Shown one piece after another: positions 1-64,000 of a stretch of 64,000 bases of DNA (position 1 is the first letter of the stretch; every line of letters starts with the position of its first letter). A program made the position numbers and the translations under genes. The DNA lies in assembly GCF_040371085.1 (NCBI RefSeq), contig NZ_JAMBMT010000001.1, positions 2,728,001 to 2,792,000 of the forward strand. The letters run 5' to 3'. The notes under the pieces were generated by a model. It did no database searches. It was not told the origin of the DNA and was given only the letters and a program-made list of their open reading frames with translations. This DNA is from Psychrobacter sp. AH5 (GTDB lineage: Bacteria; Pseudomonadota; Gammaproteobacteria; Pseudomonadales; Moraxellaceae).

Positions 1-1392
1 AGCGCTAAACTCGCCTGTAATTTCACCTAAGCTATGCTGGGCTTGTCTTAGGCTCTCAGCGACTAGCTCTCCTGCCTTAAAAACTATTAGCTGCTCATGA
101 GCTTCTGCTAGAGCGTCGGCCGTTCGCCTTAGGGCATCTATGTGCCGAGTACGTGCAATCAGGCTGTTTTCTGGCGGATGAAAGCCTACTTTATCACATA
201 GCGCCTGTATCAATTCTTCAATGCCTGCCCCTGTTTCACATGAAACATTAACTTGTTGATAGCCTTGCTCTGTCATTTCAAGCTGCAATGAAGAGTTGAC
301 GTCATTTTTGCTATCAACACTATTTTCATCATTTAACAAATCACTCTTATTAGCGATAATCAGTAGACGCTTAGCTTCTGGTAGCTTACCAAATAGTTGT
401 TCTGCCAACTCTAAAGGCGTACTCTCGCCTGCTATATCACGGGTGACATCATAGACTAGTAGCAAGATATCGGCTTGAGTGATAGCAGTGCGAGCGCGCT
501 CAATACCGATACGCTCAACGGTATCTTCGGTATCACGTAGACCTGCGGTATCGGTTAGATGCAAGGTTAAACCATTAAGCACTACCGTCTCATTTAGCGT
601 ATCGCGAGTGGTTCCAGCCACTTCAGTAACAATAGCTCGCTCTTGCCCAGCTAGCCGATTGAGTAAACTTGATTTGCCAGCATTAGGCCGACCGGCTAAT
701 ACCACATGAATTCCATCGCGCAGTAGCTGGCCTTGCTTAGCAGTAGCTAATACTTGCTGTACTTGTGCCTGTACTTGTTCAAGCTTTTCTTGAATCACGC
801 CATCGGATAAAAAATCAACATCCTCTTCATCAGGGAAATCTATCGCTGCCTCGACATGCAAACGCAGGTGAATCAGCTGTTCTAGCAGCTGATTGATCTT
901 TTCTGAGAATTCCCCAGTTAATGAGCGAATAGCACTACTGGCCGCCGCTACGCTAGTCGCATCGATAGCATCAGCGATGGCTTCTGCTTGCACCAGATCA
1001 AGCTTGTCATTATCAAAAGCGCGATAAGAGAATTCACCAGCAGTGGCTTGCTTAGCGCCTAGCTCAAACACGCGCGCTAACAGCAGGTTTTGTAATATCA
1101 CGCCGCCATGGCCTTGCAGCTCAATCACGTCTTCACCGGTGAAGGAAAAAGGCGCTTTGAAATAAAGTACTAAGCCTTCATCAATCACTTTACCGTCAGC
1201 CTGATAAAAGCGGCAAAAACTGGCTAAGCGCGGAGTAAAGCGAGTCTTGCCTGTTAATTGACAAGCAATATCATAAGCTTTGGTTCCAGATAAGCGGATA
1301 ATCCCAACACCTCCGCGCCCCAATGGCGTAGCGATAGCAGCAATCGTCGGCAATCCAGAGGTTTTAGTCGCTAGTGTCTCAGTAGAATTCAC
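1..1392 (-). CDS. mnmE: tRNA uridine-5-carboxymethylaminomethyl modification GTPase MnmE (partial, C-terminus cut)
   Basis: This GTPase works with MnmG to modify U34 in the anticodon of certain tRNAs. The frame is open to the window edge, giving 464 codons from a GTG start at 1390-1392. G-domain motifs are visible: P-loop GRPNAGKS (residues 234-241), DTAG (281-284) and NKSD (348-351). The N-terminal folate-binding domain begins around residue 13 with the family-typical LPTIAAIATPLGRGG. The last in-window residues are GEFSA, so about 15 residues carrying the expected C-terminal C-x-G-K lie outside the window. No in-frame ATG gives a complete N-terminus, so GTG is the best start. It is the last gene of the rpmH-rnpA-yidD-yidC-mnmE series, and a terminator lies between yidC and it. 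A parS-like site is embedded at 232-247. Confidence 0.96.
   Translation of the reverse strand, partial: MNSTETLATKTSGLPTIAAIATPLGRGGVGIIRLSGTKAYDIACQLTGKTRFTPRLASFCRFYQADGKVIDEGLVLYFKAPFSFTGEDVIELQGHGGVILQNLLLARVFELGAKQATAGEFSYRAFDNDKLDLVQAEAIADAIDATSVAAASSAIRSLTGEFSEKINQLLEQLIHLRLHVEAAIDFPDEEDVDFLSDGVIQEKLEQVQAQVQQVLATAKQGQLLRDGIHVVLAGRPNAGKSSLLNRLAGQERAIVTEVAGTTRDTLNETVVLNGLTLHLTDTAGLRDTEDTVERIGIERARTAITQADILLLVYDVTRDIAGESTPLELAEQLFGKLPEAKRLLIIANKSDLLNDENSVDSKNDVNSSLQLEMTEQGYQQVNVSCETGAGIEELIQALCDKVGFHPPENSLIARTRHIDALRRTADALAEAHEQLIVFKAGELVAESLRQAQHSLGEITGEFSA
232..247. promoter_or_regulatory. parS-like ParB site inside mnmE
   Basis: The 16-mer TGTTTCACATGAAACA differs at one base from the parS consensus TGTTTCACGTGAAACA. 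It lies in the mnmE coding region and is read there as V-S-C-E-T. ParB binding is inferred from the motif only. Confidence 0.65.
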
Positions 1393-1484
1393 AACTACTC
1401 TCAATTAATCAAAACCCTATTATAGACGGCTAGGCTAATACTGACAAAGTAAACTTTAAATAGCGGAGTTTGATATTTTTATTA

Positions 1485-1514
1485 TAAAAAAACCACCGCC
1501 TAAGCGATGGTTTT
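1485..1514 (-). terminator. Rho-independent terminator after yidC
   Basis: On the minus strand, AACCATCGC and GCGGTGGTT form a 9-bp stem with one G-U pair, followed by a T-run. It lies just past the yidC stop and upstream of mnmE. Confidence 0.75.
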
Positions 1515-1541
1515 AGAAGGATAACCTATCAAAAGATTATT

Positions 1542-3224
1542 TTAGCCAAGCACTTTGACAGTACGGCGCTTTTGCTCTTCTTCAACTTTTTTATTGACGA
1601 TGTATTGCTGCGTCATACTGAATAAGTTATTCACCGTCCAGTACAGTACCAAACCTGCTGGGAAGAACAACATAAAGGCGGTAAAGATAATCGGCAAAAA
1701 CTTCATAACCTTAGCTTGCATAGGATCAGCAGGCTGCGGATTGAGCTGCTGCTGAATGAACATCGACACCCCCATTAATAGCGGCAAGATGAACCAAGGA
1801 TCCATTGCAGATAGATCTTGAATCCACAATATCCAAGGGGCATGACGTAGCTCAACACTCTCAACTAATACCCAGTATAGTGCTAAGAAGATCGGCATCT
1901 GCATCAAGATAGGTAAACAACCCGCCATTGGATTGACTTTTTCTTCTTTATAGATAGCCATCATCTCTTGCGACATCTTCATCCGATCATCGCCATGCTC
2001 TTCTTTGAGCGCGGCAAGCTTAGGCGCTAAAGAGCGCATTTTCGCCATTGAGTAGTAGCTCTTATTTGAGAACCACATCAAGGAGATCTTGACCAAGATA
2101 GTTAGCACAATGATTGACCAACCCCAGTTCCCTAATACTTTATGGATGCCATCAAGAATAGCAAAAAGTATCTTCGATATGGGCCATAATAAGCCATAAT
2201 CAACGGTTTGATTGAGGCCTACTGCGACATCTTTTAGCTCTGATTGTACCTTAGGGCCAGCATATAAAGTGGCGTCTAGAGTCAATTGTTTATTAGCCGC
2301 AATATTTATAGGTTGGCTATTAAAACCAATAAAGTAATCACTACCAGTTTCGCGGCTAAAAAATTGACCCGTGAAGTTCTCTGGCGTCCAAGCGGAGACA
2401 AAATAATGCTGCACGATACCGACCCAGCCTTTGTCGCTGCTTACATTAATCTCATTATTGCCAAATTTGCCAAACTTAAGCTTATTATAAGGATCTTCAG
2501 GAGTACCCCATGCGCCGCCTAAGTAGGTTGCCATACTCAGCGCGCCTTTATCAGACATGCCCGGATCTTTACTATCATCGCGCTTTAACTGCGCAAATAA
2601 CTGACCTTGCCATGGCTGCGCGGTTCGGTTTTGAATCTGATAGCTGACATCAATAGGATACTTATCATTAGTAAAGGTGTAAGTCTTAGTGATAGTCACG
2701 CCATCTTTTTGATAAGTTAGTGGTACTGATAAGGTCTGCTGCCCCTCTTCCATAACGTAATTATCAGCAGTATAGCTATAACTAGCACGGCCCTCTGCAG
2801 TATCGATACCGTCTTGACCTATAAGACCTGACTGAGCGATATAAACACGGTTGCTATTATTTTCAAGCAGCACAAAAGGCTCGTCGCTATCAAGTGTCGC
2901 GTCATATTGCTTGAGCGCGGCATAAACAATATCACCACCTTCAGGATCAATCTTAATGTCATAACGGTTAGTAGTGACAGAGATAAGTCCATTATCTTTA
3001 GTCGGAGCAGTAGTCGCTATACTATTATCAATAGGTAATGTCTGTGCTGGAATATCACCAGCGGTACCAGTAGTAGAGGGAATATCTGCGCCTACTGAAG
3101 TTGCTGATTTTGGCGTAGCTTCTACAGCTGGCGCATCAGCATAATCATCTCGCCATGCCAAAATCAGCAGATAAGCGGTAATTAGCATCGCAATGATGAT
3201 CATTACCCGTAATATCTTTTGCAT
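1542..3224 (-). CDS. yidC: Membrane protein insertase YidC
   Basis: YidC inserts and folds inner-membrane proteins, alone or with SecYEG. The 560 residues fit the gammaproteobacterial form: an N-terminal anchor (about residues 5-23), a linker rich in T/S/A, a large periplasmic domain (about 75-340), then the conserved hydrophobic core from about 350. Core motifs include PILMQMPIFLALYWVL and, near the end, LYWTVNNLFSMTQQYIVNK. The positive charge in the groove helix, an Arg in E. coli (R366), appears to be Lys379 here (ILVKISLMW). The ATG at 3222-3224 opens directly into the anchor. The 270 bp upstream, towards yidD, hold a DnaA-box cluster rather than a gene. Confidence 0.97.
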   Translation of the reverse strand: MQKILRVMIIIAMLITAYLLILAWRDDYADAPAVEATPKSATSVGADIPSTTGTAGDIPAQTLPIDNSIATTAPTKDNGLISVTTNRYDIKIDPEGGDIVYAALKQYDATLDSDEPFVLLENNSNRVYIAQSGLIGQDGIDTAEGRASYSYTADNYVMEEGQQTLSVPLTYQKDGVTITKTYTFTNDKYPIDVSYQIQNRTAQPWQGQLFAQLKRDDSKDPGMSDKGALSMATYLGGAWGTPEDPYNKLKFGKFGNNEINVSSDKGWVGIVQHYFVSAWTPENFTGQFFSRETGSDYFIGFNSQPINIAANKQLTLDATLYAGPKVQSELKDVAVGLNQTVDYGLLWPISKILFAILDGIHKVLGNWGWSIIVLTILVKISLMWFSNKSYYSMAKMRSLAPKLAALKEEHGDDRMKMSQEMMAIYKEEKVNPMAGCLPILMQMPIFLALYWVLVESVELRHAPWILWIQDLSAMDPWFILPLLMGVSMFIQQQLNPQPADPMQAKVMKFLPIIFTAFMLFFPAGLVLYWTVNNLFSMTQQYIVNKKVEEEQKRRTVKVLG

Positions 3225-3388
3225 AAACCTGTCCTAGATTAAAAAATTAGGGAACCAAACATGAGGGCATGCATCATAATTACTGGGACAAAACTGCTCA
3301 TGTCGCTAGCAGCTCTAATATAATCAGTAATCATTTACATAAAATGTGCATTATTTTACTAAAAATCTAGCCTAAATGATACCAACAG

Positions 3389-3477
3389 TGTGGATAGGCT
3401 GTGGATAACTCTAATAAATTGGGGATAACTTACTAAAATAAGGAGAACTACTAGATAATTATCATTAGTTATCCACA
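3389..3477. other. Secondary DnaA-box cluster between yidC and yidD
   Basis: Four DnaA-box-like 9-mers lie within 90 bp of the yidC-yidD gap. They are TTATCCACA at 3469-3477 (plus), its complement at 3400-3408, CTATCCACA (minus) at 3389-3397 and TTATCCCCA (minus) at 3420-3428. The main cluster lies about 1.3 kb away beyond rpmH. The AT-rich rnpA-yidD junction falls between the two. This could be part of a bipartite origin or a DnaA-titrating site; both readings are inference. Confidence 0.7.
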
Positions 3478-3494
3478 ATCTATCCTATGCAAAT

Positions 3495-3848
3495 CTATTT
3501 TTGGCTTAGAAGATTGTTTAAACGTGCTACATAGCTGGTGTTATCAAGATAAACACTCAAACTCTCATTACTAACAGCAGGGCGGTAGTGATAGCGGTTT
3601 AAAGGAAGCGGGACAAAATCGATACCATGTCCACCCCAAGGTTGACAACGACCAAGGCGTTTAACGAGTAACCAACCTCCTGATCGAACCCCATGCCAAG
3701 CAATAGCTTGTTTACCATAATTTGAACAAGTTGGATAATAACGACAACGAGCCGGTATTATTGGACTTATTATCTTTTGATAAAAATTAATACATCCAAT
3801 AAATATTTTATTTATAAAATGATTAATATTATTTTTATAACTATACAT
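3495..3848 (-). CDS. yidD: Membrane protein insertion efficiency factor YidD
   Basis: A small membrane-associated protein that helps YidC-dependent insertion. The family signature CRYYPTC-SNYG is at residues 35-44, and CQPWGGHGIDFVP at 68-80. At 117 residues it is longer than many homologues: the last 30 or so residues, after NRYHYR, are a non-conserved tail. The start codon is separated from the rnpA stop by a single base, so the two are probably translationally coupled. The first 30 codons are extremely AT-rich (many N, I, K, F), continuing the AT-rich end of rnpA. Confidence 0.93.
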   Translation of the reverse strand: MYSYKNNINHFINKIFIGCINFYQKIISPIIPARCRYYPTCSNYGKQAIAWHGVRSGGWLLVKRLGRCQPWGGHGIDFVPLPLNRYHYRPAVSNESLSVYLDNTSYVARLNNLLSQK

Positions 3849-3849
3849 T

Positions 3850-4221
3850 TTATTTTTTTTCTATTTTTTTAAAAATATTATTAATTTGTTTTTTTATATC
3901 TTTATTACTAATATCTTTTATAGAATTTTTTACTATAAATACAATATCTTTATTTTCTAAATTAAAAGCTTGATTACGAAAGTTCTCTCTAATTAAACGT
4001 TTGACCAAATTGCGGCTGACAGCGTTAGGAACTTTGCGTTTAGTAATAGCCATACCGACGCGCGGCTGATCAAGCGTATTGCTACGTATAAATGCCATTA
4101 AATGGCTCTGATGCAATTTACGCTCAGGAGCATCAAACACCTCACGAAAAGCTGCTGGAGTGAGTAGACGCTGCTCTTTAGTGAAGCGGAAGGTAGGGGT
4201 AGCTAAAGACGAATGGGACAT
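3850..4221 (-). CDS. rnpA: Ribonuclease P protein component
   Basis: The basic protein subunit of RNase P, which with the catalytic RNA removes 5' leaders from pre-tRNAs. The diagnostic RNR region SRNLVKRLIRENFR is at residues 69-82, preceded by PRVGMAITKRKV. Length (123 aa) is normal. The C-terminal 40 residues are almost entirely K/N/I/D/F encoded by A and T, giving a patch above 80% AT near 3850-3990 that differs sharply from the N-terminal half. It follows rpmH but is separated from it by a terminator hairpin at 4327-4354, so it may be partly uncoupled from ribosomal protein expression. Confidence 0.95.
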   Translation of the reverse strand: MSHSSLATPTFRFTKEQRLLTPAAFREVFDAPERKLHQSHLMAFIRSNTLDQPRVGMAITKRKVPNAVSRNLVKRLIRENFRNQAFNLENKDIVFIVKNSIKDISNKDIKKQINNIFKKIEKK

Positions 4222-4326
4222 AGTGCGGCCTAAAATAAGAGCTATACCATAGTTATTGGTTAAATAACTATTTAAGCATTTGATGTGATATATGAAATAT
4301 TAAGTACTTAGTACAAATTATAGAGA

Positions 4327-4354
4327 CAAAAAAAGCGCCTACGAGGGCGCTTTT
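4327..4354 (-). terminator. Terminator/attenuator between rpmH and rnpA
   Basis: A perfect 9-bp stem (AAAAGCGCC / GGCGCTTTT, arms 4331-4339 and 4346-4354) has a 6-nt loop. On the minus strand it ends in a run of seven T. Because rnpA and yidD lie downstream, it probably attenuates rather than ends the transcript. Confidence 0.85.
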
Positions 4355-4391
4355 AATATATGTCTTAGTTATCAATCATAACCAATACTAT

Positions 4392-4526
4392 TTACACAGT
4401 AAGACGATGACGTCCTTTAGCGCGGCGACGTGCCAATACTTGACGGCCTTTCTTCGTTGCCATACGTGCACGGAAACCGTGAGTACGTTTACGCTTGATC
4501 ACGCTTGGTTGGAATGTACGTTTCAT
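4392..4526 (-). CDS. rpmH: 50S ribosomal protein L34
   Basis: A 44-residue, very basic ribosomal protein. It begins [19 protein letters not shown], contains [18 protein letters not shown] and ends HRLTV, a complete and typical L34. Start ATG is at 4524-4526 and stop TAA at 4392-4394. It is transcribed away from the dnaA-proximal origin and heads the rpmH-rnpA-yidD-yidC-mnmE series, as in most bacteria. Confidence 0.98.
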
Positions 4527-4779
4527 AACTCACCTATCAAAATAATGGACTAAATTCAAATAATGCGGGATTATATCATTTTACTAAATTTAGGTCAATA
4601 AACTAATTGATTGTTTTGCTAGTAATTACTCTTAATATGCCAATTGCTCCTAGTACGCCATTGCTGCTGTTCTTTAGTCCTCTTTTATATTTTAACTCAG
4701 TATAATTTGTAATCTACTAAGCTGTTTGTTCAGTTTTATTACTAATCTTACTGTCACTTTTGCTAACGCTTTTAGGAAG

Positions 4780-5014
4780 TTATCCACAGATTTTGTCGTT
4801 CTCTATAATAATTAACTATTAATATATATAAGTATTGTTGTTATTGGGGCCCTATATTTCTGCGGATAAGTCAATATAATCGTTACTTATCAAAGTATTA
4901 GAGTATGGGTAACCCTGTGGATAACCTGTGGATGGAATGGGGGTAACTCAGGTACTAAAGTTATCCCCAAAACTATCCACAGGGTTATCCCCAAAAAACA
5001 GGATGTTATCCACA
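4780..5014. other. oriC: Probable chromosomal origin oriC (main DnaA-box cluster)
   Basis: The 635-bp rpmH-dnaA gap holds a dense set of DnaA boxes. Perfect TTATCCACA occurs at 4780-4788 (+), 4916-4924 (-) and 5006-5014 (+). One-mismatch or C-variant boxes are at 4861-4869 (-), 4961-4969 (+), 4973-4981 (+) and 4985-4993 (+), with a weaker one at 4927-4935 (-). An AT-only stretch around 4806-4832 between the first two boxes is a candidate unwinding element. The dnaA promoter must also lie here. The rest of the gap (4527-4779 and 5015-5161) shows no gene. Confidence 0.9.
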
Positions 5015-5161
5015 GGCTATTTGTGGTAGATTATGCCCCTATTAATACTGTAATTTATTACTATTTTTTTGGATTAAATTTAAGATCAAGTACGCAGTTA
5101 AATGCCTAGCTCTAAGCGCTAATACATCGCATTTACTATTGAATAATAAGGTTAGTTTTTC

Positions 5162-6664
5162 ATGATAGATACCGCTACACTTTGGGATAAATGCTTGGAT
5201 GACCTGCGTTATCATGTCAAAGATAATGTCTTTACTATGTGGTTGAGACCTTTATCAGCGCATCAAGAAGCGCAAACCTTAGTGATTAGAGCGCCCAATG
5301 ATTATTTTGTTTCTTACATCAAAAAAAATCATTTGGACGATATTCGTCAATTAGTCGCTAAGCATAGCCAAGACAACATTGATGACGTAGTTGTTCGGGT
5401 TGATAACATTGCTCAGTCTGATCAGAGTAGTGAGCAAGATACTATTGCTAGCAACCCTACTAGTAGCAATGCTCAAGCGAATAATTCTTTATTTACTAAT
5501 GATAATGGGGGCTCCTCCCCTACCCTCTTACCACAAAATAAATCAGCGCAAAATAATAACGAGAGTTTAACGCTAGCCGCTAGAGCTGATGCTGGTACTA
5601 ATCATCAGTATGCGGCTCTCATTGACTCTGCTGATGCCAAATCACTCAGTTACCTAAACCCTGATTTTACCTTTGAAACCTTTGTTACTGGCAAGTCAAA
5701 CAACCTTGCTTACAAGGCTTGTTATGAGCTCAGTAAGCGCCAATCAAAAAATAGACATAATCCATTATTTATATATGGTCCTTCAGGATTAGGAAAAACT
5801 CATTTAATGCATTCTGTTGCTCAGCGCTATTTAAAAAATAATAGAAGTTTTTATTATTTCACTTCTGAGAAATTTATTAACCAATTAGTTTATTCTTTAA
5901 GAAATAATAAAATAGAAGATTTTAAAAAGAAAATTAAAAAAGTTGATTTATTGATTGTCGATGATATTCATGTGTTAGCAGGAAAGACTAAAAGTAGTAA
6001 TGAATTTTTGACCTTATTTGCCGATTTTACTAGTGGTGATAAACAGCTTATTTTGGCCTCAGATCGTCATCCTTCACAAATGACTGAGTTTGATGAGAGA
6101 TTTCGCTCACGGTTTTCTTGGGGTTTAACAGTGGCCGTTGAGCCACCTGAGATTGATACGCGAGTGCAGATATTACAAAGAAAAGCCGCCTCCTTTGGCA
6201 TGATACTACCCAAAGAGTGCGCTTTATTTATTGCACAAAATGTCGTCTCTAATGTCAGAAGATTGGAAGGCGCTTTGAATCAAGTGTTTGCCAATGCGAA
6301 TCTGACAGGTGCACCGGTGACGCTTGAGATGGTGCAGTATGCGCTAAAAGACATAGTCGCTATGCGTGTACAAGCGGTTAATATGGATAATATTCGTAAA
6401 GTTGTCGCTGAATACTATGATATAAGCGTTAAGGACTTGATGGGACGTAAGCGTACTCGTAGTATTGCCAGACCACGGCAGATAGCCATGGCACTATCGC
6501 GGGAGCTGACTGGGGACAGCTATCCTGATATTGGTCAGTCATTTGGAGGCCGCGACCACACGACCGTTATGCATGGCTGTGAAAAAGTCGCTCAATTGCG
6601 CGCGGAAGATCCTACGGTAGACAAAGACTATAAAGCTTTAGCTATGATGTTACAGGCTGGATAG
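5162..6664 (+). CDS. dnaA: Chromosomal replication initiator protein DnaA
   Basis: DnaA binds the boxes in the adjacent gap, unwinds oriC and loads DnaB. All four domains are seen: domain I (WDKCLDDL, residues 8-15), a long N/S/Q-rich domain II linker (about 85-165), an AAA+ domain with Walker A GPSGLGKT (206-213) and Walker B LLIVDDIH (263-270), and the C-terminal box-binding domain with GGRDHTTVMHGCEKV. At 500 residues it is longer than E. coli DnaA (467) because of the linker. Upstream Shine-Dalgarno pairing is weak (AAGG near 5149). Codons around the AAA+ core (about 5740-5990) are much more AT-rich than the ends of the gene. It starts the dnaA-dnaN-recF-gyrB series. Confidence 0.98.
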   Translation: MIDTATLWDKCLDDLRYHVKDNVFTMWLRPLSAHQEAQTLVIRAPNDYFVSYIKKNHLDDIRQLVAKHSQDNIDDVVVRVDNIAQSDQSSEQDTIASNPTSSNAQANNSLFTNDNGGSSPTLLPQNKSAQNNNESLTLAARADAGTNHQYAALIDSADAKSLSYLNPDFTFETFVTGKSNNLAYKACYELSKRQSKNRHNPLFIYGPSGLGKTHLMHSVAQRYLKNNRSFYYFTSEKFINQLVYSLRNNKIEDFKKKIKKVDLLIVDDIHVLAGKTKSSNEFLTLFADFTSGDKQLILASDRHPSQMTEFDERFRSRFSWGLTVAVEPPEIDTRVQILQRKAASFGMILPKECALFIAQNVVSNVRRLEGALNQVFANANLTGAPVTLEMVQYALKDIVAMRVQAVNMDNIRKVVAEYYDISVKDLMGRKRTRSIARPRQIAMALSRELTGDSYPDIGQSFGGRDHTTVMHGCEKVAQLRAEDPTVDKDYKALAMMLQAG

Positions 6665-6777
6665 TAGCGAATAGTTACGCGGTATTTTAGCGGCTAAATA
6701 TAGTTTATAATGATTCAAACTTATAAAAATATAACTACCTCTACAAACAGATTTCTTTAAAAATAAGAGTACCTAGC

Positions 6778-7953
6778 ATGCAATTATCGATTAATCGTGA
6801 GTCGTTGTTAAAAGCTATTAACTTAATCGCCAAGGCTGCTGACAAGCGTCATAATATGGTGATTTTGGGCAATATAAAGTTGCAATTATCTGAATCAGAG
6901 CTAGTATTGACCGCTTCTGATTTAGAGGTTGAGCTGACCTCTACCCTTAAATTACCTGCAGGCGCTTGCGTAGCAGCCGGGACAACGACTCTACCTGCGA
7001 TGAAACTCAAAGATATTTGTCGATCATTGCCGGCTCAAGCACAAATCACGCTAACCACTCAAGAAAATGAGCGCTGCTTATTGACTAGTGGCAAGAGCCG
7101 CTTTACCTTAGGGACTTTGCCAAGCAGTGATTATCCAAATTTAGGCAATCCTGAAAACATAACGGCTTTGACTATCAGCCGTAGCCGCTTGATAGATCTG
7201 ATTCATAAAACACAGTTTGCCATGGCGATTCAAGATGTCCGCTATTATTTGACTGGTATGCTCTTTGATGTGTCACAGCAGCAGCTGACTACGGTGGCTA
7301 CCGATGGTCACAGATTAGCTTTGGCGCGTAGTGTGATTGATATTGATAGTGATTTAAACATGCAAGCTATATTGCCCCGTAAAGCGGTGATTGAGCTAGA
7401 ACGTTTGGCGACTGAGCTAGGCAAGATGCTAGGTGATAAAGATAATGTCGTAACTTTAAGTTTCGGCAGAGAGTTCTTACAAGTCAGTTTGCCGTTTGGC
7501 GATGTTGATAGCACAGGGCAGGTGAGCACAGACTTGATGGTAACCTTTACCGCCCGTCTTATTGACGGTAAATTTCCAGACTATCGCCGAGTTATGCCCA
7601 GTAATACTGATAAGCTAGCTTTATTTAGTCAAGAAAAAATGACTGATGTGTTACGCCGAGTCGCTATTTTAAGTAACGAAAAGTCTCGCGGTGTAGTATT
7701 TAACTTTGCTAGCGATGGCATGGTTGAGATTCGAGCCAATAACGCTGAGCAAGATGAAGCGGTAGAGATGATTCAGGCAAAGTATCAAGGTGAGCCGATG
7801 GAGCTATCCTTTAATGCCGCCTATCTGCAAGATGTATTGGGCGTCATTCAAGGCGAGGTGCAGATGCACATGAGTCAGTCCAATGCTTCAGTTTTGGTCA
7901 ATCAGTTAAATGATGACTTTCATCAATACGTTATTATGCCAATGCGCATATAA
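6778..7953 (+). CDS. dnaN: DNA polymerase III subunit beta (sliding clamp)
   Basis: The clamp dimer encircles DNA and tethers polymerase III. The 391-residue product begins MQLSINRESLLKAINLIAKA, contains the family-typical ATDGHRLALAR in the middle domain and KFPDYRRVMP before the third domain, and ends in YVIMPMRI, the hydrophobic groove side typical of the clamp C-terminus. The 113-bp gap from dnaA has no terminator, so co-transcription with dnaA is likely. recF follows 31 bp downstream. Confidence 0.98.
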   Translation: MQLSINRESLLKAINLIAKAADKRHNMVILGNIKLQLSESELVLTASDLEVELTSTLKLPAGACVAAGTTTLPAMKLKDICRSLPAQAQITLTTQENERCLLTSGKSRFTLGTLPSSDYPNLGNPENITALTISRSRLIDLIHKTQFAMAIQDVRYYLTGMLFDVSQQQLTTVATDGHRLALARSVIDIDSDLNMQAILPRKAVIELERLATELGKMLGDKDNVVTLSFGREFLQVSLPFGDVDSTGQVSTDLMVTFTARLIDGKFPDYRRVMPSNTDKLALFSQEKMTDVLRRVAILSNEKSRGVVFNFASDGMVEIRANNAEQDEAVEMIQAKYQGEPMELSFNAAYLQDVLGVIQGEVQMHMSQSNASVLVNQLNDDFHQYVIMPMRI

Positions 7954-7984
7954 TAGCAAGCTGAACAAGGCTAGTATAATTATC

Positions 7985-9175
7985 ATGATTGAACGTTTGC
8001 AGGCAACAGACCTACGCAATCTAAGCAAGGTTAGGCTACAAGCCGCTGCTTGTAACGTTATCATTGGACAAAATGGCAGCGGTAAAACCTCCTTATTAGA
8101 AGCTATATTTTTATTATCACGCGGCAAGAGCTTTCGTCATAGCCAACCTAAACGCTATATTCAGCATCATCAGCCATCGACTACCGTCCATGCACTTTTG
8201 AGTGATGGACGCACCTTGGCCATTCAAAAGCAGATTGATGCGACGACTATTTTACGTCTCAATCAAACTACGGTTTATAATCAAAGTATTCTTACTGAGC
8301 AGTTGCCCACTTTACTAATAGACCCCTCCTCAATGGATATGCTAGAGCAGGGTAGTGCTAGCCGTCGTCAGTTATTAGACTGGCTAGTGTTTCACATGAA
8401 ACCAGGATTTCATCCGCAATGGGTAGCTTATCAGCGTTTGCTAAAACAGCGTAACGCCTTACTTAAGCAAACCAATAGCTTGACCTCAGTACAGCTTGCT
8501 GAACTAAAATCTTGGGATCAAGGCATAGCCAATAATGCCGCTCTTATCCATCATTATCGTGAGCAAGTCTTTCTTGCTTGGCAGCCATATTTTGAACAAA
8601 GTATGACGCAGTTATTACCCGCTTATGCTGAACAAATCAGCTTGAGTTATAACGCTGGTTACGATACTACCATACCTTTAGATAAACAGCTGCAGGAGCG
8701 TCTGAGTCAAGATCTACAGCTAGGCTATACTCGTATTGGCAGTCATCGCGCAGATATTCATGTGCATTGGCGCTCTGAGAGTCATAATGATGATGATATC
8801 GCTAACAAAAGGGCCTCCTTAAAGGAGCAAGCGGCCAATGTGTTATCTCGGGGTGAAAAAAAGCTATTAATTACTGCTTTGCGTTTATCGCAGCTGCCGC
8901 TATTACTACATAGTAAATCAACCGAAAGCTTGTCTGAGCAATCTACAATAGCTGAGTCTAATATCACGCCAGTAGTGTTATTAGACGATATCACCGCTGA
9001 GCTTGATGATAGAGCGATAAAGATTTTGTTAGCAACTTTAGCACAGTTGCCTTGCCAAGTATTTATGACCAGCTTAACCGCTGATGTACTACCGATAGTC
9101 CAAAAATACTGGTCAAATTATAATACGTTTCACATGAAACAAGGTGAAATAACAAATTTTGATAGCGCTAATTAA
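7985..9175 (+). CDS. recF: DNA replication and repair protein RecF
   Basis: RecF is an SMC-like ATPase that, with RecO and RecR, loads RecA at gaps. From the ATG at 7985 the protein is 396 aa and starts MIERLQATDLRNL, matching the family. The reading frame is open 25 codons further upstream into dnaN, but those residues are not RecF-like. Walker A GQNGSGKT is at residues 28-35. The ABC signature LSRGEKKLL and Walker B VVLLDDITAELD lie near the C-terminus. Two parS-like sites are inside the gene: 8388-8403 and, at its 3' end, 9126-9141. Confidence 0.95.
   Translation: MIERLQATDLRNLSKVRLQAAACNVIIGQNGSGKTSLLEAIFLLSRGKSFRHSQPKRYIQHHQPSTTVHALLSDGRTLAIQKQIDATTILRLNQTTVYNQSILTEQLPTLLIDPSSMDMLEQGSASRRQLLDWLVFHMKPGFHPQWVAYQRLLKQRNALLKQTNSLTSVQLAELKSWDQGIANNAALIHHYREQVFLAWQPYFEQSMTQLLPAYAEQISLSYNAGYDTTIPLDKQLQERLSQDLQLGYTRIGSHRADIHVHWRSESHNDDDIANKRASLKEQAANVLSRGEKKLLITALRLSQLPLLLHSKSTESLSEQSTIAESNITPVVLLDDITAELDDRAIKILLATLAQLPCQVFMTSLTADVLPIVQKYWSNYNTFHMKQGEITNFDSAN
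8388..8403. promoter_or_regulatory. parS-like site inside recF
   Basis: TGTTTCACATGAAACC differs from the parS consensus at two positions. It is read in recF as the residues V-F-H-M-K-P. ParB binding is inferred. Confidence 0.5.
9126..9141. promoter_or_regulatory. parS-like site at the recF 3' end
   Basis: CGTTTCACATGAAACA keeps the core palindrome arms TTTCA/TGAAA with two differences from parS. It lies 34 bp before the recF stop. Confidence 0.5.
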
Positions 9176-9543
9176 ACTTATACTTTTAGATAAATAATTG
9201 TTTATTAATTTATCATATACTTATTAGTTAATATTATTGAAATTGACTCAGATATTTTATCAATAATCCTCATTTCTACTCTATTTATCCCTCTATTCAA
9301 CGCTTTATTTTAGGCTATTAGCTTTATTATCGATTAGCATCTGACATTCGCGATACTTTACAGTCATTAAGCTATAAATCACCAGTAAACAGTGACTTAG
9401 AGCCAAAAAAATGTTAAAATAATCCTTTATTTTTACCCTATTTTCAGCGATTATCTGACGTTCTTCTCTGTAGTGTTTTTGCAACTATCAAGTAATCTAT
9501 AGTTGGTCAAAATACTGTCGATATAAAATATTAATAGCGCTAA

Positions 9544-9569
9544 TTAGCACTGTTAGTTATTAGTGCTAA
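9544..9569. promoter_or_regulatory. CIRCE-like inverted repeat upstream of gyrB
   Basis: Perfect 8-bp arms TTAGCACT (9544-9551) and AGTGCTAA (9562-9569) are separated by 10 bp. They lie about 85 bp before gyrB within a 479-bp intergenic region (9176-9654) that otherwise shows no gene. The arms equal the outer part of the HrcA operator CIRCE (TTAGCACTC-N9-GAGTGCTAA), but the spacing is one base shorter and the inner C/G pair is missing. Operator or 5'-UTR hairpin are both possible. Confidence 0.45.
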
Positions 9570-9645
9570 GTGGAGTGTGGGACAACGTTACAGTACGATA
9601 TTTAACCGTAAGCGTACTGCTATTAGCTGATTACGGCTTGATTAA

Positions 9646-12324
<2,679 letters not shown>

Positions 12325-12354
12325 CTCTTTAAAATATAGGTTTATAATAAAAGT

Positions 12355-12380
12355 CATCTTGCTAGCAAGGTGGTTTTTTT
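12355..12380 (+). terminator. Rho-independent terminator after gyrB
   Basis: A stem CATCTTG / CAAGGTG (one G-U) with loop CTAG is followed by eight T. The T-run ends exactly where a parS-like site begins. Confidence 0.8.
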
Positions 12381-12396
12381 TGTTTCATGTGAAACC
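12381..12396. promoter_or_regulatory. parS-like site after gyrB
   Basis: TGTTTCATGTGAAACC has two differences from parS. It starts directly after the T-run of the gyrB terminator and 25 bp before the next gene. Confidence 0.55.
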
Positions 12397-12420
12397 TTAA
12401 TCGATAGTAAGGATATATTT

Positions 12421-13914
12421 ATGCTAGATGCAGAACAAAAGCAAGCTTTGGCCAAATTGCCGAAAGCCACGTTAGTTAATTTTGTTGCTGAAGTACAAGG
12501 CGTAGATAAGCTATTGGATAAAAAGATAGAACGGCTGCTGCTACAATCTGATACGCCAAAGCTAATAAAAAAGCTGACTTCTAACTTAAAAGGTCTACGT
12601 CGTCGCCATGCATTCGTCGAATATTGGAAAGTTAGTGAGTTTGTCACAGAATTGCAGTATTTATCTGATGATATTATGACGCTATATCCTGAACAGGTAG
12701 AGTCTTGTCTAAACTTGCTTGAGTTATTTATAGAGTCGAGTAATAGTAGCTTGCAGCGCTGCGAAGACAGTAGTGAGGTCGCTAGGGTTTATAGAAGTGC
12801 TGCACAGTCTTGGCTAATGGTCGCAAGTAGTTGCTATAGCCAAGAAAAAACAACTGTGCCAGTCGATGAACAAGACATCTTAAGTCAAGCTTGGCAGTCG
12901 AGAGTTAAGACACTCATTGATGACAATGACTACGGGTTTGGTCATATCTATGGTACTAAAGAAGCGTTAATCGAGGGCATCAATGAGCTGTTATCAGAGT
13001 CTGAAATATCAGAGCTTATTAATGACTATAAGCAGTATTATGAAAGCTTGTTTGAACCAGATTTATCAGCAGATAAAGAGGCTCAATCGTTGAGGTCATC
13101 ACATAGTCATAATAGAGCCAATCATCAAGAAAAACGTAAAACAGAAGTGACGCTTGTAGGTTTAGTCAAAGCATTAAGTAATGTCGCTATATTTGAGAAA
13201 GTATATTTACGGATTTATCCTAAAGACTCTATGGCCTTAGCGCAGTTAAATGAGCTATTAACGTTCATGGTCGATAACCAAGCTTATGAGATAGCAGAGC
13301 AATATCTGAGTGAAGTCTGGCAGAGTCGTAATAAGCGCGAGCAATTACAACGCTTGGACTGGCTAAGCGAGATTCAGCGCTTAAAAGGGGAGACTCAAGC
13401 ACAAATACAAACACTTAAAGAAGCGTTTGAGCTGCATGCGTCGCCACAAAGACTAAAGTCAATAATGGCTATTGCCAGTCCCGCTGAGCAGGCAAAACTA
13501 CGTAAATTGGCTTACCAGCTAGTAGAACAACAGTCAGATATTATCTTGGCCGTAACATTATTATTAGAGATAGGGGAGACTAAGCTTGCCAATCAAGTTG
13601 CGGTGACGCGTCATCTTGAGTTTGTCGATATTCATTATGAAACGCTTACCCGCTTGCTCAAAGAGCTACCTGATGATACCTACCTTATACGAGTGATCAT
13701 CTACCGTAGCCTACTTAGTGATATCTTAGATAATGGGCGTAGTAAAGCTTATGGACACGCGGCTCGCTACTATAAAAAGCTATTACCAATGGACTTTACC
13801 ATTAGTAGAGGTCAAGCAGGTTACAATGGATTGGCGAGCCATCAACAATACACAGCGGAACTCATGCAAAAACATGGTAAAAAATATAGCTTTTGGGAGC
13901 GGATAGAGGACTAA
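12421..13914 (+). CDS. DUF6880-like helical repeat protein
   Basis: A 497-residue soluble, helix-rich protein with no catalytic motif that I recognise. The N-terminus (LPKATLVNFVAEV...KKIERLLL) and the C-terminal block (AARYYKKLLP, then H-Q-x-Y-x-x-x-L-x-x-x-HGKKYSFW) match the pattern of DUF6880, a family of unknown function. The ATG at 12421 has a good Shine-Dalgarno (AAGGAT, about 12409); the frame extends 17 codons upstream, but that stretch overlaps the gyrB terminator and a parS site, so the downstream start is chosen. The family call is from memory of the motif pattern. Confidence 0.75.
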   Translation: MLDAEQKQALAKLPKATLVNFVAEVQGVDKLLDKKIERLLLQSDTPKLIKKLTSNLKGLRRRHAFVEYWKVSEFVTELQYLSDDIMTLYPEQVESCLNLLELFIESSNSSLQRCEDSSEVARVYRSAAQSWLMVASSCYSQEKTTVPVDEQDILSQAWQSRVKTLIDDNDYGFGHIYGTKEALIEGINELLSESEISELINDYKQYYESLFEPDLSADKEAQSLRSSHSHNRANHQEKRKTEVTLVGLVKALSNVAIFEKVYLRIYPKDSMALAQLNELLTFMVDNQAYEIAEQYLSEVWQSRNKREQLQRLDWLSEIQRLKGETQAQIQTLKEAFELHASPQRLKSIMAIASPAEQAKLRKLAYQLVEQQSDIILAVTLLLEIGETKLANQVAVTRHLEFVDIHYETLTRLLKELPDDTYLIRVIIYRSLLSDILDNGRSKAYGHAARYYKKLLPMDFTISRGQAGYNGLASHQQYTAELMQKHGKKYSFWERIED

Positions 13915-14010
13915 ATGAGCTTAAAATCTGTTAACCGTTTACCAACAATCACTATCAATGCCATGGTCAAGTACTGGACAAAGATTAATGTTTCACGTGA
14001 AACAAAGTAA
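13915..14010 (+). CDS. Possible 31-aa small ORF containing a parS site
   Basis: The ORF begins on the base after the DUF6880-like gene's stop and encodes 31 residues ending NVSRETK. The last residues are the parS sequence itself read in frame. It has no visible Shine-Dalgarno of its own beyond possible coupling. It may be non-coding; it is listed because the spacing is tight and the frame is intact. Confidence 0.15.
   Translation: MSLKSVNRLPTITINAMVKYWTKINVSRETK
13989..14004. promoter_or_regulatory. parS: Perfect parS site upstream of mntP
   Basis: TGTTTCACGTGAAACA, an exact 16-bp match to the bacterial parS consensus, lies 24 bp before mntP and about 9 kb from oriC. Confidence 0.85.
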
Positions 14011-14027
14011 AAATAAGCAGAGAATAA

Positions 14028-14657
14028 ATGATCGAAGTTATATTACTAGCTATCGCTTTAGCTATGGATGCGTTTGCAGTATCGATAGGGCTAGGAGCTA
14101 AATCAGTAAACAGGTTGCAAGATGAAGGGCGAAAAAACCTACGTCATTTAGCAATATATAGCGCATTATACTTTGGGGTAGCGCAGGGGGGAATGCCACT
14201 TTTTGGCTACTTATTAGGAGCGGTATTGTTAGGTTGGCTCGCTACAGCTGCGCCTTGGATCGGCGGCAGTATTCTTATCATATTAGGCGGAAAAATGCTT
14301 TATGAAGTGTTTTTAATCGATAATAAAGGCAGGGCAGACGACAACGAAAACACTATGCGAGCAGATGCGCAAACAAGCGCTCAAGTGTTTGACTCGTATA
14401 AAACTATTAACCATAAAACTATGTTTACGCTAGCGATAGCTACTAGTATTGATGCGATGGCAGCAGGCTTTACGCTTAATTTACTATCTATGAATGCTTG
14501 GTTAGCCTGTTTACTTATTGCACTTATTACAGCCGCTTTTAGCTGGTTAGGAGTCTATCTTGGTAACCGTTCAGGAACTTGGCTTGAGGACAAAGCCGAA
14601 GCTTTAGGCGGTATAGTACTTATCACTATAGGCCTAAAAGTAATGTTCTTTAGTTAA
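14028..14657 (+). CDS. mntP: Manganese efflux pump MntP
   Basis: An inner-membrane Mn(II) exporter of the DUF204/YebN family. The 209 residues contain six hydrophobic segments. Each half has the conserved Asp motif, [10 protein letters not shown] (residues 12-21) and the related SIDAMAAGF in the second half, indicating an internal duplication. A short hydrophilic loop rich in D/N sits between the halves (about 100-130). The upstream gap is only 113 bp and shows no yybP-ykoY riboswitch that I can see. Confidence 0.92.
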
Positions 14658-14721
14658 TTAAGCCAAATTACTTTTTACCGCTAAAAAAAGACCACACTAT
14701 ATATAATTAGAGCAGTCCTTT

Positions 14722-14737
14722 TGTTTCACGTGAAACT
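14722..14737. promoter_or_regulatory. parS: parS site between mntP and rlmF (first)
   Basis: TGTTTCACGTGAAACT differs from consensus only at the last base. It is one of two sites 27 bp apart in the convergent mntP-rlmF gap. Confidence 0.8.
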
Positions 14738-14764
14738 TAAGTTAGAAGTTTTTTATATTCGCTA

Positions 14765-14780
14765 GGTTTCATGTGAAACA
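14765..14780. promoter_or_regulatory. parS-like site between mntP and rlmF (second)
   Basis: GGTTTCATGTGAAACA has two changes from consensus and sits beside the site at 14722. Confidence 0.55.
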
Positions 14781-14800
14781 TAATAAATAATTTATTAAAA

Positions 14801-15847
14801 CTATTCAGCTTCATCCATAGTAAAACGCCATGCCAAGACGCGGGTATTTTTTTGGCCTTGGCTCATCTCGATAATGCGCATCTGCGCCACATCTAGTTGC
14901 TTCAACAATAGCTGTAAAGGTTTAACGTTTTCTGACTTAGATACTAACGATGTAAACCAGCCCACGTGCTCAGCAAAGTCTTTGCTCTCTTTGATCATCT
15001 TTGTCAAAAAAGCAATCTCGCCGCCATCGCTCCACAGCTCTTTATGCTGACCACCAAAGTTTAGGTTTTGCGCGGCATTGCCGGATTTGGTGGAATGACG
15101 ACTGATTTGCGGGCTGTCATTTTTGCCGCGATGTCGTTGCAGGTTATGCTGCTTACGGCTATTGGCCTGCATAGCTTCTTCAAGCGAAGCATGAAAAGGC
15201 GGATTACAAACCACTACATCAAAATAATCTTGACGACCAATGATATTTTTGAAAATAAATTTTGGTTCAGGTTGTAGCTTAACTTTGATCGCGCCTTTAA
15301 GCTTCGGGTTGGCTTGACTAATCACGCTTGCCGTATTGACGGATACTGGGTCAATGTCGCTAGCGGTAAAGCGCCAACCGTAGCTTTGACTACCGATAAT
15401 AGGGTAGATAGCACTCGCACCCGTGCCGATATCAAGCGCATGAATATCTTTGCCCGTGGGCGGCGTATTATCTTTATGGGCATGAGTGGTTTGAGCTAAC
15501 AAATCTGCAATATAGTGAATATAATCCGCGCGTCCCGGTATCGGTGGACACAGATAGCCTTCCGGAATATCCCAAAACTTCACACCATAATAATGCGCGA
15601 GTAGCGCTTGATTTAGCGTCCGCACTGCTACAGCATCAGAGAAATTGATGGTCGGCTCGCCCTTAGGATTAGTAATGGTATGCTTGGCAAGCTCAGGTAA
15701 AGCGCGGGTCAATACCGCAAAGTCATAGCGGCCCTGATGCGGATTGCGCGGATGTAATTGTCCTAATTTTTTTGCGGTGGCAGGCGAGCGGTTTCGATGC
15801 TGACTGTTAGGCTTAGGAGAGTAATTACTAGATGTGGGTTTGCTCAT
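14801..15847 (-). CDS. rlmF: 23S rRNA (adenine(1618)-N(6))-methyltransferase RlmF
   Basis: A SAM-dependent methyltransferase placing m6A at position 1618 of 23S rRNA. The 348-aa product has a basic N-terminal tail rich in K/R/S/H with [13 protein letters not shown], the SAM motif [15 protein letters not shown], the amino-methyltransferase motif CNPPFHAS, and [16 protein letters not shown], all characteristic of RlmF/YbiN. It is transcribed with the LysE-type gene 65 bp upstream, with no terminator seen between them. Confidence 0.93.
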
Positions 15848-15912
15848 AATAGTGGGCTATAAAGTCTGAAGATAGCCGACTAGTTTAGCAGATTTCATTG
15901 AGGGCAAAGTGC

Positions 15913-16587
15913 TTATCGGCTGCGCAAAATTAGATTTAAGCCTAATATAATCATTGCGCTACCCAATACGCGGTCTATCCAGTGCTCAAAACGCCGAAAA
16001 CGTTTGAGGATTGCCGGAATAGAGAGCAGCATAACAACGGTGCTAAACCATGTCATCTGTAATATCATCATCCATACGCCATAAATCGTTAGTTGCCAAA
16101 GCGGAATATCAGGCGACAACACGAGCGTAAATATCGCCACAAAATAAACAGGCGCCTTGGGATTAAACACGTTACAAAAAAAACCTCGGCGTAGGGTCGC
16201 GATAGTCGATTCATGACTAGATAAGGCCGATTTTTTGGCATTAGCGGTTTGAGTATGTATAGCAGTTGGCATAGGACTAGCTGAGTCAGCGACCGCTTTG
16301 GATTTGGCATTAATTCCTTGCCAGCCAAGATAAAGCAAATACGCGCCGCCTAACCATTTGATAGCTGTCAGTAGTGGCTGCGAATGCGCGATAACAGTCG
16401 CTAGTCCCAGCACAGAATAGATGATATGAACCGATAACCCTAAAGTAATGCCTAAGCTGCAAAGCAAACCAGTGCGCCGACCCTTGGTCAAAGTTTCACG
16501 TGAAACAAGAACAAAGTCAGGGCCAGGCGAGGCCGCTGCTAATAAATGTACACTACTGATAAGCAAAAATCCGTGCCAAAATTCCAT
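15913..16587 (-). CDS. LysE/RhtB family amino-acid exporter
   Basis: A 224-residue integral membrane protein with about six hydrophobic segments and the family's N-terminal signature AAASPGPDFVLV (about residues 18-29). LysE/RhtB proteins export amino acids or related metabolites; the substrate cannot be read from sequence. A parS site at 16492-16507 overlaps codons for V-S-R-E-T just after the signature. A hydrophilic loop of about 35 residues (S/T/K-rich) separates the two halves. Confidence 0.88.
   Translation of the reverse strand: MEFWHGFLLISSVHLLAAASPGPDFVLVSRETLTKGRRTGLLCSLGITLGLSVHIIYSVLGLATVIAHSQPLLTAIKWLGGAYLLYLGWQGINAKSKAVADSASPMPTAIHTQTANAKKSALSSHESTIATLRRGFFCNVFNPKAPVYFVAIFTLVLSPDIPLWQLTIYGVWMMILQMTWFSTVVMLLSIPAILKRFRRFEHWIDRVLGSAMIILGLNLILRSR
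16492..16507. promoter_or_regulatory. parS: parS site inside the LysE-type gene
   Basis: AGTTTCACGTGAAACA differs from consensus only at the first base. It is coding, read as V-S-R-E-T. Confidence 0.75.
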
Positions 16588-16761
16588 GTTAAATACTCGC
16601 TAAACCATTAGTTTTAGGCAAATCGCACAATAGTGGCAGTTATTACAAACGTGATCAACTGGTCTAAGCTTTTATTTTTCGCCTTGTGTAATAGCGTGGG
16701 TATGTCTATATTAAAAGTCAGTAGTATTACCCTAAAAGAAATTAAATCACACAATCTTGCC

Positions 16762-16877
16762 GTAGGGTGCGGTTAGTTTTATTAAGTTTTCACAAAGAAC
16801 GAAGATAAAACGTAACCCACCATTTTATAGTTTCACGACATTAAACGGTGGGTTACGCTGCGCTAACCACACCTTAC
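16762..16877. repeat. Dispersed palindromic repeat, family R1, copy 1
   Basis: A 116-bp element has inverted ends (GTAGGGTGCGGTTAG and, complemented, GTAAGGTGTGGTTAG) and an inner palindrome ACGTAACCCACC / GGTGGGTTACG. A second copy lies at 58609-58723. No ORF is inside, consistent with a MITE-like or REP-like element. It fills most of the 315-bp gap before the crotonase gene; the rest of that gap shows nothing further. Confidence 0.75.
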
Positions 16878-16902
16878 AAAACTAAGTATAAAGGATCAAG
16901 CC

Positions 16903-17703
16903 ATGACCACTAAAGATAACAGTACAGACAACCGCATCACCTTTGAGACCGACGGCACTATCTGCCTTATTGGCCTTAACCGTGCTGATAAACGCAATGC
17001 CTTTGATAGCCTTATGATTAAGCAGTTATCCGAAGCATTAACACGCTATGAAAACGATGATAATCTGCGCTGTGCGTTAATCTTTGCTCATGGTGAGCAT
17101 TTTACCGCAGGCCTTGATCTTATGGAGCTACAAGATAAATGGGATAAAGGCGCGTTTGAATTTAACGATGACGAGATCGATCCGTGGGGTATCGGCGGTA
17201 AGCTGCGCACTAAACCTGTGGTGGTGGCGATACAAGGCACTTGCTTTACCGCCGGTATTGAGCTGATGCTTAATAGTGATGTGGTGATAGCTAGCGATAA
17301 CTGCAACTTTGCGCAGATGGAAGTGCAGCGCGGTATCATGCCGTTTGGCGGCGCAACGGTCAGGTTTGTCGCCGCAGCAGGTTGGCAAAAAGCCATGCCG
17401 TACTTATTAACAGGCAAAAACTTCGATGCAAAAACCGCGGATAAGCTCGGTATCGTTAGTGAAGTGGTTGCCAATGGCGAGGAGTACGAGCGCGCAATGA
17501 CTATCGCCAAAGAGATTTGTAGCGCTGCACCGCTTGGAGTAAAAGGGCTACTATCCTCAGCACAAGATGCTAGTCGTAATGGCGCAAAAGTCGCATTAGC
17601 TAATATTCACGGCTATCTACCGCATTTGTTCCATTCAGAAGATGCAAAGGAGGGCGCAATGGCGATGGTGGAGCGCCGCGCCGCTGAGTTTAAGGGACGT
17701 TAA
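16903..17703 (+). CDS. Crotonase/enoyl-CoA hydratase family protein
   Basis: A 266-residue crotonase-fold protein acting on acyl-CoA thioesters. Visible are the CoA-binding start LNRADKRNAF, the first oxyanion-hole region GEHFTAGLDL and the second, AIQGTCFTAGIELML. The residue set does not let me separate hydratase from isomerase activity. Start ATG at 16903 follows AAGGATC with good spacing. It stands alone between repeat R1 and the AEC transporter, with only an 82-bp gap downstream. Confidence 0.88.
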   Translation: MTTKDNSTDNRITFETDGTICLIGLNRADKRNAFDSLMIKQLSEALTRYENDDNLRCALIFAHGEHFTAGLDLMELQDKWDKGAFEFNDDEIDPWGIGGKLRTKPVVVAIQGTCFTAGIELMLNSDVVIASDNCNFAQMEVQRGIMPFGGATVRFVAAAGWQKAMPYLLTGKNFDAKTADKLGIVSEVVANGEEYERAMTIAKEICSAAPLGVKGLLSSAQDASRNGAKVALANIHGYLPHLFHSEDAKEGAMAMVERRAAEFKGR

Positions 17704-17785
17704 AGGTTTGCATTGGTATTCATGACCAGATTAATTGACTATAATTGCCTCTTTATATTAAGGCCTATAAGGGGCGATCTGTACC

Positions 17786-18733
17786 ATGTTAGACATCCTT
17801 AACATTACCGCCCCTATCTTTATTATTATTGCGCTTGGCTATTTATCTGTACGTCTCAAAGCCATTAATCCTAAGCACGCTAAAGGTATGGGTAGTTTGG
17901 TGCTAAATATTGCGCTGCCCGCACTCATGTTTAACGCCATCGCTGGCACGCCTTTTCAACAAGTTATCATACCGCATTATCTATTTACCTATGGTCTGGG
18001 TTCAATCATGGCCTTTATCGTAGGTATCGTGCTAACCAAAGCGATCTGGCGACAAGATAATATTTCAGCCGCGCTAAATTCCACCGCCCTGTCATTCTCT
18101 AATAGCGCTTTTATCGGCTATGCGGTGGTATCTATGGTCATCGGCTCTAGCAAAGCCGCCGCCTACTTATCCATGGGTGTGATTATAGAGAACCTGCTGA
18201 TCTTACCGCTACTATTTATCATCGCTGAGATGAACCCTAATTCTAATAAGTCTGTCGCTAGTATTCTATTCGGTATCGGTAAAAACCTCACTCGTAACCC
18301 GCTTATTATCGCTTTAGTCGTCAGCGTCACTTTCTCTATTTCCAGTATTCCTATACCGCAAGTGGCCGCCCAAACGGCGAAGATCCTCACCGGCGCGGCG
18401 GCTCCTGTAGCGCTGTTTGTGATCGGTATGAGCCTATACGGTCTAGAGCTAAAAGGCGATCTAGCCAAAATCACGACTATCGGCTTAGGTAAATTGCTGC
18501 TACATCCGCTACTGATCTTGCTCGCTTTCACTCTGGTTCCGGGCGCTACCATACAAGGCAAATATGTAGCTCTGCTATTCGCTTCAGCGCCCGTGTTCTC
18601 AACCATCGCGATCATCGGTCAGCATTATGGCTTAGTGCAGCGTATGTCTGCGGTGGTGATTATCTCAACCATCGGCTCGTTCTTTAGTATGAGTGCAGTG
18701 CTGATCTATTGGCAGATGACGGTTGGGTTTTAG
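17786..18733 (+). CDS. AEC (auxin efflux carrier) family transporter
   Basis: A 315-residue membrane protein with about ten hydrophobic segments, beginning MLDILNITAPIFIIIALGYLSVR, typical of the Mem_trans/AEC family. Characteristic helix-break residues occur in LVLNIALPALMFNAI and GAAAPVALFVIGMSLYG. Bacterial members transport malate, malonate and other organic acids or amino acids; the substrate here is unknown. Confidence 0.88.
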   Translation: MLDILNITAPIFIIIALGYLSVRLKAINPKHAKGMGSLVLNIALPALMFNAIAGTPFQQVIIPHYLFTYGLGSIMAFIVGIVLTKAIWRQDNISAALNSTALSFSNSAFIGYAVVSMVIGSSKAAAYLSMGVIIENLLILPLLFIIAEMNPNSNKSVASILFGIGKNLTRNPLIIALVVSVTFSISSIPIPQVAAQTAKILTGAAAPVALFVIGMSLYGLELKGDLAKITTIGLGKLLLHPLLILLAFTLVPGATIQGKYVALLFASAPVFSTIAIIGQHYGLVQRMSAVVIISTIGSFFSMSAVLIYWQMTVGF

Positions 18734-18875
18734 AGCGTAACGACCCAAAGTAGTGAGATGACTTTTAAGCGACTAGCAATCTTTCTATTGATGCTATACG
18801 CTAAATAGTGCCAAAACTCCAAATACCTATAATAAAAACCAAATTCTGCCAAAGCCATAATCAAGGAGACTAACA

Positions 18876-20039
18876 GTGCAATACCACTTTGATGAAATCA
18901 TCGATAGACGCGGTACAGGTTCGATCAAATGGCATTATAGTGATGGCACTATCCCGCTATGGGTCGCCGATATGGACTTTAAAGCGGCGCAGCCTATCTT
19001 GGCTAGCGTACAGCGGGTGGTGGAACACGGTATCTTGGGTTATACCAAACCAACTGCGGCTTTGTATGAGGCGATTATTAATTGGCACGGCAGTCGCTAT
19101 AATTTGCAGCTAGATAAAGAAAACATCCTATTCTCGCCGGGCGTGGTGCCAAGCCTCGCGCTAATGATGCACATCTTTACTGAGGCAGGCGATGCGATAC
19201 TGGTCAATGATCCTATTTATACGCCGTTTATGACTAAGGTTGAGCAAAATGGTCGCGCGCTTGTGATGTCAGCGCTAAAGGAAGTCGACGGAAAATATCA
19301 GCTAGATCTAAAAGATATCGAAGCTAAAATTATCAAGCATCAAGTAAAGCTATATTTGCTATGCAACCCGCATAATCCGGGCGGGCGCGTGTGGATGAGG
19401 GAAGAGTTAAAGGCACTACTTGCACTGTGTAAAAAGTACAATGTCGCGATTGTCAGTGATGAGATTCATCAAGATTTAACGTTAAATGGTCATACGTTTA
19501 CGCCTTTGTTAAAGCTAGCAGAAGCAGCAGGTTACAAGCATAACGTCGTCAGCCTGACCTCGATGACCAAAACCTTTAACGTAGCCGGTATCAAAGGCTC
19601 GATGATCTTTGCTAAAGATGAGACATTACTGAAAAAAATCAGCCAGCAGCAGCAGTTAAATGACGAGTATGAGCTGAATTTATTTGCCTATACCGTGATG
19701 CAAAGCGCTTATGAACAGGGCGGAGAGTGGCTTGAGCAGGTGCTGGCCTATATCGAAAACAATATCGAGATTACGATAGATTTCTTGGCAGGGCATCTGC
19801 CAGATATCAAGGTGATGCGCCCTGAGGCGTCGTATTTGATTTGGCTGGACTGCTCGGCATACGGTGAGGACAATCAGGCGCTTTATGACAAACTACGAGC
19901 CGCTAAAGTTGAGCTAAACTCGGGTATTAAATACGGCAGCGAGGGACATCTAAAAATGCGTATCAATGTGGCGTGTCCTGAGGCGCTGCTGTGTGAGGGG
20001 TTAGATCGGGTTTATGCGGCTTTTAGGGGTGAGGTTTGA
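18876..20039 (+). CDS. PatB/MalY family PLP-dependent C-S lyase / aminotransferase
   Basis: A fold-type I PLP enzyme of 387 residues, related to cystathionine beta-lyases PatB and MalY. The GTG start at 18876 is supported by AAGGAG (18863-18868) 7 nt upstream. Motifs: N-terminal WVADMDF, CNPHNPGGRVW, the DEIH aspartate, and the PLP lysine K232 in SMTKTFNVAG. The family cleaves carbon-sulfur bonds (cystathionine, cysteine) and sometimes transaminates. No sulfur-metabolism partner lies next to it. Confidence 0.9.
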   Translation: MQYHFDEIIDRRGTGSIKWHYSDGTIPLWVADMDFKAAQPILASVQRVVEHGILGYTKPTAALYEAIINWHGSRYNLQLDKENILFSPGVVPSLALMMHIFTEAGDAILVNDPIYTPFMTKVEQNGRALVMSALKEVDGKYQLDLKDIEAKIIKHQVKLYLLCNPHNPGGRVWMREELKALLALCKKYNVAIVSDEIHQDLTLNGHTFTPLLKLAEAAGYKHNVVSLTSMTKTFNVAGIKGSMIFAKDETLLKKISQQQQLNDEYELNLFAYTVMQSAYEQGGEWLEQVLAYIENNIEITIDFLAGHLPDIKVMRPEASYLIWLDCSAYGEDNQALYDKLRAAKVELNSGIKYGSEGHLKMRINVACPEALLCEGLDRVYAAFRGEV

Positions 20040-20147
20040 CCTGAATTACTATTGAGAAAATAATTATTTTAAATCGCCTACTAAATATCTACTCGCTTTA
20101 TAATTAGCCAAACTTATAGCTAAATCTTCATTAAAAAAGGTGCTCCA

Positions 20148-22319
20148 GTGCAACAAATTATCGTAAAGAATAATGACTATAACAGTCCGCCACAAGTCAC
20201 GAAGCAAGACTGGCTAGAGATATTGTCTGATGATAATTTCATGACTAATAACTATAAATACGCATTAAGTATCTTCTTCTTAGAGCCTAATCATAAAGCG
20301 ACTTGTAAGTATGTAGCTGAAAAATACAATACTTCTCCTTTCTCACTCAGTGGCTTTATTACTGGTTTTAGTAGAGGGGTTCAAGAGCGTTTGAATAGGT
20401 TTGAAATAACTAATGAAGAGGGTGCTAAAACTTATTGGCTAATTACTATGCTTGGTAAAAAGGTAGCAGGGAACTTATTTGAATGGCAGTTACGCGATGA
20501 GCTAGTTGAGGCTATACAAGAATTAGATTACATCAATGCTTGCGCTATAAAAGTCGATAGCATCGGTCATTTAGTCAGTCTTATAAACCAAGACGTTGGT
20601 GGTCTTAAAAAAGACTTTCTCATTGCTAGAAAAGAGCTATCGGGTAATCAAAGAATTACTAACTCAAAGTTGTTGTTCAAATATGATAGCGAAGATAGAG
20701 AATGGGCGATTAACGAAGGTGCAGGTACCGAAGTTCAGTTTCACATATATTTGTCAGACAATAAAATTGGCTATGGCTTAGGATTTAATACGCTCTATGT
20801 CAGATTTAAAGATGATAAATCGCCTATAGAATATATTAAACCCTTTATGGATGCTTTTACCGCACTGAAAGATAGTGATGAGATAGCGAAGCTTGTCGGA
20901 AAAGGCTTTACCTTAAATATGGATGAAGAAGACTTCCAAAATCCTGTAGAGGATGAGCATTACTTATTTGGTCGAATTATAGCGTTAGACAATGAACAAC
21001 AGCTTTCCTTAATCGACTACTACAGTATCATCAATGATCTGAAAGGTGGTTTATTTGAAGCTTATAAAAAAGTTTTTAAGCTAGCCAATGAGTTGAATAT
21101 GACTAAACAACAAAGTACAAAAAATACTCAGCAACCTATCACAAATCCTTTACTGCAAGAAATAAGCGAGTTACTGCTAGCCAATAAAAACTTAATATTA
21201 ACAGGAGCACCAGGAACGGGTAAAACTTATTTAGCTAAAAGGCTAGCGAATGTTTGGAGTGCAGAGCACAAACTTATTCAGTTTCACCCTTCTTATGACT
21301 ACACCGATTTTGTCGAAGGCCTAAGACCTATCCAAGGCGAAGATGGAGAAGTTGGCTTTGAGCTGCGAGATGGAAGCTTTAAAAAGTTCTGTAAAGAAGC
21401 ACTAAAATACCAGAATAATCAGCAGTTAAGCAACTTTAACGAAGTCTATCAAAAGTTTATTGATGATGTATCAGAAAGTGCTGTTGAGTTAGCAACGCCT
21501 AGCCAAGAAAGTCCATTTAGCGTTATTGTGAATTCACTCGATAACATTACCGCTATGCTTTCAAGCGAAACACAGAGAGAGATCACCTTAACTAAATCTT
21601 TAATCCAAACCTATTTCGAGACAGGTAAAGCGCTGAACTGGAAGCCTTACCTAATTCCAGTATGCGATTATATTGAGAAAAATTATGATCTTAGAATGGC
21701 GAATACTGAAGATAAGGGTAAAAAATTCATCCTCATACTCGATGAAATAAACCGTGCCGAAATCTCCAAAGTCTTAGGAGAGCTTTTCTTCTCTATTGAC
21801 CCCGGCTATCGTGGTGAGAGTGGTAGAGTCACGACTCAATACGCTAATTTGCAAACCGAAGAAGATGTGTTTAAGAACGGTTTTTACATCCCAGACAACG
21901 TCTATATTATCGGTACCATGAACGATATCGATCGCAGTGTCGAATCATTTGATTTTGCGATGCGCAGACGTTTTGCTTGGAAGGATATTAGAGCAGAGGA
22001 CAGACTTTCAATGTGGGAAGGGCAAATAGAAGAGTGGGCAGACGAAGCTAGGCGGCGTCTAACTGCCTTGAATAGTGCTATCGAAACTGTACAAGGCTTA
22101 AGCGATGCCTACCATGTCGGCCCGGCTTATTTCCTAAAACTGGTTAACTATGATGGTGATTTTGATAAGCTTTGGACGTATCACTTACAGTCGCTACTGT
22201 TTGAATATTTGCGTGGCTACCCTGATGCCGATGAGCAGCTTGCTAGTTTAAAAAGCGCCTATGACAATACTTATGATGATGCCCATGAATCGGTTAATGC
22301 TGATGCTAGTTACGACTGA
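20148..22319 (+). CDS. mcrB: McrB-type AAA+ restriction NTPase
   Basis: The motor subunit of a two-gene McrBC-type (type IV) restriction system. GTG start; 723 residues. The C-terminal half carries the McrB AAA+ module: Walker A GAPGTGKT (353-360), Walker B ILDEINRAEISKVLGELFF (DEINR at 532-536) and the McrB signature GTMNDIDRS followed by FDFAMRRRFAW. The N-terminal 330 residues should read the DNA target but do not look like the E. coli methylcytosine domain; they hold a helical winged-helix-like start and a beta-rich middle. The target modification is therefore unknown. The 3' end overlaps mcrC, as usual for this pair. Confidence 0.9.
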   Translation: MQQIIVKNNDYNSPPQVTKQDWLEILSDDNFMTNNYKYALSIFFLEPNHKATCKYVAEKYNTSPFSLSGFITGFSRGVQERLNRFEITNEEGAKTYWLITMLGKKVAGNLFEWQLRDELVEAIQELDYINACAIKVDSIGHLVSLINQDVGGLKKDFLIARKELSGNQRITNSKLLFKYDSEDREWAINEGAGTEVQFHIYLSDNKIGYGLGFNTLYVRFKDDKSPIEYIKPFMDAFTALKDSDEIAKLVGKGFTLNMDEEDFQNPVEDEHYLFGRIIALDNEQQLSLIDYYSIINDLKGGLFEAYKKVFKLANELNMTKQQSTKNTQQPITNPLLQEISELLLANKNLILTGAPGTGKTYLAKRLANVWSAEHKLIQFHPSYDYTDFVEGLRPIQGEDGEVGFELRDGSFKKFCKEALKYQNNQQLSNFNEVYQKFIDDVSESAVELATPSQESPFSVIVNSLDNITAMLSSETQREITLTKSLIQTYFETGKALNWKPYLIPVCDYIEKNYDLRMANTEDKGKKFILILDEINRAEISKVLGELFFSIDPGYRGESGRVTTQYANLQTEEDVFKNGFYIPDNVYIIGTMNDIDRSVESFDFAMRRRFAWKDIRAEDRLSMWEGQIEEWADEARRRLTALNSAIETVQGLSDAYHVGPAYFLKLVNYDGDFDKLWTYHLQSLLFEYLRGYPDADEQLASLKSAYDNTYDDAHESVNADASYD

Positions 22320-23712
22320 TAATACAGCGTTAGAGCTGACAGAAGCGCAGCAGCGAGATAAGGATAATCTGAGTCTGATCGCTAATAAAAGTATTGGAGA
22401 GCTGGTAAAAGCCAATCCTGAATTGTTGATATTTCCTGATCGTCTTAATGATAACGAAGACGATATTGCGTGCGATCCAATCCTTGAGCTGGCTCTAACA
22501 GATGCCAAAACCGTACTGACGACGGGTAATATTATGGGTTTTATTGGCGTAAAAAATACCCAACTAAAAATCCAATCGCGTTTTGCTCAGAGTGTTGTCG
22601 ATGATGCTAGTGACGTTGATACTTTAGCAAATAATCAAGTAGCCAGTCTTGAGGATTATTTTTTACACTACATGCTACAAAAGGTACTATGCTTCAATTT
22701 ATTTGATTTAAAGCACAGCCATAACCAAACCAAGGTGTTTGATTTTTTAGTGTACCTGTTTCCTTATTTCCTCAAAAAAGCCCTATCGCAAGGCTTGTAT
22801 AAGGAGTATCAGAAGAAGGCCTACAATGATAGCAACCTTAAAGGCACTATCGATATTAAAGCTCACTTGCAACGAAACTTGCCCTTCCAAGGTAGCGTTG
22901 CTTACCGCGTGCGTGAGCACAGCTTTGATAATCCGCTCACTCAGCTGATTCGCCATACTATCGAGCTAATCAAGCAAAAACCAAATTTGCGAGATGTGCT
23001 ACATAGCGATAGCGAGACTCTAGATTTTGTTAATCTGATAGTCCAACATACATCGTCCTATCATGTACGTAATCGGCACACTGTCATTAATGCCAACCGC
23101 AAACCTTTCGTCCATCCTTATTTTACAGAATATCGAGGTCTGCAAAAGATCTGCCTACAAATCCTCCGTCATGATGGTCTAAAATATGCCAATAATGATG
23201 ACAAAGCTTATGGCATCTTATTCGATGGGGCTTGGTTATGGGAAGAGTATTTAAATACGCTTCTGCGCACTATTGGCTATAAACATCCGACCAATAATAA
23301 TAGACAAGGCGGTATTAACGTATATGCTCAGAAGTTGTCGGGTAATAACGTGCGCCGTTATCCTGACTTTGTAAAAGATGACCGCATTATTTTGGACGCG
23401 AAATATAAACGTATGAAAGGCAATCACATCAACCGCGATGACCTCAATCAAGTGCTGTCGTATTTGTTTCTATATCAAGCCAATATAGGTGGCTACATTG
23501 CGCCTACAATTGATAATAATTTGGCTTTGAATATGGGCTCATTGAACGGCTTTGGTGGCAGTACTCATAAATTTAAATTAGCGATACCGCAACAGGTCGC
23601 TAGTTATCAAGCGTTTAAAACGGCTATTACTCAGAATGAAGCTAAGTTGATTGAAGCTATTAAAGCGTTGTCATCTGAACAAAGTGATAATGAGTCGCTT
23701 GCAATAAGCTAA
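22297..23712 (+). CDS. mcrC: McrC-type restriction endonuclease subunit
   Basis: The nuclease subunit that joins McrB. The frame offers clustered ATGs from 22261 to 22303, all overlapping the mcrB end; 22297 is a compromise, giving 471 aa. The PD-(D/E)xK nuclease core is visible: P356-D357, nine residues, then D367-A368-K369 (DAKYKR), followed by LNQVLSYLFLY. Upstream are LDYFLHYMLQK-like helices and KGTIDIKAHLQRN, typical of the McrC family. A short hairpin terminator follows. Assignment is strong; the exact start is not. Confidence 0.9.
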   Translation: MLMLVTTDNTALELTEAQQRDKDNLSLIANKSIGELVKANPELLIFPDRLNDNEDDIACDPILELALTDAKTVLTTGNIMGFIGVKNTQLKIQSRFAQSVVDDASDVDTLANNQVASLEDYFLHYMLQKVLCFNLFDLKHSHNQTKVFDFLVYLFPYFLKKALSQGLYKEYQKKAYNDSNLKGTIDIKAHLQRNLPFQGSVAYRVREHSFDNPLTQLIRHTIELIKQKPNLRDVLHSDSETLDFVNLIVQHTSSYHVRNRHTVINANRKPFVHPYFTEYRGLQKICLQILRHDGLKYANNDDKAYGILFDGAWLWEEYLNTLLRTIGYKHPTNNNRQGGINVYAQKLSGNNVRRYPDFVKDDRIILDAKYKRMKGNHINRDDLNQVLSYLFLYQANIGGYIAPTIDNNLALNMGSLNGFGGSTHKFKLAIPQQVASYQAFKTAITQNEAKLIEAIKALSSEQSDNESLAIS

Positions 23713-23733
23713 ACTTTGCAATTAAAAAATGGT

Positions 23734-23751
23734 CGCCTCAAGGCGCTTTTT
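23734..23751 (+). terminator. Weak terminator after mcrC
   Basis: A CGCC / GGCG stem with loop TCAA is followed by C and five T. The stem is only 4 bp, so the call is modest. Confidence 0.45.
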
Positions 23752-23777
23752 AGCCGTGACTGACGCGGTATCCTATG

Positions 23778-23868
23778 CGACTAAGCGAGTTGCGGGCACT
23801 TGGCTGAGGGTAGTATCGAGAATACAGGAATGCCATCAGCCGTTAGTGCCCGCCACGCTTAAGGGTAC
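23778..23868. repeat. Dispersed palindromic repeat, family R2, copy 1
   Basis: A long imperfect hairpin has arms containing TAAGCG, GCGGGCAC and GGCTGA, matched by TCAGCC, GTGCCCGC and CGCTTA. The loop carries GTATCGAG and ACAGGAA. The same arm-and-core layout recurs, inverted, at 50857-50937. It lies between mcrC and the converging kinase gene. Confidence 0.6.
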
Positions 23869-23969
23869 AGATACAAGCAAAAGGCGCGATTAGCTCCTAT
23901 AATCTCTCAACCAAAATCATCCCACCTTCTAACCACTCCCAATACGCCGACACCTTAAACTTGCGCAGA

Positions 23970-25538
23970 CTACTTCGCAGGATATCCTGTGATGTCTTGA
24001 ATGCTTTGGTATAAGGGTTTTAGGCGCTCGTACATCTTGAGATAGACCTCGTTATACAGGCGCTTGTAGAGTTGCACGTTGGCTTTGATGGGCACAAATT
24101 CATCACCTAAATGGGTCATGGCATCGCTTGCGGTAGAGTGGTCGGGATAGACGCCGAGACCCACCGCGCAGTTGATGGCCGCGCCAAGGCCAGTGGCTTC
24201 ATAGGTGTGCGGGCGGTAGGCGGGCATGGCGAAGATGTCGGCGGTGAGCTGCATGGCGGCGTCGCTTTGGGAGCCGCCGCCTGAGACCCGCAGGTGTTTG
24301 ATGGGTTTGCCCGTACGTTTTTCGATAGTATCAAAGCCGAGTTTGAGCTCGTAGGCCAGCCCTTCTAAGATAGCGCGATACACGTGCGCCCGCGTGTGCA
24401 CATCGCCAAAACCAATGAGCGCGCCTTTGCCTTCAAGCCCCGGATGACGCACGCCTGGCGACCAATACGGCTGCATGATGAGTCCCATACAGCCGGCTGG
24501 AATGTCTTTTACGGCGGCATCGAGGAGTTTTTCGGTGTCGATGCCTTGGGTTTTGGCAAGTTGCTGTTCGTAGTGGGCGAATTGTTCTTTGAACCAGCTG
24601 ACCATCCAAAAGCCGCGATAAATCATGTACTCGTGGTTGTAGTAGTGCGGGGCGGCGGCGGTGTAGGCGGGCATGTGTTTGAGGATTTCGACGTAATCGG
24701 GGGAGATGGTATTGATAGTGGCGGTGGTGCCAAAGCTGAGGCAGGCGGTATCGGCGGCAAGCCCCGCTGCGCCTAGGGCTTCGCAGGCTTTATCACTGGC
24801 AGCGGCTATCATTGGTGTGCCTGCAACAAGTCCTGTAGCTTTAGCAGCTGTCGCCGTAATTTCCCCTAGTTTTTGTCCAGGTGGGACTATTTTAGGCATT
24901 TGCTCAGAGGTACAGCTAAAGAGTCGCCATTTAAGATCTTTCGGCTTTAGCCACTTTTGCGCTTTATAATCATAAGGTAGATAGCCGACACAGTGACCCG
25001 TTGAGTCAGCTAATTCGCCTGTGAGCTGATAAGTGAGGTAGGCGGAGAGGTTGACGTAGTGCGCGGTTTTTGCCCACATCTCAGGTTTGTTTTGCGCGAG
25101 CCAATTACAGCGAGCTTTCTGCTGGGCGTCCTTGACTAATTCGCCCATGCCGATGACTTTGGTGAGTGGGCCAAGAAAGCCGATATCACTAGTCTCAGCG
25201 CGGCGCAAATCCATCCAAACGATAGCGGGGCGTAGCGGCTGCATGTCTTTATCGAGGCAAATCATGGTATAGCGCTGGGTGGCGAGACTGACGCCAGCGA
25301 TTTGTTCAGGTTTAATCTCGCAGCTTTGCCACAGCTTTTGGCAAGCCTCACATAGCTTTTGCCAATAGTAGTCGGCGTGCTGCTCAGCATAATTGGGCTG
25401 CTCGGAGAAATACGGCTCGATAGGCACGCGGGCTTTGGCAATCTCGCTGCCGAATTGATCAAATATCAGCGCGCGGACGCTTTGGGTGCCGTTGTCGATA
25501 GCTAAGAAATAAATCGGGTTTGCAGAATTATCGGTCAT
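23970..25538 (-). CDS. FGGY-family carbohydrate kinase
   Basis: A 522-residue sugar/polyol kinase. The N-terminal phosphate-1 loop AIDNGTQSVRALIFD (about residues 13-27), WMDLRR, and the C-terminal GGGSQSDAAMQLTADIF are the FGGY hallmarks. Adjacent genes encode GlpD and an AGPS-like oxidoreductase, so glycerol or a glycerol derivative is a plausible substrate. However, the sequence is not a classic GlpK (no long match to the glycerol-binding stretches I know), so the substrate is left open. Translation start ATG at 25536-25538. The 175-bp gap to glpD holds repeat R3 copy A. Confidence 0.88.
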   Translation of the reverse strand: MTDNSANPIYFLAIDNGTQSVRALIFDQFGSEIAKARVPIEPYFSEQPNYAEQHADYYWQKLCEACQKLWQSCEIKPEQIAGVSLATQRYTMICLDKDMQPLRPAIVWMDLRRAETSDIGFLGPLTKVIGMGELVKDAQQKARCNWLAQNKPEMWAKTAHYVNLSAYLTYQLTGELADSTGHCVGYLPYDYKAQKWLKPKDLKWRLFSCTSEQMPKIVPPGQKLGEITATAAKATGLVAGTPMIAAASDKACEALGAAGLAADTACLSFGTTATINTISPDYVEILKHMPAYTAAAPHYYNHEYMIYRGFWMVSWFKEQFAHYEQQLAKTQGIDTEKLLDAAVKDIPAGCMGLIMQPYWSPGVRHPGLEGKGALIGFGDVHTRAHVYRAILEGLAYELKLGFDTIEKRTGKPIKHLRVSGGGSQSDAAMQLTADIFAMPAYRPHTYEATGLGAAINCAVGLGVYPDHSTASDAMTHLGDEFVPIKANVQLYKRLYNEVYLKMYERLKPLYQSIQDITGYPAK

Positions 25539-25587
25539 AGTCTTCCTTAACTATACTCAGTTCTAGTTAAAACTGCTACACATTTGC

Positions 25588-25674
25588 TATGTGCTGCTGG
25601 GATGAATTTTGCGCAGCCTCTGGAGTGACGAAGTCGCACAGCAAGCAAGGAAAATTTATACCAGCCGCACAGCA
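25588..25674 (+). repeat. MITE-like repeat, family R3, copy A
   Basis: About 87 bp with inverted ends GCTGGGATGAATTTT and AAAATTTATACCAGC. Its middle CTCTGGAGTGACGAAGTCGC recurs in copy B on the opposite strand at 27443-27528, so the two copies flank glpD as an inverted pair. No ORF is inside. Confidence 0.8.
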
Positions 25675-25712
25675 TAACTCTTAAAGTGTCTTAAATGTGG
25701 GTATAAAAAGCA

Positions 25713-27371
25713 CTAAGCCGCAGGCAAATGATAATAACGCTGCCATAACTCGGTATAGCGAGCGACTTCTTGCTGCCACTTTTGCTCATCCCAACCCAGC
25801 TCTTGTTGGCAAATTTGCTTTAATCTTGCGCTAATCAGAGGTGTCATCGCGCCGTGCGGCAGGATCAAACCTAAGCGCGTGCGTCTTAATAACAAGTCAT
25901 CTAAATGTATGACTTGCTCAAAGCGCGCGGCAAAGCGAATTTCGGCCCAAATGGTATTACTATCGGTGACATACGCTAGATCATCCTCGTGCGCTAGCTC
26001 TAGTAATTTATCGAGCTGCAGACCATAAAATCCTTGCAAACGCTGTTGTAGATCAGAAGGTAAAGTCGTAAATTTGGGATGGGTCGGCGTGGGATTGCTA
26101 AAGACTTGGTCGTTATGCGAGGCATTTTGTTCGATAGTGGCATCATCAAGTTGCAGTACTTGTTGACACTTTTTAAGCACATCAAGGGCAATTAGGCGAA
26201 AGGTCGTGAGCTTGCCGCCGCTGACGGTCACGAGATTGTTATCGAGCCAAACGCTATGATCGCGCTTTTCTTTACTAGGGCTGACGCGTTTGCCATCGCC
26301 ACTATCGGATATCAGCGGACGCACGCCTGCCCATGAGCTGATGACATCTTCTCGATTGAGATCGGTATCATCAAATAATGAGTTAGTCGCTGCTAGTAGA
26401 TAATCGACCTCTGCGCTAGTGATACCGACTTCTTCGTCATTAAGTGGCGGGTGATCCAAATCGGTAGTCCCTAGCACAGTGCGGTTCTCCCACGGAAAGA
26501 CGAACACCGCTCTTTTATCAGTAGGATGCAAGAAGGTATAAGCTTGCGAGGTAGGCAAGCGCTCTTGACTGACCACTAAATGACTACCGCGTGAGGGACG
26601 TATTTGCTTGTTGAAGCTTTGCTCAGTTTCATTACTGGCTTGCATACGTAAGGTATCGGCCCACGCACCTGTGGCACTGACCACCACTTTGGCGTGAACC
26701 TCGAATGTCTTATCGCTCTCTTTAGAAGCAGTATCTTTAAGATTTGCGCCTACCACTAAGCCTTGTTCATTAATGATAAGCGACTCGGCTTTTAGATAAT
26801 TAATAGCTTGCGCGCCGTCATGGATGGCTTCGTCAAGTACACGCATTACAAGGCGCGAGTCATCGGTGACCGCATCGCTAAACTGGCTGGCACCCAAAAA
26901 TTTATCCTGCTTGATATTAGGATTGAGACGTAAAAAAGCGTCTTTTTTGAAGTATTTAAAATAACGTTTGCCCGCTATTCTGTCATAGACTCTTAATAAG
27001 GTATTAAATATCCAGGGCGGTGGAAACTTGCCTTTATAGTGCGGCATGACGTAATGCATCTCGTTAACCAAACCGCTAGCTTCAGTGAGCATACGCTCGC
27101 GCTCGCGCACACTAAGTAAAGTGGTTTTATAATCGCCCGAAGCTATGTAACGCAGACCGCCGTGTACCATTTTGCTTGAGCGGCTGGAGGTGCCCCAAGC
27201 AAAGTCTTTTTGCTCGATAAGTAAGACACTTAGCCCGCGCCTTGCCGCTTCACGTGCAATGCCCGCACCAGTAATACCGCCGCCGATAATGAGCATATCC
27301 CAAGGTGCAGTGTGAGAGGAGCGTTTTAATAAGGTCGCTAGGGCTTGCTGGCGTTGTTTGCTTTGGTTCAT
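25713..27371 (-). CDS. glpD: Aerobic glycerol-3-phosphate dehydrogenase
   Basis: A membrane-associated FAD enzyme oxidising sn-glycerol 3-phosphate to dihydroxyacetone phosphate and passing electrons to quinone. The 552 residues begin with the FAD Rossmann motif MLIIGGGITGAGIAREAARRG and contain WGTSSRSSKMVHGGLRYI, TVLGTTDLDH and VSGGKLTTFRLIA, all conserved in GlpD. It sits between the FGGY kinase and the AGPS-like gene on the same strand, but both spacers contain a copy of repeat R3 (inverted to each other), which may act as transcript-end hairpins. Confidence 0.94.
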   Translation of the reverse strand: MNQSKQRQQALATLLKRSSHTAPWDMLIIGGGITGAGIAREAARRGLSVLLIEQKDFAWGTSSRSSKMVHGGLRYIASGDYKTTLLSVRERERMLTEASGLVNEMHYVMPHYKGKFPPPWIFNTLLRVYDRIAGKRYFKYFKKDAFLRLNPNIKQDKFLGASQFSDAVTDDSRLVMRVLDEAIHDGAQAINYLKAESLIINEQGLVVGANLKDTASKESDKTFEVHAKVVVSATGAWADTLRMQASNETEQSFNKQIRPSRGSHLVVSQERLPTSQAYTFLHPTDKRAVFVFPWENRTVLGTTDLDHPPLNDEEVGITSAEVDYLLAATNSLFDDTDLNREDVISSWAGVRPLISDSGDGKRVSPSKEKRDHSVWLDNNLVTVSGGKLTTFRLIALDVLKKCQQVLQLDDATIEQNASHNDQVFSNPTPTHPKFTTLPSDLQQRLQGFYGLQLDKLLELAHEDDLAYVTDSNTIWAEIRFAARFEQVIHLDDLLLRRTRLGLILPHGAMTPLISARLKQICQQELGWDEQKWQQEVARYTELWQRYYHLPAA

Positions 27372-27442
27372 AGATTCTTCTTCTTAAATAATAATTTATT
27401 CAAGCTATAGTCGCTGCTAAGTTGATAGATAAGTTTTGTTAC

Positions 27443-27528
27443 GGCGCGCGACTGGTATTAATTTTACTTGCTTGCTGTGCGACTTCGTCACTCCAGAGGC
27501 TGGGCAAAATTAAGACCAGCCGTGCTGC
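27443..27528 (-). repeat. MITE-like repeat, family R3, copy B
   Basis: About 86 bp; the reverse complement matches copy A over roughly 40 nearly identical bases in the centre, and at both inverted ends. It fills most of the gap between the AGPS-like gene and glpD. Confidence 0.8.
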
Positions 27529-27574
27529 AACGTTCTTCCATCAAACTGGCTATAAACAAAGCTCTTAATTAAAA

Positions 27575-29350
27575 CTATTCTTCGAGTAATACACCCGGAT
27601 TCATACGCTGCTCAGGATCTAAGCTTTTGAGCATATTACGAGTCACTTGAATCCCTAGCTCGCCTTTTTCAGCTACTAAATATGGGGCATGATCACGACC
27701 GACGCCATGCTGATGCGAGATGGTGGCCTTGCCATTCGCTAAACTAGTACTAGCGGCATGTTTGATTTTCTGCCAGCGCTGTAGAGTAGTGGCGTGATCT
27801 TTGGCGGCGCGGAAGAAATAAGTCGTGTATAGACTTGCGCCTTGCTTATAGACATGTGAGATATGAGTAAAGGCCATCACTTCCTCGCCTTCATCAGCGA
27901 GCGAGGTTTTTACCGCCTCTTGCATCTGCGCCATCTGCTCGTCAATACGGCTCCAGTTGGTAGCAGTCTCAAAGGTATCGACCATAATGCCTTTGTCCCA
28001 CAAAGTGCCGCGTAGATACGGGAATTTAAAGCGTCCATGCGCCCACACACTACCCATAATATTAGTGATTTTACCCGTGACACTACCATTTTGCTTTAAC
28101 AGCTTATTGAGCTGAGTAATAGCTAGTTTATTCTGTGCTTTATCGCCTGAGAAGCCATAAGTCAGCATCACTTTATCTGAGCTAAGACCACGCGCTTTTA
28201 GATAGGTGCTAATCGCTAAAAACTGACTCGGCGTAGTGCCTAAATGCAAATGTGCGTCAGTCTCAACCGCATTACTCAGACGTAGCATGGACAGGCGGAT
28301 ATCTTGTTGCACCGCTTGTTTGAGTACTGCTTTTCCTGCTTGCCAATTGGGCAAAAACGCCACTTTAAATAGCTCTTCCTCAGGTTGCGACTGCACGCGC
28401 ACTTTCACTGTCGTAAAGATACCCGCGCGGCCCTCAGACCCCATCATCATCTCACGCAGATCTGGCCCTGCTGAGGATGCAGGAATATCAGCAATCTCTA
28501 GCACGCCTTGCGGGGTCACTAAAGTACCGCCTGCAAACATCTGCTCGATACGTCCATAGCCCAAGGATTGCTGACCACTAGAGCGCGCGGCAATCCAACC
28601 ACCAAGTGTCGATAGCTCCCACGACTGCGGATAATGTCCCAAGCGATAACCATGCTCGTCCAATTGCGCCTCGACCGCTGGTCCTTGCGTACCGGCACCA
28701 AAAGTAGCAATTTGACTCTCGGTATCCAAATCCATCAGCCGATCCATTTTACTCATAGCGATTGTCAAAACAGGCCGCGCGCCCTGTTGTGGATTGATAT
28801 GACCGACTACAGAAGTACCACCGCCGAAAGGAATAACAATCAGATCGTGCTCTTGGGCGAGCTTAAGTAGTTGCTCGACATCAGCGGTAGATTCGGGGAA
28901 AGCCACGCCATCAGGGAAGACCTCAAAGTCGCCGCTGTGCATAGCGATCCAATCGGGGAAGCTTTGCCCGCGGGCGTGTCTGAGTCTGGTTTCTTGATCG
29001 GTCGATACTATATCGAGATCGGTAAGCTCAGCAGGCAAGCGTGGTTTAGGCACCGTTTTAATGACTTGTTGCAGGCTAACCGATTTGAGCTTTTTAGTTT
29101 TACCGATATGTGATTTGATCAGCTTTGCGCCGTGCGGCGAGACTTTTTTATTAATATTAACATTACCCCAGCCATTCCAGCGCGTTTGCTCGATAGGCGT
29201 ATTAAGAGAATTGCTGGTCTGAGAGACAGCTCTTTTTATATCAGTATCCTGACTTGTATTGTCGGTATTTTTGCTATCAGAGGTGATTGCGAGAGGCACA
29301 GCGTTATCGGCTTTAGGGCTTTTGCGGAGAAGGGATTTGATTTTGCTCAT
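27575..29350 (-). CDS. FAD-binding oxidoreductase, AGPS-like (VAO/PCMH fold)
   Basis: A 591-residue flavoprotein resembling alkyldihydroxyacetonephosphate synthase. The PCMH FAD loop VIPFGGGTSVVGHI, the region HYPQSWELSTLGGWIAARSS (compare the AGPS STxGGWIATRASG pattern) and a C-terminal ISHQHGVGRDHAPYL, matching the catalytic HHHGVG region, are visible. The first 110 residues are a charged, low-complexity extension. AGPS acts on acyl-DHAP; the neighbouring glpD makes DHAP, which suggests a glycerolipid or ether-lipid-like pathway, but other members of this family oxidise hydroxy acids. Function is inferred from fold and context. Confidence 0.82.
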   Translation of the reverse strand: MSKIKSLLRKSPKADNAVPLAITSDSKNTDNTSQDTDIKRAVSQTSNSLNTPIEQTRWNGWGNVNINKKVSPHGAKLIKSHIGKTKKLKSVSLQQVIKTVPKPRLPAELTDLDIVSTDQETRLRHARGQSFPDWIAMHSGDFEVFPDGVAFPESTADVEQLLKLAQEHDLIVIPFGGGTSVVGHINPQQGARPVLTIAMSKMDRLMDLDTESQIATFGAGTQGPAVEAQLDEHGYRLGHYPQSWELSTLGGWIAARSSGQQSLGYGRIEQMFAGGTLVTPQGVLEIADIPASSAGPDLREMMMGSEGRAGIFTTVKVRVQSQPEEELFKVAFLPNWQAGKAVLKQAVQQDIRLSMLRLSNAVETDAHLHLGTTPSQFLAISTYLKARGLSSDKVMLTYGFSGDKAQNKLAITQLNKLLKQNGSVTGKITNIMGSVWAHGRFKFPYLRGTLWDKGIMVDTFETATNWSRIDEQMAQMQEAVKTSLADEGEEVMAFTHISHVYKQGASLYTTYFFRAAKDHATTLQRWQKIKHAASTSLANGKATISHQHGVGRDHAPYLVAEKGELGIQVTRNMLKSLDPEQRMNPGVLLEE

Positions 29351-29530
29351 AGAGACGTACCTGTCAAATTATAATCACTGGATTTTGAATTGGCTTTATT
29401 TTAAATTAAAGGTTCAATACTAATTCTTTTAGATTATCACAATGTAAATAACTATTGTTTATATTTTATGACTCGATAGCAGCATTAAAAAAGGGGCACA
29501 ATGAAAGGTTTATTAGCCATTAAATACAAA

Positions 29531-29560
29531 GAAGCTGAGCTACCATAGCAGCTCAGCTTT
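29531..29560 (-). terminator. Terminator hairpin after the BCCT transporter
   Basis: Perfect 10-bp arms AAGCTGAGCT (29532-29541) and AGCTCAGCTT (29550-29559) have an 8-nt loop. The downstream T-rich stretch on the minus strand is interrupted, but the position just after the BCCT stop fits. Confidence 0.7.
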
Positions 29561-29589
29561 TATCAAATAATTAAAAATAGACGCTTGTT

Positions 29590-31437
29590 TTAACTACCGT
29601 TTTCAGCGTCATCGCGTAGTTGTTCCCACTCATCCTGCTGAGCCAATACCGAGCCCTCTGGCGCCTCCGATGTCAGCCCTTCTTCCCATGGCGAATTATC
29701 TGGGAGCTCTTCGATATGGATGGTTTTTATATAATAATCAGGCTGATAAGCCAAGTCATAACGCGCCGCCTTAATGACCGAAACCATCATCATCGTTAGA
29801 ATGATAATAAGCGGTGCCCCAGCGATAATAGAAGCGGTCTGCAAGGTTTGCAAATCACCCAAAAACATCAAAATAGCGGGCAATAAACATAAGGTAAAGG
29901 CCCAAAATAGCCGGTTCCAGCGATGCGGCTCATCATCGACCTCTTTTTGTACCACCGAAGCTAGAATATAAGAGATCGAATCAAAAGTAGTCGCAGTAAA
30001 AATAGTGGCCAAAAAGGTAAAGACCGCCACCACTAGATAAGACATCGGTAAGCTATTTAAGATAGAGAAGATAGCGGCAGTCGGCGATTCGTTATTTAAG
30101 ATGCCGACCACATCGACTATCCCCGTCATCTGCAAATATAAACCATAGTTCCCTAAGATAATCATAAACATCGCGCAGCCAAGCGAGCCATAAAACATCG
30201 AGCCGACCACCATATTACGAATGGTACGCCCTCTAGATATCTTGGCGATAAATAGCCCAATAGTTGGCGCAAATACTAGCCACCATGCCCAATAAAACAC
30301 CGTCCAATCTTGCGGAAAAGTAATAGGCTTAAAACCAAACTGTTGAAAGTCTTTAAAGGGCTCAATATAAGTCATCATCCGCGGCATCTGCGTAATCATA
30401 CGGCCAATGGCTTCCATACCAGTGTTCAAAATAAACACCGTCGGTCCAACTACCAACACAAATAATAAAAATACCACCGCTAGATAAAAGTTAATATTAG
30501 AGAGCTTTTGAATACCGCCTTTGAGTCCTTGATAAGCACTATAAGCAAAGATCATGGTGGTGATGAGTAGCACCACAATTTGCATGGTGATGTTGCGCGG
30601 CAGGCCAAATAAATTATACAAACCTTCATTAATAAGCGGTGAGGCGAGACCCAAAGTGGTTGCCCCGCCACCTACCATACCAAAGACAAACAGCACATCG
30701 AGCATTTTGGCCCAATTGCTACCCGCCCCCTTTTCGCCTAATAAAGGCATCAAGGTTTGGCTGACTTTGAGTACTGGCGTTTGCCGCACGTAATAGAAGT
30801 AGGCAATAGGAATGGCAGGCACTAAGTAGATCGCCCAGGCCACCGGTCCCCAGTGAAACATACCGTAAGTGGTCGCCCAGCGAATAGCGTCCGGCGTTGC
30901 GCCTGCTATACCAAAAGGCGGACTTTGATAATAATAAGCCCACTCGATGAGTCCCCAATATAAGATACTTGCGCCAATACCGCCACAAAACAGCATTGCC
31001 GCCCATGAGCTGTCCTTAAACTCTGGCATCTCTTCTGGTCGGCCTAACTTTATTTTGCCGATATCAGAGAAGATGATATAAATCACAAACATCATCGCCA
31101 GCACGCCGAACAATAAATAGGCAAAACCAAAGTTATCGCTGACAAAAGCGCGCGCTATACCTACCCAGTTTTTGCCTTGTTCAGGAAACAAGATCAAAGG
31201 CACAGCGATACTAAGTAAAATAACTAGCACCATGCCAAAAGTAAACTTGTCGATACGGGTGTCGGGGACATGGTCGGGTCGCCACTGCGGAATAGACATA
31301 CCGACATCAAAAGTCCCTAAATGCGGCGGCTTATGATATTTGGATCGAGCTTTGACATAATCGGGCAAATACTCTTTGGACAATCCAAGAGAGTCTAAAC
31401 TGGATTTATCAGGTTTTTGACGCGAATCATTACTCAT
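29590..31437 (-). CDS. BCCT family transporter
   Basis: A betaine/carnitine/choline-type transporter of 615 residues with 12 predicted membrane segments. Family landmarks are ATTYGMFHWGPVAWAIY, the substrate-site GMVGGGATTLGLASPLINEGL and FYWAWWLVFAPTIGLFIAKISRGRTIR. The N-terminal 60 residues and the acidic C-terminal tail (about 55 residues, rich in E/D) are cytoplasmic and could be osmosensory. Whether it carries betaine or choline cannot be decided; no betaine-synthesis genes are adjacent. It is followed by a hairpin and by the AGPS-like gene on the same strand. Confidence 0.92.
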   Translation of the reverse strand: MSNDSRQKPDKSSLDSLGLSKEYLPDYVKARSKYHKPPHLGTFDVGMSIPQWRPDHVPDTRIDKFTFGMVLVILLSIAVPLILFPEQGKNWVGIARAFVSDNFGFAYLLFGVLAMMFVIYIIFSDIGKIKLGRPEEMPEFKDSSWAAMLFCGGIGASILYWGLIEWAYYYQSPPFGIAGATPDAIRWATTYGMFHWGPVAWAIYLVPAIPIAYFYYVRQTPVLKVSQTLMPLLGEKGAGSNWAKMLDVLFVFGMVGGGATTLGLASPLINEGLYNLFGLPRNITMQIVVLLITTMIFAYSAYQGLKGGIQKLSNINFYLAVVFLLFVLVVGPTVFILNTGMEAIGRMITQMPRMMTYIEPFKDFQQFGFKPITFPQDWTVFYWAWWLVFAPTIGLFIAKISRGRTIRNMVVGSMFYGSLGCAMFMIILGNYGLYLQMTGIVDVVGILNNESPTAAIFSILNSLPMSYLVVAVFTFLATIFTATTFDSISYILASVVQKEVDDEPHRWNRLFWAFTLCLLPAILMFLGDLQTLQTASIIAGAPLIIILTMMMVSVIKAARYDLAYQPDYYIKTIHIEELPDNSPWEEGLTSEAPEGSVLAQQDEWEQLRDDAENGS

Positions 31438-31682
31438 CTAACTCTCCTGTTGCAAGTTTCAAAATTTATAGCATAAATAAGAGCGGTTGTAGGGCATAAC
31501 AGTGATAGATGCTTTATTACTTATAACAAATTTTGCTCTTATTATCGATGCCGCATAATAAACCACCCTATATAACGCTTCAAACAGCGATCATTACTAG
31601 AATAAGCGATTTTTATAACCAATAGCTGCGCTAAACTTGTTAAAATAGGCCACCAATTTTACCTATTGATGGACCTCTAGTT

Positions 31683-33305
31683 ATGACAACCGCCACTACG
31701 CCTGCTGCCAGCATTCCTGCGATCAAAGAAGACCGCATCTTAATCCTAGATTTTGGCTCACAATACAGCCAGCTAATCGCCCGCCGGGTGCGTGATTCAG
31801 GCGTGTTTTGTGAGATGTTCCCTTATGATATCGACAGCGACCGTATCAAAGATTTTGGAGCTAAAGGGGTGATCTTGTCAGGCGGTCCTGAGAGTGTGCA
31901 TGCGGACAATAGCCCGCGTATCAATGACGCGGTATTTGATTTGGGCGTACCCGTCCTAGGTATTTGCTACGGCATGCAGGCGATGGCAGATCGTTTCGGC
32001 GGTAAGGTACATGCCAGCGATATTCACGAGTTCGGCGCAGCGACCATTAATGTCAATGGTCATTCAAAGCTTACTGATGGCATAGAAGACAGCACTACGG
32101 AAAACAGCACGGCCAATCTAAATGTCTGGATGAGTCATGGCGATAAGGTCATTGAAGCGCCGCAAGGTTTTGATATTATCGCTAGTACGCCCAGCTGTCC
32201 GATTGCGATTATGGCCGATGATGATAAGCACTATTATGGTCTGCAGTTTCATCCTGAAGTCACCCATACCCTACAAGGTCAGGCGCTGCTCGGTCGTTTT
32301 GTGCATCAAATCTGCGACTGTGCAGGGGAGTGGACGCCAGATAATATCGTCGATATGCGTGTGGCGCAGCTCAAAGAGCAAATCGGTGACAAGCAAGTCT
32401 TGCTAGGTCTCTCAGGTGGCGTCGATAGTTCAGTGGTGGCCGCATTGTTGCATAAAGCGATTGGCGATCAGCTCACTTGTGTATTTGTCGATAACGGTCT
32501 GCTGCGTCTGCACGAAGGCGATCAGGTGATGCAAGTGTTCGCGGAAAATATGGGCGTCAAAGTGATTCGCGTCGATGCTGAAGATCTGTTCTTAAATGCC
32601 TTAGCAGGCGAGTCAGATCCGGAAGCCAAACGTAAAATCATTGGTAAAACCTTTATCGATGTCTTCGCCGATAGCGCGCGTAAAGTTAGCGAGCAAAGCG
32701 ATGGCAAAGAGATTGAGTTCTTAGCGCAAGGCACGATTTATCCTGATGTTATTGAATCTGCCAAGTCGCATCAAGGCAAAGCGCACGTCATCAAGAGCCA
32801 TCATAATGTCGGCGGACTGCCTGATGATTTGGCCTTTAAACTCATTGAGCCACTGCGTGATTTATTTAAAGATGAAGTACGTAAATTGGGTATTACTTTA
32901 GGTCTACCAGAGAAAATGATCTATCGTCATCCGTTCCCAGGACCAGGTCTAGGCGTGCGAATCCTTGGTGAAGTCAAAAAAGAATATGCTGATATCCTGC
33001 GTCTTGCCGATGCGATTTTTATGCAGGAGCTGGAGCGCTCTGGCTGGTATGACAAAACCGCGCAAGCCTTTGCGGTATTCCAACCGATCAAATCGGTCGG
33101 CGTGGTCGGTGATGGCCGCCGCTATGCGTGGGTCATTGCGCTACGTGCCGTCGAGACCGTGGACTTTATGACGGCTCGCTTTGCGCATCTGCCATATGAT
33201 TTGATCGAGACCGTATCGAATCGTATCATGAATGAAATCGCTGATGTCTCACGCGTGACGTATGATGTGTCGAGTAAGCCGCCGGCGACGATTGAGTGGG
33301 AATAA
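31683..33305 (+). CDS. guaA: GMP synthase (glutamine-hydrolysing)
   Basis: Converts XMP to GMP using glutamine and ATP. The 540-aa protein has a class I amidotransferase domain with catalytic C95 (LGICYGMQ) and the HPE triad part in [11 protein letters not shown], the ATP pyrophosphatase loop SGGVDS at 244-249, and the C-terminal dimerisation domain ending [17 protein letters not shown]. The ATG at 31683 starts an N-terminal stretch of 17 poorly conserved residues before [12 protein letters not shown]. The 245-bp upstream region shows no clear riboswitch. The TPR-like gene follows after 48 bp without a terminator. Confidence 0.97.
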
Positions 33306-33353
33306 TTATTCATATGCTATGATTGTAATATCAACGCAAAGGAGTGATGGACT

Positions 33354-34340
33354 ATGAAACTGGTTCATGTGGGACAAAACGAGTGGATGTTTGAAGATGA
33401 CGTTAGCGATAAGTCGGCTGACAATAGATCAAATGCGCTTGGCGCTGGTAGAGCGCTTAATCTTAAAATAAAAGCCTTTGTAGATGCCGAGGTAAAAAGA
33501 GGTCGTGATATCAACGATATTATGAATGAAGTCATGACCAAATTTCAGCATGAAATTGTGCAAGACTTTGATGAGCAGCCGCCAACCTCATTCCAAGTGA
33601 TACAGATGACGCTGGAGAAAGAAGGTTATGAAGTGGCTCGTGATATTGCTCAGTTTTTAGTATTAGAGAATATGAATGACCCTGATGCTTACTTTAACTT
33701 AGCATTTTTGTGTGAGCAGCATGATGACAGCTTTTTAGCACTATTGAGTAGCCGCGAATGTATGCGCCTATACTTAGAGTATTTCCCCAAAAACTTTAAT
33801 TGGCAAAAAAGTAAGCTGCCATGGGGCATCATGGAGAACCGTCCCTTTTTGCGAGCGCTGTTTCAGCTGGCAAATGTCTATGCTGACAATATGAGCTTTG
33901 ATGAAGCCTGCGAGCAGGGAGAAAGGCTGCTACAAGTTTGCCCTAATGACAACCTAGGTATGCGTGAAGCGCTGATAGAATGGTACATGTTTACCGAAGA
34001 GTATCAGAAAATAATTCGAATTTGCGACAACTATCCAGAGGATATGCTTGCAAATATCGCTTTCGGTAAGGTGCTGGCTTACTGTTATCAAGATAAATTA
34101 GATAAGGCTGAAAAAGAGTGGGATATCGCAAAAGATAACTTGCCTGAAGTGGCGCATGAAATTCTTAAAAAGCGTCATCCTAGACCACGCGGTATGGGTA
34201 TCAATAGTTATGGTATCGAAATTGGTGGTAAAGAGCAGGCTTATCTCTACTGGCAAGATATGGGCGATTGGTGGGAAGAAAATACTACCGCTCAAACCCT
34301 GATTGAGAAAAAACGTGCTGAGAAAAAGAAGAAAAAATAA
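33354..34340 (+). CDS. TPR-like hypothetical protein
   Basis: A 328-residue soluble helical protein. The middle (about 95-260) has tetratricopeptide-like pairs such as NMNDPDAYFNLAFLCEQHDD and LRALFQLANVYADNMSFDEA. The C-terminus ends in a K/E-rich coil. AAGGAG at 33339-33344 gives a strong start at 33354. It probably shares the guaA transcript and is closed by a strong terminator. No function can be assigned. Confidence 0.75.
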   Translation: MKLVHVGQNEWMFEDDVSDKSADNRSNALGAGRALNLKIKAFVDAEVKRGRDINDIMNEVMTKFQHEIVQDFDEQPPTSFQVIQMTLEKEGYEVARDIAQFLVLENMNDPDAYFNLAFLCEQHDDSFLALLSSRECMRLYLEYFPKNFNWQKSKLPWGIMENRPFLRALFQLANVYADNMSFDEACEQGERLLQVCPNDNLGMREALIEWYMFTEEYQKIIRICDNYPEDMLANIAFGKVLAYCYQDKLDKAEKEWDIAKDNLPEVAHEILKKRHPRPRGMGINSYGIEIGGKEQAYLYWQDMGDWWEENTTAQTLIEKKRAEKKKKK

Positions 34341-34370
34341 TTTGATTTAGCGGCACTTCTCTTTAGTTAA

Positions 34371-34399
34371 AACACTCAACTTAGTTGGGTGTTTTTTTT
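34371..34399 (+). terminator. Rho-independent terminator of the guaA/TPR unit
   Basis: Arms AACACTCAAC and GTTGGGTGTT (one G-U pair) with loop TTA are followed by a run of T. Confidence 0.9.
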
Positions 34400-34430
34400 A
34401 TGGTTAATTTTTCTAACTAAAAAATCTAAT

Positions 34431-35168
34431 CTACAGAAAATGTAATAGTAAACGGCCTATAGAGTTGACCAAGTCGCGACTATAGGTTGCTAACCACTTA
34501 TTCGCTTCTTTATCAAAATGAGAGTCGCTAAACGAATTACGAGAGTTTGCGATAGCGCTTGTTAGTGTAGAAATACTTGTAACCATTAGAACGGGATAAT
34601 TGCCTTTATTCGATAATTTAGAGTTTATATCGTCACGAACAATTTTTGATAAAGGTATTAAGTCTGTCACGTTTATGCTTGTTGGTACGTGTTTATGAAT
34701 ATAAGATTTATAAAGTCCTTCTAAACATGTATATGATAATGTCATCGCATAATCATAATTTGAAATATCAATTGCATTATCAATTTTTGACAGCATTGAG
34801 TTAAGCTTGTCAGAGCTCCATTGCTGATTGGGTATTTTTGCTTTTGGGACTGGTTGAACATTACCAAATAGATATGCTCTTAAATCCTGGGCCTCATTTG
34901 GGAAATGTGGCTCTACAATATCTATAAATGCACGAAAAACTTCAAAGCGAACAGGTTCTTCTAGTTCTTTTAATATATCCCAGTAGAAGTCCTTTCTACT
35001 TGTACTTTTATTCAAGCGCCTACGTTCTTCAATATATAGTGAGTAATCGGGCAATCCGCGATCAAAGTTTTGTACTACTTTAATAAACTCAGAGCCACTA
35101 TGGTAGGCTGGAGTTTCAGCTTTATTCAATATGTTAAATAAATGACTGTAAGCGGATATCCATTGCAT
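34431..35168 (-). CDS. Abi_C-like (abortive-infection C-terminus) protein
   Basis: A 245-residue protein without membrane segments. The last 55 residues read ISTLTSAIANSRNSFSDSH...ATYSRDLVNSIGRLLLHFL, following the pattern of the Abi_C domain (helix, R-N, then -H-, then a closing helix) found in phage-abortive-infection proteins. The N-terminal half is not recognised. It is a lone gene between a terminator and the acuI-type gene, noticeably more AT-rich than its neighbours, as expected for an acquired defence gene. The domain call is by eye; HEPN-like RNase activity would be the family expectation but is untested here. Confidence 0.5.
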   Translation of the reverse strand: MQWISAYSHLFNILNKAETPAYHSGSEFIKVVQNFDRGLPDYSLYIEERRRLNKSTSRKDFYWDILKELEEPVRFEVFRAFIDIVEPHFPNEAQDLRAYLFGNVQPVPKAKIPNQQWSSDKLNSMLSKIDNAIDISNYDYAMTLSYTCLEGLYKSYIHKHVPTSINVTDLIPLSKIVRDDINSKLSNKGNYPVLMVTSISTLTSAIANSRNSFSDSHFDKEANKWLATYSRDLVNSIGRLLLHFL

Positions 35169-35241
35169 TTAGACTATCTCTTTATTCTTATATGTATATG
35201 TGATTATGAGTTTATCACAAGTAAATATAGTACTTGAAAAT

Positions 35242-35281
35242 AAAAAAATAGTAGTGTTCTAACAGTGTAGAACACTACTAT
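35242..35281 (-). terminator. Rho-independent terminator after the AcuI-type gene
   Basis: Perfect 13-bp arms (35248-35260 and 35269-35281) are followed on the minus strand by a run of seven T. It lies 33 bp after the gene's stop. Confidence 0.92.
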
Positions 35282-35313
35282 CGCCTTCTGAACAGTTCTA
35301 GATAACGTTAACC

Positions 35314-36333
35314 CTAACCCCGCACATTCACCACATAACGTCCCACTGCTTTACCATCAATAAAGCGCTCTAGGTATTCAGGGGTTTGTTCAAGGGTGAT
35401 TTCTTCTGCGTATTGCTCCAGATTGGGTAGTTTCATGTCCGTTGCCACGCGCTGCCAAATCGCTTTTTTGTCCTCAAGTGGGATAAATACCGAGTCGATA
35501 CCCAGTAGCGATACCGCACGCGTGATAAACGGCAATACGGTCATCGAAAATGACGCTGATGCTGCAAGGCCACAGGTCGTCACTGCGCCACCTGGTTTGG
35601 TTTGCTTGAGTAGGTTGGCAAGATAGTCACCGCCGACGGTATCGATGGCATTGGCCCATAGCGGACGGCCAACAGGGCGATTGCCGACTTCATTGATGGT
35701 ATCACGATGGCGCACTTCGGTGGCGCCCAACTCTTTCAAGTGTTCGCTTTGCTCAGGCTTACCAGAGAAGGCGATAGACTCGTAGCCCAGCTGCGAGAGG
35801 ATAGCAATACTGATAGTGCCCACACCGCCTGTCGCGCCTGATACGGCAACGGGGCCATCGCTTGGTTTTGCGCCCATTTTTTCCAGCTTTTGGATGCTTA
35901 GCGCCGCCGTTAGGCCGCCTGTACCATAGATCATCGCTTCTTTTAGGCTCAGCGCTTCAGGGCAAGGCAATGCCCAGTCGGCAGGGATGGCAATCATTTG
36001 TCCGAGTCCGCCTGCGGTGTTCATACCTAAATCATAGCCGAATACCACGACTTCTTGACCTTCGCTAAAAGTGCCAGACTTGTCGCTGACCACCACGCCT
36101 GCCGCGTCAATACCAGGGGTGTGCGGATAGTTTTTGGTGATGCTCTTATTACCCGAGGCCGACATGGCATCTTTATAGTTGAGCGAGGAGTAATGTACTT
36201 CAATCAATAGATCATTGTCAGGCAGGTCGCTGAGGTTGCGCTGTTGAATGCTTTTTTCGAATTTACCGTCGCTGGTTTCTTCGACCACTAAGGCTTTAAA
36301 GGTTTTATTATCAGAGTTTTTTTGATTGGACAT
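35314..36333 (-). CDS. YhdH/YhfP (AcuI-type) MDR family oxidoreductase
   Basis: A 339-residue zinc-independent MDR reductase. Typical are YSSLNYKDAMSASG near the N-terminus, HTPGIDAAGVV and the NADPH loop VAVSGATGGVGTISI. YhdH/AcuI members reduce acryloyl-CoA; the fit to this branch is good, but the exact substrate is not proven. The upstream gene 42 bp away encodes another MDR enzyme on the same strand, so the two may be co-transcribed and end at the terminator at 35242. Confidence 0.87.
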   Translation of the reverse strand: MSNQKNSDNKTFKALVVEETSDGKFEKSIQQRNLSDLPDNDLLIEVHYSSLNYKDAMSASGNKSITKNYPHTPGIDAAGVVVSDKSGTFSEGQEVVVFGYDLGMNTAGGLGQMIAIPADWALPCPEALSLKEAMIYGTGGLTAALSIQKLEKMGAKPSDGPVAVSGATGGVGTISIAILSQLGYESIAFSGKPEQSEHLKELGATEVRHRDTINEVGNRPVGRPLWANAIDTVGGDYLANLLKQTKPGGAVTTCGLAASASFSMTVLPFITRAVSLLGIDSVFIPLEDKKAIWQRVATDMKLPNLEQYAEEITLEQTPEYLERFIDGKAVGRYVVNVRG

Positions 36334-36375
36334 AATATTATTCCTTTTTTGGTAAATAAACTTTACGGCGATACC

Positions 36376-37353
36376 TTAAGGCTTAATGAGCACCTTACCA
36401 TTTTTGCCAGATTGTAATTTGCCATCGACGGCCTTTATGATATCTGCTAGATCAAAAGTCGCTTCAACGGGCAATTTCAACTTGCCTTCGACGGCGCGCT
36501 CAATAAGCTCGTCGATTAAGCGCTGTTTATTCTCCACACTCATCTCTTGACTGAGTTTGCTACCCCAGAAGCCTTTTAGCGTCGCTTGTTTAAAGATCAT
36601 ATGCGTCGGGTTAAGTACCATGGGCTTACCTGACATCGCGCCAAATACCGCAAACACTCCGCCATGACCGAGTAGCGATAATAGATCACCACTGTTTTCA
36701 CCGCCGACTGAATCGACCGCTGCGCTGATTTTATCCTCGCCAAGGATGGCTTTGACTTGCTCTTTCCAGTCCTCATTATCAGTGCTGACGTTATTTTCTG
36801 CGCCGATTGCTTCTAGCTCTTTTATGGCATCGCTGCTACGGACCACATTGATAGTGTTGACGCCGCGCGCCGCTGCTAGCATCGCAAGCGATTTACCGAC
36901 TGCGCCGTTCGCCGCGTTATGGATAATCCATTGTCCGCTCTTGGCTTCTAAGAACTCAAGCAGCATAAGCGCGCTAAGCGGCATGGCGATTAATTGCGCG
37001 GCCATCTCATCATCCAAGCTCTCAGGGATGGCGAATACCATATCCTCGTCAGCGACAAAATACTCCGCCCAAGTCGCCTGTACACTAGCGGCGGCGACCC
37101 GTTGACCGACTTTCAAGTTTTTGACCTCACTGCCGACAGCATCGACGACGCCGACCGCCTCGGAGCCTGCAATAGCGGGCATCTCTGGCTTAAAACCATA
37201 TTTACCGCGAATGGTTAACAGATCATGGTTGTGGATAGAGGCGAGCACGGTTTTTACACGCACCTCGGTGGGCTTAGGTTCTGGGATAGGGCTATCGCCT
37301 AGGCTCAATACTTCGGTGGGTTTGCCAAATTCGTTATAAGTTGCGCTGCGCAT
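36376..37353 (-). CDS. Zinc-type quinone oxidoreductase-like MDR dehydrogenase
   Basis: A 325-residue MDR protein with PAIAGSEAVGVVDAVGSEV and the nucleotide loop IIHNAANGAVGKSLAMLA. Zinc-ligand cysteines of alcohol dehydrogenases are absent, pointing to the quinone oxidoreductase or enoyl-reductase branch, with NAD(P)H as likely cofactor. It precedes the AcuI-type gene in a probable two-gene unit. Confidence 0.85.
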   Translation of the reverse strand: MRSATYNEFGKPTEVLSLGDSPIPEPKPTEVRVKTVLASIHNHDLLTIRGKYGFKPEMPAIAGSEAVGVVDAVGSEVKNLKVGQRVAAASVQATWAEYFVADEDMVFAIPESLDDEMAAQLIAMPLSALMLLEFLEAKSGQWIIHNAANGAVGKSLAMLAAARGVNTINVVRSSDAIKELEAIGAENNVSTDNEDWKEQVKAILGEDKISAAVDSVGGENSGDLLSLLGHGGVFAVFGAMSGKPMVLNPTHMIFKQATLKGFWGSKLSQEMSVENKQRLIDELIERAVEGKLKLPVEATFDLADIIKAVDGKLQSGKNGKVLIKP

Positions 37354-37502
37354 ATTATATTCCTTTATTTATTAGTGAGTGATTAAGTGGTGAGTTGAGA
37401 TAAGAGGTGAATCACAGTAACAAGCTACGCCCAGTTAGTGCAATATTATTTTGGTTAATAACCTTTTCTTATAATGACGTTTTTCATATAAAGCCTTTGA
37501 TA

Positions 37503-38156
37503 TTACATACCGCTGCCTTGGCGACCTCTATTTTCTAAGCTAACTGGGTTTTCTAAACTATCTGGATTTTCTAATTCTGCTATGCTGTCATTATTTATGC
37601 TTTTAATCACCTCAAAGTCTTTATCGACCATATTCGTTAGTAACGGCTCGCCTTTATCATTGACCCGAAATAAGCCATATTCTGCCGTTTCAAAGGCCTC
37701 GCTATGACCTTCTTGAAAGAAAAAAGCATTGGTCGCAAGCTTAAGCACACCGTTACGAAGCCGATAATAAAGCGCCATTTCATCCGCAGCTAGAGCGTTG
37801 CGAGAATTACTATCGGCTAAACGATCAAAGCGGCCAACGTTGTTATTATCGATTGTTACAATGATATAACCTTCACTTGGCTTAGCATCCGTAATATCTT
37901 GACCAATAGCATAAAGCACCTGATCCTCTATAGCGTATCTGAGCGTCATATAATCGCCCTGCATAAAACCGCGTGGATCGACAGGTGCCAGCTCTAATAG
38001 CACTGTATCACCAGTCGCTAAATGCGTTTCATATTTGGCGACATTGATAGTCATTATCAGCAAAATAATGATCAAACCAAGCAAGGCAATAGTTATTTTA
38101 ACTGGCCGTTTTTGAAGCCAAGGTAGCGACGATTTACTTATCAAATTATTACTCAT
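37503..38156 (-). CDS. GDYXXLXY domain membrane-anchored protein
   Basis: A 217-residue protein with one N-terminal membrane segment (about residues 18-40) and the diagnostic GDYMTLRY motif. The family is of unknown function and is nearly always found after DUF2157 and DUF4401 genes, exactly as here; its start overlaps the DUF4401 stop by 4 bp. The C-terminal tail contains a short repeat (ENPDSLENPVSLENR). Confidence 0.88.
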   Translation of the reverse strand: MSNNLISKSSLPWLQKRPVKITIALLGLIIILLIMTINVAKYETHLATGDTVLLELAPVDPRGFMQGDYMTLRYAIEDQVLYAIGQDITDAKPSEGYIIVTIDNNNVGRFDRLADSNSRNALAADEMALYYRLRNGVLKLATNAFFFQEGHSEAFETAEYGLFRVNDKGEPLLTNMVDKDFEVIKSINNDSIAELENPDSLENPVSLENRGRQGSGM

Positions 38157-39304
38157 AATAGTCGCTCCTTATCATCAGCCGTTGTTAGTGCTGTCCCGTC
38201 TGCAAAGTAATATTTGACTAGTAATAAACGTATCAATAATAAACCCATTCCGATGATCAGCATGGAGGCGGACTTGAGAAGGAGTGAGGTATCGAGCTGA
38301 TAATAATACCAAAAGATATAACTGACTAAAGCAATAATGCCAAAAGCTAGTAGTACGCGCTGGGAGTTGGCCACAGCGATGACAATGATCAGACTAGCTG
38401 CTAGTAATCCTGAGACATAGATCGACATCATGCCAAGTACAGCGATAGCAATAACGGTGAGTAGTCCTAAGGTGAAAGGTGTTTTGAGCGAGTAGCGTTT
38501 TAGGATAATAAACGCGGCGTATAGGCTAGCAAGCGTTAGTAGCTCTTGTGCTAGAGAATAGTTGTAACTAAAAGCCTCATTATAACGGCCAAAATAGTGA
38601 CCATATTCAGCGGCGATAAAGTAGATAGAAACGCTTAATAACACAAAGGCGCTAGCGTAAGCAACAGCACTAATCATCGCCAAAAAGGCTGGCTGCCACT
38701 CATCAGGCAGGTGTTGTAGGAGCGAATAGCGCTGCAGATTACTAACGATAGCGATTAAGGCTAATAGCCCCAAGCTTATTTCGGCAATATGATAGTAGCT
38801 GCATAAATAGACGAGGCAGCATAGTGCTGCTGTAGCGCTTAACAGTCGATAAACAAAGTTGGGGATGAGTGTAGTCATGACTAGCTGCACACATAATAAT
38901 AGCACTACACTAAATGGCTGCTCAAATCCTTCAAATAATATGGCGAAAGTTATATAGCCTTGACCGGCCAAAGTGATAGCAAAAGCTAAACTATTCCAAA
39001 AAGAGCTAAGGCGTATATGGGCGTTATAAAACAAAAACGCGCCAATAGCGCTCAATATAATACCCGTGACAAAGAGCCCGACAAAACTCTCAAGAATATC
39101 ACTCTTGTTTAATAACAGCGTTAAAAACCCTATAAGAAATAGGCTAGCCAAAATACCGCTAAAACCAAAAAATATACTGATAAACCAAGGGGCGCTTTGC
39201 TCAGTGTTATCGCTTGCATCTATAACAGTATCATCAATCAAGCCTAAGTTTTTTAGCTGAGTTAGAGTTTGATTAGGGGCGTTTTTATGGATAGTTTCAC
39301 TCAT
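38153..39304 (-). CDS. DUF4401 family integral membrane protein
   Basis: A 383-residue protein with about ten hydrophobic segments, unknown function. The start is taken at the ATG 39302-39304 (MSETIHKNAPNQTLTQL): the frame is open 17 codons further, but that region lies wholly within the DUF2157 gene. An 8-bp overlap with the upstream DUF2157 gene indicates coupling. Confidence 0.82.
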   Translation of the reverse strand: MSETIHKNAPNQTLTQLKNLGLIDDTVIDASDNTEQSAPWFISIFFGFSGILASLFLIGFLTLLLNKSDILESFVGLFVTGIILSAIGAFLFYNAHIRLSSFWNSLAFAITLAGQGYITFAILFEGFEQPFSVVLLLCVQLVMTTLIPNFVYRLLSATAALCCLVYLCSYYHIAEISLGLLALIAIVSNLQRYSLLQHLPDEWQPAFLAMISAVAYASAFVLLSVSIYFIAAEYGHYFGRYNEAFSYNYSLAQELLTLASLYAAFIILKRYSLKTPFTLGLLTVIAIAVLGMMSIYVSGLLAASLIIVIAVANSQRVLLAFGIIALVSYIFWYYYQLDTSLLLKSASMLIIGMGLLLIRLLLVKYYFADGTALTTADDKERLL

Positions 39305-40391
39305 AATCAGTGCCCCCACTGCTAGCGGTACTCTCAGAGTCGCGGCGGCTTTCATCAGCGACCTTACGTAACCAAACCACCGCAGCTGAACTCATGCCAA
39401 TCAGTAATAGTGCCAAAAGTAAAAAGCCCCCGGCCTCCCAACTGCTCGCCAATAAAAACCTATTTACCAGAGATATAATGACGACTATGCTAGAAAAACA
39501 AAGATAAGTCAGCATAAGTAAATCCGTATCATGCTGATAAAAACGCCAATAAATAAAGGCGCACCAGCCTGCCCATAACGATAAAGACAGCAGCATAACC
39601 CAAACTTCGCTATTTTCAAAAACAGCGGTGAGAGCCACCAAAGTACTAGCGATAGTACTCACTAGCGCAACCACATAACTGCTCCAATGCAAGCTGGTCT
39701 GAGGGTGTGCGATGGTTTGGTGAGAATGATTGGGATGATGGAAATGATGGGTATTAGAGATGGCGCGTTTGTTATCAACAAAAACAAGCCAAAGATTTAG
39801 CGCTATGAAATTAACTAACGCAAAGATTATGATTTGTACCGTGCTTTGATAACTATCCTCAAACAAAGACAGGTCTATGACATCGAGATATAGCACTAAG
39901 GAGGTATTAACGAGACCAAGCCACAATAGCCACAGTGCCGGAAAGCGGGCAATAATGACCCAAGGAGTTATCAGCACTGCCCACGCAAAAAACAGCTGCC
40001 AAGTATCTGCGCCGGTCTGATACACCTGCCCAAATAGCGCCAGCAAACTGCCCGTAATGATACTAGCGACCAGCAATAATAGCTGACAAATAAAATGAAA
40101 CCTGCGCCGAAAAGAGAGAGCCACGTAGAGCGCAATAGTGATGACCAGAGCGCCTTCGACCAAAGCGAATTTGCCTAGCTTGCCCAAATTTTGCCAATTA
40201 TAAGCAATAAAAAACACCAGTGATAACACCAATGCCAGCGCACCGATAATCAGCAAGGCTTTATCGAAGAAGCTAAGCCATGTGCTTTTGCTGGGATAGA
40301 CTTCTAGGTGTTTGGCAGCAGCCTCTGCATGCTCAATTGGCAATCGACCTTGGCTGACTAATTGCTCAATAATACGCCTTGATGTGCTCAT
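39297..40391 (-). CDS. DUF2157 family integral membrane protein
   Basis: A 364-residue protein: a soluble N-terminal segment (MSTSRRIIEQLVSQGRLPIEHAE...) typical of DUF2157, then about eleven membrane helices. It heads the three-gene DUF2157-DUF4401-GDYXXLXY unit, whose function is unknown. A His-rich loop (HHFHHPNHSHQ) lies near the middle and might bind metal; that is speculation. Confidence 0.87.
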   Translation of the reverse strand: MSTSRRIIEQLVSQGRLPIEHAEAAAKHLEVYPSKSTWLSFFDKALLIIGALALVLSLVFFIAYNWQNLGKLGKFALVEGALVITIALYVALSFRRRFHFICQLLLLVASIITGSLLALFGQVYQTGADTWQLFFAWAVLITPWVIIARFPALWLLWLGLVNTSLVLYLDVIDLSLFEDSYQSTVQIIIFALVNFIALNLWLVFVDNKRAISNTHHFHHPNHSHQTIAHPQTSLHWSSYVVALVSTIASTLVALTAVFENSEVWVMLLSLSLWAGWCAFIYWRFYQHDTDLLMLTYLCFSSIVVIISLVNRFLLASSWEAGGFLLLALLLIGMSSAAVVWLRKVADESRRDSESTASSGGTDYE

Positions 40392-40507
40392 AGCGCTCTC
40401 TTATTAACAGAATGTTTAGCTTATCTTAGCGGTTTTTAGTTAGCGCTGATATCACTAAGTCAATAATCGTTTGATTAAAATACTTTGATAATAAAGAACA
40501 AAAATAG

Positions 40508-40536
40508 TTGACAAATATGGCTTTTTTAATTATTAA
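40508..40536 (+). promoter_or_regulatory. Candidate sigma70 promoter upstream of oppA
   Basis: TTGACA (40508-40513), a 17-bp spacer and TATTAA (40531-40536) form a good match. It is about 300 bp before oppA in the 444-bp gap 40392-40835, which shows no gene. Confidence 0.35.
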
Positions 40537-40835
40537 TGTTACGCAAGCTTAACTATATTTATGCTAGTAACAAAAAATAGGTTATGATTTTGAATCTATT
40601 CTTTATAAAGTATTAATCTTGGATAAACGGTTATTTACCATTGATAAATGGTTTATAAATATGAGTTTGGCTTAATAGATTCTATAGATTTGAGAGTACA
40701 GTACTGAAAGTATAAACCTAATAGGACTGCTCAAAGCGTCTTTTAGGATGGTATTATCTGTGTTTACTCTATACTATGCATTTGATTTACTAAAAATTAG
40801 TCGACTTATCATACTCCTCCCCAGCCAACTGCTAT

Positions 40836-42515
40836 GTGATGCAAACTATGATGCAAAATTCTACTCCTGTTTTAAAGACTGTATTGGTTCCTACTACCTT
40901 GATGCTCGCTATACTAATGGCTGGCTGTAGCGGCGATAAGTCTACGACCAACAATCAAGCGGCCGAGATTGATCCTAATGTCTTGGCAGATAGCCAAGAG
41001 CTAGTGGTAAATAATGCCGCTGAGCCTGAGTCGCTTGATCCTCACAAAGTATCGGGCGTACCTGAGGCTACTCTTGGTCGCCAAATACTCGAAGGCTTAA
41101 CCAATACTGATAGCGAGGGCAAAACGATTCCAGCTATGGCGACCAGTTGGGAGAGTGAAGATAACAAAGTATGGACCTTTAAGCTACGCGATGCCAAATG
41201 GTCAAATGGCGACCCGGTAACGGCAGAGGATTTTGTCTATAGTATGCGCCGGCTGGTGGATCCTAATACGGCCTCTCCTTATTCGAGCTATTTGGTCGAT
41301 GCCAAAGTAGTAGGTGCCGATCAAATCGTCGAAGGCAATGCCGGTATCGAGACCCTTGGAGTGAAAGCTGTCGATGATAAGACCTTGCAAGTGACGTTAA
41401 CGGAGCCTGTGCCTTATTTCCCTGATATGCTAATTCATAACTCTGTCAAACCTGTGCATCAAAAGACGGTTGAAGCGTTCGGTGATAAGTGGACCTCTCC
41501 TGAGAATATTGTGGTCAATGGCCCGTACACCGTCAGCGAGTGGCAAGTAAATGATAAGATGGTATTGAAGCGTAACCCTTCATATTATGATGATGCAAAT
41601 ACTACCATTGATACTGTTACCTTTTTGCCTATCCCTTCTAGCACAACCGATGTAGCGCGCTACCAAGCTGGCGAGATTGATATTACTTATAATGAGATAC
41701 CGACTGAGCAGTTTGCTTCGCTTAAAGAGCAAGTCGGCGATCAGCTAAGCGTATCGCCTTACCTTTGCACCTATTATTATGAATTTAACACCGTCAAACC
41801 GCCTTTTGATGATCCTAAAGTTCGCCGCGCCTTAGCTCTAGCCTTAGATCGTGACACTATTACTGATAAAGTGATCGGTCAAGGGCAAACCGCAGCTTAT
41901 CAATTGACGCCGCCTGCTACCAATGGTGATGTCAAAAATACGCCAGAGTGGTCGACTTGGGATCAAGAAAAACGAGTTGCCGAGGCCAAAAAATTACTCA
42001 ATGAAGCCGGCTATAGCGATAGTAATCCGCTGAGTTTTGAGCTGCTATACAATACCAACGACAATCATAAAAAGACCGCCGTAGCCGCTACTTCACTATG
42101 GAAGCAAGCGCTTGGTTTTGTTGATGTGACGCTGACTAACAAAGAGTGGAAAACCTATCTAGATACTCGCCGTAATGGTAATTATCAAATCGCGCGTGCA
42201 GGCTGGTGTGGCGACTATAATGAAGCGTCAGCTTTTTTAAATATTGCCAAATCTGACAACAGTGGTAACTATGGTAAATACAACAGCGCTAACTTCGATA
42301 GCCTGATGGCGCAGACGCTAAAAGCTGGGGTTAGTCCTGAGCAGCGTGCCAACTTATATAAGCAAGCTGAAGCGCAGCTTGACCAAGATATGGGTCTGCT
42401 TAATATTTATCATTATGTTAGCCCGCGCTTAGTGAAGCCCTACGTTATCGGCTTCCCAACCAAAGATATCTTGGATAACTGGCAAGCAAAAAACCTATCA
42501 ATCGCCAAACATTGA
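40836..42515 (+). CDS. oppA: Oligopeptide ABC transporter substrate-binding lipoprotein OppA
   Basis: A 559-residue SBP_bac_5 protein. The signal sequence ends in the lipobox LMAG-C, so it is a lipoprotein tethered in the periplasm. Landmarks: EPESLDPHKVSGVPEA near the mature start, WTFKLRDAKWSNGDPVTAEDFVYS, and a C-terminal lobe with RAGWCGDYNEASAFL. Start is uncertain: GTG 40836 and ATGs at 40839, 40848 and 40851 are all in frame, and none has a clear Shine-Dalgarno. It heads the opp operon, separated from oppB by 231 bp holding a hairpin that may lower downstream expression. Confidence 0.93.
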   Translation: MMQTMMQNSTPVLKTVLVPTTLMLAILMAGCSGDKSTTNNQAAEIDPNVLADSQELVVNNAAEPESLDPHKVSGVPEATLGRQILEGLTNTDSEGKTIPAMATSWESEDNKVWTFKLRDAKWSNGDPVTAEDFVYSMRRLVDPNTASPYSSYLVDAKVVGADQIVEGNAGIETLGVKAVDDKTLQVTLTEPVPYFPDMLIHNSVKPVHQKTVEAFGDKWTSPENIVVNGPYTVSEWQVNDKMVLKRNPSYYDDANTTIDTVTFLPIPSSTTDVARYQAGEIDITYNEIPTEQFASLKEQVGDQLSVSPYLCTYYYEFNTVKPPFDDPKVRRALALALDRDTITDKVIGQGQTAAYQLTPPATNGDVKNTPEWSTWDQEKRVAEAKKLLNEAGYSDSNPLSFELLYNTNDNHKKTAVAATSLWKQALGFVDVTLTNKEWKTYLDTRRNGNYQIARAGWCGDYNEASAFLNIAKSDNSGNYGKYNSANFDSLMAQTLKAGVSPEQRANLYKQAEAQLDQDMGLLNIYHYVSPRLVKPYVIGFPTKDILDNWQAKNLSIAKH

Positions 42516-42551
42516 TATCTCGATAATTTTTAATATTTTATGATTAGCATG

Positions 42552-42604
42552 AGTTTCATTTTTCATTGCCGTCTATATGAGGCGTGGTAGATGAAACTTT
42601 TGTT
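42552..42604 (+). terminator. Attenuator hairpin between oppA and oppB
   Basis: Arms AGTTTCAT (42552-42559) and ATGAAACT (42591-42598), with an inner GCC/GGC pairing, are followed by TTTTG. A partial terminator here would give excess OppA over the permease, as seen in other opp operons. Confidence 0.5.
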
Positions 42605-42746
42605 ATTTATGATCTATTGATTATAAGCAAACTGAGTAAAACCAGTGCCTAAAGCTTGAGATTTTATCAACCCCGAGCTTTAGCTTTATTGTATTTATTT
42701 ACGCGTAGTTAAGCTTAAAAATGAGCACTATTATAAAAGAGGCATT

Positions 42747-43667
42747 ATGCTAAAACTGATTTTTCGGCGTATCTTGGAATCTATTCCAACCTTATTTGTA
42801 TTGATAACGGTCTCCTTTTTTATGATGCGCTTAGCACCAGGTAGTCCTTTCACTGGTGAGCGTAGTTTGCCGCCAGCGGTGTTAGCTAATATCGAAGCGA
42901 AGTATCATCTTAATGATCCGATGTGGCTGCAATATGTCAATTACCTAAAGCAGTTGGCAGTAGGCGACTTTGGGCCATCTTTTAAATATAAGGATTATAC
43001 GGTTAATGAGCTGTTATCGCAGTCATTTCCAGTATCGATGGAGCTGGGTTTGTATGCTTTTATATTGGCATTAGTGCTTGGTCTCATCTTAGGGGTAATC
43101 GCCGCTCTCAAGCAAAACTCATGGCTAGACTATGTGTTAATGGCTTTTGCGATGACAGGGGTGGTGATTCCAAGCTTTGTTAAAGCGCCACTATTAGTGC
43201 TTATCTTCGCCATTTTATTACAGTGGTTGCCTGCAGGTGGCTGGAATGATGGGGCGCTACAAAATCTCGTTTTACCCGTTACCGCTTTGGCGCTCGCTTA
43301 CGTCGCTAGTATCGCGCGTATCATGCGCGGCTCAATGATTGAGGTGATGAATAGTCAATACATTCGCACGGCTAGATCCAAAGGGCTGCCAATGCGCCAA
43401 ATCGTCATGAAACACGCGCTTCGTCCAGCGCTACTACCGGTAATCTCTTATTTAGGCCCCGCTTTTGTCGGGATTATCACAGGTTCAATCGTGATTGAAA
43501 CTATCTTTGGTCTGCCAGGTATCGGTCAGCTATTCGTCAATGGCGCCTTGAATCGTGATTATGGGGTCGTGCTCAGTTTGACTATTTTAGTCGGTGTATT
43601 GACCATTACTTTTAATGCTATCGTCGATATTTTATACGCCGTGATTGATCCAAAGATTCAGTATTAA
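42747..43667 (+). CDS. oppB: Oligopeptide ABC transporter permease OppB
   Basis: A 306-residue inner-membrane permease with six helices. Starts MLKLIFRRILESIPTLFVLITVSF and has the BPD signature region YIRTARSKGLPMRQIVMKHA that contacts the ATPases. It lies 231 bp after oppA and 101 bp before oppC on the same strand. Confidence 0.95.
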   Translation: MLKLIFRRILESIPTLFVLITVSFFMMRLAPGSPFTGERSLPPAVLANIEAKYHLNDPMWLQYVNYLKQLAVGDFGPSFKYKDYTVNELLSQSFPVSMELGLYAFILALVLGLILGVIAALKQNSWLDYVLMAFAMTGVVIPSFVKAPLLVLIFAILLQWLPAGGWNDGALQNLVLPVTALALAYVASIARIMRGSMIEVMNSQYIRTARSKGLPMRQIVMKHALRPALLPVISYLGPAFVGIITGSIVIETIFGLPGIGQLFVNGALNRDYGVVLSLTILVGVLTITFNAIVDILYAVIDPKIQY

Positions 43668-43768
43668 GCGGACCTCATTGGACGCTCAGTAAAGCTAACG
43701 AATTAACGGCTTAGTTTGTTATAAGTGTTATTTATTATGATGTTAAATAGATTATTTAAAGGACGACT

Positions 43769-44674
43769 ATGAGCCTTACCGCCGATCAGCCCACCAACTT
43801 AGTAGCAACTACTGCTGAAGAAATAAAAGGCCGCAGCTTACTACAAGATGCTAAGCGCCGCTTTTATCGCAATAAAGCTGCGGTAGCAAGCTTGTTTATC
43901 TTGTTGCTTATTGGCGCTTTTGTGATATTTGTACCGATGCTAGCGCCTTTTGGTTATGCTGAGACCGATTGGAGCTTTATGCAAGCTGCTCCCTCCATCG
44001 AAAACAAGCATTACTTTGGTACCGATTCTCTAGGCCGCGATCTTTTGGTGCGAACCGCAGTCGGTGGTCGTATCTCGTTAATGGTTGGCGTCGCTGGCGC
44101 TACGGTAGCGGTCATCTTCGGTACGATATACGGCGCAACCTCAGGCTATCTCGGCGGCAAAGTTGATACGGTCATGATGCGCGTGTTAGAGATTCTAAGC
44201 GCCTTTCCTTTTATGTTTTTTGTGATTTTATTAGTCACTATATTCGGTCGTAACCTTATTTTAATCTTTGTCGCCATCGGATTGGTATCGTGGTTGGATG
44301 TCGCTCGTATCGTGCGTGGACAAACCCTTAGTCTTAAGAGTAAAGAGTTTATCGAAGCGGCGCACGTTGGCGGAGTATCAGGATATAACATTATTTTGCG
44401 GCATATTGTGCCCAATGTCCTTGGGGTCGTGGTAGTTTATGCCTCGCTACTGGTACCAACGATGATCTTGTTTGAGTCATTTTTGAGCTTTTTAGGTTTA
44501 GGGGTGCAAGAGCCTATGACCAGTTGGGGCGCTTTGCTACAAGAAGGCTCAAAGACGATGCAGGTTGCGCCTTGGCAGATTTTGATTCCCTCGGTGTTTT
44601 TGGTTATTACTTTATTTTGCTTTAACTTTATTGGCGATGGGCTGCGTGATGCGTTTGACCCTAAAGACCGTTAG
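43769..44674 (+). CDS. oppC: Oligopeptide ABC transporter permease OppC
   Basis: A 301-residue permease partner of OppB. The N-terminal OppC domain (RFYRNKAAVASLFILLLIGAF) precedes the periplasmic YFGTDSLGRDLLVRTAVGGR and the coupling loop FIEAAHVGGVSGYNIILRH. Start ATG follows AAAGGACG with good spacing. oppD begins 12 bp after the stop. Confidence 0.95.
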   Translation: MSLTADQPTNLVATTAEEIKGRSLLQDAKRRFYRNKAAVASLFILLLIGAFVIFVPMLAPFGYAETDWSFMQAAPSIENKHYFGTDSLGRDLLVRTAVGGRISLMVGVAGATVAVIFGTIYGATSGYLGGKVDTVMMRVLEILSAFPFMFFVILLVTIFGRNLILIFVAIGLVSWLDVARIVRGQTLSLKSKEFIEAAHVGGVSGYNIILRHIVPNVLGVVVVYASLLVPTMILFESFLSFLGLGVQEPMTSWGALLQEGSKTMQVAPWQILIPSVFLVITLFCFNFIGDGLRDAFDPKDR

Positions 44675-44686
44675 GAGCGCGCTATC

Positions 44687-45853
44687 ATGAAAAACGAAAG
44701 CTTAGAAAAAAAGAGCTTAGCAAAAGCAGCTGACAAATTAGCTACTTACAACCCTAACCGCACGCCAGTAAAGATAGACTCTACTATTATGGGTAAAGAT
44801 GATCATTCAGCTATTAACACTCAGCCGCAGAGCGCTAATACATTACTAGCGGTTGAAGATTTATCAGTACAGTTCACTACCGAAGATGGTCTAGTGACGG
44901 CGGTCAATGGTTTGAATTTTAACCTACATGAAGGCGAGACTTTAGGCATCGTTGGCGAGTCCGGCTCCGGTAAGTCGCAGACTGCGTTTGCTATTATGGG
45001 ATTGCTGGCTAATAACGGATATGCCAAAGGTTCGGTACGCTTTGAAGGTAAGGAGCTGCTAGGACTATCACAAAAAGCATTGAATAAAATCCGCGCTGAA
45101 CAAATCGCCATGATCTTCCAAGATCCGATGACCTCACTAAACCCTTATATGAGAATAGGGGATCAGCTAGCGGAGGTGTTAATCCTACATAAAGGTATGA
45201 GTAAAAAACAGGCGTGGGCGGAGTCGGTGCGTATGCTAGATGCGGTCAAGATTCCAGAGGCCAAAAAGCGCATTAGTATGTATCCGCATGAGTTTTCAGG
45301 GGGCATGCGTCAGCGGGTGATGATTGCGATGGCGCTACTGTGTCGGCCGAAACTATTGGTCGCTGATGAGCCAACGACTGCGCTCGATGTCACCGTACAA
45401 GCGCAGATTATGGTGTTACTCAACGAGCTAAAACGCGACTTTGGCACTACTATTATTATGATTACTCATGATTTAGGGGTGGTCGCGGGTATTTGTGATC
45501 GGGTGCTAGTGATGTATGCAGGCCGAACCATGGCTTATGGTCAGACCGATGAGATTTTTTATACGCCAACCCATCCTTATACTATTGGACTGCTAAAAGC
45601 CATTCCGCGTTTGGATGATAAAGGCGGCAAGCTTGAAACCATTCCGGGTAGTCCGCCAAACTTATTAAACTTACCTGCCGGCTGTCCATTTTATGAGCGC
45701 TGTAATCATGCTATGGCTATCTGCCGCGATACTCCGCCGCCATTAGAGTTTTTACCGCACGAACGTCAGCGCGCTTGTCACTGGCAACCTGATATACAAA
45801 TCGATAATACTTCGGCTAGTACCACTAATCATAAGTCAAAGGTAGAGGGGTAG
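44687..45853 (+). CDS. oppD: Oligopeptide ABC transporter ATP-binding protein OppD
   Basis: A 388-residue ATPase with Walker [12 protein letters not shown] signature EFSGGMRQR, Walker [13 protein letters not shown] and the C-terminal oligopeptide domain with a cysteine cluster ([16 protein letters not shown]...RACHW) typical of OppD/DppD. The N-terminus has about 50 extra, non-conserved residues before [11 protein letters not shown]; an internal start is possible. Powers uptake with OppF. Confidence 0.95.
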
Positions 45854-45862
45854 AGTAGCACT

Positions 45863-46894
45863 ATGAATACTCAAAATTCACATAGTATCAGTAGCAATCA
45901 GCAAATCCCTTTGTTGCAAGTGCAAGACGTACACACTACCTTTAATATCAAACAAAAAGGGTCGTTTTTTTGGCAAGCGCCCGCGACTTTAAAAGCGGTT
46001 AACGGGGTCTCTTTTGAGCTATTTGCAGGGGAGACTCTAGGAGTGGTTGGGGAGTCAGGCTGCGGTAAGTCGACGCTGGCTCGTACTATTATTGGCTTAA
46101 TACAGGCCAATTCTGGCAGTATTAAATTTTGTGATAAAGAGATGGTCGGTGCTTCCAAAAAGACCATGAGAATGACGCGTAAAGACATTCAAATGATCTT
46201 TCAAGATCCACTAGCATCGCTCAATCCAAGGATGACTGTTGGCGACATTATCGCCGAACCGCTACGCACTTATTATCCAAAAATGAAAAAAACTGAAGTG
46301 CAAGATGAAGTGCGCGCTATTATGAAAAAAGTTGGATTATTATCCAATCAAATCAACCGCTATCCGCATGAGTTCTCAGGCGGTCAGTGTCAGCGTATCG
46401 GTATTGCGCGCGCCCTTATTTTAAAGCCAAAGATTATCATCTGTGATGAACCGGTCTCGGCTCTTGACGTCTCTATTCAGGCGCAGGTGATCAACTTATT
46501 ACAAGAGGTGCAACAGGAGATGGGTCTAGCGCTTATCTTTATTGCTCATGATTTGTCAGTGGTCAAGCACATTGCTGATCGGGTGCTGGTGATGTATTTG
46601 GGTCACGCGGTTGAGCTCGGAGTGGACAAAGCGGTATATGGCAATCCCACTCATCCTTATACGCAGGCGCTGATGTCGGCAGTGCCGCTCCCTGATCCTA
46701 TTGCTGAGCGTAACAAGACCATTCAGCTGTTAGAGGGCGATCTGCCCAGTCCTATTAATCCGCCCTCAGGCTGCGTGTTTCGGACCCGTTGTCCCTTAGC
46801 TGATGCAGAATGCGCACAGATTGAGCCTGTGTTAGAAGGTACTTTAGAGCACCGCGTAGCTTGTCTAAAAAATAAGGTTGAGACAGCTCAATAA
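45863..46894 (+). CDS. oppF: Oligopeptide ABC transporter ATP-binding protein OppF
   Basis: A 343-residue ATPase: Walker A GESGCGKST, signature EFSGGQCQRIGIARAL, Walker B IICDEPVSALD, then the C-terminal GCVFRTRCPLADAEC cysteine motif. The gene is 9 bp after oppD and closes the operon. Its last 7 bp overlap the 3' end of the convergent DUF2798 gene. Confidence 0.95.
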   Translation: MNTQNSHSISSNQQIPLLQVQDVHTTFNIKQKGSFFWQAPATLKAVNGVSFELFAGETLGVVGESGCGKSTLARTIIGLIQANSGSIKFCDKEMVGASKKTMRMTRKDIQMIFQDPLASLNPRMTVGDIIAEPLRTYYPKMKKTEVQDEVRAIMKKVGLLSNQINRYPHEFSGGQCQRIGIARALILKPKIIICDEPVSALDVSIQAQVINLLQEVQQEMGLALIFIAHDLSVVKHIADRVLVMYLGHAVELGVDKAVYGNPTHPYTQALMSAVPLPDPIAERNKTIQLLEGDLPSPINPPSGCVFRTRCPLADAECAQIEPVLEGTLEHRVACLKNKVETAQ

Positions 46895-47142
46895 AACTCT
46901 ATCCGGCTCAGCACATGCTCTTGAATTAGATAAGCACACAAATAAGCACTGGGCCAAGCAAAGAGAAACGCTAGCCACCATGAATTAAATAAATCCGCAA
47001 AGAAATGATCGCTATAACCAGCTTTGACTAATATAAGAGCGGTTGAAATAATAAGCGACATCATCAATGCCATAAGGCAGGTGAAGATAAGCCGATAATA
47101 TTTGCGGCGGGTACGTATTCTAATGGTAGGAAATTTTGCCAT
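46888..47142 (-). CDS. DUF2798 family small membrane protein
   Basis: An 84-residue protein with two membrane helices (about 18-40 and 54-74) and a basic N-terminus. The spacing and the MSLIIS...W-AFLFAWPSAYL pattern fit DUF2798, unknown function. It converges on oppF with a 7-bp overlap. The IS1595-type element begins 75 bp upstream of its start and may affect its promoter. Confidence 0.75.
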   Translation of the reverse strand: MAKFPTIRIRTRRKYYRLIFTCLMALMMSLIISTALILVKAGYSDHFFADLFNSWWLAFLFAWPSAYLCAYLIQEHVLSRIEFY

Positions 47143-47216
47143 AATTTTTATTAATACTCTATTGTTTGATAAATCATAAATACTCAGAAGCGCTATCGTC
47201 AGTTAAAATAATTGTA

Positions 47217-47931
47217 GGGGCTGTAGTAGATAAGCACTATGCTAGACTACTTTTATGAAGATAACCCATTGTAAACTCAGTAAAAAAGTACAGCGAAGGC
47301 TGTTAGAGTTTTTCACAGCTGAAGTGACTGCTAGAACAGCCGCAGATTTGCTTGATATTCAGCCTAATACTGCTGCACTTTTTTATCATAAAATAAGACT
47401 TGTGATAGATTACCATCTCTCATTAGAAGCTGATGAGCTTTTTGATGGTGAAGTCGAATTAGATGAAAGTTACTTTGGCGGTGTACGCAAAGGTAAAAGA
47501 GGTCGCGGGGCTGCTGGTAAAACCGCTGTATTTGGTATTCTAAAACGAAACGGTAAGGTTTATACCATTGTCGTAGCAGACACCAAACAGACTACTCTAA
47601 TGCCTGTTATTAAGCGTAAAATCAAGCCTGACAGCTTTGTTTATACGGATAGCTATCGAAGTTACAACGCATTAGATGTGAGTGAGTTTAAACATTTCAG
47701 AGTCAATCATTCTAAAGAGTTTACTTGCGGTAAAAACAATCACATCAATGGCATTGAGAACTTTTGGAACCAGTCTAAACGAACTCTAAGAAAGTATAAT
47801 GGGATCGATAAGAAGAACTTCCATTTATTTTTAAAAGAGTGCGAGTTTAGATTTAACTATGGCTCACCATCTAATCAGCTGAAAACCTTGAGAAAATGGT
47901 GTGATATTTAATCCTTATCTACTACAGCCCC
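47217..47931 (+). mobile_element. Intact IS1595-family insertion sequence (IS1016-like group)
   Basis: A 715-bp element bounded by perfect 18-bp terminal inverted repeats GGGGCTGTAGTAGATAAG (47217-47234 and complement at 47914-47931). It is flanked by an 8-bp target duplication TAATTGTA (47209-47216 and 47932-47939). It carries one full-length transposase. The ends match the GGGGCTG ends of the IS1016 group from memory. Clean ends and duplication imply a recent insertion. Confidence 0.95.
47255..47911 (+). CDS. IS1595-family transposase
   Basis: A 218-residue DDE-type transposase filling the IS. Acidic catalytic motifs are visible in VELDESYFGG, YTDSYRSYNAL and the third block HINGIENFWNQSKR. 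The N-terminal 50 residues form a helix-turn-helix-like region (ARTAADLLDIQPNTAALFYHKIR). No frameshift or stop, so the element is probably active. Confidence 0.93.
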   Translation: MKITHCKLSKKVQRRLLEFFTAEVTARTAADLLDIQPNTAALFYHKIRLVIDYHLSLEADELFDGEVELDESYFGGVRKGKRGRGAAGKTAVFGILKRNGKVYTIVVADTKQTTLMPVIKRKIKPDSFVYTDSYRSYNALDVSEFKHFRVNHSKEFTCGKNNHINGIENFWNQSKRTLRKYNGIDKKNFHLFLKECEFRFNYGSPSNQLKTLRKWCDI

Positions 47932-48038
47932 TAATTGTATATCCAACCGCGCCACTGTCACAAAGCTTTTAAGTAGAATCTACTATATTGGCTATCGTAG
48001 CTTTGATTTTGATAATTTTAATGTTAATAGCTTTGATA

Positions 48039-49571
48039 TTAATCGCTACCCTGCAATCGGCGCTGCAAGCTTGCAACACCCCGTAGTGGCAAGCGCTTCC
48101 AAGACGTGGTTGGTGCTAGATCACGACAGGTTGCTGAGGTGCCAGCGTGCGCGCGATAGCCCTCGCATCCTTGCGCCGCTTCTTCTTCGGATAGGTTTTT
48201 ACCTTTACGCCAGCCGCCATATAGATATAGTCCTCCGCCCATCACCGCGGTTGCTACCATGCCTGCTGGAAACGACAACCAAAGCGCATCGCTACCAAGC
48301 ATAGGGTATAGTCCAAAAGCGAAGCCCAAGCGCACCGGATACATCGACACCACCATCACCATCAGTGGCCAAATCACGTAGCCGTTGGCGCGCATCGTAC
48401 CAAAGAATACTTGCGCTATGCCAAAGAACATAAAGCCCCACGTTGCCATGATCTGAATATGGCGTCCAATAGGTACTGCTGGGCTATCACTGCCCAAAAA
48501 GAAGCCCAAAATAGTCTTATCAAAGATAGTTAGCACCCCAATCATGGTGCCGGTCAATACCACGTTAAAGATCAGTCCCCAACGGGTAATCCCTGCCACG
48601 CGGCTCCATTGACCCGCCCCGATATTTTGTGCCACCATCGCACTAGCGGCAGCACTTAGCGCCATCGCTGGCATCTGCACGTAAGTCCAAAGCTGCTGAG
48701 TGGCGCTATAAGCGGCGGTTGTCTGTACGCCCTCGCGGTTAATCAGCGATAGCATAGTGAGCGCGGCGGTAGAGATGACGATCATCTGCAAGCCCATTGG
48801 TAAGCCCTTTGAGAATATCGACTTCAAGATACTTAGATCTGCCTTTAAAAATCTTAGCTCAGGCATACTTAGCGTCAGTACCGAGCCGCGCCAGTACATA
48901 GTGCTCACCATACCGACAAGCGCTAAGGTATTGGCAACGGCAGTGGCAACCGCTGAGCCAAAGATGCCCCATTCAGGGAAGGGACCTAGACCCAAAATCA
49001 GCGTCGGCGTCAACACCAAGTCGATAGCGACCGACATAGCGATAAACCAAAGCGGCGTGGTAGAGTCGCCGGTGCCACGTAATGCCATCATCATTAGCGT
49101 AAAGGTGAGCGTGACAGGCATCGCCACAAAGATTATGCGCAGATAAGTCAGCGCCAGCTCAAAAGCAGTGGGCGGAGTCCCTAATAGCTCCAGCAAAGTC
49201 GGCGCAAATATCCAGCCTATCGCCGACAGCACTATACTGATCGGAATAATGCTACCCAGCGCCGTACCCACGGTACGCTTCACTTTGATATCATCGCGCT
49301 CGCCCATCGCCTGACCGATAAAGATAGTCGCCGCCATGCCAAACCCGAAGACGAAGGAGATCATAATAAACATCAAAATATTGCCGTTCGCCGTCGCGGC
49401 CAGCGCCTCTTCTCCCAAAAACCGTCCGACCCAAACGGCGTTGATTGAGCCATTTAGGGATTGTAGCGCCGAGGAGCCAAGAGTTGGCAGGGCAAACAGC
49501 AGCATGGTTTTGGCGATTGACCCTTCGGTAAGGTCACGCGATTTACTCGTGGGAGAACTTATGTCGCTCAA
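48039..49571 (-). CDS. MATE family efflux transporter (with odd C-terminal tail)
   Basis: A 510-residue multidrug/toxin extrusion protein with about 12 membrane helices, starting around TEGSIAKTMLLFALPTLGSSALQSL. Typical MATE positions include SAVATAVANTLALVG and APAMALSAAASAMVAQNIGAG-like segments. The family usually ends near 455-465 residues, here after YLYGGWRKGKNLSEEE. The last 45 residues are unrelated, Cys/Arg/Ser-rich and look like read-through of intergenic, partly palindromic DNA, suggesting loss of the original stop or a frameshift. Substrate unknown. Confidence 0.88.
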   Translation of the reverse strand: MSDISSPTSKSRDLTEGSIAKTMLLFALPTLGSSALQSLNGSINAVWVGRFLGEEALAATANGNILMFIMISFVFGFGMAATIFIGQAMGERDDIKVKRTVGTALGSIIPISIVLSAIGWIFAPTLLELLGTPPTAFELALTYLRIIFVAMPVTLTFTLMMMALRGTGDSTTPLWFIAMSVAIDLVLTPTLILGLGPFPEWGIFGSAVATAVANTLALVGMVSTMYWRGSVLTLSMPELRFLKADLSILKSIFSKGLPMGLQMIVISTAALTMLSLINREGVQTTAAYSATQQLWTYVQMPAMALSAAASAMVAQNIGAGQWSRVAGITRWGLIFNVVLTGTMIGVLTIFDKTILGFFLGSDSPAVPIGRHIQIMATWGFMFFGIAQVFFGTMRANGYVIWPLMVMVVSMYPVRLGFAFGLYPMLGSDALWLSFPAGMVATAVMGGGLYLYGGWRKGKNLSEEEAAQGCEGYRAHAGTSATCRDLAPTTSWKRLPLRGVASLQRRLQGSD

Positions 49572-49875
49572 GGTGCATCCTTTTGTGCCCCTTCAATGGG
49601 CTTTGGTTGATGATAAAAAATGTCCTATCAAAGATGCTAGATAACTCAATTAGGGGTGATGGCATAAGGACTAATGGACTAAATGGGCTTATTATAGAGG
49701 ACAATGCGCGTAAGCTCTTTATTAGAACCGTAAGCAAACAAAGCACTGGCATAATCTACAATGGTAGTCATGGTTTATGCTTGATATGAGCGCATGCTAA
49801 GACTATGCTTTTTTAGCCATTATCTTTTATTTATCTACTAGGTTGTTATCTATCAACTATCACAAGGATGTCTCA

Positions 49876-50823
49876 ATGCTACTCAAACGCCTAGCGCTCG
49901 CTGCGCTATTTAGTCTGTCGGTAGTCGGCTGTACTACTGCGCCCAATACGCTTGCGGTCAATACTACTCAAAAGCTTATCCAATATGAGCGCAATAAATC
50001 TGATCTACAAGTCAAATCATTAACGCTAGCTTCGGGCGATAAGATAGTTTATGCCGAAAATAATAGTTTGGCGGGCGAGCCGTTATTGCTCATTCATGGC
50101 TTCGGCGGTAATAAAGACAACTTCACCCGTATCGCTGATCAGTTAGAGGACTATCATCTGATTATTCCAGACCTCTTAGGATTTGGCGAGTCGAGTAAGC
50201 CCTTGAGCGCCAATTATGATTATGAGGCGCAGGCCACCCGTTTGCATGAGCTATTGCAGGCTAAGGGTGTGGCAAAAAATATCCATGTCGGTGGTAATTC
50301 GATGGGCGGCGCGATCAGTGTGGCCTATGCGGCAAAGTACCTTAAAGAGGTGAAGAGCCTCTGGCTCGTCGATAGCGCAGGATTTTGGTCAGCGGGTCGT
50401 CCTAAATCACTTGAGGGCGCAACTTTGGACAACAATCCACTGCTGATTAAGAGTAAGGAGGATTTTTATAAGATGTACGATTTTGTGATGTATAAGCCGC
50501 CTTATCTACCAAAGTCTGTCAAAGCGGTATTCGCGCAAGAGCGCATCAATAATAAAGCGTTAGATGCCAAAATCCTTGAGCAGATCGTCACAGATAACGT
50601 GGAGGAGCGCGCCAAAATTATTGCTGAGCATAAGATTCCGACGCTGGTCGTCTGGGGCGATAAAGACCAAGTGATTAAGCCTGAAACGGTCGATGTGATT
50701 AAGCAAATCATTCCGCAATCGCAGATTATTATGATGAAAGATATTGGTCATGTGCCGATGGTCGAGGCAGTCGATCAAACGGCGGAGGATTATAAGGTGT
50801 TTCGTGAGGGGATGAAGGAGTAG
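49876..50823 (+). CDS. Alpha/beta hydrolase lipoprotein (lipase-like)
   Basis: A 315-residue exported hydrolase. The ATG at 49876 opens into a lipoprotein signal ending SVVG-C and follows AAGGATG; an earlier in-frame ATG at 49843 would add 11 unlikely residues. The oxyanion/HG motif LIHGFGGNKDNF, the nucleophile elbow GNSMGG, the acid VWGDKDQV and the histidine IGHVPMVE give a complete Ser-Asp-His triad. It resembles cold-active lipases/esterases described from Moraxellaceae. It acts at the cell envelope; substrate unproven. Confidence 0.88.
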   Translation: MLLKRLALAALFSLSVVGCTTAPNTLAVNTTQKLIQYERNKSDLQVKSLTLASGDKIVYAENNSLAGEPLLLIHGFGGNKDNFTRIADQLEDYHLIIPDLLGFGESSKPLSANYDYEAQATRLHELLQAKGVAKNIHVGGNSMGGAISVAYAAKYLKEVKSLWLVDSAGFWSAGRPKSLEGATLDNNPLLIKSKEDFYKMYDFVMYKPPYLPKSVKAVFAQERINNKALDAKILEQIVTDNVEERAKIIAEHKIPTLVVWGDKDQVIKPETVDVIKQIIPQSQIIMMKDIGHVPMVEAVDQTAEDYKVFREGMKE

Positions 50824-50856
50824 CTATTCCCGCTTTACGCTACTATCTTAGCTAGT

Positions 50857-50937
50857 ACAGGGACGGGCGCTAATAGCAAGGGTCGTTCCTGTTGCCTCGA
50901 TACCGCCCCTTGCTAAGCGCCCGTAACCCTGTGCTTT
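50857..50937. repeat. Dispersed palindromic repeat, family R2, copy 2
   Basis: An imperfect hairpin of about 80 bp with arms AGTACAGGG, CGGGCGCT and AGCAAGGG, matched by CCCTTGCT, AGCGCCCG and CCCTGTGCT. The loop contains ACAGGAA-complement and CTCGATAC. It is the inverse of copy 1 (23778-23868). It lies in the 320-bp gap 50824-51143, whose remainder holds the hairpin at 50988-51006 and the tandem palindromes at 51064-51112. Confidence 0.6.
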
Positions 50938-50987
50938 ACTAAGTATATCCGCTGCAATCGAGGCTAAACCGCACCCCAAATCCACCT

Positions 50988-51006
50988 AAAATTGTAGTGC
51001 AATTTT
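50988..51006 (+). terminator. Short terminator-like hairpin
   Basis: AAAATTG / CAATTTT arms with a 5-nt loop end in TTTTTT. It could end transcription from the hydrolase gene 165 bp upstream, but the stem is AT-rich. Confidence 0.35.
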
Positions 51007-51063
51007 TTGACGGTGCTCAGGCTAAAAAGCTTCCTAAGTCCACCTCTACTGCTTTTGATGGAG

Positions 51064-51112
51064 TTAACTACAGATTTGTAGTTAAAATATTTGACTACGG
51101 TTTTGTAGTTAA
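51064..51112. promoter_or_regulatory. Tandem ACTACA palindromes at the island edge
   Basis: A perfect palindrome TTAACTACA-GATT-TGTAGTTAA (51064-51085) is followed by a near copy TTGACTAC-N6-GTAGTTAA (51091-51112). They lie 32 bp beyond the 3' end of the 591-aa gene. They could be transcript-end hairpins or protein sites; there is no promoter directly beside them. Confidence 0.4.
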
Positions 51113-51143
51113 GTAGTTATTATCAATATTACTACTCCGTCTA

Positions 51144-52919
51144 TTATTTTTTTCGAATTCTTAGAGGTAGCGGGAATGAAGAGTTGTAAGGATAAGGTTT
51201 TGTGCTAGGCTGATTGCTAACAAAATTGACTAAAGTTTCTAAAACGTCTTCAGTAGTGCCTTCAGACAATATCCTTACTCTACGACCCTCACTATTGCGG
51301 ATAGATATTGGTATCTTCTTAAAGCGATACATCATCTTGTTTTGTTCGTCTTCATCAAAGTTTGTATCAAGTTTCCAATATAACCTGTTATGTTGCCATT
51401 CTGGTTGTCCGATAGGTTCGAAAACCGACCATGAAAACATCATTGTATTTTTTAAAACCTCATAGTTATTTGAGTTTATACGCTCATTATTCTCAATATT
51501 AGAAACAATTGTTCTAGCTCGACTAAAATTTTCATAGTTATATGTACCCAAACATAAATATAACGAAACAATGCAGGTAATTAGCTCATTACGATCTTTT
51601 ATTGGACTTTTTTTCGATATGTTTTTGCTTTGAGTTTTAGTTTGGCGACTATAGTTATATGCGTCTTGTACCCTACGAGCATCATCTAAACACCTACTAA
51701 CTTCGGATAATGAGTTGTAAAGATCAAAGTCAATAATAGAAACAATAGCTTTTGGTATTTGATCTATCTTTCTAAATAATCCGATAGAGTTCTCTGTATA
51801 CCATTCGCTTAATATAGTTAATGCATTCTCATTATTGAGCTTTGTTTCATGTTTCTTTTCTACATAAGGTATTGCTAATATTCCAACATTTTCGTTTGCG
51901 GTACGCTCTTTAGACTCAAAACTAGCCTTTAACGCAATTTTAATATTGTCCATTAACTGTTGTAGTTGATTAAGCTTATAGATATCCTCTAAAGGTGCTC
52001 TATCAACCGTTATAGTTACGTGACTATTGTTTCCATCATTAGCTATGTTAAAAAAATTCGTTTCCTTTGTACCATATAACATGTTTGATGAATAATTGTC
52101 GTCATAAATATAACGAAATACATCGTTTGCCCAAGCACCTAGTTTAATCGCTATATCTGCTCTAACACCTTGTATTAATGTCTTCTTTTCTAATAACCCA
52201 CCTTCTTTAATCACCTCGGCATAATGCTCTTTCTTAAGAAGATTTAACATTTTTTTCTTCTCATCCGATAGACTATATTCACTAATCCATCGCCCATGAT
52301 CATCTTTAAAACCCTCTGCATTCGATTCTAACTTTATTTTTTCAAACAAGGCTGTCTTAATTATGCTTTTATCATATACAGTGCTGTTAAGAAATTTTTG
52401 AAAAATAGTCATTGTATATTTGAGCGAGGCATACATCTCGTAATATGTATATTGTTTCTTACTATCTTTTAGATCTGGCTCTATACCATGAATATTATCA
52501 AGAGGAGCAAAGGCAATTTGTGTATCTTGTATAGATGATAGTATTTCATCAATAGCATCAGCTTTAATTTTATCCTTTAAAAGCAATAATTTTAGGACAA
52601 CGTCATTACTACCTTTATTAGCCTCCATCATTTGTAATATTTCACTTCTAATCTTTGAAATCTCACTCCCGTTAGATGAATCCTCCACGCTAAACACGAT
52701 ATCAATAAGCTTCAATCTAGCTTTAACATTTGCGCCACTTTCAGGGTGTAATATAAGCTGTCTTGTGTATAGCATCACTAAAAATACCTGCTCAAACACC
52801 ATCTTAGTAACGTTTTGGGTCTCTTTGACAATACTATCTATATCCTTATCTCGTACTCCTAGTATTTCCAGATTTAAATTGATTAGCTTTTCATCGTCTT
52901 TTTTGTAACTTGAGTTCAT
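51144..52919 (-). CDS. Unknown 591-aa protein of the viperin island
   Basis: Not recognised. 591 residues, soluble, mostly helical by composition, rich in K, N, I and S, with no signal peptide or membrane segment and no Walker or nuclease motif that I can find. The N-terminal third (about 1-150) reads as long helices (ETQNVTKMVFEQVFLVMLYTRQLI). A beta-rich part follows around 290-310 (NNSHVTITVDRAP). The C-terminus ends in a basic RIRKK. The gene is as AT-rich as the divergent DUF4258-like/viperin pair and shares their promoter region, so it is probably part of the same acquired unit. Confidence 0.8.
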   Translation of the reverse strand: MNSSYKKDDEKLINLNLEILGVRDKDIDSIVKETQNVTKMVFEQVFLVMLYTRQLILHPESGANVKARLKLIDIVFSVEDSSNGSEISKIRSEILQMMEANKGSNDVVLKLLLLKDKIKADAIDEILSSIQDTQIAFAPLDNIHGIEPDLKDSKKQYTYYEMYASLKYTMTIFQKFLNSTVYDKSIIKTALFEKIKLESNAEGFKDDHGRWISEYSLSDEKKKMLNLLKKEHYAEVIKEGGLLEKKTLIQGVRADIAIKLGAWANDVFRYIYDDNYSSNMLYGTKETNFFNIANDGNNSHVTITVDRAPLEDIYKLNQLQQLMDNIKIALKASFESKERTANENVGILAIPYVEKKHETKLNNENALTILSEWYTENSIGLFRKIDQIPKAIVSIIDFDLYNSLSEVSRCLDDARRVQDAYNYSRQTKTQSKNISKKSPIKDRNELITCIVSLYLCLGTYNYENFSRARTIVSNIENNERINSNNYEVLKNTMMFSWSVFEPIGQPEWQHNRLYWKLDTNFDEDEQNKMMYRFKKIPISIRNSEGRRVRILSEGTTEDVLETLVNFVSNQPSTKPYPYNSSFPLPLRIRKK

Positions 52920-53043
52920 TCAGGATTTCCTAAGTATAGTCTGGCTTTTAATTAGTTAGCGATACTGTTTGTAAGATATTTCTATATTGAATATGCTTAT
53001 AAATATATTGTGTCAGTATTGAGATATAAATTTACTATATTTT

Positions 53044-53097
53044 TACAATATAGATACTATTATTTGTTATTAAAATAATAATCGTATCTATATTGTA
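53044..53097. promoter_or_regulatory. Large inverted repeat in the divergent island promoter
   Basis: Arms of 21 bp with one mismatch (53044-53064 and 53077-53097) have a perfect outer 13-bp core ACAATATAGATAC / GTATCTATATTGT and a 12-bp spacer. It sits in the 301-bp gap (52920-53220) between the 591-aa gene and the DUF4258-like gene; a partial copy of the half-site (ATATCTATATT) occurs near 53137-53147. Position and symmetry suggest an operator controlling both directions. The remainder of the gap is AT-rich promoter DNA. Confidence 0.55.
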
Positions 53098-53220
53098 TCT
53101 TATAAATTTTAAAATAGATGAAAATGGGATAAACCATATCTATATTCTACTTTATTTCTCCTACTATTGTAGTATTATTTAATTCTCGATATAACAATGT
53201 TCTATAGATAGGAGGTATTT

Positions 53221-53580
53221 ATGAGAGTTACAACCCATATGGCACAGCGGATGAATAATCGTGGCATTGTCCAAAGTATGGTCGATTTGACTCTAGAAAT
53301 AGGCGTTATTAAGGGAGACAGATATATAACTGACCGTCGATGTTTGAATGACTATTTAAACGATTTAGACACTAAATTAGTAAGTTTTCGTTCAATTTAT
53401 AAGAAATATGAGCACTTTAGAGCTTCAAATATTATGGCTAAAGCAATCACTAGGCTGGTACAACTCAGGAGTTTGGTCCTCAAGATGATGAATAAAGGAG
53501 GGGTAACGGTAGTGGTTTGTGGAAACAACTTGGTGACTACCTACAATACGGATAGCCATCATCAATATAAATCATACTAA
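53221..53580 (+). CDS. DUF4258-like small protein next to viperin
   Basis: A 119-residue protein preceded by a strong Shine-Dalgarno AGGAGGT (53210-53216). The N-terminal THMAQRMNNRGIVQSMVDLTLEIG and C-terminal GGVTVVVCGNNLVTTYN follow the DUF4258 pattern (H-x3-RM-x-RGI ... VVV ... TvY), related to small RNase-like or toxin-like folds. A charged insert (about 45-85) is longer than usual. It ends 7 bp before the viperin gene, so the two are almost surely co-transcribed. Role unknown: partner, regulator or toxin are possible. Confidence 0.72.
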   Translation: MRVTTHMAQRMNNRGIVQSMVDLTLEIGVIKGDRYITDRRCLNDYLNDLDTKLVSFRSIYKKYEHFRASNIMAKAITRLVQLRSLVLKMMNKGGVTVVVCGNNLVTTYNTDSHHQYKSY

Positions 53581-53587
53581 TAGAGAT

Positions 53588-54502
53588 ATGAATATGCACA
53601 ATACATTTGAGCTCGTTATAAACTGGCATTTTACCGAAGCTTGCAACTACGCTTGTGATTTTTGTTTTGCAAAGTGGGATAAACAAGGCAGAAAAGAGCT
53701 GTTTCATGACGAACACTTGACAGATAAGCTGTTAAACGAAATTTTTGAGTTGAAGACTATACTGGAAGACGAACAAAATATTAAATTCGATGGTGTTAGA
53801 TTAAACTTAGTTGGTGGTGAGATATTTTTATACAAAGCTAAAGCTATTCATATCATAAGGCGTGCTAAAAGTTATGGCTTTCATGTGTCCGCTATTACAA
53901 ATGGCAGTCGTGTTGACAATGAACTAATCTCATTAATAGCTGAAAATCTAGACTATATAGGATTTAGTGTGGATTCTACAAATCATAAAACTAATTTAAT
54001 TATCGGAAGATCTGAGAAGAACAAGGTAATGAATACTAACAAAGTTCGTAGCGATATCCATGCTTTGCGAAAGTTAAACTCTGAGATAGATATTAAAATC
54101 AATACGGTAGTTAATAGCAATAATTTTGATGAAGATTTATCGAGCTTTATTAAGAATGTTAATCCTTCTAAATGGAAGGTATTTAAGGTATTGCCCAGTC
54201 AGGGCTATACTTCAACAATTACAGACACAATGTTTAGAGTGTTTTTAGATAAGCATTCGGAGTTTGAGGACATCATAGCATCAGAAGACAACAATGAGAT
54301 GATGGATTCATATATAATGATAGACCCATTAGGTCGTTTCTTCCAAAACTCTAATTTAACTGACGGTTATGTTTATAGCCATCCTATTGTCGAGATTGGT
54401 ATTAAAGAGGCACTTAGTCAAATAAACTTCAGTTTTGATAAGTTTTTAGGCCGTTATAACATCAATGAAAAACTTACCGATACTGTTCCAACCTTTATAT
54501 AA
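53588..54502 (+). CDS. Prokaryotic viperin (radical SAM ddhNTP synthase)
   Basis: A 304-residue radical SAM enzyme aligning by eye with animal viperin over its whole catalytic part. The 4Fe-4S motif C19-x3-C23-x2-C26 (EACNYACDFCF) is followed by GGE (76-78), IGRSEKNK, KINTVVNSNNF (170-180), NPSKWKVFK (about 192-200), DSYIMIDPLGRF (240-251) and EIGIKEAL. The corresponding viperin segments include CNYKCGFCF, KINSVIN, RWKVFQ and DSYLILDEYMRF. Viperins convert nucleoside triphosphates to 3'-deoxy-3',4'-didehydro forms that stop viral RNA synthesis. The C-terminus is shorter than the animal protein and lacks its amphipathic N-terminal helix. Which NTP is used cannot be read here. No nucleotide kinase is adjacent. 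Confidence 0.93.
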   Translation: MNMHNTFELVINWHFTEACNYACDFCFAKWDKQGRKELFHDEHLTDKLLNEIFELKTILEDEQNIKFDGVRLNLVGGEIFLYKAKAIHIIRRAKSYGFHVSAITNGSRVDNELISLIAENLDYIGFSVDSTNHKTNLIIGRSEKNKVMNTNKVRSDIHALRKLNSEIDIKINTVVNSNNFDEDLSSFIKNVNPSKWKVFKVLPSQGYTSTITDTMFRVFLDKHSEFEDIIASEDNNEMMDSYIMIDPLGRFFQNSNLTDGYVYSHPIVEIGIKEALSQINFSFDKFLGRYNINEKLTDTVPTFI

Positions 54503-54609
54503 TTTTAATGCAGAAAGCAAGTATCAATAAGATTTTTGAACATGATCATTAGTTACAATAGCTTAGACCTAATTTGACAATATGCCTAATTAACATAATG
54601 TAAACAATC

Positions 54610-54632
54610 GGTGCGCGTAGCGCACCCTACTC
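54610..54632. repeat. Small R1-related palindrome
   Basis: GGTGCGC-GTA-GCGCACC followed by CTAC resembles the terminal part (GTAGGGTGCG) of repeat R1. It lies in the gap after the viperin gene, which otherwise holds only the DsrE terminator. Confidence 0.4.
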
Positions 54633-54684
54633 AAGATTTTAATTTATTTAACTATACAACCGTTTAAAATCAAGTCTTTAAGAC

Positions 54685-54736
54685 AAAAAAGAGCCAGTTC
54701 TCCAAACCATCAAAAGACAGTTAAAAGAACTAGCTC
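54685..54736 (-). terminator. Terminator after the DsrE-family gene
   Basis: Arms GAGCCAGTTCT (54691-54701) and AGAACTAGCTC (54726-54736), one mismatch, are followed on the minus strand by six T. The loop is long (24 nt). Confidence 0.65.
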
Positions 54737-54759
54737 AGTGTTAGAACTATTAAAAACGC

Positions 54760-55137
54760 TTAATTCAACTGCAAAGAACCCTTCGCCGCCATCAACAGCT
54801 CAACCACATCATCGCCACTGATTTTGGTGAAGCGTTTATCGATAACAGAGTCTTTGATACCGTTATGCTCCATACACGCGCCGCACACCAACACGTTACC
54901 ACCTTTCTCGATAAAGGCTTCTAGCAACTCTTTAGCAGGTTTAAAAGGTGCGCCGATATCGACCTTGTCTAAAGCATTGGGTACGCCCAAATGTACCGCA
55001 TCGACCATTAAAATAATTGATGCCGAATGACCTTGGTCAAGTGCCACGCCTCCCATGGTAAACGCTAAGGTGATTTTACTGGGGTTGGAGTCCGCATTAT
55101 CGAATAGAGTGCCTACGTAATCTGTTTTATTAGCCAT
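54760..55137 (-). CDS. DsrE family protein
   Basis: A 125-residue cytoplasmic protein of the DsrE/DsrF-like family (sulfur-relay fold). Visible: ALDQGHSASIILMVDAVHLG and the conserved cysteine region VLVCGACMEHNGI. The two cysteines there could carry persulfide, but no sulfur-oxidation genes are adjacent, so the role is open. The gene has its own terminator. Confidence 0.82.
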   Translation of the reverse strand: MANKTDYVGTLFDNADSNPSKITLAFTMGGVALDQGHSASIILMVDAVHLGVPNALDKVDIGAPFKPAKELLEAFIEKGGNVLVCGACMEHNGIKDSVIDKRFTKISGDDVVELLMAAKGSLQLN

Positions 55138-55296
55138 ATTATTTTCCTTATAAAAGATATTTTTTTTGAATTCATATTTTCTCGAACTATCTTTACTACT
55201 CTAACATTTACTATATTTATTTATATAATGTATTGTTATCAAATAGTAGCTATAAGGTTACTTGGTGGTGAGGCGTTCATTAAGCCAAATGCTAAA

Positions 55297-55839
55297 CTAA
55301 AGCTTTGGCGGCCACGGACGATCATCGTCGCTCTCAATCCATTCTGCAACATAACCGGTCGGCGGCAGTTGCCAATCTGCTTGCCCCAATGCTTCTAGTA
55401 CTCTTGCCGTCTCAATGACCTTGCCTTTTTCAGTGACACCCGTGCGTAGTAGTGCAGAAGAGCAGGGTTTTCCTTTAACCCACATCGATTGTTCGATATA
55501 TATCCAGCGCGCGTCAAACCCAGCAATATGTGTTTTCATCGTCACTTTATCAAAAGCGCGGATGCGTTTGCGATATTGGATAGTGCTGCCAGCAACTACC
55601 AATCCCCAGCGCTGTTTGAGCAGCTGCCGACCTAAGCCACTACGAACCGCAAAGTCTGTGCGTCCCATATCGTATAGCGTCAGAACTCGGCCATTATTCA
55701 TCTCAAGGAAATTATCGATATCAGAGAGGCGGCAATATAAAGTAATCTCGCTAGTGTCTTTAAAGCTCAGAGTATTACCTTTTTTGACTTGTACAGCAGC
55801 TTTGACGATAGTGCTGGCATAACGAATAAAAGGATACAT
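55297..55839 (-). CDS. Hotdog-fold acyl-CoA thioesterase
   Basis: A 180-residue protein of the 4HBT_2/THEM6-like group. SDIDNFLEMNNGRVLTLYDMGRTDFAVR matches the N-terminal catalytic helix region, followed by QYRKRI and the strand WIYIEQSMWVKGKPCSSALLR. It probably hydrolyses an acyl-CoA; substrate unknown. It is followed by a gap to the DsrE gene on the same strand. Confidence 0.8.
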   Translation of the reverse strand: MYPFIRYASTIVKAAVQVKKGNTLSFKDTSEITLYCRLSDIDNFLEMNNGRVLTLYDMGRTDFAVRSGLGRQLLKQRWGLVVAGSTIQYRKRIRAFDKVTMKTHIAGFDARWIYIEQSMWVKGKPCSSALLRTGVTEKGKVIETARVLEALGQADWQLPPTGYVAEWIESDDDRPWPPKL

Positions 55840-55898
55840 AAAAGGGATCTCAAAAGGTAAATAAAGGTTTAATTTATTGAGTGGCTAAGCTCATTCGG

Positions 55899-56927
55899 TT
55901 ATTTATTGGAGGCTACACCGATAAAGTTAAAATAAGCGCTGACAGTTTCGGGTAGCCAATTGATATCGAACTTTGAGGTCTTATCATGGCCTTGAGCTTG
56001 CTTGCTATCCGAGCGATAGCGGATATAGCCGACGTGCCCGCCATGCTTGGTATCGATAATGGTGACGCAGTCGGAGACATCGTTAGCGGTAGCGGTAAAG
56101 CCCAAAAAGGGATCGTCCTCAGCACTAATCAGTAATAACGGCTTGGTGACATCACGCAGGTAGGGGAGGGCTGAGGCGCTGTGATAGTAGTCGTTATTAG
56201 AGCGATAGCCATGACGCGGCGCGGTAAAGATATCATCGAAGTCGCTGATGCGATTGACCGCTTTGATGGAGTCGATCTCCTCTTTACTAATATCGTTGGC
56301 TAGCGCTTTTTTGATAATCGGATTGAGCAGATAAGGGGTATAAATACGATGACTCAAAAAGCTATGCATGCTCAGCGCCGCTGATGACATATCGACAGGG
56401 GCGGAGATGACCGCTGCGCCCTTGCATAAGGCTTCGTCGCCGTATTCGCCCATGTATTTGGCTAGAGCATTACCGCCTAGTGAGACGCCAACGGCATAGA
56501 TATTGTCATAGCGCTCACGCAAGTTTTGTAGCATGTAGTGCAACTCGCCGGTATCGCCGGCGTTATAAAATACCCGTCCGCTAGCAGGAATACCGCCGCA
56601 ACTTCTGAAATGAGCGACGACAAAGTGCCAGCCCTGCGCGTGCATCTGATAAGCCAAAGCGCGAGCATAATGGCTATCGCTACTGCCTTCCATACCATGA
56701 AAGAGCACAATCAATGGCGTCTGCTCAAGTTCACCATTTTCTGAATTTTCTATAGGATGTGCATCATAAAAGTCATAGGCAATATCACTTTCACCCAAAG
56801 AGTCTTTGCGCACCACGCGTCTATACTCAGGGGACTTGGGCGCAAAAAACTTTGGTAAAATGCTTTGTAGATGCGGATTGGTCAACCAAAAAGGCGGTTT
56901 GAATTCATTATAAGTAAAATTGCTCAT
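55899..56927 (-). CDS. YheT family alpha/beta hydrolase
   Basis: A 342-residue hydrolase beginning with the YheT signature PPFWLTNPHLQSILP. It has LFHGMEGSSDSHYARAL, the RSCGG segment and nucleophile elbow GVSLGGNALAKYMGE. The acid is in SAEDDPFLG and the histidine in GGHVGY. The family acts on ester or lipid substrates that are not well defined. A parS site lies 34 bp upstream of its start. Confidence 0.9.
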   Translation of the reverse strand: MSNFTYNEFKPPFWLTNPHLQSILPKFFAPKSPEYRRVVRKDSLGESDIAYDFYDAHPIENSENGELEQTPLIVLFHGMEGSSDSHYARALAYQMHAQGWHFVVAHFRSCGGIPASGRVFYNAGDTGELHYMLQNLRERYDNIYAVGVSLGGNALAKYMGEYGDEALCKGAAVISAPVDMSSAALSMHSFLSHRIYTPYLLNPIIKKALANDISKEEIDSIKAVNRISDFDDIFTAPRHGYRSNNDYYHSASALPYLRDVTKPLLLISAEDDPFLGFTATANDVSDCVTIIDTKHGGHVGYIRYRSDSKQAQGHDKTSKFDINWLPETVSAYFNFIGVASNK

Positions 56928-56960
56928 AGAATAGGGTCTAATAGATAAGGTAAAATAATT

Positions 56961-56976
56961 AGTTTCACGTGAAACA
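56961..56976. promoter_or_regulatory. parS: parS site upstream of the YheT gene
   Basis: AGTTTCACGTGAAACA differs from consensus at the first base. Non-coding position, about 52 kb from oriC. Confidence 0.75.
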
Positions 56977-57191
56977 TAGTAATGTTTTATAACTTTGAAT
57001 CGTTTAAGTACAGTTTTCAGATTTACGCTAGGGTATTTATCGATTGATCATCATACTAAGCGATGGCGGACGTTCCAATATCTTTTAGTGAACGCCTTAG
57101 TGAACAGATGATTACTGTTCGCGATTTTAACAATTACTTTAATGGTTACTTTAACGGTTACTTGAGCTAAGCTGACCTTGATTTATCAAGT

Positions 57192-57791
57192 TTATGTATC
57201 AGCCGCTAGCACTTTACCAGCCATCGCCAGCTCAGTCTTTAACGTCTCAATATCAGCCTCAGCGATAGTCACGCTCAAGGTTACTTGCTTGCTATAAGTC
57301 ACCTCATCGATAGTCCCGTCCATACTTTCAACCACATAACGGCACTGTGACTCGTGAGCGAAGTCAGCCAGTATCTGTACTTGTGTCATTGGCACATAGG
57401 GCTGCAATATCATCTGATCGACAGCCGCTTGGGCTGAGCCAGCATAGGCGCGAGTCAATCCGCCAGCGCCAAGCTTGATCCCGCCAAAGTAGCGCACCAC
57501 TATGATAATGACATTGCCGATAGACTTGTGCTGCAATACATTTAATATCGGTCGTCCTGCGGTGCCACTCGGCTCGCCATCATCATCGAAGCCAGCGCTA
57601 GTGGTATTATCAGGATCGCCAATGATATACGCCCAGCACCAGTGACGCGCGTCGGGGTATTTATCGCGCAAATGTTCCACATGAAACATCGCTTGCTCAC
57701 GCGAATGAACCGGATAAGCATAAGCGATAAACTCAGACTTCTTAATCTCGAGCCGCGCCGTAACGGGCTTTTTTAGGGTTTGATAACTCAT
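57192..57791 (-). CDS. yigZ: YigZ/IMPACT family protein
   Basis: A 199-residue protein of the UPF0029/IMPACT family. DARHWCWAYIIGD and FDDDGEPSGTAGRPILNVL followed by IIVVRYFGGIKLGAGGLTRAY are diagnostic. Bacterial members may bind ribosomes or RNA; the role is not settled. A parS-like site at 57673-57688 is inside, read as F-H-V-E-H. Confidence 0.92.
   Translation of the reverse strand: MSYQTLKKPVTARLEIKKSEFIAYAYPVHSREQAMFHVEHLRDKYPDARHWCWAYIIGDPDNTTSAGFDDDGEPSGTAGRPILNVLQHKSIGNVIIIVVRYFGGIKLGAGGLTRAYAGSAQAAVDQMILQPYVPMTQVQILADFAHESQCRYVVESMDGTIDEVTYSKQVTLSVTIAEADIETLKTELAMAGKVLAADT
57673..57688. promoter_or_regulatory. parS-like site inside yigZ
   Basis: TGTTCCACATGAAACA, two changes from consensus, in coding DNA. 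Confidence 0.45.
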
Positions 57792-57882
57792 AATGTAGTG
57801 ATGATACGCTTAGGTTTGGATAGGATATGTTAAACTGGCACCACTATAACAAAACCCTATAATAGCAAAGGTAGTAAAAAGT

Positions 57883-58587
57883 ATGCGTCTCGATAAATTT
57901 ATTAGTAAAGCCACTGAGCTGTCGCGTAAAGAGTCCAAAAAGATCCTCCATGCCAGCGAGGTCACGGTCAATGACGAAGTGGTCAAAGATCCAGGCCTGC
58001 ATGTCGATATCGTCAATGACGAAGTACTATGGGCAGGTGAGCCTCTATCGGTCGCTACCGGCAGCCGCTATATTCTTTTGCATAAGCCTGAAGGCTTTGA
58101 GTGTACCCTCAAGGCCAAAGAGTACCCTATCGTTACCGAACTGATCGCGGTGCCAGAATTAGGTAGCCTACGTATTGCCGGACGCTTAGATGTCGATACT
58201 ACTGGCGCACTGCTCATCAGCGATGATGGCGGCTGGCTGCACCGCGTGACTAGTCCTAAGCACGAGCACGCCAAAGTTTATGAGCTAACCTTAGCCGATC
58301 CTATGGACGCGGACGAGCAAGCCCATGCGATCAAAAAGGTGGGCGAAGGGATTTTATTAGACGGTGATTATGAGCCGACTAAACCTGCAACCCTTGAGTT
58401 TATCGATGAGACCCATGCGCGTCTAACGCTTGAGCAAGGCAAATACCATCAAGTCAAACGTATGATGGGCTACTTCGGTAATAAAGTCGTTGAGCTGCAT
58501 CGCGCCAGTATCGGTCATATCACTCTAGAAGGATTAGAGAAGGGCGATAGTCGCTTTTTGACAAGTGAGGAAGTCGAGAAGTTTTAG
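57883..58587 (+). CDS. rsuA: 16S rRNA pseudouridine(516) synthase RsuA
   Basis: A 234-residue pseudouridine synthase. An N-terminal S4 domain (MRLDKFISKATELSRKESKK) is followed by the catalytic aspartate motif AGRLDVDTTGALL and the EGKYHQVKRM-type motif seen as LEQGKYHQVKRMMGYFG. It matches RsuA/RluF-type enzymes, RsuA best. Divergent from yigZ with a 91-bp shared promoter region. Confidence 0.9.
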   Translation: MRLDKFISKATELSRKESKKILHASEVTVNDEVVKDPGLHVDIVNDEVLWAGEPLSVATGSRYILLHKPEGFECTLKAKEYPIVTELIAVPELGSLRIAGRLDVDTTGALLISDDGGWLHRVTSPKHEHAKVYELTLADPMDADEQAHAIKKVGEGILLDGDYEPTKPATLEFIDETHARLTLEQGKYHQVKRMMGYFGNKVVELHRASIGHITLEGLEKGDSRFLTSEEVEKF

Positions 58588-58608
58588 AAGTCATGTAATT
58601 AATTTTGC

Positions 58609-58723
58609 GTAGGGTGAGGTTGGTTTTATCAAATTCTCGCAAAGAGTTTCAATAAAACGTAACCCACCTTTTAATAATGACCTAATCCAAATGGTGAGTT
58701 ACGCTTCGCTAACCATACCCTAC
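58609..58723. repeat. Dispersed palindromic repeat, family R1, copy 2
   Basis: 115 bp, the partner of 16762-16877: same end GTAGGGTG, centre AATAAAACGTAACCCACC, then GAGTTACGCTTCGCTAACC, closing with the complementary CACCCTAC-like end. It sits in the 370-bp gap after rsuA; the rest of the gap shows no gene. Confidence 0.75.
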
Positions 58724-58957
58724 AACCATGCAATGTTTTTACCTTATTTTCTTAGCCTCTATTGCGCCTCCCTTAAGCTCAAGTAGCAGATTTGCAAAAA
58801 CCAACCGCAAGTCCTTCCTGAAATTAGTCCCTACGCTAACCCTATGCTAAAGTGCTGATACCTTTTTAATCTACTTTTTTAGATAGTATTTTTAACTAAA
58901 TGCTGATTATCTATGCGCGGCTAATATGCGCTTAGTTAATAGAGGCTATTTGCTAGG

Positions 58958-60031
58958 ATGTTTGCTGTGAAACCAACTTTATGTAAGTCTGCTAGTATCA
59001 TTACTGCTTTATTGTTAGCGACAAGCGCTTGTGCTGAGCCAGTATCAGCCCCTAATATGAGCGAAGCTACCCATACCCAATCCGTAAACAAAGCTCTTAC
59101 AAGTGATATAGCGAGTAATACAGACAGGCACTTACGCCAAGTATTGCTTGATGTCGGCATCAAGGCACAAATAGTGTCTATTGAAAAATCCAATCTACCC
59201 AATATGTTTCAGGTCAATCTAGTAGGGCAGCCGCCGCTGCATATCACAGCCGACGGCAAATACGTTATTCAAGGCGAGCTCCAAAAAAACCCAAGCCCGC
59301 AAGCCGTGAAGCAAAATCCAAAACGCGCTACCAGCGCGCAAGCAGGCTCTTATGTGAGTACTGAACTCAAATCTTCGCTGCTAGCCAATATGTCAGCATT
59401 AAAGAATATCAGCGCCAAAACCCCTTTCTTTTATACGGCGGTGCCTGGCGTGATTTGGGGCGCTACTCTCGAGGGTGTGCCGTTCTTATTGTCAGATGAT
59501 GGCCAGTACATTACTGATGGCGAGATATCCGTTATTGAGAATGCTCAGTTTACGGGACTCGATGAGACTTTTGAGGCCAATAAAAATAAGGCGGTGTTTG
59601 CCTCATTAGATGCCTCGCAGCTGATTACTTATCCTGCCACGACTAGCGAGAGAGCCGTCATTTATGTCGCCACCGATGTCAACTGCCCTTATTGTCGTCA
59701 GCTGCATAAGCAAATGGCGAGTCTGAATAAAAAAGGCGTTACGGTAAAAACCATTGGCTATCCGATCTACGAGCAGTCGCCTGAGCAGATGCGCGGTATT
59801 TGGTGTCAAAAGGATGAGGCCAGTCGCCGTAGTGCGCTAGACAAAGCCATGCTACAAGGCCGGATGACGCCAGCGCCGGCTAGCTGCACGAGCGACTACA
59901 TTACCCCCAATCGCAAAAAAGCGGCAGGGTTAGCAGTGATAGCGACGCCAGCGATTTATCGTGATGATGGGGTGCTTTATCAAGCAAGCTTTGAGAGCCC
60001 TGAATTTTTGCAGTTTTTGGGAGTGCAGTAG
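58958..60031 (+). CDS. DsbC-like thioredoxin-fold protein with two N-terminal domains
   Basis: An exported protein of 357 residues (354 from the better-spaced GTG at 58967; AGGA at 58954-58957 touches the ATG). A signal peptide ends around SACA-EPV. The C-terminal thioredoxin domain has the disulfide motif CPYC (243-246 from the ATG), as in DsbC/DsbG isomerases. The DsbC N-terminal dimerisation domain appears twice: residues about 65-110 (PNMFQVNLVGQPPLHITADGKY) and about 155-195 (PGVIWGATLEGVPFLLSDDGQY). A single copy is normal. It is probably a periplasmic disulfide isomerase with altered oligomeric state. A strong terminator follows. Confidence 0.85.
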   Translation: MFAVKPTLCKSASIITALLLATSACAEPVSAPNMSEATHTQSVNKALTSDIASNTDRHLRQVLLDVGIKAQIVSIEKSNLPNMFQVNLVGQPPLHITADGKYVIQGELQKNPSPQAVKQNPKRATSAQAGSYVSTELKSSLLANMSALKNISAKTPFFYTAVPGVIWGATLEGVPFLLSDDGQYITDGEISVIENAQFTGLDETFEANKNKAVFASLDASQLITYPATTSERAVIYVATDVNCPYCRQLHKQMASLNKKGVTVKTIGYPIYEQSPEQMRGIWCQKDEASRRSALDKAMLQGRMTPAPASCTSDYITPNRKKAAGLAVIATPAIYRDDGVLYQASFESPEFLQFLGVQ

Positions 60032-60095
60032 TTCGCTATTTTTGAAATATTGAGCCAATAAAAAGCTTCATAATTTAAGACTAAATTATGGTAGG

Positions 60096-60132
60096 GCGCG
60101 CTATAAATCATCTCTTTATAGCGCGCTTTTTT
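60096..60132 (+). terminator. Rho-independent terminator after the DsbC-like gene
   Basis: Perfect 12-bp arms GCGCGCTATAAA and TTTATAGCGCGC, 7-nt loop, then six T. Confidence 0.93.
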
Positions 60133-60183
60133 GGACTTTGAATTTTAGATAAATAGATGCATTTTAGGTAAATAAACCTTTAA

Positions 60184-60843
60184 TTAGGGCAACACCACAT
60201 CGACGATTTGCCAATTGATAAATCCTTGACGCTGCATCTCAATCGTTAAGGGATAGCCTTTGACTTGCCCGCTAATAGTAAAGCAGTTGATACCGCAGTA
60301 GCGAAGCTCTGGCTTGTCGCTGTCTACTCCTTGCGTAGCTTGCTGCTCAAGCTCGCTTGCTTGTTTTTGTATTACTAGCTGCATCTGATTTTTGACTACC
60401 GCATTGATATCGCCGCGCTGAATGATTAAGTCCTGAATGAGGTTTTTGAGATCGACCTGATTGCTCGCGATAGCCCAAGCGGCGGCTAGCTCTTTGGTAG
60501 CAGTATTAGCTTGACCTTGGGTGTTGATAAGGGTTTCGATATTGTCAGGGGTGATCGCCCCTTCGACTGCTTGACTAATAAAGTTGTCGGCCGCTTGCTC
60601 TAGTGGCGCGCCGCCAAGCTCAGCGACCAGCGGATAGTTAGTCATCGTTAGCGCAAATTTATCCGCCAATTGTTTATAAATACTTGGGCGCACCTGTTCA
60701 TAATCGATAGCGGCCGCGATAGTCGCGCCGTCTTTATCATCATAAGCGTTTTTGAGTTGATAAGCACTATAGTAAGGCGAGCCGGCATAGATGACGACTG
60801 CAATAACCACGATTAATAAGACAAAGGCCATTAGCTTTTTCAT
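60184..60843 (-). CDS. DUF2939 family protein
   Basis: A 219-residue protein with one N-terminal membrane anchor (residues 4-22) and a periplasmic part. GSPYYSAYQLKNAYDDKDGATIAAAIDYEQVRPSI is the recurrent DUF2939 start. A cysteine pair (RYCGINCFTI) near residue 185 may form a disulfide, fitting the neighbouring DsbC-like gene, but this is only suggestive. Function unknown. Confidence 0.85.
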   Translation of the reverse strand: MKKLMAFVLLIVVIAVVIYAGSPYYSAYQLKNAYDDKDGATIAAAIDYEQVRPSIYKQLADKFALTMTNYPLVAELGGAPLEQAADNFISQAVEGAITPDNIETLINTQGQANTATKELAAAWAIASNQVDLKNLIQDLIIQRGDINAVVKNQMQLVIQKQASELEQQATQGVDSDKPELRYCGINCFTISGQVKGYPLTIEMQRQGFINWQIVDVVLP

Positions 60844-61032
60844 AAAAAGTGCTCTCTTACACCAAAGTTAAAATATCAACGCCCGCTTATGGGGCGCTAA
60901 ATACTAGCACGACTTGAGCTTTTGATGTTATGGAAAATATCACCATAGCAAAGCTAGCGTTTTATGAGCTAGGCTGTTTTTATTAAGTAGGTTTATAGCT
61001 AATATAATTGATTCACTCTAAAACCGTTACAA

Positions 61033-61121
61033 TGCTACTGGGATACTTATTTTAAACCTGAGTTGTGCCGCAGCGAGCAGTGCGAAGCGCACAGCAAGCA
61101 AACAAAATACGTACCAGTAGC
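61033..61121. repeat. MITE-like repeat, family R3, copy C
   Basis: About 89 bp with ends TGCTACTGGGAT and GTACCAGTAGC, and the centre GCGCACAGCAAGCAAACAAAAT shared (diverged) with copies A and B. It is one of two copies in the 722-bp DUF2939-dnaJ gap (60844-61565). Confidence 0.65.
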
Positions 61122-61190
61122 CGGGCAAAATAAACCTACCGATTTTATTTCGAATGGACTATATAGTCGATACACTTTAAAAATGACATA

Positions 61191-61262
61191 GCGCTGCTGG
61201 GATGAATTTTGTGCAGGCTCGAATGCAAGCAGCACGCCAGCAAAATTTATACCAGTAGCGCG
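61191..61262. repeat. MITE-like repeat, family R3, copy D
   Basis: About 72 bp; ends GCTGCTGGGATGAATTTT and AAAATTTATACCAGTAGC match copy A closely while the centre is shortened and diverged. Confidence 0.7.
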
Positions 61263-61488
61263 CTTAAATCTATGACAGTTTTACTTTCAGCTGACTATAA
61301 AACCCTATAGACAGTAATTTCATCAGCATAGAGCTTGATAAATCCGCTAGTCATCTCCATTAACAGGCCAAACTTTTACATCTTTATGTCTTTATTTATT
61401 AATTGATTTGGTTAAAACAGTCCTGTGCTTTTTTATTATGACTAGGCTATCGCTAATTATTTATCCTATCTATTGCGACGTTTCACGT

Positions 61489-61504
61489 GAAACTCTTTTG
61501 GATG
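61489..61504. promoter_or_regulatory. parS: parS site upstream of dnaJ
   Basis: CGTTTCACGTGAAACT keeps the full 12-bp core GTTTCACGTGAAAC minus outer positions. It lies 62 bp upstream of the dnaJ start, in the probable promoter. Confidence 0.7.
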
Positions 61505-61565
61505 ATTGGCGGTATGAGTAGCGTAACAGCTAGCTTTGGCGACTGTAATGACGATAGGAGAACCC

Positions 61566-62699
61566 ATGAGTAAGCGCGATTTTTATGAAGTATTAGGGGT
61601 CAGCAAAACTGCCGATAGCAAAGAGATCAAGAGGGCTTATCGCAAGCTGGCCATGAAATACCATCCAGATCGCAATTCTGATGATCCTGATAGTGAGGAA
61701 AAATTCAAAGAAGCTTCGATGGCTTATGAAGTATTGAGCGATGAAGACAAGCGCTCCGCCTATGACCGTATGGGTCATGCTGCCTTTGAAAACGGCATGG
61801 GCGGCGCTGGCGGCTTCGGCGGCGGCGGTAATTTCCAAGACATCTTTGGTGATATCTTTGGCAACTTTGGCGATATCTTCGGTCAAGCGCGTGGTGGCGG
61901 CGGTGGTCGTACCCGTCGTGGCTCAGATCTGCGTTACGTCATCGAGCTGACTCTTGAGGAAGCGGTACGTGGCTGCAAAAAAGAGATTAGCTTTACCGCT
62001 CCGGCTCCTTGTAATACTTGTGATGGTAAGGGCGCCAAAGACGCCTCAGATATTGTTACCTGTCAGACTTGTCATGGTCAAGGGCAAGTACGTGTGCAGC
62101 AAGGCTTCTTTGCCGTGCAGCAAACCTGTCCACAGTGCGGCGGTAGTGGTAAACAAATCAAAAACCCATGCCCGGACTGTCATGGCAATGGCGTCAAAGA
62201 CAAATCACGCAATCTAGAGGTTTCTATCCCAGCTGGCGTCGATGATGGTGATCGCGTGCGCTTAGCAGGAGAGGGCGAAGCGGGCGGCGCTGGCGTACAA
62301 AACGGCGATTTATATGTCGAGGTGCGCGTCAAACCGCATGAAGTATTCACTCGTCAAGGTGCCGATCTGTATATGGATGTACCCGTGAGTATTACCGATG
62401 CTGCGCTTGGTAAAGAGGTTGAGATCCCAACGTTAGATGGTAAAGTCAATATTAAAATTGCTGAGGGCACACAAAGCGGCAAGTTGCTAAGGGTACGCGG
62501 TAAAGGGGTGACACCGGTACGTACCACCATGAAAGGCGATCTGATTTGCCGGGTGATTATCGAAACCCCAGTCAATCTAACCCGCGAGCAAAAAGACTTA
62601 TTACGCCAGTTCCAAGATACTTTAGATGGTGATAGTAATCATAAGCAGTCTCCGCATAAAAAATCTTTCTTCAAAAAGATTGGCGACTTATTTGACTAA
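61566..62699 (+). CDS. dnaJ: Molecular chaperone DnaJ
   Basis: The Hsp40 co-chaperone of DnaK. The ATG at 61566 ([14 protein letters not shown]) follows AGGAG and gives 377 aa; the frame is open 10 codons further upstream, but those residues are not DnaJ-like. J domain with HPD at 33-35, a G/F-rich linker (about 76-125), four zinc-binding repeats [24 protein letters not shown] and CPDCHGNG, and the C-terminal substrate-binding domains. dnaK is not in the window. Followed by the parS/terminator palindrome and dapB. Confidence 0.97.
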
Positions 62700-62790
62700 A
62701 AACCTTTATTAATAGCCTTTTAGAATTGGCTATTATCGATAACATTTAGCTAAGTTTCGTTTAAAAGTAATACTTTTTAGCTTACCTTCT

Positions 62791-62829
62791 AAGCCTAACA
62801 GTTTCACGTGAAACTGTTAGGCTTTTTTG
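62791..62829 (+). terminator. Terminator after dnaJ whose stem contains a parS site
   Basis: A perfect 34-bp palindrome (17-bp arms, 62791-62824) is followed by T-rich sequence. The arms begin AAGCCTAACAG, and the palindrome centre is the parS core GTTTCACGTGAAAC. As RNA it would fold into a very stable hairpin with a minimal loop. Confidence 0.85.
62800..62815. promoter_or_regulatory. parS: parS site in the dnaJ terminator stem
   Basis: AGTTTCACGTGAAACT, a symmetric parS variant with both end bases changed, sits exactly at the centre of the 34-bp terminator palindrome. Confidence 0.7.
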
Positions 62830-62938
62830 TTAGCAGGTTATTATCTGTTTGCTAGCAGCAGCCAAATAAATTCATGCTATGATATTCAGCATATAGCTAA
62901 TAGAGTCACTTTCTGATTATCAAATAGTAGGATAAAAA

Positions 62939-63781
62939 ATGTCAAAAAAAAGTAATAAAAAAACAGCCGATCAGATGATAAATATTGGAATTATCGGTGC
63001 AGGCGGACGCATGGGACGTATGCTAATCGAAGCGGTACAGGATAATCCGCAAACCACCCTAAGCGCCGCCATCGAACGTGAGGGTTCCAGCCTTGTAGGT
63101 GCCGACGCTGGCGAAGTCGCCTCTATTGAGCGCTTAAACATCAAAATCGTCGATGATTTGGTCGCGGTGATTGATGATATCGATGTACTCATAGACTTTA
63201 GCTTGCCCGATGCCACTGAGCAAAACATGCAGATTTGTGCTGAGCATAAAGTAGCCATGGTCATCGGCACCACAGGATTCAATGAGCAGCAAGAGCAAGT
63301 ACTGACGGAGGCAAGCAAGCATATCCCTATCGTTTATGCGGGCAACTACTCTACTGGCGTTAATTTATCGCTCAAGCTACTAGCAATGGCAGCGAAAGCT
63401 TTTGGTGATGAAGCCGATGTCGAGGTGATTGAGGCGCATCATAAGCATAAGATTGATGCGCCCTCAGGCACTGCTTACATGATGGCAGAAGCAGTGGCTC
63501 AAGCACGCGGACAAGATCTAAAAGAGGTTGCCGTGTATGGACGCGAAGGACAGACCGGCGCGCGCACGCAAGGCGAAATCGGTATTCATGCGATACGCGG
63601 CGGCGAGATCATCGGTGATCATACGGTGATGTTTATCGCTGATGGCGAAGTGGTGGAGATTACTCATCGCGCCAGAGCGAGAATGACCTTTGCCGCAGGA
63701 GCGGTGCGCGCCGCCACTTGGATTATTGAGCAAAAAGCTGGTCAATATAATATGCAGGATGTACTTGGGTTGAATGACTAG
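62939..63781 (+). CDS. dapB: 4-hydroxy-tetrahydrodipicolinate reductase
   Basis: Catalyses the NAD(P)H-dependent step from hydroxy-tetrahydrodipicolinate to tetrahydrodipicolinate in lysine and peptidoglycan-precursor synthesis. 280 aa: nucleotide loop [33 protein letters not shown] and the substrate/catalytic [13 protein letters not shown] are all present. The first 14 residues are a Lys/Ser-rich extension. dnaJ-dapB order is conserved in related genera. The next gene starts 36-39 bp later. Confidence 0.97.
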
Positions 63782-63820
63782 GGTGTAGTAATCGCGGCAG
63801 CCGCTAATAAGGAGCAAATG

Positions 63821-64000
63821 ATGACTTTTAGTAGAAGCCGGGTTATCTTGGCTATACAGGTAATAGCGACAAGCCTTGTCTTATGCTCTACTACCCAAGC
63901 CGCCACTAAGCAAACCTACGTCATCCATACTTATGGCGGTGATGCTCTACTTCCTGCCGTACGCCAACAGCTGAATAATAGCCGTGATGGCGGCACCGCG
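63821..64000 (+). CDS. Exported protein, start of gene only (cut by window end)
   Basis: Sixty codons from the ATG at 63821 (an ATG at 63818 is also in frame but is only 3 nt from GGAG). A signal peptide is clear: basic start, hydrophobic stretch and cleavage near TTQA-A. The mature start TKQTYVIHTYGGDALLPAVRQQL recalls small N-terminal domains such as those of secretins, but too little is present to assign a family. Probably co-transcribed with dapB. Confidence 0.7.
   Translation, partial: MTFSRSRVILAIQVIATSLVLCSTTQAATKQTYVIHTYGGDALLPAVRQQLNNSRDGGTA

Follow-up and report, generated by a model that had tools for sequence, protein, structure and literature searches.

A viperin, a DUF4258-related small protein, and a divergent 591-aa protein as a candidate anti-phage cassette of Psychrobacter

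Introduction

Prokaryotic viperins (pVips) were reportedly described by Bernheim et al. in 2021, and the expected products of the viperin family are chain-terminating ddh-nucleotides. In a 64,000-nucleotide stretch of DNA from Psychrobacter sp. AH5 (the window), a putative viperin gene follows a gene for a small protein and is opposed by a gene for a 591-aa protein of no evident family. An earlier note, written from the sequence alone, proposed that the two additional proteins may make this a larger defense system than viperin alone. The question addressed here is whether the three genes belong together and, if so, what the two partners might do.

Results and Discussion

The 591-aa gene (positions 51144..52919, minus strand), recognized from the open reading frame (ORF) list and by comparison with its homologues, is divergent from a plus-strand operon in which the 119-aa gene (53221..53580) comes first and the gene for a 304-aa viperin-family radical SAM protein (53588..54502) second, 7 bp behind it. 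These positions, lengths, and strands match the ORF list exactly. The strong Shine-Dalgarno sequence that the earlier note had described is AGGAGG (53210..53215, plus strand), 5 bases ahead of the ATG of the 119-aa gene. All three genes are AT-rich, as had been claimed, with G+C contents of 0.325 (591-aa gene), 0.369 (119-aa gene), and 0.330 (viperin gene) versus 0.432 for the window. An Rfam scan of positions 45000-60000 gave no structured-RNA match, and promoter and terminator scans of the region gave no more than the level of shuffled sequence.

The sequence evidence identifies the radical SAM protein as a viperin. It scored 320.4 bits against NF038283, the NCBIfam viperin equivalog (cut-off, 180), and 305.8 bits against PADLOC model PDLC02903, with full-length matches to the NCBIfam and PADLOC viperin models. 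The landmarks previously picked out by eye (CxxxCxxC, GGE, KINTVVN, KWKVFK, and DSYIMID) are all present, and the protein aligns to nine solved viperin-like/RSAD2 PDB sequences (E <= 0.001; best, 6.9e-29) over the CxxxCxxC cluster motif and the viperin C-terminal part. A tree built from 26 viperins and 4 radical SAM proteins of other kinds, which omitted L091 (the viperin of G102, whose start is unclear) and an outgroup row that was empty, placed the protein among the viperins, inside a 12-row Moraxellaceae clade (support, 98/99); the fork between viperins and outgroup had support of only 85/87, and one outgroup branch was very long. No kinase ORF adjoins the gene, as judged by eye from the ORF list and as the earlier note had maintained, and the best PADLOC model is that for "Viperins not associated with kinases." A nucleotide kinase is annotated next to 4 of the 12 plasmid viperins whose surroundings were read. 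Viperins above the cut-off were found in 5 of 369 genomes of a class-wide draw, the module's own genome included.

The small protein

The 119-aa protein appears from sequence comparison to be a distant relative of DUF4258 (PF14076), a RelE-like family. The earlier label of DUF4258-like holds through homology and not through the protein's own score: the similarity, which is N-terminal, gave E 0.0088 and 16.8 bits, below the gathering score of 25, and the protein is therefore called a relative rather than a member, whereas two 86-aa homologues exceed that score (L097, 27.2 bits; L094, 25.3 bits). The 86-aa protein of NEB149, itself at 27.2 bits, matched the 119-aa protein with a BLAST E of 1.7e-17 when a few dozen proteins were searched and a tblastn E of 1e-9 across all plasmids. 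The Acinetobacter towneri homologue is below the gathering score, and the Moraxella homologue has no Pfam match to DUF4258 whatever. M1, T4, H6, R14, G28, GG, V98, T106, Y108, and S112 are invariant in nine aligned relatives. The 119-aa protein differs from DUF4258 in a helical-hairpin insert of about 30 residues, and when the BECR fold was sought with its structure model (pLDDT, 86.9), the VIA-align matches were taken up by the helical hairpin. PMC11980606 places DUF4258 in the RelE/ParE (BECR) superfamily and tabulates its activity as unknown.

The 591-aa protein

Searches with the 591-aa protein at E <= 1 found nothing in Pfam, NCBIfam, or PADLOC, in agreement with the earlier view that it lies outside recognized families; PHROG gave three weak hits, the best at E 0.0034. 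Twenty-seven homologues were found; entries P0009 and P0029 have consecutive locus tags. The family was present in 4 of 299 genomes in a draw from the bacterial family and in 1 of 398 in a phylum-wide draw, that one being the window's own. Structure prediction, which the earlier note had recommended, gave a mostly helical model (pLDDT, 79; pTM, 0.84) for which a structure search returned no significant fold match, and no sensor, nuclease, or DNA-binder fold or motif was found in the protein. No description of the family, which has no name to search by, was found in searches of an open-access library.

Comparison of alleles showed that the gene is a mosaic, its ends kept and its middle exchanged between strains. 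The 5' end (52772..52919, minus strand) is 93% identical and the 3' end (51159..51308, minus strand) 89-91% identical in all three Psychrobacter pairs; in the stretch between them, identity of the G017 allele to the window allele is 50-67%. The swapped middle suggests that the 591-aa protein helps decide when the module switches on.

Recurrence of the module

Homologues of the 591-aa and 119-aa proteins were found beside viperins, in the same order and orientation, in three Psychrobacter species (G000, G017, and G470), on two plasmids of one Moraxella osloensis strain, and on one A. towneri plasmid. In the tblastn searches behind this result, the 591-aa protein gave E values of 1e-19 and 4e-24, and the 119-aa protein gave 5e-16 and 2e-14; 591-type identity in the modules of the other genera is only 25%. 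Recurrent co-occurrence of both extra families with viperins, on which the earlier proposal depended, was thus found in three genera; together with the placement of the viperin, it supports, at the level of sequence, a module larger than viperin alone. Of 105 Psychrobacter genomes, 5 had viperin (E <= 1e-20) and 4 had the 591-aa family; viperin was present in all of these 4 and adjacent in 3 (hypergeometric P, 1e-6, or 6e-4 with the three module genomes counted once). Psychrobacter also had seven weak hits with the 119-aa query (E 1e-4 to 9e-4), which were excluded from the counts.

These data bear on the possibility that the three genes are independent and were merely gathered as neighbors in a defense hotspot and on plasmids. 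Such an accident might be expected where hotspot cargo is mixed, and both partner families do occur without viperin: the 591-aa family has no adjoining viperin in pP62BP1, in G444 C21, and in Pantoea, and the 119-aa family is likewise found apart from viperin (surroundings read for 7 of 18 plasmid records with relatives). However, order and orientation are kept in three genera, on chromosomes and plasmids, at 25% 591-type identity, and this conservation and the co-occurrence statistics make accidental assembly the least probable of the alternatives considered, and a poor one.

Viperin does not need the module, because most surveyed viperin loci are without it. Of the 11 genomes of the family survey that carry a viperin, 8 lack the module; it is also absent from 9 of the 12 plasmid viperins with surroundings read and from the five viperin loci drawn from other families (L089-L093). 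In the tree, the A. towneri viperin has a module-free sister (support, 100/99). The plasmid viperin records number 14; those read include H5-H7, reached via 591-aa matches, and the two left out (H10 and H13) contain neither a 591-aa nor a 119-aa match. An LRAT-like protein was considered as a required part and dropped because it is missing from the three Psychrobacter modules and is mostly on plasmids without viperin, 26 of the 29 plasmid records with a relative (neighbors read for four) falling outside the 14 viperin records.

A small gene lies divergently opposite the 591-aa family in all 10 loci read. Six of these small genes encode 119-aa homologues, two encode HicA, and two, in Pantoea, resemble neither. 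The genes behind the small gene vary, from viperin to an LRAT-like protein plus viperin, a 145-aa Gly/Ala-rich protein, or 60- and 221-aa proteins. The 591-aa protein could accordingly be mainly the antitoxin or antidote of a divergent RNase-type toxin, with viperin one of several effectors and no sensing of phage, for DUF4258-related proteins and HicA are unrelated toxin families, and the 591-aa family is paired with both while the genes behind the toxin change. Yet it would be unusual for one antitoxin family to serve two different folds, an antitoxin of 591 aa would be large, and the Pantoea relatives have neither toxin. Moreover, the middle of the 591-aa protein is swapped between G470 and G017 even though the 119-aa partner is 92% identical, which is unlike toxin-antitoxin coevolution. 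We consider the antitoxin explanation unlikely, though the strongest of the competing ones.

Hotspot and horizontal exchange

The cassette lies in a chromosomal defense hotspot and has moved between species. Its approximate extent (51016..54566) is marked by a drop in identity to G470 on both sides: the sequence beyond the left edge has an identity of 0.39 and shows no homology that can be aligned, and that beyond the right edge, at about 0.75, is homologous chromosome. Between G000 and G470, dS is 0.20-0.36 in the module versus 1.10 or saturation in the flank. For G470 and G017, dS is 0.05 for viperin, 0.32 for the 119-aa gene, and 1.14 for the 591-aa gene, with 0.19-0.32 in the flank, and in this pair the module was not transferred as a single piece. 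The right border of the hotspot consists of a DsrE-family gene and a conserved 180-aa gene (54760..55839, minus strand), which adjoin variable cargo in other Psychrobacter; genes of restriction, AbiU, Dzb, and LmuA types occupy this interval in the chromosomes of relatives (59 genomes matched, and loci were fetched from 20 of them).

A pattern of a 396-aa gene and an approximately 690-aa gene was seen in four hotspot loci, matched by size only, with one pair scanned.

A phage origin of the module was rejected, as neither the 591-aa protein nor the viperin matched any of 50,697 phage records; a search of phage records with the 591-type protein of G444 was equally negative. Scans of IMG/VR with a few short patterns gave nothing for the 591-aa family or the Moraxellaceae viperin alignment, one DUF4258 relative, and no relative of the NEB149 protein.

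The divergent intergenic region

A putative operator-like element or hairpin, an inverted repeat with 21-nt arms (95% complementary) and a 12-nt spacer, lies between the divergent genes (53044..53097). It raises the possibility that the role of both partner proteins is confined to transcriptional control of the viperin operon, with the repeat as operator. The divergent layout would suit such a role, as would conservation of the repeat core (AGATAC...GTATCT), present also in G470 and G017 and thus kept in three Psychrobacter species, and the intergenic repeats of pP62BP1 (best, 17 nt, 88%) and M. osloensis (a 13-nt imperfect palindrome). However, neither protein has a recognizable DNA-binding domain, the A. 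towneri intergenic region has no inverted repeat at the same settings, and DNA with 22% G+C is expected to contain short inverted repeats. Purely transcriptional regulation is therefore improbable, only slightly less so than accidental assembly.

A possible mechanism

The reading that we prefer, at a probability of roughly 45%, is that the three genes are a horizontally exchanged anti-phage cassette with a viperin effector, an RNase-type toxin, and a 591-aa controller. Viperin would make the chain-terminating ddh-nucleotides. The DUF4258-related protein would act as the toxin, either with viperin or by gating viperin expression. The 591-aa protein would recognize infection through its interchangeable middle and hold back or release the toxin/viperin operon. 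We infer every step, including both the RNase activity and a role in sensing, on the basis of the viperin assignment, the three-genus architecture, the exchange between species, the hotspot, the 591-aa mosaic, and the HicA pairing. Against this cassette reading, an antitoxin gene of ordinary size was not identified.

More tentatively, the 591-aa family may be an undescribed class of defense controller whose specificity changes by swapping of the middle. It would stand opposite operons in which both the leading RNase-type toxin (DUF4258-related or HicA) and the effector (viperin, an LRAT-like protein with viperin, or a Gly/Ala-rich membrane-type protein) can be exchanged. The locus offers a compact testable case, with natural 591-aa alleles that differ mainly mid-gene alongside a nearly constant viperin.

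Comparison with known systems

A change of specificity by swapping of the 591-aa middle between kept ends would resemble that of the specificity subunits of restriction enzymes. The viperin shares its motifs with solved viperin-like enzymes but differs from the known pVips in standing behind a DUF4258-related gene, opposite a 591-aa protein, and without an adjacent nucleotide kinase. PMC10865869 has already described RelE-like and HicA genes next to pVips (classes 9 and 10), and the 119-aa protein is therefore not new in kind; the new element is the 591-aa partner family. Section 10 of that paper poses the question of how viperin-linked RNase toxins are controlled and whether they contribute to defense by viperin, and the 591-aa family, if the proposed role is correct, would be the missing regulator. 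Like the HicA- and RelE-adjacent pVips, the module has a small putative RNase-type toxin gene adjoining viperin. Unlike them, insofar as section 10 names no divergent large gene, it has a 591-aa family facing the small gene, and this family is common to DUF4258-type and HicA-type loci.

Gene Layout and Viperin Identity

Three open reading frames, encoding a 591-aa protein (51144..52919, minus strand), a 119-aa protein (53221..53580, plus strand), and a viperin (53588..54502, plus strand), had been proposed as an antiviral module, and the ORF list bore out their coordinates. As the earlier note had claimed, the 119-aa gene has a strong Shine-Dalgarno sequence (AGGAGG, five bases upstream of the ATG) and is separated from the viperin start codon by 7 bp, and the genes are AT-rich (G+C of 0.325, 0.369, and 0.330, respectively, versus 0.432 for the window). 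An IS1595-type transposase gene (47255-47911) lies about 3 kb to the left.

Viperins produce chain-terminating ddh-nucleotides. The radical SAM protein scored 320.4 bits against the NCBIfam prokaryotic viperin equivalog (cut-off 180) and matched both PADLOC pVip models (305.8 and 279.2 bits); nine solved viperin-like or RSAD2 sequences aligned to it (E <= 0.001). A tree of 30 rows (26 viperins and 4 other radical SAM proteins) placed it in a 12-row Moraxellaceae clade (support 98/99), and its proposed identity as a viperin thus stands. The fork between viperins and outgroup had lower support (85/87), and one branch of the outgroup was very long. Viperins with the module formed no separate clade, and that of Acinetobacter towneri was sister to a module-less one (100/99).

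Other viperin neighborhoods were recorded. The sister of the A. towneri viperin (genome G596; locus L083, 1597-4441) lies without 119-type or 591-type partners behind a 617-aa protein that has a weak FGE-sulfatase stretch, below cut-off. In two Pseudoalteromonas records (L064, 5983-8255; L065, 6007-8270) the viperin gene overlaps the beginning of a gene for a DUF4145 protein, and genome G054 (L089, 1586-1927 and 12877-13854) has, besides a full viperin, a shorter stretch resembling the viperin C-terminal part, with about 11 kb between the two. In Psychrobacter G444 (contig C13; L081, 8743-16891), an LRAT-like gene and viperin directly precede genes that by eye are type III CRISPR-like, CARF/Csm6-like proteins among them.

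Recurrence of the Module

Profiles built here for the three genes found them in one order, with the 591-type gene divergent, in the window, in Psychrobacter genomes G017 and G470 (the latter Psychrobacter sp. NZS113), and on plasmids of Moraxella and A. towneri, so that the co-occurrence check proposed earlier returned shared order and orientation in three genera. Module intergenic gaps were 292-331 bp, and the plasmid loci carry an LRAT-like gene (Pfam LRAT for A. towneri) between the 119-type gene and viperin.

Among 105 Psychrobacter genomes, the 591 family was found in 4, viperin (E <= 1e-20) in 5, and strong 119-aa matches in 3, with weak ones in 7 more. All four genomes with the 591 family have viperin, adjacent in three and on another contig in G444. 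Of 299 Moraxellaceae genomes, 11 carry viperin and 4 carry the 591 family. The hypergeometric P for co-occurrence was 1e-6 in both sets (6e-4 with three related modules counted once) and 2e-11 on plasmids (9e-8 with the two Moraxella plasmids taken as one). The module was absent from 8 of those 11 viperin genomes, from five viperin loci fetched from outside Moraxellaceae, and beside 9 of the 12 plasmid viperins whose neighborhoods were read. These results support a genuine defence module of three genes, and it is unlikely that its genes are passengers.

Hotspot and Transfer

The module's right-hand neighbors are a DsrE gene and a conserved 180-aa gene. The surroundings of the latter were fetched in 20 of the 59 Psychrobacter genomes having it, and 17 of these loci also had the DsrE gene. 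The interval from these genes to the left-hand genes holds differing cargo or almost none, depending on the locus. Ten cargo proteins from seven loci were scanned; strong PADLOC matches were to a type IIG restriction enzyme with its specificity gene, an AIPR/AbiU-type protein, a DzbA-DzbB pair, and an LmuA-type protein, and the remaining loci had a NACHT protein (one), an AAA pair with weak matches (one), or nothing (one). Proteins of about 396 and 690 aa, matched by size, recur as a pair in hotspot loci L110, L111, L112, and L123; the one pair scanned was AAA-type with weak PADLOC matches.

Between the window's genome and G470, dS (own Nei-Gojobori script) was 0.234 (591), 0.202 (119), and 0.359 (viperin) in the module versus 1.10 (DsrE) and saturation (180-aa gene) in the flank, and identity drops at about 51,016 and 54,566. 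These values indicate that the two lineages exchanged the module after their flanks had diverged. The module did not move as a single piece between G470 and G017, where dS was 0.05 (viperin), 0.32 (119), and 1.14 (591), with flanks of 0.19 and 0.32.

The 591-aa Protein

Scans of Pfam, NCBIfam, and PADLOC gave no family match, in keeping with the earlier description of a protein of no recognised family, and the open-access literature yielded no description of the family, which has no name to search by. The predicted structure is mostly helical (pLDDT 79, pTM 0.84) and had no significant matches in a structural search. A protein search found 27 relatives, four with an organism name, all Psychrobacter. 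On plasmids, tblastn found four records at about 25% identity: two from a single Moraxella osloensis strain, one of A. towneri, and Psychrobacter pP62BP1 (E of 1e-19, 4e-24, and 3e-12, respectively). A further two plasmids, from Pantoea, were found when the A. towneri protein served as the query.

The gene is a mosaic. Those of G470 and G017 are 89-93% identical at both ends and 51-73% in the interior, and homologues P0009-P0013 match the window protein at 92-96% over residues 1-50, 29-33% over 401-520, and 83-93% over 521-591. Because overall dN/dS is 0.25-0.29, this pattern reflects an exchange of diverged alleles and is no evidence of positive selection. The swapped middle is reminiscent of the specificity subunits of restriction enzymes.

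The 119-aa Protein

The claim that this protein is DUF4258-like holds at the level of relationship: two insert-less 86-aa relatives, both aligning with it over the full length, pass the Pfam cut-off, and its own score (E 0.0088) falls below it. The A. towneri homologue also scored below the cut-off, and that of M. osloensis had no DUF4258 match in Pfam. PMC11980606 places DUF4258 in the RelE/ParE superfamily, with activity listed as unknown. The protein is therefore best called DUF4258-related and RelE-like, a putative RNase whose activity is assumed. The predicted structure opens with two helices and two strands, continues with a long helical hairpin and two more strands, and closes with a short helix; the hairpin filled the match list in fold comparison.

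Relatives also occur elsewhere. A plasmid of Acinetobacter sp. WCHA55 (L095, 6001-12324) has consecutive 119-type, LRAT-like, AAA, and PIN genes, with brxL and a DarT-family gene nearby. On pMsp11 of Acinetobacter sp. NEB149 (L097, 2986-6011), the gene of a dynamin-family protein whose start looks HTH-like by eye is transcribed divergently from DUF4258 and DUF3944/Ubiq_cyt_C_chap genes, a layout resembling the module with different parts. DUF4258 relatives lie upstream of DNA methyltransferase genes on an IMG/VR contig (L094, 1807-8618; by eye) and, as annotated, on Roseovarius (L096, 5001-9108) and Synechococcus (L098, 5001-7118) plasmids.

A Small Gene Opposite the 591 Family

A divergent small gene faces the 591 family at all 10 loci read, two of which are nearly duplicates carried by plasmids of a single Moraxella strain, and it is an RNase-type toxin relative at 8. 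In G444 and on pP62BP1 it encodes HicA (69.1 and 61.4 bits against a Pfam cut-off of 27), and further small genes come after it, among them one for a 145-aa Gly/Ala-rich protein in G444; at both Pantoea loci its products (117 and 105 aa) have no Pfam match. The HicA operon of pP62BP1 also encodes a 221-aa protein (L059, 5389-6054) that is 54% identical to a 215-aa protein encoded close to a solitary viperin gene of Psychrobacter (L082, 8454-9101); no Pfam family scored above cut-off.

Layout, mosaic pattern, and partner swapping suggest that the 591-aa protein may sense phage or restrain the toxin. The main rival, given a toxin relative opposite most family members read, is that it is an antitoxin. 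In section 10 of PMC10865869, hicA and relE genes adjoin viperins and the regulation of these toxins is posed as a question. A candidate answer to that question of how viperin-linked RNase toxins are regulated is the 591 family.
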